Translations under genes and position numbers: made by a program | Shown here: in pieces, positions 1 to 28,676 of the stretch | Layout of the letters: each line of letters starts with the position of its first letter | Position numbering within the stretch: position 1 is the stretch's first letter | IMG/VR virus record: IMGVR_UViG_3300023179_000393 | Span: 1-28,676 of that record | DNA: 28,676 nucleotides | Reading direction: 5' to 3' (one strand) | From: a virus | Notes under the pieces: generated by a model | Seen by the model: the letters and a program-made list of their open reading frames with translations, nothing else | The model's database searches: none | What the model was told of the DNA's origin: nothing

Positions 1-335
1 GTACCGAAAATTTAGATATTTATCCAAATGAAACAAAACTTGTTGATACTGGTGTAGCGGTAAAAATTCCAGAAGGCTTCGCCGGGTTCGTATTTAACAG
101 ATCGGGACAAGGTAAAAAGGGAATTATACTACTTAATGGTGTAGGCGTTATTGACAGTGATTATCGTGGAAATATAAAAGTAGCACTAAAAAATATTAGC
201 GATGACAAGTATGAAATTAATATTGGCGATAGAATTGCACAACTAGTAATTATTCCTATCATTATTTGTGATTTTATTGACAGCTGGAATGATACAAAAC
301 GTGGTACTGGAGGATTTGGCAGTACTGGAAAATAG
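1..335 (+). CDS. dut: dUTPase (dUTP pyrophosphatase), 5' end missing
   Basis: Trimeric-type dUTPase, which hydrolyses dUTP to dUMP and pyrophosphate, keeping uracil out of DNA and supplying dUMP for thymidylate synthesis. The frame is open from base 3 to the TAG at 333-335, giving the last 110 residues. Visible family motifs in order are NRSGQG (motif 2), GVIDSDYRG (motif 3, with the catalytic Asp), GDRIAQLVI (motif 4) and the C-terminal RGTGGFGSTG (motif 5), the flexible arm that closes over the nucleotide. Motif 1 and the start codon lie left of the window. The gene ends 8 bases before the ribonucleotide reductase start, so the two are probably one nucleotide-supply operon. No frameshift or substitution of a key residue is seen. 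Confidence 0.96.
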   Translation, partial: TENLDIYPNETKLVDTGVAVKIPEGFAGFVFNRSGQGKKGIILLNGVGVIDSDYRGNIKVALKNISDDKYEINIGDRIAQLVIIPIIICDFIDSWNDTKRGTGGFGSTGK

Positions 336-343
336 GAGATATT

Positions 344-1722
344 ATGCAAGTAAGCACACGCGCACAGGTAATTACTAGAAGGACCTATAATCGTCCTACT
401 AGTGATGATGGTAAACAATTTGAAAACTGGCAACAAACTATTAGGCGAGTTAAAGATCATCAACACTGGTTATGGGAGCGAGCAGTTGGTCGTCAACTCT
501 ACTTCAACGAAGTAGAAGAGCTAGATCAACTAGAAAAATTAATGTTAGAGCGTAAAGTATTAATGGCTGGTCGTACGCTTTGGTTAGGTGGTACAACAGT
601 AGCACAAACTCGTGAAGCCAGTCAATTTAATTGTAGTTTTACACAAGTAGAAACAGTATATGATGTAGTTGATGTATTATGGTTACTACTGCAAGGTGCT
701 GGAGTAGGTTTTAAGCCTATTACTGGCACACTAAATGGATTCTCAAAACCAATTAAAAATATTGAAGTTATTAAGAGTCAACGAACTGCTAAAGGTGGAC
801 TTGAATATAATGTTGAAACCTGGGACGCAAGTACAAAAACTTGGACAATTCAAGTTGGAGATAGTGCAGAAGCCTGGGCGAAGTCTATTGGAAAGTTGCT
901 TGCGGGCAAGTATCCTGCTACTACTCTTGTACTTGATTTTAGTCAACTAAGACCTGCCGGAGAAAGGTTAAAGGGATATGGATGGATTTCAAGTGGTGAT
1001 AGCGCTATTTCAAAAGCTTATGTTGCAATTGCCAACATACTTAATGGTAGGGCTGATAGCCTTCTCACTAGGATGGATATTCTTGACATTATTAATCATT
1101 TGGGAACAATCCTATCCAGTCGTAGAAGTGCTGAAATCGCTCTTTTCGACTACGGTCAACCGGAATGGCAAGAATTTGCAATAGCTAAAAAGGATTTTTG
1201 GTTGTATGGACGTGAGCACAGACAACAATCAAATAACAGTTTAGTATTTAAGGAAAAACCAACACGCCAAGAGCTTAAAGAAATATTTAATCTTATGCTA
1301 GAGGCTGGCGGTAGTGAACCAGGATTTATCAATGAACAAGAAGCTCTTAGACGTGCTCCATGGTTTAAAGGAGCGAATCCCTGTGTTGAAATTTTGCTGG
1401 GCAACAAAAGCTTCTGTAACCTTACAGAAACGGACATCTCCAAGTTTAAAGGTAATACCGCAGGACTACACGATGCGATCAGACTGGCTGCCAGGGCTAA
1501 TTATCGTCAGACCTGTGTTAATCTTAAAGACGGGATCTTACAAGAAGCTTGGCACCTTAACAACTATTTCCTACGTCTCTGTGGAGTTGGTTTAACAGGC
1601 ATTGCAATGCGTCCAGATATGACTAGCTATGACTATGAATATCTAAAACGCACTGCTACTAGCGCAGCTATCTCAATGGCTGATGAACTAGGACTACCGC
1701 GTCCTAAAAATGTTACTTGCGT
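344..1722 (+). CDS. nrdJ: Class II (B12-dependent) ribonucleotide reductase, exon 1
   Basis: Residues 1-459 and two bases of codon 460 of a monomeric adenosylcobalamin-dependent ribonucleoside-triphosphate reductase, which makes dNTPs from NTPs without oxygen. C97 in QFNCSF and C358 in SFCNL fit the active-site disulfide pair. C347 and E349 in NPCVEI fit the thiyl-radical Cys and catalytic Glu of the Lactobacillus leichmannii-type enzyme. GGAG at 336-339 precedes the ATG. Without splicing the frame continues into the intron and stops at 1880-1882, giving a 512-residue product that lacks the KPSGT phosphate loop and the C-terminal Cys pair. Joined to 2519-3104 it gives 654 residues, somewhat shorter than the bacterial enzyme (about 740). 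The host must supply cobalamin. Confidence 0.95.
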
Positions 1723-2518
1723 TAACTATAATTTGGCGCAAATAAAATCCTGTGAATTGCTGGAACATCCTATTATTGAGTTAAGGACAATCAGCAGCCA
1801 AGCCACATTGTTGTGGAAGGTTCAGAGACTATCCGTTAAGGAGTACGCACATAGTTGTGCGGAAGCGCAGGACACAGTTTAATTAACTGTGATGATATAG
1901 TCCGATCTCTATAGTAATATAGAGCAGTTTAATAGGTAATAAAATGCATTTCATATACTGTATAGTAAATAATATTTCAGGATCTATGTATATAGGTCAA
2001 ACATCTAGTAGTATATCTAGAAGATTCTACGAACATAAATATAATGCTTTTTCTATAAATAAGAAAACCAAATTATATGATGCTATGCGTAAGTATGGAG
2101 AAGATGCTTTTTATATAATTGAGTTAGAGTATGTAGAAGATAAACAGCAAGCTAATTTATCCGAAATATCTCATATCAGCGAAAGTAAGAAATTAAATAT
2201 TGAGTTATACAATATGACTGATGGTGGTGAGGGTGGTTTTGTGGTACCAACAGATAAAGTAGAAAGTTGGAAAGCAAAATTATCTACAGCTCGTAAAGGT
2301 AGAACACCTGCTCTCGGTATGAAGCACTCAGAAGAAAATAAAAAATTATTCTCTAAAGTGTCTAATGAATACTGGGAGCAACATAGGGTGTATAACTTAG
2401 ATCAAATAATTTCTTGTGGATCTTTTAAAAAAGCTAATGAATTATATGGAATTAGCAAAACTCATTATTATAGACTTATTAAACGAGCATAGACTAACGA
2501 ACTATGCTGAACATAATG
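1723..2518 (+). ncRNA. Group I self-splicing intron in the reductase gene
   Basis: A 796-base intron, identified from its RNA signatures. P1: exon end TTGCGT (1717-1722) pairs with the internal guide GCGCAA (1736-1741), leaving the expected U.G wobble at the splice site. P10: TTTG (1732-1735) pairs with CAAG (2519-2522). The intron ends in G at 2518 (omega G). The core includes CAATCAGCAGCCAAG from about 1788, and P7 GACTAT (1827-1832) pairs with ATAGTC (1897-1902) inside the typical GATATAGTCC. Hairpins lie at 1846-1861, about 1873-1891 and 1907-1924 (P9). Splicing joins codons in frame as V460-K461-P-S-G, the conserved substrate-phosphate loop. The endonuclease gene sits after P9. The subgroup (IA-like) is a guess from the hairpins between the P7 strands. 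Confidence 0.93.
1944..2492 (+). CDS. GIY-YIG homing endonuclease, intron-encoded
   Basis: A 182-residue site-specific endonuclease that would cut intron-less reductase alleles and drive intron spread. The N-terminal GIY-YIG domain shows FIYCIVN and MYIGQT about ten residues apart, then SRRFYEHK with the expected catalytic Arg, and YNMTDGGEGG near the domain end. The first motif is FIY rather than GIY. Residues about 118-142 (ARKGRTPALGMKHSEENKKL) resemble a NUMOD3 DNA-binding motif, and the C-terminus (FKKANELYGISKTHYYRLI) looks like a small helix-turn-helix of the IENR type. AGGTAA lies just upstream of the ATG. The whole frame lies in the intron, downstream of the catalytic core, so it does not disturb folding. 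It looks intact. Confidence 0.93.
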   Translation: MHFIYCIVNNISGSMYIGQTSSSISRRFYEHKYNAFSINKKTKLYDAMRKYGEDAFYIIELEYVEDKQQANLSEISHISESKKLNIELYNMTDGGEGGFVVPTDKVESWKAKLSTARKGRTPALGMKHSEENKKLFSKVSNEYWEQHRVYNLDQIISCGSFKKANELYGISKTHYYRLIKRA

Positions 2519-3104
2519 CAAGCCGTCGGGTACACTTAGCAAGATCATGGATTGTACAGAAGGGGTACACAAGCCACTAGGCAAATACATATTTAACAAT
2601 GTACAATTTAGTACTTACGATCCAATGATTCCACTATTACGAGATAGTGGTTATAAGGTAATTAATCACCCTACAGATCCTACTAGTGTACTAGTAACAT
2701 TTCCAGTAGAATGGAAAGATGTACCTTTTCATAAGGAAAATGGAAAAGAAGTAAACCTAGAAAGTGCTGTGCAGCAGCTGGAAAGATACAAGTTGTTGCA
2801 AACTAGTTGGACACAGCAAAATACGTCAGTAACAATTAGTTATGATCCTAGCGAAGTGTGCGAGATTATTGATTGGTTATTAAATAACTGGGATTGCTAT
2901 GTAGGTGTAAGTTTTATCTATAGAACTGATCCTACTAAAACCGCTCAAGATTTAGGCTATCTCTACTTACCACAAGAAGTAGTAGACGAATATACTTTTA
3001 AGAAGTATGTTCAAGATCTAAAACCAATCGACGTTGAAGCAGGCAATAGTTTTAACGAGTTATTAGACGATGAATGCGCTAGTGGTGTATGTCCTGTGCG
3101 CTGA
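2519..3104 (+). CDS. nrdJ: Class II (B12-dependent) ribonucleotide reductase, exon 2
   Basis: Residues 460-654 of the spliced reductase. It opens with KPSGTLSK (the substrate phosphate-binding loop), continues through MDCTEGVH and a stretch YDPMIPLLRDSGY as in the Lactobacillus-type enzyme, and ends in C646-A-S-G-V-C651-P-V-R, matching the swinging C-terminal Cys pair that re-reduces the active site with thioredoxin or a similar donor. The first ATG of the frame is at 2547, but it is internal: the 28 bases before it are coding and belong to the conserved loop. The stop TGA is at 3102-3104. Only when exon 1 and exon 2 are joined does one protein contain all five family cysteines, which argues for a functional spliced gene and against a pseudogene. 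Confidence 0.95.
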
Positions 3105-3142
3105 GGGTATTTAAAGAAACTATTTAAGCAATAAGAAACAAT

Positions 3143-3322
3143 ATGGAAGATACTATACTAAAATTTGAATTTTCAATTCAAGAAACTAACACTATTTTAA
3201 CTGCACTACAAGAACTACCTGCTAAAATCGCTAATCCACTTAGCACAAAAATTCAGCAGCAAGCTCAGCCACAGCTACCAAAGCCCGAAGCTGAGCAACC
3301 AAGTTTAGAAGTAGTTAAGTAA
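3143..3322 (+). CDS. Small conserved phage protein, 59 residues
   Basis: A short protein starting MEDTILKFEF and ending in a Gln/Pro-rich tail (IQQQAQPQLPKPEAE). The first 35 residues look like a beta strand followed by a helix (EETNTILTALQEL type), and similar short proteins occur near nucleotide-metabolism genes in marine phages, by memory. It has no signal peptide, membrane segment or catalytic motif that I can see. It is the last gene before the terminator and probably shares the reductase message; the gap after the reductase is 38 bases. The ribosome site is weak (AAGAAA). Function unknown. Confidence 0.8.
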   Translation: MEDTILKFEFSIQETNTILTALQELPAKIANPLSTKIQQQAQPQLPKPEAEQPSLEVVK

Positions 3323-3323
3323 T

Positions 3324-3351
3324 AAAAAAGCCCGCACTAGCGGGCTTTTTT
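3324..3351 (+). terminator. Bidirectional intrinsic terminator at the strand switch
   Basis: A perfect 12-bp stem (AAAAAAGCCCGC pairing with GCGGGCTTTTTT) with the four-base loop ACTA. It has a T run on both strands, so it can end transcripts from either direction. It begins two bases after the last plus-strand gene and stops two bases before the end of the minus-strand gene at 3354, separating the two converging transcription units. Confidence 0.95.
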
Positions 3352-3353
3352 AT

Positions 3354-3986
3354 TTATAGTGGTGTATCTAATATACTATCTTCTTCATCTACAGTCATAT
3401 CACCCATATCGTGTAATTGACTAAATACTTCTATTAGTATATCACGATAGGGTTGAGCTACCATATGTAGGTCTAGTAAGTAAACATCTAGGTGATCATT
3501 GCGTAGTAGTTCAGCATGATACATAAATTGACCAAATGCTTCTAGGTCTTCACTAATATTTTGATTAGCATAATCTTCTAGAACTTGTGCAATAACCATT
3601 CTATCCGTATGTGCAACTATACCTTTTTGTGCTAGTTTAACTAGTTGCAATGCTTTCTTTTCACGTTCACGCATAATTTGATCTCGTTTTGAACTACTCC
3701 AACTATATCCACCATCACCACCCCAAAGATCCCAAGCTACACGGCCTTTACTAGGAAAACCTTCTTCTCCACTATTAAATCCAGTTGCACGTTTATCTAC
3801 TTCATGACGACTAAAAAAGCTGTACATACGTAATACAGTACTTGCTGACAATGGATCACGATCTTTTAGTTGATTAGCTCTAGCTAATCCTACTAAAGTA
3901 CCACCTGCTCTACCTTCACTTTTCCACTTAAGTGCTCGGCGCGCAGCACTAGCCATGCCAGTAGTTGGTTTATAAGTTTTAGCCAT
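3354..3986 (-). CDS. Conserved phage protein with RALKW...GGT/DLWGGD motifs
   Basis: A 210-residue soluble protein. The first about 100 residues carry a strongly patterned module that I recognise from many phage genomes: GMASAARRALKWKSEGRAGG, then VGLARANQL, then TVLRMYSFFSRHEVDK and a Gly/Trp-rich end (GRVAWDLWGGDGGYSW). The basic, helical first half suggests nucleic-acid contact, but no named fold is certain. The second half is helical and acidic, and ends in DEEDSILDTPL. It overlaps the upstream gene by 8 bases and is the last gene of the minus-strand cluster, ending beside the terminator. In some phages this module is found fused to or near head-maturation genes; no protease residues are seen here. 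Function unresolved. Confidence 0.85.
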   Translation of the reverse strand: MAKTYKPTTGMASAARRALKWKSEGRAGGTLVGLARANQLKDRDPLSASTVLRMYSFFSRHEVDKRATGFNSGEEGFPSKGRVAWDLWGGDGGYSWSSSKRDQIMREREKKALQLVKLAQKGIVAHTDRMVIAQVLEDYANQNISEDLEAFGQFMYHAELLRNDHLDVYLLDLHMVAQPYRDILIEVFSQLHDMGDMTVDEEDSILDTPL

Positions 3987-4425
3987 CTGATACCTCAGCT
4001 TTACTAGGTGTTATAAATTTTACATTTGCATTGTTAGGATCTAAGTTAGGATCTTCCCAATCATTGCAAGTACGTAGCGCTGAACAAGTAATAGACCATC
4101 TAGTACATACAGCAGTAGGCATACCCTGTATATCTGCCCATTTTGGTATAACTGGAAGATCACTAGCTTTTAGCTGCCCTCCAGGACTAGAGGGTATCAG
4201 TGCTACTATTTCTGGATCATTATTATAGTGTGCACAATTCATACATAATCTTGTACGTGCTACTCCATCTGGTACTGCCCATAATAGTGCTTTATTTTGC
4301 CAATAACTAGTACTCGGCTCTCTAGGATCTGCTGGCCCTAATTCAGCATATTCTATACAAGTTAAATGATTTTTAAAATTTAACTCTTGATAAGTTAAAC
4401 ATACTGCTAGTGAATCTGTACTCAT
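3979..4425 (-). CDS. Cys-rich phage protein, possible metal-binding
   Basis: A 148-residue protein with two Cys clusters: C61-x-x-C64 (RLCMNCAHYN) and C107, C114 and C120 (VCTRWSITCSALRTCNDWE), plus C9 and C23. The spacing of CxxC followed by three Cys suggests a bound zinc ion or iron-sulfur cluster. It has no signal peptide and no membrane helix. Its start ATG overlaps the cyclase stop as ATGA, so it is probably translationally coupled to the cyclase, and its own end overlaps the next gene by 8 bases. I have seen similar Cys arrangements in unnamed marine phage proteins but know no function. Confidence 0.82.
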   Translation of the reverse strand: MSTDSLAVCLTYQELNFKNHLTCIEYAELGPADPREPSTSYWQNKALLWAVPDGVARTRLCMNCAHYNNDPEIVALIPSSPGGQLKASDLPVIPKWADIQGMPTAVCTRWSITCSALRTCNDWEDPNLDPNNANVKFITPSKAEVSDG

Positions 4426-5654
4426 TGTTTCATCCTGTTATCATCCATAAATTTAATTTGATCTACTAGTGCATCAGCATCTGTTTTAAAATTATTAAAT
4501 TCAGCTTTGCTAATATTTTTGTTTAATGCTTCTAGTAGTTTTTGTGCTTCAGCACTATGTTCTGCACGAGCAGCATAGAGCCAACGAAAAGCATTTTTAT
4601 TGTCTTGTACTTTTAAGTAATACTTACCTAAACTAAGCATAGCCGGTACTTTACGTTTCATAGCACTTTCTTGTAGATCTGCTATAACACTATTAATTTC
4701 ACTAGTACTACTATTAGAATTATTAAATATTAACATAGCTAATTTATAACTAGCCTCTTCATTAACCAGTGCAGCTTGTTGTAAAAGTTTAATACTTAAA
4801 CTTTCGCTATCTTCTAGAACTAAATCAGCTATTTTTATTGTTGTTTCACTATTGGTATTTTGACAAAATTCGCCAAATATTGCTAAAACATAAGGCTTTA
4901 GTTCTTGTGTAACTAGATTTTTTTGAAACATATCAATTAATTCATTTAGTGCTTCGCTATCTTGTTTACTAATACGCCACATCAATATTCTAGTAGCTGC
5001 ATTAAAATTTTTATTACGTTTAAAATTTTGAGCATCTGCTATAGTTTTATTTCTAGCTGCTTGATCATTTACTATAGCAGCTATAAGTTCTCTATGACTT
5101 TTAGTTAGTGCACTATTTTTAGCTTTTGGTGCTTTGTTTAAGTGTGGATTAGGCTCTGCATATGAAAGTACTACACTCCATATTTCCATTGGATCAACAT
5201 TTTTAAATTCTTGTTTACCACGGCTAACATATTTGTATTCTTTTAGCTTACCTTTTACTAAATCATAAACTGATTGTGTCATAGTAACACCACCATAATC
5301 AGCTAGACTTTCTGTACGAGCAGCTAGATTAACAGCGTCGCCCATAAGATTAGTACCATATATCCAAACTTCTCCTATATGCATACCTATACGCCAACGC
5401 ATACTATTATTTAGTTTGTACATTTCATCTTGCATGTTAATACTAAATTTAACAGCATCAACAGCACTAGCAAACTCTACAAATACACTATCACCACCAG
5501 TATTAAATAATCTGCCATGATATTTATTAATTAGTGGATCAATTATACTACGACATTTATCTAGTTTAGCCAATGTAGCTAGTTCATCTTGTTGCATTTG
5601 TGAACTATAGCCAATAACATCTCCGCATATAATAGTTGCTAGTTTAGTTTCCAT
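4422..5654 (-). CDS. Class III nucleotide cyclase with helical-repeat C-terminus
   Basis: A 410-residue protein. Residues about 1-165 form a class III adenylate/guanylate cyclase domain: metal-binding Asp in CGDVIGYS (D12) and in NTGGDSVFVEF (D55), and transition-state residues N109 and R113 in GDAVNLAARTE. The catalytic set is present, so activity is likely. The usual adenine-selecting Lys before TxGD is Asn (N51) and the Asp partner position looks like N103, so the base is uncertain. Residues about 195-390 are short helical hairpins of the Sel1/TPR type (ALNELIDMF, AMLSLGKYYL), probably for protein contacts. No membrane segment is seen. The start overlaps a one-TM coiled-coil gene by 11 bases, suggesting a joint product. 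Activity and substrate are untested. Confidence 0.88.
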   Translation of the reverse strand: METKLATIICGDVIGYSSQMQQDELATLAKLDKCRSIIDPLINKYHGRLFNTGGDSVFVEFASAVDAVKFSINMQDEMYKLNNSMRWRIGMHIGEVWIYGTNLMGDAVNLAARTESLADYGGVTMTQSVYDLVKGKLKEYKYVSRGKQEFKNVDPMEIWSVVLSYAEPNPHLNKAPKAKNSALTKSHRELIAAIVNDQAARNKTIADAQNFKRNKNFNAATRILMWRISKQDSEALNELIDMFQKNLVTQELKPYVLAIFGEFCQNTNSETTIKIADLVLEDSESLSIKLLQQAALVNEEASYKLAMLIFNNSNSSTSEINSVIADLQESAMKRKVPAMLSLGKYYLKVQDNKNAFRWLYAARAEHSAEAQKLLEALNKNISKAEFNNFKTDADALVDQIKFMDDNRMKQ

Positions 5655-5829
5655 GTTTTACATCTTTAAGTAATCTATTTACTTGATCCCAGAGAGCAGT
5701 AATTTGTTTGTCATAATTTTTTTCTAGATAATCTAATCTTACTTTAATTGTAACTGCATAGGCAGCTATGGCAACTAAGCCAGCTCCTAAAAACCACAAT
5801 TTACTTACTGCTTCTGTAACTGTTTCCAT
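5644..5829 (-). CDS. Small one-TM coiled-coil membrane protein
   Basis: A 61-residue protein with one transmembrane helix at about 10-28 (KLWFLGAGLVAIAAYAVTI), followed by a heptad-like charged helix (RLDYLEKNYDKQITALW). The topology suggests a membrane-anchored coiled coil. AGGAA lies upstream of the ATG. It overlaps the cyclase start by 11 bases and follows PhoH by 5 bases. It might be a membrane tether for the cyclase or a small lysis-related protein. It is not XhlA-like, because the membrane helix comes first. Function unknown. Confidence 0.75.
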   Translation of the reverse strand: METVTEAVSKLWFLGAGLVAIAAYAVTIKVRLDYLEKNYDKQITALWDQVNRLLKDVKHGN

Positions 5830-5834
5830 AATTA

Positions 5835-6506
5835 TTAGTTCCTATAAGCCATTATAATATCTTTACATAATTTACTACGAACAATATCTTGATCCATAAA
5901 TCTTACTACTTCAATACCTTGAATATGTTCTAGTCTCTTAGCAGCATCTTCTAGGCCACTATTAGTAATATCACTTTGATCATGATCACCACTAACTATT
6001 ATTTTACAGTTTTTACCTATGCGACTCAAGATCATTTTCATTTCATCACGAGTAGCATTTTGCGCTTCGTCTAGTAATACTATACAGTCATCAAAAGTAA
6101 CTCCGCGCATAAATCCTAGTGGTTTAGGTTCTATATCGCCCTTATTAAGTGCATATTCATAAAATCCAGTACCTAAGCTACGAATAAAAATATCATTAAA
6201 AGGTTCTAGGTAGGGAGCATATTTTTCATCTAGTGTGCCAGGTAAGAATCCTAGACCGCGGCCTGTTTCTATGTTAGGTCTAGTAAGTATAATTTTATTT
6301 ATGCGACGATAAAATAATTCACGAGCAGCATAAGTAGCTGCAATATAAGTTTTACCAGTTCCTGCACTACCTATACCAAAAATTATATTATTTTCACATA
6401 TAGCACGTAAATATGTTTCTTGAATATAATTTAGTGGTGTTATTTCCTTAAAATTAAATTCTACGGGTATTACACTGCGTTCTTTTTTAGCGCTGCTTTT
6501 GCCCAT
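5835..6506 (-). CDS. phoH: PhoH-like ATPase
   Basis: A 223-residue P-loop ATPase of the PhoH family (the C-terminal half of superfamily 1-type helicases), common in marine phages. Walker A is GSAGTGKT (46-53), Walker B is CIVLLDEAQN (141-150), and a motif III-like VSGDHDQSD follows at 171-179. LTRPNIETGRGLGFLPG (74-90) is a typical PhoH block. It lacks a PIN nuclease or KH domain, as most phage members do. Its role is unsettled; RNA metabolism and stress or phosphate response have been suggested. AGGAA precedes the ATG. Gaps to its neighbours are 5 and 27 bases. Confidence 0.95.
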   Translation of the reverse strand: MGKSSAKKERSVIPVEFNFKEITPLNYIQETYLRAICENNIIFGIGSAGTGKTYIAATYAARELFYRRINKIILTRPNIETGRGLGFLPGTLDEKYAPYLEPFNDIFIRSLGTGFYEYALNKGDIEPKPLGFMRGVTFDDCIVLLDEAQNATRDEMKMILSRIGKNCKIIVSGDHDQSDITNSGLEDAAKRLEHIQGIEVVRFMDQDIVRSKLCKDIIMAYRN

Positions 6507-6533
6507 ATTAATTCCTATTAAGTTAGTTAAAGA

Positions 6534-6809
6534 TTACTTCTTATCCGGTACTTTATTACCTTCTAATTTCTGATGAATCTTAACTTCCTTGCAAACTTGG
6601 TCTGGCTTACCTTCTTTATCTAAAACTGGTTTACCATCCTTTATTTTATCAATACAAGCTTTTTCTTTTTTAGCATCTTCTTTTTTACTAGGAGCTTTAT
6701 CTTCTTTTTTAGTAGGAGGTTTTTCTTCTTTTTTAATGATAGTTTCTAATGCTAAAGTATTAGTTACTAAAAAAGTTGATACTAGTAGTGCTAATAAAGT
6801 TTTTGACAT
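6534..6809 (-). CDS. Exported Lys/Glu-rich small protein
   Basis: A 91-residue protein with a clear Sec signal peptide (MSKTLLALLVSTFLVTNTLA, likely cut after about residue 20) and a highly charged mature part with imperfect repeats (PPTKKEDK, APSKKEDA, KKEK). It contains two cysteines (near residues 52 and 73) that could form a disulfide in the periplasm. There is no lipobox. The composition suggests an unfolded periplasmic linker or competitor for envelope interactions. AAGG lies upstream of the ATG. It stands between PhoH and a two-TM protein in the membrane-protein cluster. Function unknown. Confidence 0.78.
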   Translation of the reverse strand: MSKTLLALLVSTFLVTNTLALETIIKKEEKPPTKKEDKAPSKKEDAKKEKACIDKIKDGKPVLDKEGKPDQVCKEVKIHQKLEGNKVPDKK

Positions 6810-6820
6810 ATTTATAACCT

Positions 6821-7267
6821 TTATATTTCTGGAAATTGTGGTTGTGGTGGCTGTAGTTTGCCTCCAAAACCAACGGTTACTTGATTACCACCATTTGTAC
6901 CTATATTAACACCACTACTACCAACTGTAATTGTAGGCATTGTTGTAGGTGATGGGCTAGGTGGACGATCCCAACCTTTATTTGCAGATTTTAATGCTTC
7001 TTTTTGTGCTTCTTTATCTCCATGTGCTAGCATAATACCACTAAGTGTACCTGTTAAAAATGTAGCAATAGGAATTATAAGTTCAAAAAATTTATTATCT
7101 ACAGGACTCATACCATTCATTGGTTGAGTTACAAATATTAAACTATAAAGTACAACAAATACAATACCAAATAATGTTAAAGCTAGTGTCATACCTATAA
7201 AAAATTTAAGTCGAGCCATTAACTCATCTTCAGTATAGCGTGGACCACTCCATAAATCTTTAATCAT
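6821..7267 (-). CDS. Two-TM membrane protein, holin candidate
   Basis: A 148-residue protein with two hydrophobic helices (residues about 24-46, FIGMTLALTLFGIVFVVLY; and about 64-83, LIIPIATFLTGTLSGIMLA) followed by a charged segment and a Pro/Gly-rich tail ending PQPQFPEI. The N-terminus is soluble and charged. Two membrane helices and a position upstream of PhoH and downstream of lysis genes make a holin possible, but the long low-complexity tail is unusual for one. The start overlaps the upstream lipoprotein gene as ATGA. It could also be a scaffold protein in the inner membrane. Confidence 0.75.
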   Translation of the reverse strand: MIKDLWSGPRYTEDELMARLKFFIGMTLALTLFGIVFVVLYSLIFVTQPMNGMSPVDNKFFELIIPIATFLTGTLSGIMLAHGDKEAQKEALKSANKGWDRPPSPSPTTMPTITVGSSGVNIGTNGGNQVTVGFGGKLQPPQPQFPEI

Positions 7268-7476
7268 TTACAATCCTTTTGTTTTGGTCGCCATTGATTA
7301 TTGCTAATACGTTCTTTTTCATAAGGTGTTAAATCTTCAGGACATGTACCATTAGCATTACAGTAGGGTTTTTTACAGGCCTTATGCTCCCAATTATCTG
7401 GATTTTGACATGGATAACGATACATATCACTACAACTAACTAAAAATAAACTTATAATTAGTAATATTAGTGGCAT
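7264..7476 (-). CDS. Small Cys-rich lipoprotein
   Basis: A 70-residue protein with a short hydrophobic N-terminus and lipobox LVSC (cleavage before C15), so probably a lipoprotein. The mature part has six further cysteines (CQNP, CKKPYCNANGTCPED, DCK), enough for three disulfides in the periplasm or on the cell surface. AAGGG precedes the ATG. The stop overlaps the downstream two-TM gene as ATGA, so both are probably made together. A role in superinfection exclusion by a phage lipoprotein is possible by analogy only; no direct evidence is seen. Confidence 0.78.
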   Translation of the reverse strand: MPLILLIISLFLVSCSDMYRYPCQNPDNWEHKACKKPYCNANGTCPEDLTPYEKERISNNQWRPKQKDCK

Positions 7477-7479
7477 AAT

Positions 7480-8199
7480 TTAGCCCTTTACTTTTCTTTT
7501 ACTAGTAGAAACTTTTGTGCTAGACATTAATATTGTTTTATTATGGTGTTGCACAGATATAACTAAAATTATTAAGGATATATTAATTATAGTTATTAAT
7601 AACCAGGCTAATTTCATGCTAATTTGATAGTCATGCTCTAGCCTAGTATAAACAGTTTTTGTAAATTTATCTATAGTATTCATTATTTCATTTTTATGTT
7701 TAGTGTAATCTTCTCCAAACATAAATATTTGAGCTTGTGTATAATGAAATTGTTGTACGTCCCAGTTTTGTTCTATTTTGCCAGCTTTTATAGAATCAAA
7801 TGCTTTTACTTCTAGTATGGCTAAATTATTACTTAAAGTTTCTGATTTAAGTATAAGATCTAATTCATTGGTAGAAAATTCAAATGCTTTTACTTTATCT
7901 TTAAAACTAATTTTTACATTATCTTTATTTGCTTCTTCACCATTTCTTATTTTAATAATATTTTCAAATCTTTTTTTCCATTGTTCATCTTTTGTAGTAA
8001 CATAATATCTGGCATAATTAGTAAGATCGTCGCTGCTATCAGACATTTCATTTGCTATAATCATAGCATTATTTAAATTATTTAGTTGTGTTTCAGCAGT
8101 TTTAAAAATACTTAATAATACTAAACTACATATAAAAATAATTGCTGCTAGTATAAAAGGTGTTTTAGAATAGTCTAAAATTTTATTAATTATTTTCAT
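7480..8199 (-). CDS. Chemoreceptor-like sensor domain protein without output domain
   Basis: A 239-residue protein counted from the ATG at 8199, which overlaps the stop of the preceding gene (TAATG); a GTG at 8211 would add four residues. Two membrane helices (about 14-32 and 199-217) flank a periplasmic helical domain. The pattern SDDLTNYARYYVTTKDEQW...IIKIRNGE, followed by ELDLILKSETLSNNLAILEVKA, matches the sensor half of bacterial methyl-accepting chemotaxis proteins and hybrid kinases as I remember them. After TM2 only about 20 basic residues remain: no HAMP, methyl-accepting, kinase or GGDEF domain. It could form mixed dimers with host receptors. The family match is by eye; the two-TM topology is firm. 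Confidence 0.7.
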   Translation of the reverse strand: MKIINKILDYSKTPFILAAIIFICSLVLLSIFKTAETQLNNLNNAMIIANEMSDSSDDLTNYARYYVTTKDEQWKKRFENIIKIRNGEEANKDNVKISFKDKVKAFEFSTNELDLILKSETLSNNLAILEVKAFDSIKAGKIEQNWDVQQFHYTQAQIFMFGEDYTKHKNEIMNTIDKFTKTVYTRLEHDYQISMKLAWLLITIINISLIILVISVQHHNKTILMSSTKVSTSKRKVKG

Positions 8200-8354
8200 T
8201 ATGTTATCCACTTTACAATAACTTGTAATATTTGTTTTACTTCGGCTTGATAATTTGTTAATATAAGTAAAACAAAACCTAAACCAGCTGTATGAACCTT
8301 TTTATCCGTTGTTGTAGAAGAATTTGGCGATATTTTTACGGATTTAGTTGGCAT
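8199..8354 (-). CDS. Small hydrophobic-core protein, 51 residues
   Basis: The frame reads MPTKSVKISP... with a hydrophobic stretch (AGLGFVLLILTNY, about residues 23-35) and a C-terminal amphipathic helix ending VIVKWIT. AGGAG lies 8 bases before the ATG, a better ribosome site than most genes here, and its stop overlaps the start of the sensor-like gene. The hydrophobic stretch is short for a transmembrane helix. Placed directly after the endolysin gene, it might be a small holin or an accessory membrane peptide. Function unknown. Confidence 0.65.
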   Translation of the reverse strand: MPTKSVKISPNSSTTTDKKVHTAGLGFVLLILTNYQAEVKQILQVIVKWIT

Positions 8355-8372
8355 AGTATACAACTCCTAAAT

Positions 8373-8984
8373 TTAGCTTAATATATGTAAGCAATGTTCG
8401 TAATGTTTCTGTCTATCTTCTAAACCTATTGTTCCGCCATTAATGCGTTTTGTAAGTGTAACTATATCCTGCTTATCTGCCCACTGATTTAAATTGTTTG
8501 ATTCCCAAAACCAGCATGCACTTTGTGCAGCACCTTCAAAGGTTTCCATATATTCCGATGCTTCTTCTGGCGAAATTTGTAAGCTAGCAGCAAACCAACT
8601 GTAATTATCGCGACCAGTTACCTGTATAAGACCACGTCCACAAAATTTGTAACCATCACCTGATTCTTCACCGCCATTACCCATGCGATTAGCATAAACA
8701 CGATTAGCAATCTTTTGCGGTTGTTTTTCATATTGTTGTGCCAATGCGTCTGTAGGAAAGTATTTAGGAAAAACTTTACGCAAGCTTTGCCAGCGATAGT
8801 TAAGATTTTCTTTAATAAAAACAAAACCACCTGACTCGTGTGCACATTGTGCTAAAAAGGCAGCTATGCGATCTGGTGTGTTTATCTCATATTGCGGTAA
8901 CAGTTGTTCTAGTGCATGGTGCCAATAGGTAACATACTGATTTTTTGGTATAACTTGCTTGAGTTGATCTAGTGTTAATTCCAC
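8373..8984 (-). CDS. Endolysin, GH19 chitinase-like muramidase
   Basis: A 203-residue GH19-family lysozyme that cuts the peptidoglycan glycan strand at the end of infection. AHESGGF holds the first catalytic Glu (E50), and IKENLNY the likely second (E59). YKFCGRGLIQVTGRDNY (112-128) is the hallmark GH19 substrate-groove motif, and TKRINGG is the conserved C-terminal motif. It has no signal peptide, so it needs a holin or equivalent. It starts with GTG at 8984: AAGGAG sits five bases upstream and the G overlaps the upstream TAG. Its neighbours upstream are the two spanin-like genes, giving the order i-spanin, o-spanin, endolysin. Confidence 0.94.
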   Translation of the reverse strand: MELTLDQLKQVIPKNQYVTYWHHALEQLLPQYEINTPDRIAAFLAQCAHESGGFVFIKENLNYRWQSLRKVFPKYFPTDALAQQYEKQPQKIANRVYANRMGNGGEESGDGYKFCGRGLIQVTGRDNYSWFAASLQISPEEASEYMETFEGAAQSACWFWESNNLNQWADKQDIVTLTKRINGGTIGLEDRQKHYEHCLHILS

Positions 8985-9244
8985 TACTTCTCCTTGTTAA
9001 ATATACGTTGCTGTGTTGTATACCACTCTATCCATGCACTATTATTATCACTACAGATATGATACTCTGTATAGTTATCTACCACAATCTTAGTAAGCTC
9101 ACTTAGCTGTACACCTTGTGGAGCTTGTTTAAGCGGCTTGCAATGCTCTAGTAGCGGTTTAGGTGCTTCTGGAAAACCCTGTGTTACTGGCACTGTGGTA
9201 GCACAGCCACCTAGTGCTAGTGTTAGTATAATTGTATACTTCAT
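8984..9244 (-). CDS. Outer-membrane spanin-like lipoprotein (o-spanin)
   Basis: An 86-residue protein with a signal peptide and lipobox LGGC (C14), a Pro-containing linker (FPEAPKPLLEHCKPL), and a C-terminal helical part (VDNYTEYHICSDNNSAWIEW) that resembles unrelated-sequence o-spanins of large marine phages. An outer-membrane lipoprotein of this size beside an i-spanin and an endolysin is the standard arrangement for disrupting the outer membrane after wall digestion. The start overlaps the i-spanin stop as ATGA. The two Cys in the mature part may form a disulfide. Confidence 0.85.
   Translation of the reverse strand: MKYTIILTLALGGCATTVPVTQGFPEAPKPLLEHCKPLKQAPQGVQLSELTKIVVDNYTEYHICSDNNSAWIEWYTTQQRIFNKEK
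8990..8995 (-). promoter_or_regulatory. Ribosome binding site of the GTG-start endolysin
   Basis: AAGGAG five bases before GTG 8984; the GTG shares its first G with the upstream TAG. No in-frame ATG stands nearby with a comparable site, so the GTG start is preferred. Confidence 0.75.
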
Positions 9245-9648
9245 TGTTTTACAGCCTTGTTATGTAGATCTACTACTAGTTCTGGTATTTTACAATTTTC
9301 GTCAATTACTAGCTTTTCGCGATCTATGTACTTTACAATCTCGTTACCCTGCACACGCACTATTTCACGGCGAGTAACTACCTTTTCAACAATCTTAGTA
9401 TTTTCTTTAGCACTTTCGGCTTTAGATTGAGCTAATTTAGCCTCTACCTCTTTAACCTTAGCCAACCAATGATCGTTATTCCAGTTTGCTCCGCACATAA
9501 ATAGTGATGCAGCAAATACTATGATACTTAAGTAGTGTACAAGCTGTGCTTGTGGCAGCTTGATGAATCTACTAATTAAAAATACTAAGAGTGCTGTAAC
9601 GGCCAAGGCTGGAAAGAACCAGCTAGGTATAAAGTTTAGGATAAACAT
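9241..9648 (-). CDS. Inner-membrane spanin-like protein (i-spanin), two TMs
   Basis: A 135-residue protein with two membrane helices (about 8-27 and 38-53), then a long coiled coil (KVKEVEAKLAQSKAESAKEN and after) ending in a basic/acidic periplasmic segment (VKYIDREKLVIDENCKIPEL). The coiled coil and its position before an o-spanin gene support i-spanin function: bridging inner and outer membranes. Classic i-spanins have one helix; the extra one is typical of a subgroup I recall from marine myoviruses. It begins directly after the stop of the oxygenase gene (TAAATG) and overlaps the o-spanin. Confidence 0.85.
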   Translation of the reverse strand: MFILNFIPSWFFPALAVTALLVFLISRFIKLPQAQLVHYLSIIVFAASLFMCGANWNNDHWLAKVKEVEAKLAQSKAESAKENTKIVEKVVTRREIVRVQGNEIVKYIDREKLVIDENCKIPELVVDLHNKAVKQ

Positions 9649-10278
9649 TTATATTGTAAAACTATGTAGTGCGTTATAAAATGTTGGATTAACTGCTGAT
9701 GTTTCCCTGTCAAACATAAAATCGAACCCTAGCGTTACCCTGGGCGTGCTGCCATAGTGCATATCTGTCCAATGTACTACATTGCAAGGAAATAAACTAA
9801 CTTGTCCAGGTATATTAGGTACACGTACTAGTTCTCCATCATCAAATTTATACCAAGTATTAGTACTTACTGCTTGCAAAACCATGGTACCAGAAACAAA
9901 ACTTAGCTCATGGTTAGAGTGTTTGTGGTATCTTATACTTTCACCTTCTCTGATAACATTTACCCAACAATTTATAGCTGGATTAATTACATATTGTTGC
10001 CAGCCCTTGTTGACGATATATTGTCTATATTGATCTACTAAAAATGTTTTAAGGTCGGCTAGAGGAGGGCATTCATTTATAAACTGAAACACATTGTATG
10101 TGCCAGATCTAGAGGTTACTAGGGTACCTGGATTTGGTACATTTGGATCATCTGTACCAAAATAACTAACAAATGGATATGTATCAATAATGTATTGTTC
10201 TTTACTTAGTAAAAAACTACTAATTTCCTGAACGGCACTTTCAGGACCAAACTGACTGTTTTGTATTCTTGTTGTCAT
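9649..10278 (-). CDS. Fe(II)/2-oxoglutarate-dependent oxygenase-like protein
   Basis: A 209-residue double-stranded beta-helix protein. RYHKHSNHELSF (H118 and H120) supplies the first iron ligands, VVHWTD (H169) the distal His, and TPRVTLGFD (R180) the 2-oxoglutarate-binding Arg, in the order expected. The block HKHSN...SFVSGTMVL resembles the 2OG-FeII_Oxy_5 group. Such enzymes hydroxylate proteins, nucleic acids or small molecules; the substrate cannot be read here. It sits between the poly-glycine adhesin and the lysis genes, and its start overlaps the adhesin stop as ATGA, so a structural-protein target is possible. It is separate from the second oxygenase at 15147 and shares little sequence with it. 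Confidence 0.8.
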   Translation of the reverse strand: MTTRIQNSQFGPESAVQEISSFLLSKEQYIIDTYPFVSYFGTDDPNVPNPGTLVTSRSGTYNVFQFINECPPLADLKTFLVDQYRQYIVNKGWQQYVINPAINCWVNVIREGESIRYHKHSNHELSFVSGTMVLQAVSTNTWYKFDDGELVRVPNIPGQVSLFPCNVVHWTDMHYGSTPRVTLGFDFMFDRETSAVNPTFYNALHSFTI

Positions 10279-11219
10279 ATTGTTAAAGTATAGTAATAAG
10301 GTGAAGTGCTTCGATAAGAATAAGTATATTTAGTTGCACCTACATAAACAACTACATATCCATTACCACCAATACCTCCAGCTACTCCAGCACCTATTCC
10401 TGCAACATAGTCTGGATCGCTAATTCCTCCTGGTGACGTAGCAGTATTTGCAGCAGCATGGGATCCCAGTCCTGCATAAGGTCTTAGTGTACCTGTTTCA
10501 TTTGCATCAGCAGTAGGAAAATATGCAGTATTGAAATAACTTGATCCGCCTCCGCCACCACTACCAGGACAAGCGCCGCAATCACCAGCACCTCCGCCAC
10601 CGCCATAATAACCACCACCACCACCTGAACCAGAACAGTTGGAGCCATTACCGCCCTGTAAAAAGCTGCCAGTTCCGCCAGGACCAGCACCGCCAAAACC
10701 ACCAGTACCACCAACACCACCAGCACTTTGACCACCACCTGTTGGATCAGTAGTATTACCTGCCCAGCCTTGTGCTGTTGTGCCGCCGCCTGCACCACCT
10801 GTACCACCGCCGCCGCCTGCTACTGCTAGTAGTGTACCTACGCCTTGTATACCATTGAGATAAATATAGGAGGCTCCACCACCTGCTCTGCCGCCACCAC
10901 CTCCGCCGCCTACAGCAGTGTTTCCACCACCACTGCCTACATAAATATATAGCGTAGCACCTTGGCTTATACTGCTACCAGTACTAACTTTTATAAATCC
11001 GCCACCACCACCATAAGCGGCAGTACTATTACACTGATGTGTACCAACTCCTTGGCCGGCTCCACCCCATAACTTCAGTATAACTGGCATACCCACTGGC
11101 CAGCTACTAGCACCACGATTTTGTTGTTGGTCGCTAAGTGTCCAGATTCCAGGAGCACTAGTATTTTGTGCTCGTCTTTGTTGTCCTACAACGCCGCTAT
11201 TCCTTCTACCAATAGGCAT
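10275..11219 (-). CDS. Glycine-rich tail adhesin
   Basis: A 314-residue protein with the start taken as the ATG at 11219, because GGAGG lies at 11230-11234 and the ATG overlaps the previous stop (TAATG); an upstream start at 11237 is less likely. Residues about 65-290 are packed with glycine runs (GGGGGTGGAGG, GGGGGGGRAGGG), the pattern of a poly-glycine sheet adhesin such as gp38 of T4-like phages. The N-terminus carries APGIWTLSDQ...SSWP, a motif shared with two other adhesins here. Ser/Tyr-rich loops between glycine runs probably contact the receptor. The C-terminus (NGYVVVYVG) is a beta strand cap. Family by pattern, not by alignment. Confidence 0.82.
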   Translation of the reverse strand: MPIGRRNSGVVGQQRRAQNTSAPGIWTLSDQQQNRGASSWPVGMPVILKLWGGAGQGVGTHQCNSTAAYGGGGGFIKVSTGSSISQGATLYIYVGSGGGNTAVGGGGGGGRAGGGASYIYLNGIQGVGTLLAVAGGGGGTGGAGGGTTAQGWAGNTTDPTGGGQSAGGVGGTGGFGGAGPGGTGSFLQGGNGSNCSGSGGGGGYYGGGGGAGDCGACPGSGGGGGSSYFNTAYFPTADANETGTLRPYAGLGSHAAANTATSPGGISDPDYVAGIGAGVAGGIGGNGYVVVYVGATKYTYSYRSTSPYYYTLTI

Positions 11220-11572
11220 TAGCTTATTTCCTCCCAACTACTTACAGCTACTAGTTTACTATTAGTATCAGCAGTCAATCTAAGAGTATCTCCCTCTAAT
11301 AGGTATATTGATTTACTAATAATATCCAGTGTACTATTTGCTGGGATACTTACACTTACTGCTAGTGGATATGCTGTACTGCTTCTAAATAAATCTACTG
11401 TAACTTTATAACCAGTACTAGCATCATTGTTACTAACGTATAAGCTATTTATTTTATAAACTTTATTGCTGTTTGCACTATTGGTAATAATTGCTGTTGC
11501 ACTAGTAGTGATGGCTAATACTCCAGTATTACCAATTATTGTTTGTACGCCAACTATATTAGGTGCTGCCAT
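11219..11572 (-). CDS. Small beta-rich tail protein, MA(A/T)PNIVGV family
   Basis: A 117-residue protein starting MAAPNIVGVQ and ending in LVAVSSWEEIS. The ATG at 11572 fits the start of its paralogue and lies two bases past the upstream stop; the frame could begin further up, but those codons overlap the previous gene. It is almost all beta-strand and Ser/Thr/Asn-rich, with NKVYKINSLYVSN and VSIPANSTLDII. The 24123-24503 product has the same beginning (MATPNIVGV) and end (LVASYETI), so the two are duplicates that diverged. Both sit beside large adhesins, suggesting a virion accessory or decoration protein. No catalytic motif. Confidence 0.75.
   Translation of the reverse strand: MAAPNIVGVQTIIGNTGVLAITTSATAIITNSANSNKVYKINSLYVSNNDASTGYKVTVDLFRSSTAYPLAVSVSIPANSTLDIISKSIYLLEGDTLRLTADTNSKLVAVSSWEEIS
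11230..11234 (-). promoter_or_regulatory. Ribosome binding site that sets the poly-glycine adhesin start
   Basis: GGAGG ten bases upstream of the ATG at 11219, inside the last codons of the preceding gene. It supports 11219 over the upstream start at 11237. Confidence 0.7.
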
Positions 11573-11573
11573 A

Positions 11574-12134
11574 TTATGCTCCGCCAAATACAATAGACAT
11601 AGCTATTGCTTTTCCTGTTGTTAATTGTGTACCAGGTACCCACTTATTACTACTGCTATTCCATACTAGGGCCTGGCTGTTAGTAGGTGCGCTAGTTGTT
11701 GTGTCTACATCACTCAATGCGTCTATGCTAGTAGTGCCAAGTTTAGTAGCTACTCTGGCGTCTGTGTAGTAGAGATTTGTTGAACCTTCAGTAACACTAT
11801 CAGTACTGCCTGGAGTAGCTACAATTTCTACATAAACACTACCCGACCAGCGATATACCTTGTTGTTGTTTACAGTCAAGTATATTTTGCCAGTTTCGCC
11901 AGTGGCTGGTAGACTTGCTTGATTTGCGTACTCTAGTACGTCGTCTACATAACTGGGTAGCTGAGCACTTGCAACCTTGCCGGTACTGTCTAAACCAGCG
12001 TAACCACTGTTTTGATTTTTATTTGTAGTATTTTCCGGTGTAAATCCTAGTGCAGTAGTTATATCTGTTGATGTTCCACCGCTAGCTAGTAAACCTGTAC
12101 TAACGGCTGTGGCAAGTGTTGCGGCTTTGGTCAT
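11574..12134 (-). CDS. Tail fibre protein with VYRWSGS repeat module
   Basis: A 186-residue protein made of short tail-fibre modules. GKVASAQLPSYVDDVLEY followed by SLPATGETGKIYLTVNNNK and VYRWSGSVYV is shared with the 25080-25592 product. ALSDVDTTTSAPTNSQALVW...WVPGT is shared with the 13434-14528 product. The C-terminus (GKAIAMSIVFGG) resembles that of the 24516-25070 product. An 18-base stretch at 11838-11855 is identical to 25140-25157. AAGGATAAA lies upstream of the ATG. It is likely a trimeric fibre shaft or connector between baseplate and adhesins; the exact position is unknown. Confidence 0.8.
   Translation of the reverse strand: MTKAATLATAVSTGLLASGGTSTDITTALGFTPENTTNKNQNSGYAGLDSTGKVASAQLPSYVDDVLEYANQASLPATGETGKIYLTVNNNKVYRWSGSVYVEIVATPGSTDSVTEGSTNLYYTDARVATKLGTTSIDALSDVDTTTSAPTNSQALVWNSSSNKWVPGTQLTTGKAIAMSIVFGGA
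11838..11855. repeat. 18-base direct repeat, copy 1
   Basis: ACTACCCGACCAGCGATA on the plus strand, identical to 25140-25157. It encodes the VYRWSGS part of the fibre module shared by two genes, and is the best-preserved DNA of an old duplication or gene conversion. Confidence 0.85.
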
Positions 12135-12144
12135 CTTTTATCCT

Positions 12145-12306
12145 TTAACTAACATTTACCCACACACCGCCTACAAATGCTTGTAACTTATTTGTAGTGG
12201 TATTATATCTAAGTGCTCCAGCTATAGTTGGAGTAGGTGCTGCGGCTGTTGTACCTGGTGTAAGTACACTGGTGTTTGCGGCTGAGGTTCCTGCGTATAG
12301 TGCCAT
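12145..12306 (-). CDS. Single-module tail peptide, 53 residues
   Basis: The frame is MALYAGTSAANTSVLTPG..., followed by the module TTAAAPTPTIAGALRYNTTT and LQAFVGGVW. It has the same pattern as the repeats in the 16191-17690 protein (TTAQRP...VRYNTT...VYNGTSW) and in the 12520-13434 protein (ATRPASPTAGTMFYNT). Here one module forms a whole gene. AGTAGGG precedes the ATG, and the stop is 11 bases before the start of the next gene. Probably a virion component; it could be the remainder of a longer fibre. Confidence 0.7.
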   Translation of the reverse strand: MALYAGTSAANTSVLTPGTTAAAPTPTIAGALRYNTTTNKLQAFVGGVWVNVS

Positions 12307-12314
12307 AATTTACC

Positions 12315-12518
12315 CTACTTAATGTCGTTAAACCATGTTGGTTTATCTATTGTAAATTTTGGAAATTTATTCCACTTATTTAGTGGACATTCACTGTGTG
12401 GTAAAACTGCTTTATATTTCATATAACATCCACAATGATTACATTTTTCATCAACTAGATCAGTACAAATATTACAGATACTCATACGCTGTTTGTAGTA
12501 TTCTAAAGCTAACCACAT
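12315..12518 (-). CDS. Zinc-ribbon-like small protein, CPLNKW family
   Basis: A 67-residue protein with Cys at 15, 18, 26, 29, 31 and 44: CNIC, CNHCGCYM and ECPLNKW. A second copy at 15715-15909 has Cys at 13, 16, 26, 29, 31 and 44 and the same CYM and CPLNKW, so the two are paralogues. The pattern fits a DUF6171-type zinc ribbon, which recurs as a small gene in phage tail regions. No membrane or signal segment. The start follows the upstream fibrinogen-like gene by one base. The function is unknown; a chaperone or metal-binding role in fibre assembly is a guess. Confidence 0.78.
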   Translation of the reverse strand: MWLALEYYKQRMSICNICTDLVDEKCNHCGCYMKYKAVLPHSECPLNKWNKFPKFTIDKPTWFNDIK

Positions 12519-12519
12519 A

Positions 12520-13434
12520 CTATCTTATAAAAATTGATGCTGCACTGCTGTTAGAAGAACCTCCCCAACCAATACTACCTGCTGACATACTAGATAAACC
12601 ACTCATCCAATGAAGATTAGTTCCAAGTCCTGTAGCATCAAAGCCAAAACAGATTGGTACACTGTTATATGGAGGAGTTACACTAAAGCTTCCGTTATAA
12701 TTATGATCTATATACCAAATAGCTCCACCACCTACTCCAGACCAATACGAATTTGGTCCACATAAACTTCTAGTATCATTAGTATATGTACAACTATAAT
12801 CATAAGTACCATCACTAGTCGTATCTAGAGATAAGGTATAGGAAACTGTTGGATCTATAGCTGTGCCAAAATTTCCTAAAGTTCCGCTATTTACAGTAAA
12901 TTTTCCTGTTCCAGATCCATTATTTAATAAATTGTCCGATCCATTACTAACCCTAAATAAAAAGGCTGTATTAATACCTCCGCTTTGTAAAGCTAAAATA
13001 TCTGCACTAGATAGTTTTCCTGCTGCTTGATTAATTTCTGCTGTAGTCCATGAACCATTTGCATTAATTGCAGAACTAGTGTCCATATTGGTTCCACCAT
13101 AGTACTGTAGTATTTTCATCCAGCCACCACCATCTCTGGTAAATATACAATATGTTTGAAATGCTGTACCGCTACCACCAGTAGGCTTAATCCAATATAC
13201 GCCATTAGTTGCAGAAGGATTAGCCGCTTTAATTGCATTAGCAGATAATGCCGGATTATTTTCAGTACCTAGCGCGGATTGTCCAAATTGTGCCCATTCA
13301 TTACCAAGATAGTTTTCAAAAGCTTTATTAGCAGTATTGTAAAACATTGTTCCAGCTGTTGGACTAGCAGGACGTGTGGCACTGGCTGCTAGTATTTGTG
13401 TATTGGAAGAACTAGTGCCTATAATAAAAGCCAT
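12520..13434 (-). CDS. Tail adhesin with fibrinogen-like domain
   Basis: A 304-residue protein. Residues about 17-50 are one copy of the ATRPASPTAGTMFYNT...W tail module. From about 64 a fibrinogen-related pattern appears: NPSATNGVYWIKPTGG, AFQTYCIFTRDGGGWMKIL, which is the start of a fibrinogen C-terminal domain (P-x-S-G-x-Y-x-I ... C-x-F ... GGGW). The rest includes several Cys and many Trp/Tyr/Asn, consistent with a carbohydrate-binding tip. Fibrinogen-like modules are known from bacterial and phage fibres. The first ATG overlaps the previous stop (TAATG). Binding target unknown. Confidence 0.8.
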   Translation of the reverse strand: MAFIIGTSSSNTQILAASATRPASPTAGTMFYNTANKAFENYLGNEWAQFGQSALGTENNPALSANAIKAANPSATNGVYWIKPTGGSGTAFQTYCIFTRDGGGWMKILQYYGGTNMDTSSAINANGSWTTAEINQAAGKLSSADILALQSGGINTAFLFRVSNGSDNLLNNGSGTGKFTVNSGTLGNFGTAIDPTVSYTLSLDTTSDGTYDYSCTYTNDTRSLCGPNSYWSGVGGGAIWYIDHNYNGSFSVTPPYNSVPICFGFDATGLGTNLHWMSGLSSMSAGSIGWGGSSNSSAASIFIR

Positions 13435-14528
13435 TATACTTCCTCCAGTTTAATCTTGTAGCGCTTGCCGGTTCTGTTGTTGAGCATGTAGATGTTGGTT
13501 TCGCCTTCCTGCAAGGTCCAACTACCCCAGGTACCGTCCACACTATTACTGCTACCCTCATTGCTAAAGTGCATGTCAGCAGTGTAGATATTACGCCAGC
13601 GATAGGTAAAGCTACCTAAATCTTGAGCATTATCACTACCAGGTAAAACTAAACCACCTGCAGTTATTCGCATACGTTCTACAGGTACTCCGGCACCACT
13701 CATCCCACGTAAACTAAAGGTTAATGCTGCCTCTGTTGGATCTGTCCAGAATCCACCCATTAAGGCAATTCTTCCTAAAGCTACCTGATCACTTTTATGC
13801 TGTAAAAATATACCTACATAACCTGTTGTAGTTTGATCAGTATTAGCTAAATACAATACGTCACTAGGGCTATACCCTACATTAGTGGCATATGCTGTAG
13901 TATCACTTACTGTAATTTTTGAGGGGGCACCAGCATTTAAAGCACCACCAATACCAACACCACCTGTTACTATTAGTGCACCTGTAGTTGAACTACTACT
14001 AGCAGTGCTACTAGTTATAGACAGTGCACCAGTTAATGTGCCACCACTAGTGTTTAATTTATTGCCAAGACTGGTAGTAATAGTAGTACTAAAATTAGCA
14101 TCATTGCCTAGTGCAGTGGCTAGCTCATTTAAGGTATTTAGTGTACTTGGGGCACTAGCAACTAAGTCAGCAACCGCTGCACTAACAAAGGCTGTTGTAG
14201 CTAACTGAGTAGTATTAGTTCCCAAAGCAGCAGTAGGTGCTGCTGGTATTCCAGTAAATGTTGGACTGGCTACTGTTGCTAAACCGGTTATAGCGCCAGT
14301 ACTACCATTAACACTAGTAACTCCGCTATTAATAGTACCAGGTACCCAGTTGGATACGCCACTACTCCAAACTAGTGCTTGATTATTTTGTGGTGCTTGA
14401 GTGACTGTATCTACATCACTAAGTGCGTTGGCATTTAAGCCGGTAATATCACTAGCATTAATTACGCCAGTGGCTAGCGGATTACCACTACTAACAGCCT
14501 TGCCTAGGCTTCGGGCTTTTGATGGCAT
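13434..14528 (-). CDS. Tail fibre with conserved C-terminal NRTGKRYKIKLEEV
   Basis: A 364-residue fibre protein. N-terminus: ALSDVDTVTQAPQNNQALVW module. Centre: TLNTLNELATALGNDANFST and GNKLNTSGGTLTGAL, typical trimeric shaft repeats of marine phages, then ALIVTGGVGIGGAL. The C-terminus (about 316-364) ends GTWGSWTLQEGETNIYMLNN and RTGKRYKIKLEEV, a block I recall from the ends of cyanophage and pelagiphage tail fibres. AAGGATAAATT precedes the ATG, and the stop overlaps the next gene (TAATG). No catalytic residues are seen. Confident as a fibre; its exact place in the tail is unknown. Confidence 0.88.
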   Translation of the reverse strand: MPSKARSLGKAVSSGNPLATGVINASDITGLNANALSDVDTVTQAPQNNQALVWSSGVSNWVPGTINSGVTSVNGSTGAITGLATVASPTFTGIPAAPTAALGTNTTQLATTAFVSAAVADLVASAPSTLNTLNELATALGNDANFSTTITTSLGNKLNTSGGTLTGALSITSSTASSSSTTGALIVTGGVGIGGALNAGAPSKITVSDTTAYATNVGYSPSDVLYLANTDQTTTGYVGIFLQHKSDQVALGRIALMGGFWTDPTEAALTFSLRGMSGAGVPVERMRITAGGLVLPGSDNAQDLGSFTYRWRNIYTADMHFSNEGSSNSVDGTWGSWTLQEGETNIYMLNNRTGKRYKIKLEEV

Positions 14529-14560
14529 AATTTATCCTTGTAAATTAGTGTATAGTTATA

Positions 14561-14710
14561 CTATTTCCAAAAGAACCATATGGGCTCATAAGCAAAAGTA
14601 TAGCCTGCAATAGATTTCATACCATTAGCAGTAGTACCTTCTACTCCGGCTCCTTGTCCTAAATACCCATTAGTTCCATCATTATTGAAAAGGTCCTGGT
14701 CTAGTTGATA
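14561..14710 (-). pseudogene. Displaced 3' end of a former tail gene
   Basis: Open reading of 49 codons with no usable start near its beginning: YQLDQDLFNNDGTNGYLGQG, then GAGVEGTTANGMKSIAGY and TFAYEPIWFFWK before TAG. The composition is protein-like (Gly, Asn, Tyr, Trp), and CTAG is dense at its upstream end, like the resident fibre genes. A stop (TAG at 14711-14713) closes the frame upstream. I read it as the left-over C-terminus of an older fibre gene cut off by the insertion of the adjacent block. An in-frame ATG near residue 31 could make only a 19-residue peptide. Confidence 0.5.
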
Positions 14711-14729
14711 CTAGTATTTAACTGCGTGA

Positions 14730-14813
14730 CTATTTCAATGTGAATTTTAGTTCAATATTAACAGAAAACCCTACAGGCAATTCACCAATCAGTGTAGGAT
14801 TACTAAGAAACAT
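14730..14813 (-). CDS. Very short ORF, 27 residues, doubtful
   Basis: The frame MFLSNPTLIG, then ELPVGFSVNIELKFTLK, then TAG. The residue mix (strand-like, no low-complexity runs) looks coding, but there is no clear ribosome site and a stop codon in the same frame lies about 15 bases before the ATG. It fills most of the 14711-14829 gap together with an imperfect hairpin (CCTACA...TGTAGG). It may be a fragment of the gene whose end is at 14561, or a real peptide. Confidence 0.3.
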   Translation of the reverse strand: MFLSNPTLIGELPVGFSVNIELKFTLK

Positions 14814-14829
14814 TATCGGAATATTTTAT

Positions 14830-15150
14830 TTACGTTTTTGGATGTGTATCTTTAATTAATTTAATATTGCTATAAAAAGGTTCTATTCTTTTCGTTTCAT
14901 CGTTATTCATGCCATGCCACAACATATCCAGCTGTTCACCAATTGGTGGATATCGTCTATCTCTTTGATATTGTTTATTGTTCCAGTCATTTTCTAATAG
15001 TGCTTTTCTTTGTTCAACAAGAGCATGATCAATATCAACTATATTTCCATTACTATCTCTAGCTATGATCGTGCCATTTTCATCCGAAACACCGGTAACA
15101 TTGTTATAAAGTTCTAATATGGCTTCGTGGTCAAATCGTTTATATATCAT
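14830..15150 (-). CDS. Small tail-region protein with YPPIGEQLDML motif
   Basis: A 106-residue protein. The ATG at 15150 overlaps the previous stop as ATGA, so I chose it over the in-frame ATG at 15165. The C-terminal half carries RRYPPIGEQLDMLWHGM...IKLIKDTHPK, a pattern (YP...EQLDMLW...IK...PK) seen in many small phage proteins beside tail fibres; in others it is called a tail-fibre assembly or chaperone-like protein. The first half holds VTGVSDENGTIIARDSNGN, a short beta hairpin. No membrane segment. It ends the imported-looking block and lies downstream of an oxygenase gene. Function inferred only from position. Confidence 0.72.
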   Translation of the reverse strand: MIYKRFDHEAILELYNNVTGVSDENGTIIARDSNGNIVDIDHALVEQRKALLENDWNNKQYQRDRRYPPIGEQLDMLWHGMNNDETKRIEPFYSNIKLIKDTHPKT

Positions 15151-15731
15151 AAAATAACATTCCATGCTATACTGACTCTTAGTTGATCTGACTCGTTATG
15201 AGGGACAGTATAATGTTCTAACCAAGACGGAAAAACTAAACCCATTCCTACTTTAGGTTGGATAATCATTTGTTGTCCAGCCGATAACCGAGAATATCTA
15301 GCGGCTGGCCTAGGGTCTATAAAAATCAACGAACCATAATTTTCTATAAAACTGTCAGGAATACTAACGTAATAGCAACCACTTATGTCGGCTCCGGGAT
15401 GGACATGGCATAAAGACATATCATTAGCCCCCAGCACTACATACCAACATTCTATTTTTGCTTGAGAAAAATCTAATGATTGGTTGGTTTGTTCTGTAAA
15501 ATACTTTGAGCTCACGTCTTGTAAAAAATTTTTAAGGCCTCGAGACCATACGGCATCAATATCAGTAAGGTTTGGTTCGCCATGAGCTGTGGTTTTACCA
15601 TTTAAACTATAACGATTTCTTTTCGTCTGATCTATGTTTTGATTGACGTATTCAAGTAAATCAACATGAAAATTTTGACTGTCTTTGGGTACGTGAAATT
15701 CTAAAATATTAGTACTAAAGCATTTCATCAT
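15147..15731 (-). CDS. 2-oxoglutarate/Fe(II) oxygenase, Oxy_5 type
   Basis: A 194-residue protein with the complete motif set: C-H109-V-H111-PGADISGCYYV, the distal FPSWLEHY (H173) and VPH178, and R185 in LRVSIAWN for 2-oxoglutarate. This is the pattern of the 2OG-FeII_Oxy_5 (putative oxygenase) family found in phages and bacteria. The start has ATG at 15731 and 15728 in tandem, with GGAG upstream. It overlaps the Cys-rich small gene by 17 bases and the next gene by ATGA. Being embedded among fibre genes suggests that it modifies a fibre protein or a surface target, but the substrate is not visible. Confidence 0.85.
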   Translation of the reverse strand: MMKCFSTNILEFHVPKDSQNFHVDLLEYVNQNIDQTKRNRYSLNGKTTAHGEPNLTDIDAVWSRGLKNFLQDVSSKYFTEQTNQSLDFSQAKIECWYVVLGANDMSLCHVHPGADISGCYYVSIPDSFIENYGSLIFIDPRPAARYSRLSAGQQMIIQPKVGMGLVFPSWLEHYTVPHNESDQLRVSIAWNVIL

Positions 15732-15909
15732 CGATTGATCTCCAAGAGTTTTTGTTTTTCCCCCATTTGTTTAAGGGACAATAGGATTCCTGTAATCGAG
15801 TTTTTATCGGCATATAACACATACAAATTTCGCATATTTTAAACTTACTATTAAATTTTTCGCAGTTCATACATATTTCATATCTTTTTATAGAATCGCT
15901 CAAAATCAT
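15715..15909 (-). CDS. Zinc-ribbon-like small protein, second CPLNKW copy
   Basis: A 64-residue protein with Cys at 13, 16, 26, 29, 31 and 44 and CYM, CPLNKW, the same layout as the 12315-12518 product. GAGGAG at about 15921-15926 supports the ATG at 15909 even though this makes it overlap the thioredoxin-like gene by 32 bases. It lies between that gene and the 2-oxoglutarate oxygenase. Two copies in one tail region, one resident and one in the imported-looking block, suggest that the protein accompanies fibres. Confidence 0.78.
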   Translation of the reverse strand: MILSDSIKRYEICMNCEKFNSKFKICEICMCYMPIKTRLQESYCPLNKWGKNKNSWRSIDDEML

Positions 15910-16189
15910 TTTTTATAAGCTCCTCTGGTGCTATTCCTACTCTTAATCTTGGTTCAGATAAATCCTTCCTAAATAGATACAAAATTGGAACTTCGGGCGG
16001 CGGAAAGGGCATATCATCGGCTTCAATAAAATATATATTGTCGTTAATAAAAGTCTTTAAAATATTTGCGGCTTCTGGTATAAATTGCCCACAAACTTCG
16101 CACCGATCTGAAAAAACAAAAAATGCTTGATCTACTTGATTTTTTGTCAATTCCACTGCCTGTGAATATTCAATATTTTTTTTAATCAT
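15878..16189 (-). CDS. Thioredoxin-fold protein with CxxC
   Basis: A 103-residue protein with start at ATG 16189, one base after the upstream stop; the longer in-frame start (16258) lies inside the previous gene. FFVFSDRCEVCGQFIP places C30-x-x-C33 after a beta strand as in thioredoxins, and ADDMPFPPPEVPILYLF resembles the cis-Pro segment. It would act in the cytoplasm (no signal). Possible role: forming or reducing the disulfides of Cys-rich adhesins next to it, such as the lectin tip of the neighbour. It might instead serve the reductase; distance argues against this. The fold is read by eye. Confidence 0.7.
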   Translation of the reverse strand: MIKKNIEYSQAVELTKNQVDQAFFVFSDRCEVCGQFIPEAANILKTFINDNIYFIEADDMPFPPPEVPILYLFRKDLSEPRLRVGIAPEELIKNDFERFYKKI

Positions 16190-16190
16190 A

Positions 16191-17690
16191 TCAATTTGAA
16201 CAAGAATAAGTTCTAGTAAAGCCCGCTTCGGCAGCAACGCAGGTATAATTGTTTGCACCGGCTGTACAAGTATAACGTATAGAAAAACTCTTACTTGATC
16301 CGCCTTGAGGATCGCCGTAATCTAATGGATTAAAATTACAAGTTTGCTGTCCGTTGCAGACGCTTTGAAATTGTGTAATTCTGTTACCACCTGTGCCGTC
16401 GGAACATCCACTTAGGTAATTGGCGTACACCCCCGTTATTGTATTTGCAATAACGACAATATTAAAAGCTCTGTCTGCTGTTTTGTTAAAGGAATTAGTA
16501 GCTCGTAGTGTAAAATTCCATGTTTGTACTGTAGTACCAGCAGAAACAGTGCCCGAAATGGCTCCAGATGAGTTTATGCTCAACCCTGAGGGCAGTGACC
16601 CCGACGCCACCGAATACCCAGTAATCGTTCCGTAGGCAGTGGTGGCAGCTACAGTAACAGTAGAAAATGTTGCTGTCCTGGCAGTACTTGCACCTAACTT
16701 ACCTGAAGCTGTTGTCCAAGTTGGTGGAGGCATTTCGGCCAGTATATTAAAAGTACGATCAGTGAAATTACCAGCGTTATCTGTTGCTCGCAAAATAAAT
16801 TCAACCACTGTGTCAGAAGCATAAGATGTAGATAATGTTCCTGTTATTTGTCCATTGGAAGATAAAGATAACCCAGTTGGCAAAGCATTGGCCTGTAGAC
16901 TGTAGGTCACAGAACTGCCCACATCAGCATCAGTGGCTAACACAGTAATATTAGCCGCGGTCCCTATAGTAACGTTCCCGATTCCTCCAGAAGCAGTTTG
17001 CCAAACCGGTGGTTGACCGCAATCAATACAATCTAATTTAGTAAATAATCCGCTGGCCTGTATTACTTTAACATCCAGTGGACCCTCACTAATGGTAAAA
17101 TCACGCGGTGTAGTGGCCCTGAGTTGCGATGGATCTACCACTACTACCGATAAAGATGAGTATTCTATACCAGCATTTGAAATAAATTTAACAATAGCGT
17201 CACTGGTAAAATTAGCACCGGTAATTGTAAATAAAGTTCCTGATTCACCGTTGAATGTAGCAGGGCTTATGGTACTAATTGAAGGCGGTTGTGCGCCAAA
17301 TGCACCCCATCCACCTTGAGTATAAACTTCTGCAAATCCTGTTGTGCTATTATACCGCATCATACCCACAGTAGGTGTAGCAGGACGTTGCGCAGTAGTA
17401 CCGCTGGGCAAGTCAAAAAATCCTGTACTGCTACTCTCAGCATCATAAACTGTGCCAACTGGCAGCCAACTAGTACCGTTATAAACTTCTACTGTAGCCA
17501 GTGTTGTGTTATATCGTACTGAACCACTAGTAGTGCTCACAGGGCGCTGTGCGGTTGTACCACTTGGTAGATCTATATAACCTGTACTAGTATTTGCCTG
17601 ATCGCTAATTTGACTAGGTGTGACGGTTACTCCGGTTAGAACACCTGTATCAGATATAATACTAGCTTGTTGAAACGCGCGACTTGGCAT
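16191..17690 (-). CDS. Tail adhesin with Ig-like domains and SUEL-type lectin tip
   Basis: A 499-residue adhesin. Two tandem tail modules start STGYIDLPSGTTAQRP (about 35) and STGFFDLPSGTTAQRP (about 88). An IPT/TIG-like domain (about 137-215, ITGANFTSDAIVKF) and two Ig-like He_PIG domains (about 227-318 and 324-414; LPTGLSLSS, LPSGLSINSSG) follow. The tip (418-476) resembles the SUEL galactose/rhamnose-binding lectin: VCNGQQTCNFN...YGDPQGGSSKSFSIRYTC, with Cys at 429, 445, 451 and 475. Two more Cys (484, 497) may add a disulfide. AAGGAG lies upstream of the ATG. CTAG is dense in the first 80 codons and sparse after that. The lectin call is from the Cys and GDP pattern; sugar specificity unknown. 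Confidence 0.8.
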   Translation of the reverse strand: MPSRAFQQASIISDTGVLTGVTVTPSQISDQANTSTGYIDLPSGTTAQRPVSTTSGSVRYNTTLATVEVYNGTSWLPVGTVYDAESSSTGFFDLPSGTTAQRPATPTVGMMRYNSTTGFAEVYTQGGWGAFGAQPPSISTISPATFNGESGTLFTITGANFTSDAIVKFISNAGIEYSSLSVVVVDPSQLRATTPRDFTISEGPLDVKVIQASGLFTKLDCIDCGQPPVWQTASGGIGNVTIGTAANITVLATDADVGSSVTYSLQANALPTGLSLSSNGQITGTLSTSYASDTVVEFILRATDNAGNFTDRTFNILAEMPPPTWTTASGKLGASTARTATFSTVTVAATTAYGTITGYSVASGSLPSGLSINSSGAISGTVSAGTTVQTWNFTLRATNSFNKTADRAFNIVVIANTITGVYANYLSGCSDGTGGNRITQFQSVCNGQQTCNFNPLDYGDPQGGSSKSFSIRYTCTAGANNYTCVAAEAGFTRTYSCSN

Positions 17691-17699
17691 AGTAACTCC

Positions 17700-18011
17700 T
17701 TAGGTTGTAGTATCAGCACCAACAGGTGTAGGCTCTATGGTTTCTGGTTCTGCTTGTAGTTCTAGTTGTGGTTCTGCTTGTGGCGGTATAGGTACTACTT
17801 GATGTATCATAACACGCGTACCAGTTATTTGAGGTGTTGCAGCCGCTAGTTGGTGTGTGCTAGGATTGTAGTTGGGATAGATTACTTCATACACATTATG
17901 TTCAAGCATCCACTCCTGTGTACCACTAGGCGGAAAGCAGTTGTTAATAAACATCTGTTGCATAGTTTGTGCCGTGTTAACTACACGATTATTTTCGATG
18001 ATTGCGTACAT
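17700..18011 (-). CDS. Small tail-associated protein, MYAIIENNRVVNT family
   Basis: A 103-residue protein starting MYAIIENNRVVNT with HNVYEVIYPNYNP and PQITGTRVMIHQVV. The first 75 residues look like a compact beta domain; the end is a Pro/Glu-rich tail (PQAEPQLELQAEPETIEP) that is probably unfolded. Proteins of this pattern are frequent downstream of fibres in marine phages, as I recall. GAGG from the end of the previous gene serves as ribosome site. It sits between the 1161- and 499-residue adhesins. It may help fibre folding or act as a small virion component. Confidence 0.75.
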   Translation of the reverse strand: MYAIIENNRVVNTAQTMQQMFINNCFPPSGTQEWMLEHNVYEVIYPNYNPSTHQLAAATPQITGTRVMIHQVVPIPPQAEPQLELQAEPETIEPTPVGADTTT

Positions 18012-18013
18012 AT

Positions 18014-21000
18014 TTAGCCTCGGGGAAATGGTGCGGTTGGTAGTGCTAAAACATTGGTGCCGTTAAATACCATTTGATTGGCATTAGCTCCGGTGCCTGT
18101 GGCATAACGAGATATTCCTCGGGTAATGCGAAGATTGTTTAGATACCCATGCAAAGTGGTTACTTCTTGTAAATCTCCTTGTACACCAACAAAAAAGGAT
18201 CTTGTAGTGCTATTAAAAGTATCATACGCAGTTATTGGAGAAAATGCTGCACCATTTAAATATGAAGTTATAGTTGAACCATTTCTTACACATGCTATAT
18301 GTTGCCATTGATTTAACAAAACAGTTATTCCTGTAGATACATCATAATTAGTAGATCCATTTGGACTTTGTGCTATTCTTAAAAGCCCAGAAGTTTGTGC
18401 AGTGTAAAAAACGATTGATCTTACCGTATTTGGAGATCCATAACCAAAATCAAAAATAACATTACTATCTGTAAAAGATAAAGGATAAAACCAAAATTCT
18501 AAAGTCCAGTTGCTAGATCCAAAATACAGTTGTGGAGAATAAGGTATTTTTAAATAATCTCCATCACCATCAAAATACAGCGACGAACCACCAATTAATT
18601 GATCAAACTTAGCCTGCGCACGTGTGGTGTGCACATTGCCTACAGACTCTAACACATTGCGACCAGTTGCGTCGACTGCTGCGGCGTTGCCAAAGTTTAA
18701 GAGTAGTTGTGTTCCTGGTATACTGGTTAGTGGACCTGTTGGTGGTGTAAATACCTGTATACCTGTAGTTGTAGCTACTGTTTGATATTGATCAGGAATA
18801 GTACCTTTAACTATACGTATGGAAGACATATAGTTTCCAGATCCTCCGGCAGTAATAAAACCTGTGTTAGTAGCATTTAATGTTCTACTACTAGTACTAT
18901 AATTTTGTAGTACTCCATTAATAAATAGTCTAAAAGCATTACCTACTCTAGTAACTACACAATGATTCCAGGCATTGGGTGTAATTGTATTTGCGCTAGT
19001 TCTAAAGTAATCTTCTCCGCCACCTCCATCTAAGGCAATAGACAGTTGATTAGTACCATCAATTGCAAAGTAGTACTCTGAATTTCCTACATCGCCACCT
19101 ACATATTTTTGAGCAATTGTAGCCGCTGTTCCCACTAAATAAACCCAGCCTTCAATACAAAAATCTACTGAATTAAGATTTAGTGCAGGTGAATGTGGTA
19201 TAGTTAAGCTTCCGCCTGAGAAGTAACCAGAACCACCTGTAAATTGTGGACTTATAGCGCTAGTTGGTGCAAATGGTGATAGCGGAACTATTTTAGGTGT
19301 ATTACTTCTTGCAATAGTATGATTATTGCTACTTCTATCTATAGGTCTATTATCTAAAGCTGTTAAAATTCTAACAGTACCAGTAATTGGAGTAGTTTCT
19401 AATCCTTTATGTCCTATAAAACTACTATTTAAATTTTGTGAACTAGGTATAAAATTTGTATTTGCTTGATATAGTGCTTGACCAGTAACTATTCGTAAAT
19501 TATTGACTATTAGACCATAAGTATTAGTTAAATTATATATTGCTGCTATTCTAGCTCCACCAGTTGGAGTTGCATATGTGGTAGTATCTGTACCAGTAGC
19601 AACCTGTACACCATTTAGGTACAATCTGGCGGCAGATCCATCCTTAACAAGCGCAATATGATACCATTGATTTACATTAATAGTAGTATTATGACTTATT
19701 GGTGTTGCTCCGCTTACAGCATAATAACCAATATTTGTAGAACTTACACCTATAGAAAATCCCAAAGTACAAGCTGTATTGCCAGAATTAAATGGATAAA
19801 CTATAGGTCCACCAGCTGCAATAGGAAGTAATACCCATGACTCTATAGTCCAATTGCCGGAACCAAATGCCAGTATACTACCTGGTAAATCATATGTATT
19901 AGTTGCATCACAACTAAAACTCCACCCCGTAGGACTAAATGGGCTGAACGCACCCTGCGTGGTGTTGCCGTTCTTTGTAACGAGGAACTCGTTGGGGCTG
20001 GAGTCTAAGAAGCTGATGTTCTGAGATGGAGCGCGGGTGAGTAACGTGCAAAGTACCGTATTAGTGATAGGGGTTGGCGGAACAGTGAGAATAGTGATAT
20101 TACTAGATGAAGTAGGATCATAAACCGCTGTTCCTTTTAGGACACGCAAACCACTAATATATCCATTTAAATATGCTCCAGGATTAGAGGTTGATCCTAT
20201 ATACTGAACTGCATTATTAAAGGCGTAGTTATCGCTGCTACTAGATCCAACTGAAATACCATTGAGCCACATGCGGCTTTGATTGCTAGTATTTCTGCAA
20301 ATAACTATGTGCATCCAAGCATTTGCAGTAAAATTACTTGGCGCTACTGAAATAATATTTGCAACCCCAGATTTGCCATAATTGATTCCAGCAGGGCTAG
20401 GTGTAACATCAAGTGAAAAAGTATTTGCACCACCCTGCGTTATGACTTGTGAACCAGTTGTTGTACAATAAAACCAGCACTCAAACGTAAAGGCTTGACC
20501 TGCCGCAAAATCAAAAATATTGCTTGCCGGAGTCGTTAAATAAGAAGAGCCATTAAAATACCCCGCGCCGGTAGTTGTGTCGGTGGATACAAACGGGCTG
20601 TTGTCGGTGATGCGGCAGTCGCCGTTACGGGTGATTGTGAAGTTGTTACCGCTGTTGTCGATGAAGCGGTTGGACTGGCAAGTCAGCAGGGACGTGTTGG
20701 TGATGTTCTGTAGCGGCTGGGTAGGAGGCGTGAAGTTGCTCGTGTAGACAGCGGTGCCTTTGACAATACGGACGTTAGAGATATAACCAGTAAATGACTC
20801 GCTTGAACTTGAAATGCTTACTCCACCGGAAGACCAATTTATTGTTGAAGGAACGGTTACAGCGGCCCCCAATTGAATTCCATTGACAAAAAACCTTCTT
20901 GTTGCTCCGCTCCCTTCATAGGACACCGCTATATGCTGCCATGTATTTAATTGCGGAGATCCAAAACTAATCCACTGGGTTCCATCCCACATTTCAAACA

Positions 21001-21499
21001 ATGTTGAGGATGAATTTATGCGAAGTGAATAACCCTGAAAGGGCGACGACAAATTGTAGGCGAATAAAATCTGTGGGTTATTAGATGTCGATACCGGATA
21101 TACCCACGCTTCAAGAGTAAATGCTACGGAATTTGTAAGCTGAAGGGCCGCATTGCTAGAAACACTTAAATAATCAGTCGTCCCATCAAAATAAACGCTG
21201 TAATTCCCCCCAAAGTACGGAGAGAACGGACGAGGGCCAACGTCACCATTGGGCGTGATTAAGAAGTTATTGGTACTGGCGTCTGCGTTGTAGGACAGGG
21301 GCAGGTTCATTGCACTACGCCCGCGTGTATAGGGCACATCACCTTGCAGTAGTAGTGTTGTATAGTTAAAGTATGGATCGCGACCAACTGGCCACTGCTC
21401 GCGCGCGTTGTAGACTAACTGATCTTTTAGTGTGTAGACGCCACCAGCACTAGCCTGCGTAGGTTGAATAGTAGCTGTACTACCTATATATCGGCTCAT
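18014..21499 (-). CDS. Giant tail adhesin with five LamG-like modules
   Basis: A 1161-residue protein with N-terminal GGVYTLKDQ...REQWPVG, the docking-type motif shared with the 870- and 314-residue proteins. Five concanavalin/LamG-like modules follow at about 100-262, 312-470, 525-700, 765-930 and 985-1150, each with a WVY/WFY strand, NTWQHIAV or AWMHIVI, and VNGIQLG-type signatures, and GYISNVRIVKGT at the end. Linkers such as NTSLLTCQSNRFIDNSGNNF separate them. LamG modules bind carbohydrates or proteins. CTAG density is low in module 1 and its linkers and high in modules 3-5, suggesting assembly from different sources. AGGAG precedes the ATG. A receptor-binding role is likely. Confidence 0.9.
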   Translation of the reverse strand: MSRYIGSTATIQPTQASAGGVYTLKDQLVYNAREQWPVGRDPYFNYTTLLLQGDVPYTRGRSAMNLPLSYNADASTNNFLITPNGDVGPRPFSPYFGGNYSVYFDGTTDYLSVSSNAALQLTNSVAFTLEAWVYPVSTSNNPQILFAYNLSSPFQGYSLRINSSSTLFEMWDGTQWISFGSPQLNTWQHIAVSYEGSGATRRFFVNGIQLGAAVTVPSTINWSSGGVSISSSSESFTGYISNVRIVKGTAVYTSNFTPPTQPLQNITNTSLLTCQSNRFIDNSGNNFTITRNGDCRITDNSPFVSTDTTTGAGYFNGSSYLTTPASNIFDFAAGQAFTFECWFYCTTTGSQVITQGGANTFSLDVTPSPAGINYGKSGVANIISVAPSNFTANAWMHIVICRNTSNQSRMWLNGISVGSSSSDNYAFNNAVQYIGSTSNPGAYLNGYISGLRVLKGTAVYDPTSSSNITILTVPPTPITNTVLCTLLTRAPSQNISFLDSSPNEFLVTKNGNTTQGAFSPFSPTGWSFSCDATNTYDLPGSILAFGSGNWTIESWVLLPIAAGGPIVYPFNSGNTACTLGFSIGVSSTNIGYYAVSGATPISHNTTINVNQWYHIALVKDGSAARLYLNGVQVATGTDTTTYATPTGGARIAAIYNLTNTYGLIVNNLRIVTGQALYQANTNFIPSSQNLNSSFIGHKGLETTPITGTVRILTALDNRPIDRSSNNHTIARSNTPKIVPLSPFAPTSAISPQFTGGSGYFSGGSLTIPHSPALNLNSVDFCIEGWVYLVGTAATIAQKYVGGDVGNSEYYFAIDGTNQLSIALDGGGGEDYFRTSANTITPNAWNHCVVTRVGNAFRLFINGVLQNYSTSSRTLNATNTGFITAGGSGNYMSSIRIVKGTIPDQYQTVATTTGIQVFTPPTGPLTSIPGTQLLLNFGNAAAVDATGRNVLESVGNVHTTRAQAKFDQLIGGSSLYFDGDGDYLKIPYSPQLYFGSSNWTLEFWFYPLSFTDSNVIFDFGYGSPNTVRSIVFYTAQTSGLLRIAQSPNGSTNYDVSTGITVLLNQWQHIACVRNGSTITSYLNGAAFSPITAYDTFNSTTRSFFVGVQGDLQEVTTLHGYLNNLRITRGISRYATGTGANANQMVFNGTNVLALPTAPFPRG

Positions 21500-21507
21500 A
21501 TTTACTC

Positions 21508-24120
21508 CTATCGGGCAGTGGCTAGTCTGGTTGGATGTTCTGCAAAGGCTGCGTAGATGTAGGTTGCGCCGCTGATGTTTGAATCGTCACCAACGTTGCG
21601 TATCTTGAGGCCGTTCGAGAGGAAGTCAACCGAGAAGTTGCTGCCTGCAAACCCGCCGTTTTCATTAAGGGTTAGATTTGACCATAGAACGCTTTCGTGT
21701 ACATTGATCGGACCTCGAGCTGAATCACGCAAGATCCAGTTAGACGTGTTGCTCGACTTCTTAACTATGATGAGTCTAGGTCTAAATCCAAGGTACACAA
21801 ATGGACCATCGGTAGATCCGTTTGCGGTGTAGCTACCGAATGCCGAGTAGCCTGGGATCTCGGACCAACAGTAAGCGACGTATGTTCCGCCGTTCGCGTT
21901 CAAGTTGATGTTGTTGGAGATGCTGAATACATCCAACGTTGGTTCTGTATCGTTCCAGAGCGAGACCACTCCGCCGGCAGGATCCTCGAACTGGTTTGTA
22001 AGGTTCAAGTAGGCGTGCTTGAAGGCAGTTTCGCGCTGATGGTACACCATCCAGTTATACGCGCCCGTTGCGTTTCGTCCCTTGGCAATGATGAAGGCTG
22101 GCTTTGTGCCAAGACTGTGACCTATGGTTGCCGCAACACCTGTACCGGTGTAGGTGATGATTGAGAATCCAGCCCTTTGATTAGCCCTCACCTGCGAGCT
22201 AATGCTCCCGGCATTGTTGGTAACGGTTGTGCCACCAGCGTTCCAACACCAAGCGACGTAGTTCGATCCTGTTGCGTTGGTCAGAGAACCGTTTCCGACT
22301 ATTGTGAAGCCGTCGCTGTTGACTGCTGATACCCCGAAACCGGCGGCCGTAGACTCAGCTACCGTTTGATCCACAAATAGGGCGGGGCTACCGCCAGCAT
22401 TGATGCCCCTGACGGCGTCGTACACGGTGTTTGAATAGCTGGTGTTGCTTGCACCCAACGTCCGATTCTTGATCCAAATAAGATCTGGCTGAAATCCAAT
22501 ATTAGGAATTGATTGGCTACTTCCGGACCCACTATAAGTAACTGCTTGAAAATGGTTATCTGCTTGATTATCGCTGGTTTGACCAACAGCTGGCGCACTA
22601 AGGTTAGTTGTGCATAGTGCTTTGTATCCTGCTGGTGGGGCGTATGCCCAGGGACGTTGGCCGAAGTTTGTATAACATGTACCTGTATCACCAGAGGTAC
22701 CATTTAACATAACTGCTGGCAGTACTGGTCTTATTGTAGTAATGTTAACATTACTAAGTAATAATCTTCCATTTTTATAAAAAGCTATTTTTGAATTATC
22801 AGCATCAACAGCAATACCTAAAATATCATTTGTTGCCCAGGTTGTATAAGTAGCTATTCTTGTACCTAGCTGATAAATTCCTGGAGCATTACCATCACTA
22901 GTATCTGTATTAGCATATATCATACTAGTTAAATTGTTACTTGTACTAGAAGCTGAGAAAACAGATAGCGATGCAGCAGTTACACCATGTACTCCATACC
23001 AACTCAAAGCTCCACCACCAGTATAAGGATCAATAAAGGTTGTTTCCCAATACCATTTTCCTTCATATATACCCATAGCTCCTAATACGGCACTGTTATA
23101 AGCTGTAACATCTAAATTGCCGTTAGTCAGAGTAGTATTTGTATCTTTGTTTAAAGGATTCCAAGTACAATAATTACCACGTACTTCACCGCCCAAACCA
23201 GTATCCGCACCATACAAACTTGGTACGTCTACTAGGCTATCATTTCCTGTACCTGGAGTAACATTAAAATTATTAGCTGTCCAGTTGTTGCCATTGCCAC
23301 TGCTATCATAGCCTAGTGCAGTTGTTGAGCTATTATTGCTAAAGTTTAGCCTAAAGCCGTTTGTGCCGTAGATGCCCACATAGGGTTTAGGTATCCAAAC
23401 GCCTGTCTGGGGATCGGTTTCGCCGAACAGACCGGCTAGGTTTGTGGAGTTCCACGTTCCGTTTGTTACGCCTGTTGGGTAGCCGTCAATCAAATTAACT
23501 TCGGTCATGTAACCGTTGAAATAATTTCCGGTTCCAACCCCGCCAATGTCAGTGCCTATCTTATGAAGCTGTGCCGCATTCCAAATAAAGTTATAGTCTA
23601 AAGATGGATCGGTTGAGGCCGAGTAAGTCTGCTCAACTCCATTAACATAAATCTTGATGCGATTCGCTCCAGAACCCTGCGTAGTGTCTACCGCTAAAAA
23701 CACATGATAAAAGGCGGAAGGGTCACGAAAAACAGCATTTGTTGCTCTCCACGTTGTGGATTGCCCAGCAAACCGCAAATCGTTTCCGGAACCAAATCTA
23801 AATTGAAGCCTAGAAGCATCTGATGCGCTTACATCAACAGACATCAATACTTGCTCACCGCTAAAGGCGCTTCGTTTTACCCAACCACTCCAAATAAATG
23901 TCTTTTGATTTCCAGCGGTAGCAGGCGTCCTATTCAGGTAAGCACTATCCGCACTATTAAACCTAAGCGATCTCTGTACAACATTAGGCGGTAGAGGCCA
24001 CGCATTCTGAACTAGTGCACTACCCTGCTCGTCCAGTGTCCACACACCACTAGCACGATTAATACTAGCAGTAGTAGGATTACTACTTATGTAGTTTGCT
24101 AAGGTGCGATTGATGGGCAT
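21508..24120 (-). CDS. Mosaic tail adhesin: LamG, SPRY and DUF7483-like parts
   Basis: An 870-residue protein. N-terminus (1-45): ASGVWTLDEQ...NAWPLP docking motif. Residues about 48-215: one LamG-like domain (KTFIWSGWVKRS, YVNGVEQ). Residues about 352-490: SPRY/B30.2 domain (YEGKWYWET, DILGIAVDADNSKIAFYKNG, NFGQRPWAYAPPAGYKAL). Residues about 522-870: three related segments of the DUF7483 pattern (GFQPDLIWIKNRT, LGTKPAFIIAKG, GFRPRLIIVKKSSN) with YVAWCW and YVAYCW ends. CTAG and GC content change at about codons 45, 250 and 540, so the gene is a patchwork of resident and imported parts. Weak GGAA upstream of the ATG. Probably a receptor-binding fibre. Confidence 0.9.
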   Translation of the reverse strand: MPINRTLANYISSNPTTASINRASGVWTLDEQGSALVQNAWPLPPNVVQRSLRFNSADSAYLNRTPATAGNQKTFIWSGWVKRSAFSGEQVLMSVDVSASDASRLQFRFGSGNDLRFAGQSTTWRATNAVFRDPSAFYHVFLAVDTTQGSGANRIKIYVNGVEQTYSASTDPSLDYNFIWNAAQLHKIGTDIGGVGTGNYFNGYMTEVNLIDGYPTGVTNGTWNSTNLAGLFGETDPQTGVWIPKPYVGIYGTNGFRLNFSNNSSTTALGYDSSGNGNNWTANNFNVTPGTGNDSLVDVPSLYGADTGLGGEVRGNYCTWNPLNKDTNTTLTNGNLDVTAYNSAVLGAMGIYEGKWYWETTFIDPYTGGGALSWYGVHGVTAASLSVFSASSTSNNLTSMIYANTDTSDGNAPGIYQLGTRIATYTTWATNDILGIAVDADNSKIAFYKNGRLLLSNVNITTIRPVLPAVMLNGTSGDTGTCYTNFGQRPWAYAPPAGYKALCTTNLSAPAVGQTSDNQADNHFQAVTYSGSGSSQSIPNIGFQPDLIWIKNRTLGASNTSYSNTVYDAVRGINAGGSPALFVDQTVAESTAAGFGVSAVNSDGFTIVGNGSLTNATGSNYVAWCWNAGGTTVTNNAGSISSQVRANQRAGFSIITYTGTGVAATIGHSLGTKPAFIIAKGRNATGAYNWMVYHQRETAFKHAYLNLTNQFEDPAGGVVSLWNDTEPTLDVFSISNNINLNANGGTYVAYCWSEIPGYSAFGSYTANGSTDGPFVYLGFRPRLIIVKKSSNTSNWILRDSARGPINVHESVLWSNLTLNENGGFAGSNFSVDFLSNGLKIRNVGDDSNISGATYIYAAFAEHPTRLATAR

Positions 24121-24122
24121 CT

Positions 24123-24503
24123 TTAAGCAGTTCCAGTAATTGTTTCGTAGCTGGCTACAAGTTCGATACTACTAGCAGTACCAACTGCTACGGTAACTGA
24201 TTGTGTATCGGTTACGTACAGTGAAGTTGTTTTATCTGTGATAATTAGTGTGCTGTTGGGCGGTACACTAATTTGATATGCCAGTCTGTATGCGGTGCCG
24301 CCACCTGCAGTAGCGCTGTTGACAGCTACACTTACCACAGCAGTTGCATTGGTAACGTTTGCAGCACTAATAAAGTTTACACGATTTACTTTGCCCGGAT
24401 CAGGCTGCAGTGCTGTCCAAGCTGTGCTGTTTAAGTCTGTAGGTTTTAAGTAGGTAGTGCTTGCACGAATATCACTAACGCCGACTATATTAGGAGTTGC
24501 CAT
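24123..24503 (-). CDS. Small beta-rich tail protein, second MA(A/T)PNIVGV copy
   Basis: A 126-residue paralogue of the 11219-11572 product: MATPNIVGVSDI at the start and ELVASYETITGTA at the end, with strand segments NRVNFISAANV and YQISVPPNSTLII in between, the last matching VSIPANSTLDII of the paralogue. AGGAAAA precedes the ATG. Each copy sits next to a large adhesin and a VYRWSGS fibre protein, suggesting the duplication of a whole functional set. Likely a virion decoration or connector protein. Confidence 0.75.
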   Translation of the reverse strand: MATPNIVGVSDIRASTTYLKPTDLNSTAWTALQPDPGKVNRVNFISAANVTNATAVVSVAVNSATAGGGTAYRLAYQISVPPNSTLIITDKTTSLYVTDTQSVTVAVGTASSIELVASYETITGTA

Positions 24504-24515
24504 TGTATTTTCCTA

Positions 24516-25070
24516 TTAAAATCCAAAAATCATTGCTATAGCAGTTGCCTTGCCTGTGGTCGCTGCGTTATTTTGTGCCCACTTCATGCCGGTAGCTTGT
24601 GTGCTATCTGCTGTTAATATGTAGTCATTGGCACCGATGGGTAGTCTAGCGTCCTGTGTACCATTATTTATAAATATATCGCCTTTTGTAGTAAGTGGGC
24701 TTATAACGGTTTGCTTGACAGCACCAGTTGAGGTAAATGTACCATCTAGGGTCCAGGTTTCGCCTGGTTGTATAGTTGGTTTGGCGATTATGCGTTGAGT
24801 TCCACCATCGTACTTTACGTTTAACGTGATGGCTGCAGTATCACGGTTGTACACTGTGATTGTTTTAATTATACGTCTAGTGGAGGCCGCACCAGCTACA
24901 ACAGTTACATCCGTAGTACCATTGAGCACACCATCGCCAGTGCCTTCAGTAAAACTAGTGCCAGTATTATCTGCATAGGCAACTACATAATCGGGGTTAG
25001 TAGTTGCAGCAGCGGCAGCCATATTAATCTTTATATTTTGGGTATTAGTGTTCAGCACTAAAGTTGTCAT
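24516..25070 (-). CDS. Structural protein, beta-sandwich with fibre-type C-terminus
   Basis: A 184-residue protein. The first 115 residues look like a phage beta sandwich (RRIIKTITVYNRDTAAITLN, IQPGETWTLDG); the C-terminal 65 (SPLTTKGDIFINNGTQDARL, TGMKWAQNN) resemble fibre linkers. It ends TGKATAIAMIFGF, like the 11574-12134 product. AAGGGG precedes the ATG. Spacing to the neighbours is 12 and 9 bases. Role as a fibre connector inferred. Confidence 0.8.
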   Translation of the reverse strand: MTTLVLNTNTQNIKINMAAAAATTNPDYVVAYADNTGTSFTEGTGDGVLNGTTDVTVVAGAASTRRIIKTITVYNRDTAAITLNVKYDGGTQRIIAKPTIQPGETWTLDGTFTSTGAVKQTVISPLTTKGDIFINNGTQDARLPIGANDYILTADSTQATGMKWAQNNAATTGKATAIAMIFGF

Positions 25071-25079
25071 ATTTGCCCC

Positions 25080-25592
25080 TTAAGTTGTAAACCATGTATA
25101 GGCGCTGCCACCGCCACTACCACCTACCTGTATATACGTACTACCCGACCAGCGATAGACTATATTGCTGTCTGTGGTTACATATATTTTGCCTGATTCA
25201 CCCGTTGCGGGTAAGCTGGCATAGTTGTTATATTCTAGAACATCATCTACATAGCTAGGTAATTGTTGGCTAGCTACTTTTCCAGTACCGTCTAGTACTG
25301 GAAAGCGTAGATCTGCTTCTGTTTTTGTATATCCATCTGATAAACCGCGTGGTGTGTAGGCTACCAGCTCAACGGCATCACCAGCCTGCACACCACTGGT
25401 TAGTACTACACTAGTACCATTACTGGCTACATAGTCAGTACCACTAACCAGTTTAACACCATTTAAGTAAACATCTATATAGCCTAGTGTATAACCACCT
25501 GTAACACTAAAAGTAGTTTGATTACTAGTAGCTGTTGTACTAGTAACTACTCGCTGTGAAGCAACACCTGGACTATTTCCTAAGTATGCCAT
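25080..25592 (-). CDS. Tail fibre protein with second VYRWSGS module
   Basis: A 170-residue fibre protein beginning MAYLGNSPGVASQR. Residues about 20-95 hold a beta module (TTFSVTGGYTLGYIDVYLNG, YTPRGLSDGYTKTEADLRF) known from marine phage fibres. The C-terminal part (GKVASQQLPSYVDDVLEY, SLPATGESGKIYVTTDSN, VYRWSGSTYIQ) is the paralogue of the 11574-12134 module. AGGAA precedes the ATG. Located between the 29-residue ORF and the beta-sandwich gene. Confidence 0.85.
   Translation of the reverse strand: MAYLGNSPGVASQRVVTSTTATSNQTTFSVTGGYTLGYIDVYLNGVKLVSGTDYVASNGTSVVLTSGVQAGDAVELVAYTPRGLSDGYTKTEADLRFPVLDGTGKVASQQLPSYVDDVLEYNNYASLPATGESGKIYVTTDSNIVYRWSGSTYIQVGGSGGGSAYTWFTT
25140..25157. repeat. 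18-base direct repeat, copy 2
   Basis: Second copy of the 18 bases at 11838-11855, in the same place of the paralogous VYRWSGS module. The flanks match only in part. Confidence 0.85.
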
Positions 25593-25604
25593 AGTTTATT
25601 CCTG

Positions 25605-25694
25605 TTAACTAAGTTTAGGTGATAGAGCCACTAGCCAGCCCAGTGTGCCGTCTGTTTCTTGTTGTGGGATAGACCTGTTTTTAGTCCAGTACAT
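25605..25694 (-). CDS. Putative 29-residue tail-region peptide
   Basis: The frame is MYWTKNRSIPQQETDGTLGW, then LVALSPKLS, closed by TAA. AAGGAT lies at a usable distance before the ATG, and the ORF fills almost all of the space between two fibre genes. The frame extends upstream to 25847, but those codons overlap the 889-residue gene. Small but plausible; no family recognised. Confidence 0.45.
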   Translation of the reverse strand: MYWTKNRSIPQQETDGTLGWLVALSPKLS

Positions 25695-25702
25695 ATCTAT
25701 CC

Positions 25703-28372
25703 TTATAGGGTTGGGAAGGCTGCTGTTGGTGAGGCAGTGATGTTTCTTGCTACGCCGTTTGTAACCCGCAAGTCGTTTATATACATATTTGATTGTGTAT
25801 ATGGCGAACCACCAACATAAAATGGCATAGCTGAGGAAGTGTTCCAAACACTAGTTGTGTTGCTTGCGGCGCTTGAACCATTTATATAGATAGTTGTCGT
25901 GGATGAACTTTTTGTAATTGCAATATAAGTCCAAACGCCCGTTGTTATTGTCCCTGCTAACGTAACAATTTCATTAATCCCGTTTCTTCCTATGGCGATT
26001 CTTCCGTTTGAATAAGTGTATATAAATGTTTTTCCATCATTGTTTGCTTCTGACCACCCTGCTATAAAAGCACCAGAAGTTGAAATAGAGTTCCAATAAG
26101 CCCAAAACTCTATCGTCGCATCTCCGTTTATTGTTGTTAATTGAGATCCTGGCTGTTTCAAATAATCCCCCGTCCCATCAAACTTCATACAGCCACTGCC
26201 CCACTTAGCAGTAATAGCGGTGCTTATCTGAGCACCGTCCACCGTCTCCAGATCATTCTTGCTTGTGGCATCGTAGATACCAGCGTTGGTGAAGTTGAGG
26301 AGGAGGGATGTGTTGGTGATGTTGGTGAGAGGTGCTGTGGGAGGAGTGAAGTCAGCGGTGTATAAAGCATTTGCTACAGTTCTAATGTTTGTCATGTATC
26401 CAGTAAAATACCCCGTGGTGCCATTCCACCCAACATATCCGCCACCAGTCAGAATATATGAATTTGTATTTGTTGCGCTATTAACAAGTTTGCCATTAAA
26501 AAAACATCGCAACAAAGTACCACTTCTTGATACAGCTATATGCTGCCACGTATTTAAGATGGGCGCTTGATTAAACAATGTATCCCAAGCTACAAAATTT
26601 CTGCCAAAACCCCAAGTATTGCCTGCAGCCTGATAAGCAAAGAGAATGTTTCCAGTGACGCCTCCTAGTGGGCCGCCACCATCCCCTGGGGTTGCCGTAG
26701 GATAAACCCACGCTTCAACCGTAAAATCCCCTGTTCCAAAGTTTATTGCCGTATTTACAGGAATCGTCAAATAATCCCCACTCCCATCAAAATACCCTGA
26801 CCCACCATTGGTCACGGCAGACCAGCTTGAGGTGGGGTTGAATGGGGAGAAGGCTTGTATGCTGGGAGAGCCTGTTACAGTTATCGTCAGTGAACTTGCA
26901 CTTGCGTCTCTAAATCTATTGGATTGACAAGTAAGCAAAACTACTGTGCCTGTTGATACGGATGTTGTTAGTGGTGTCGTGCTAGGCGTAAAATTACTTG
27001 TATATAGCGCACCGGTTGTTGCTCTTAGGTTTGACAGGTAACCGTAATATTGAAGGTTTGACCTAGTATTCCAATCATCGCCAATAGATGGAGCGGTTCT
27101 AGTAAAACTGGTTGTGTAAGTTGCCGTTGTAACATCAGCCACACCGTTAATATAAATTTTTACATTCCCAGAACCGCTGCCACTGCGAACAAGAGCAATA
27201 TGCGTCCACGTATTCGCGGAAATGGTTCCAGTTGTTGTTAACAAAAACGATCCATTTGAATAAAAATAAACTTTTGCAGCAGAAGTAAGCCCTAACACAA
27301 GACCACTAGCATCAACGTCACTTGTTCTGTTGTCAAAAATAGTGTTGTAGTCAGCAAAAGATTGAGGGTATACCCATAACTCTAATGTAAAGTCAGACCC
27401 TAATTGGGTCATAGATGTTGTAGCTATTTTTGTAGACGCTGCGCCAAAATAATTCCCCCACCCCGTCTGCGAGAACGGGCTAAACGTACCTTGTGTCGGC
27501 GCATTCGGGCCTGTAGCTGGGTTTCTTGTGATTGTCCAGCCTGTACCGCTGTTAGCCGTACTTGAGTCTAGGAACTCGTTGTTGTTCGCTAGATTGGTTC
27601 CGTTGCCTGGTAAATGTAGTGTTACTAATTCATAATAAGGATCACTAATAGTAATTGTAATACTAAATGCTCTAGGACTATCTTGTAGTTCAGCATCTGT
27701 AGCAACTACTGTAAAATTATATGTAGTAGGATTAACTAAACCACTAACCGTACCACTCAATAATCCACTACTGCTAAGTGTTAATCCTGCAGGTAGTGTA
27801 CTGCCACTTTGTAGAGCATAGCTAGTTGCCAGTGTAGCTGCTAGTTGTATGCTAATAGCTGTGTTATTAGCACCATTAGGCAATGTACTACCAGTAGTCC
27901 AGCTAGGTACAGCACTAAATGTTATACCATTTACACGTATAGCTACACCACCATCGCTGTTAACTAGGTATACTATATAAGTACCTGCTGCTGTAGCTGG
28001 TACTTGTGCACGAACTTCAGTGCTAGATACAAAGGTAGTACTAGTAGCGGCTACATTGTTGATTAAAACCTGACAACCTGCTGTAAAATTAGTGCCAGTA
28101 ATTTTTATATAACCACCAGCTGTATCTACAGCAGTATCATCTAACACTGTATAACTACTATTAGTAACTTGTATGTTGGTAATCTTAGGTCCACCGCCTT
28201 GACTAATTAGTGTAGTAACATCACTAGCAATAGCTGTAGTGGTAACACTACTAGCAGCTAATTTACTACTAGTAATAGCACTATTAGCAATATCTACGGT
28301 TTGTATGCTGCCATCTACAATATTACCACTATCTATAACACCTTGATAAGGAGCATTTCCAATATATGGCAT
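25703..28372 (-). CDS. Tail adhesin with IPT/TIG, Ig-like and three LamG modules
   Basis: An 889-residue protein. Residues 1-60: fibre attachment segment (NAPYQGVIDSGNIVDGSIQT, SAITSSKLAASSVTTT). About 62-152: IPT/TIG-like (IKITGTNFTAGCQVLINN). About 155-245: Ig-like He_PIG (LPAGLTLSSSGLLSGTVSG). Then three LamG-like modules at about 310-460, 515-680 and 725-880, each with WVYP/WAYW, NTWTHIAL or NTWQHIAV and FFNGKLVN-type signatures. AAGGAGG at 28378-28384, five bases before the ATG, is the strongest ribosome site in the window. CTAG is dense in the first about 255 codons and much rarer in the LamG part. Closest in plan to the 499- and 1161-residue adhesins. Confidence 0.9.
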   Translation of the reverse strand: MPYIGNAPYQGVIDSGNIVDGSIQTVDIANSAITSSKLAASSVTTTAIASDVTTLISQGGGPKITNIQVTNSSYTVLDDTAVDTAGGYIKITGTNFTAGCQVLINNVAATSTTFVSSTEVRAQVPATAAGTYIVYLVNSDGGVAIRVNGITFSAVPSWTTGSTLPNGANNTAISIQLAATLATSYALQSGSTLPAGLTLSSSGLLSGTVSGLVNPTTYNFTVVATDAELQDSPRAFSITITISDPYYELVTLHLPGNGTNLANNNEFLDSSTANSGTGWTITRNPATGPNAPTQGTFSPFSQTGWGNYFGAASTKIATTSMTQLGSDFTLELWVYPQSFADYNTIFDNRTSDVDASGLVLGLTSAAKVYFYSNGSFLLTTTGTISANTWTHIALVRSGSGSGNVKIYINGVADVTTATYTTSFTRTAPSIGDDWNTRSNLQYYGYLSNLRATTGALYTSNFTPSTTPLTTSVSTGTVVLLTCQSNRFRDASASSLTITVTGSPSIQAFSPFNPTSSWSAVTNGGSGYFDGSGDYLTIPVNTAINFGTGDFTVEAWVYPTATPGDGGGPLGGVTGNILFAYQAAGNTWGFGRNFVAWDTLFNQAPILNTWQHIAVSRSGTLLRCFFNGKLVNSATNTNSYILTGGGYVGWNGTTGYFTGYMTNIRTVANALYTADFTPPTAPLTNITNTSLLLNFTNAGIYDATSKNDLETVDGAQISTAITAKWGSGCMKFDGTGDYLKQPGSQLTTINGDATIEFWAYWNSISTSGAFIAGWSEANNDGKTFIYTYSNGRIAIGRNGINEIVTLAGTITTGVWTYIAITKSSSTTTIYINGSSAASNTTSVWNTSSAMPFYVGGSPYTQSNMYINDLRVTNGVARNITASPTAAFPTL

Positions 28373-28377
28373 CGTAT

Positions 28378-28384
28378 CCTCCTT
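28378..28384 (-). promoter_or_regulatory. Ribosome binding site of the 889-residue adhesin
   Basis: AAGGAGG on the minus strand, five bases from the ATG at 28372 and overlapping the upstream stop. It is the best match to the 16S anti-Shine-Dalgarno in the window. Confidence 0.85.
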
Positions 28385-28676
28385 AATTAGTTGCTGATAG
28401 ATAGCTTACAACTACATCACAACTACTGCTACTACTACTCCAAGCTGTTATACTATCACCAGCTTCTAATACTACTTTTTGATCACCGCCAACTAGTACG
28501 AGTGTGCCTCCAGGCAATATAGTAGCATCTTTAATAAGATGTGCATTAGTGCCGCCACTTTTAAGCAATTTTGCACTAATATTAATATTACTAGCAGTTA
28601 TATTTGCTAGTGATAATCCTATAACAGTATGTGCAGTACTTGCACTAACTGTATCAGTAACGGTTGTGGGACTACC
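28383..28676 (-). CDS. Beta-rich virion protein, N-terminus outside window
   Basis: The last 97 residues of a structural protein with GSPTTVTDTVSASTAHTVIG, SAKLLKSGGTNAHLIKDATI, PGGTLVLVGGDQKVVLEAGD and SCDVVVSYL. The pattern (TAHTVIGLSLAN..., GGDQKVVLEAGD, CDVVVSYL) is one I recall from head- or tail-associated beta-sandwich proteins of marine phages. The frame is open to the window edge, so the start lies beyond 28676. Its stop overlaps the ribosome site of the 889-residue gene. Confidence 0.8.
   Translation of the reverse strand, partial: GSPTTVTDTVSASTAHTVIGLSLANITASNINISAKLLKSGGTNAHLIKDATILPGGTLVLVGGDQKVVLEAGDSITAWSSSSSSCDVVVSYLSATN

Follow-up and report, generated by a model that had tools for sequence, protein, structure and literature searches.

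The sensor gene of the 28,676-nucleotide window (the whole stretch of DNA that was analysed, positions 1 to 28,676 of IMG/VR virus record IMGVR_UViG_3300023179_000393) encodes a phage version of a bacterial receptor input domain, and it belongs to a family of viral sensors of its own, all examined members of which are without an output domain. We tentatively propose that this phage-domesticated input domain acts as a lysis-timing sensor in the manner of an antiholin, a role that seems plausible, if somewhat short of probable. It is the most economical account of the conserved bundle, the constant membrane partner, the lack of an output and the recurrent placement in lysis cassettes. The genes concerned are given below in their order on the minus strand, in which a PhoH gene also lies between those for the Lys-rich and the coiled-coil proteins:

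9241..9648, minus strand: inner-membrane spanin (Rz-like), by matches to PHROG 4952 (E=3e-12) and to Rz-like PHROGs (0.004-0.02); overlaps the Rz1-like gene
8984..9244, minus strand: outer-membrane spanin lipoprotein (Rz1/LysC-like), by position, signal sequence and a PF23793 match (E=2.8e-4) below the curated cut-off
8373..8984, minus strand: endolysin, by PHROG 181 (E=6e-76), with a weak GH19-type match
8199..8354, minus strand: small partner ORF of 51 aa upstream of the sensor, with a basic N-terminus and a hydrophobic ..LGFVLLILTNYQAEVKQ.. segment
7480..8199, minus strand: orphan sensor protein of 239 aa, with TM1, a predicted periplasmic helical bundle of ~160 aa, TM2 and a basic tail
7264..7476, minus strand: small lipoprotein, kept beside the sensor in L002, L033 and L160
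6821..7267, minus strand: small multi-TM protein (PHROG 25359), whose position alone makes it a candidate holin
6534..6809, minus strand: secreted Lys-rich protein, from the family that also follows the holin gene in L132, L158 and L125
5644..5829, minus strand: single-TM coiled-coil small protein accompanying the phage cyclase
4422..5654, minus strand: class III nucleotide cyclase (PF00211, E=2.1e-10), possible separate output of the sensor

The sensor protein and its bacterial relatives

The limits of the sensor gene are exact, with an ATG at 8199 and a stop codon at 7480-7482. Hydropathy places the starts of two TM segments near residues 10 and 192, so that the protein begins with a short N-terminus and TM1, continues with a predicted helical domain of ~160 residues in the periplasm, and closes with TM2 and a basic tail of 23 residues (about residues 217-239, QHHNKTILMSSTKVSTSKRKVKG, net +6). 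The protein is predicted to reside in the inner membrane, with the bundle in the periplasm and the basic tail in the cytoplasm. The initial annotation of this DNA had described two membrane helices around a helical periplasmic domain and a cytoplasmic part of about 20 basic residues, and both the hydropathy and the structural model presented below bear out this predicted arrangement. The dN/dS of the sensor against close relatives is 0.12-0.13, and across the viral family it is about 0.07-0.23 for unsaturated pairs, which points to strong purifying selection.

The SDDLT..AR.YV.T....RNG pattern, previously noticed as typical of bacterial sensor proteins, is the signature of a genuine bacterial sensor family. 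A tblastn search with the window sensor recovers plasmid-borne chemoreceptors of Vibrio at 4e-12. A profile HMM made solely of bacterial sequences, namely the best 80 of at least 445 relatives confirmed in a genome scan, detects the window sensor with 136 bits (E=6.6e-38, scaled to a million sequences), and none of 1000 shuffled versions of the sensor was reported by it at E<=100. Bacterial ORFs bearing the domain are mostly 460-1320 aa long and carry MCP, histidine kinase, GGDEF, SpoIIE-like phosphatase or class III cyclase outputs. The viral form and the bacterial input domain (motif ADELRQSSDDLTRLARTYV.TGD...IRNG; e.g. the Vibrio tasmaniensis MCP, WP_139686249.1) have in common the order TM1-bundle-TM2, about 24 near-invariant core residues and the predicted fold, at a sensor-domain identity of 21-31%. 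The residues that are near-invariant across viruses and bacteria include D58 as well as D57, R64, R85, E112, E130, K169 and R186, the latter seven being kept at >=99% in viruses and in bacteria. However, the viral sensors differ from the bacterial receptors in the absence of HAMP and of any output, in lacking the YWD-type insertion of most bacterial members, and in the possession of a basic tail and a constant small partner ORF. They are further set apart by changes in the ADELRQ segment (residues 49-54, beside the signature), which is near-invariant in the bacterial receptors. Four TM residues, P14, S25, W199 and N206, are conserved specifically in the viruses, suggesting a fixed membrane partner.

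This conserved domain, which is widespread in bacteria, has no Pfam model, and no solved structure of it was found by sequence. The window sensor matches no Pfam family at E<=1, including 4HB_MCP_1, TarH and CHASE3, so that the match to 4HB_MCP or TarH contemplated in the initial annotation did not materialize; HAMP and MCPsignal domains are equally without a Pfam match in it, and the bacterial homologues too lack any match in their sensor region. Searches of NCBIfam, PHROGs and PDB sequences with the window sensor gave nothing useful, a profile of the bacterial domain found no credible relative among PDB sequences, and tblastn against annotated phage records returned no match to the sensor. 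The as yet un-named SSDDLT sensor domain merits a family model of its own. Among 143 genomes sampled from one bacterial class the family is present in only 6, and the matching frames in these 143 are all >=348 aa, bar one weak partial. Three short ORFs (L046, L050 and L106) that were considered as bacterial input-only versions were rejected upon being re-read as frameshifted or nonsense-broken full-length receptors.

A confident AlphaFold2 model of the sensor (pLDDT 90.8, pTM 0.78, from a 38-sequence alignment) comprises two long helices, one of which supplies TM1 together with the first helix of the bundle while the other continues into TM2, as well as shorter helices. This predicted structure is similar to the periplasmic four-helix sensor domain of the histidine kinase Adeh_2942 (4k0d), which is the best match to a sensor protein in Foldseek searches of the PDB (TM-score 0.75 by target length, rmsd 3.7, probability 1.00); NarQ, PcaY_PP and TorS are also among the matches. 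The four-helix-bundle periplasmic fold that the phage sensor appears to have in common with 4k0d, NarQ and the PcaY_PP ligand-binding domain is not accompanied by detectable sequence similarity. The likeness is judged by TM-score and probability because no Foldseek match reaches E<=0.001: these sensor proteins are matched with weak E-values (0.13-0.2), and proteins with long helices come ahead of them in the ranking. The protein displays both the similarity to a sensor family and the predicted bundle-like fold whose joint absence had been named as evidence against a sensor. Two phage proteins of about 200 aa, A0A6J7WR66 of an uncultured Caudovirales phage and A0A0U2SAH3 of Pseudomonas phage SM1, have a similar predicted helical fold, at identities to the phage sensor of 20% and 11%, respectively, the second being a weak match (E=0.24).

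Relatives of the sensor were recovered in two scans on 51 IMG/VR contigs, in records of up to 303 kb. The complete viral members examined are 236-261 aa long, with basic tails of net +5 to +16, and an output domain is absent from all of them. In a careful tree the 12 viral sequences included form one clade against 80 bacterial ones with a support of 100/100, and in a quick tree all 38 of 38 viral sensors likewise group together. The genes directly after the sensor in the window encode a lipoprotein and then a membrane protein, with no output domain there. Hence, the earlier statement that no output domain follows holds for the window sensor and its complete viral homologues, and is to be qualified in that the gene run also encodes a class III cyclase, 1.8 kb downstream of the sensor. 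In the open-licence literature we found no report of phage-encoded chemoreceptors and no earlier description of a captured bacterial receptor input domain in a phage.

The initial annotation went on to suggest that an input-only receptor of this kind could dimerise with host chemoreceptors or kinases, to which cyclases with the same sensor domain may be added, and alter their output. As an orphan input module the protein stands, being phage-encoded, input-only, homologous to receptor domains and bundle-like in predicted fold; the hetero-dimerisation with host proteins is not directly supported and we consider it quite unlikely. Receptors of these kinds act as dimers, and the homology to the input domains of MCPs, kinases, GGDEF proteins, SpoIIE-like phosphatases and class III cyclases is a true one. 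Against this, the low identity to the bacterial members, the alteration in viruses of the near-invariant bacterial ADELRQ and the confinement of the family to 6 of the 143 sampled genomes all weigh against such dimerisation, and the idea leaves the constant small partner and the placement beside lysis genes (see below) unexplained.

The small partner and the lysis genes

Directly before the sensor gene is a small ORF (8199-8354) that was missed in the initial annotation, and whose stop overlaps the sensor start by 1 nt in the window (TAATG). A small basic membrane ORF abuts or overlaps the sensor in 38 of 38 viral loci with readable upstream DNA; its 3' end and the sensor start are no more than a few bases apart, and usually the two genes overlap by 4 nt. 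Members of this small ORF family are about 51-70 aa long, with a basic Pro/Ala-rich start followed by ..LG..MVILTNYQAEVKQ.., and their LTNYQ.E.K segment is nearly invariant. The constancy of this abutting ORF and the conservation of LTNYQ.E.K point to coupled translation and a joint function with the sensor.

The gene order Rz-Rz1-endolysin-small ORF-sensor seen in the window recurs in L002, L160 and L132. Variants of it are Rz-endolysin-small ORF-sensor-holin in L158 and Rz-Rz1-small ORF-sensor-...-endolysin-holin in L125, L127 and L130; a convergent endolysin lies 0.2 kb from the sensor in L028 and L032, and a holin 1-2 kb from it in L122 and L157. In L024, L027, L138, L140 and L143 the sensor and the lysis genes are 13-61 kb apart. 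Altogether, where a lysis gene could be located, about one record in two has the sensor inside or close to a lysis cassette (spanins, endolysin, holin). Of the 14 records of >=15 kb in which a lysis gene was located, 9 have one within 4 kb of the sensor (3.3 expected), as do 2 of the 7 such records of >=50 kb (0.7 expected), counts that serve as a guide only because the records are related rather than independent. Taken together, the small partner present in all 38 readable loci and the recurrent lysis-cassette placement, both overlooked by the host-receptor reading, favor a lysis-timing regulator over meddling with host chemoreceptors. Unrelated membrane accessory genes are common in lysis regions, and the sensor region also holds genes without a lysis role, such as those for PhoH, the cyclase and DUF4337. 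In 18 of 41 viral loci (L026, L027, L125, L133 and others), the gene directly after that for the sensor encodes a DUF4337-type membrane protein (PF14235, recognised via an L016 relative); owing to this adjacency, DUF4337 was rejected as an allelic replacement of the sensor.

The neighbourhood also bears on whether the sensor is itself a holin with a sensory domain inserted between its two TM helices. Its class-II-like topology, charged C-terminal tail and position adjoining the endolysin gene would fit such a protein, and Pfam and PHROG holin profiles recognise no holin in the window. In L132 and L158, however, the gene immediately after the sensor encodes a holin that scores above the Pfam curated cut-off (PF11351, PHROG 3427), which makes a holin function of the sensor dispensable in those two records. 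The sensor has no sequence match to any holin or antiholin in Pfam or PHROGs, and we regard its being a holin as highly improbable. The place of the L132 and L158 holin, before the gene for the secreted Lys-rich protein, is held in the window by the multi-TM gene; homology of its product to the Pfam holin was rejected at an hhalign probability of 0.5%.

A role in superinfection exclusion, or another accessory function at the envelope, would involve no signalling: the bundle, together with the small partner, would keep out the DNA of an incoming phage or obstruct infection at a periplasmic step. Exclusion genes often form membrane and periplasmic cassettes of variable genomic position, as this two-gene cassette does, and the neighbours of the sensor are often membrane or secreted proteins (DUF4337, lipoproteins, a WxWxGDV secreted protein). 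Nevertheless, the ligand-type core retained at >=99% (D57, R64, R85, E112, E130, K169 and R186) goes beyond the needs of a mere plug, and PHROGs hold no superinfection-exclusion family matching the sensor or the small ORF, rendering this function unlikely. Sequence similarity to a holin or an exclusion family, which had also been named as evidence against a sensor, was accordingly absent from the Pfam and PHROGs results.

The class III cyclase

The phage cyclase carries a helical C-terminal region of ~250 aa. Its relatives occur on 13 IMG/VR contigs, usually beside a gene for a TM coiled-coil protein of 57-78 aa, and annotated phage records gave no tblastn match to it. By reading, three bacterial receptor-type class III cyclases (L052, L104 and L073) have the same sensor domain fused to the cyclase, which makes it attractive to view the phage genes as a split receptor, wherein the sensor, perhaps together with the small TM coiled-coil protein, would control the cyclase of the same gene run. 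The proximity of the genes is in line with this: sensor, TM coiled-coil gene and cyclase are adjacent in L003 and within 2 kb in the window and L002, and a different cyclase lies 0.9 kb from the sensor in L146. In contrast to the bacterial fusions, the phage proteins are encoded by separate genes, with no HAMP or linker to couple them, and most sensor-bearing phages have no cyclase. Only these four of 47 sensor-bearing records checked carry one, none of nine other sensor records of 80-303 kb does, and nine cyclase-bearing records of up to 400 kb are without the sensor. On these counts an obligate pairing of the two was rejected, a split receptor cyclase appears very unlikely, and the cyclase may be a local addition rather than a general function of the sensor. 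In cyclase phages that lack the sensor, a single-TM gene overlaps the cyclase start (L012 5556-6011, L016 5568-6011, L022 5571-6011) and is a candidate membrane regulator.

A proposed role in lysis timing, and other genes of the window

Sensing of host density and of superinfection is known from phages. T4 and ICP1 detect superinfection and postpone lysis by means of antiholins in the membrane or periplasm, whose genes often lie close to those of holins (PMC11413866, PMC7182436); T4 RI/RIII-T and ICP1 ArrA-TeaA are small phage proteins of this type that sense their surroundings and gate the holin (PMC11413866, PMC7182436). By analogy, the phage sensor might work like T4 RI or ICP1 ArrA, proteins that keep the holin in check upon superinfection, without being homologous to them: its predicted architecture is the unrelated one of a captured two-TM bacterial receptor domain.

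Under the proposed role in lysis timing, an ancestral phage would have captured the TM1-periplasmic four-helix bundle-TM2 unit of a bacterial transmembrane receptor, with the HAMP and output being dropped, and the sensor would be made by coupled translation with the tiny basic membrane protein. Starting from the observed homology, predicted fold and topology, output loss in the members examined, constant partner, purifying selection and lysis placement in about half of the assessable records, we infer every step after membrane insertion. The sensor and the small protein might associate with each other and, as a complex, touch the holin within the membrane. A periplasmic signal, such as a small ligand, superinfecting phage material or envelope stress, would then shift the bundle, and this shift could either hold back or release holin triggering. 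A more ambitious version, which we judge to be rather unlikely, is that large phages stripped the output from a captured chemoreceptor-type ligand-sensing domain and paired it with a small membrane protein such that host periplasmic chemistry determines when the cell lyses; holin control would then be receptor-gated, unlike T4-type lysis inhibition. If the sensor family gates lysis or host signalling, the four-helix bundle would offer a tractable ligand-binding module for what phages measure before lysis.

Elsewhere in the window, a ribonucleotide reductase gene (344-3104) is interrupted by a group I intron (Rfam RF00028 at 1713-1924, E=3.4e-26), and an ORF within the split gene (1944-2492) resembles, by eye, a GIY-YIG homing endonuclease; L002 has an uninterrupted ribonucleotide reductase gene of 654 aa. 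The region 10275-28372 is a run of large tail or adhesin-like proteins. The protein at 18014-21499 has relatives among cyanophage structural proteins and in Phage DSL-LC04, where the related protein carries the annotation concanavalin A-like lectin.
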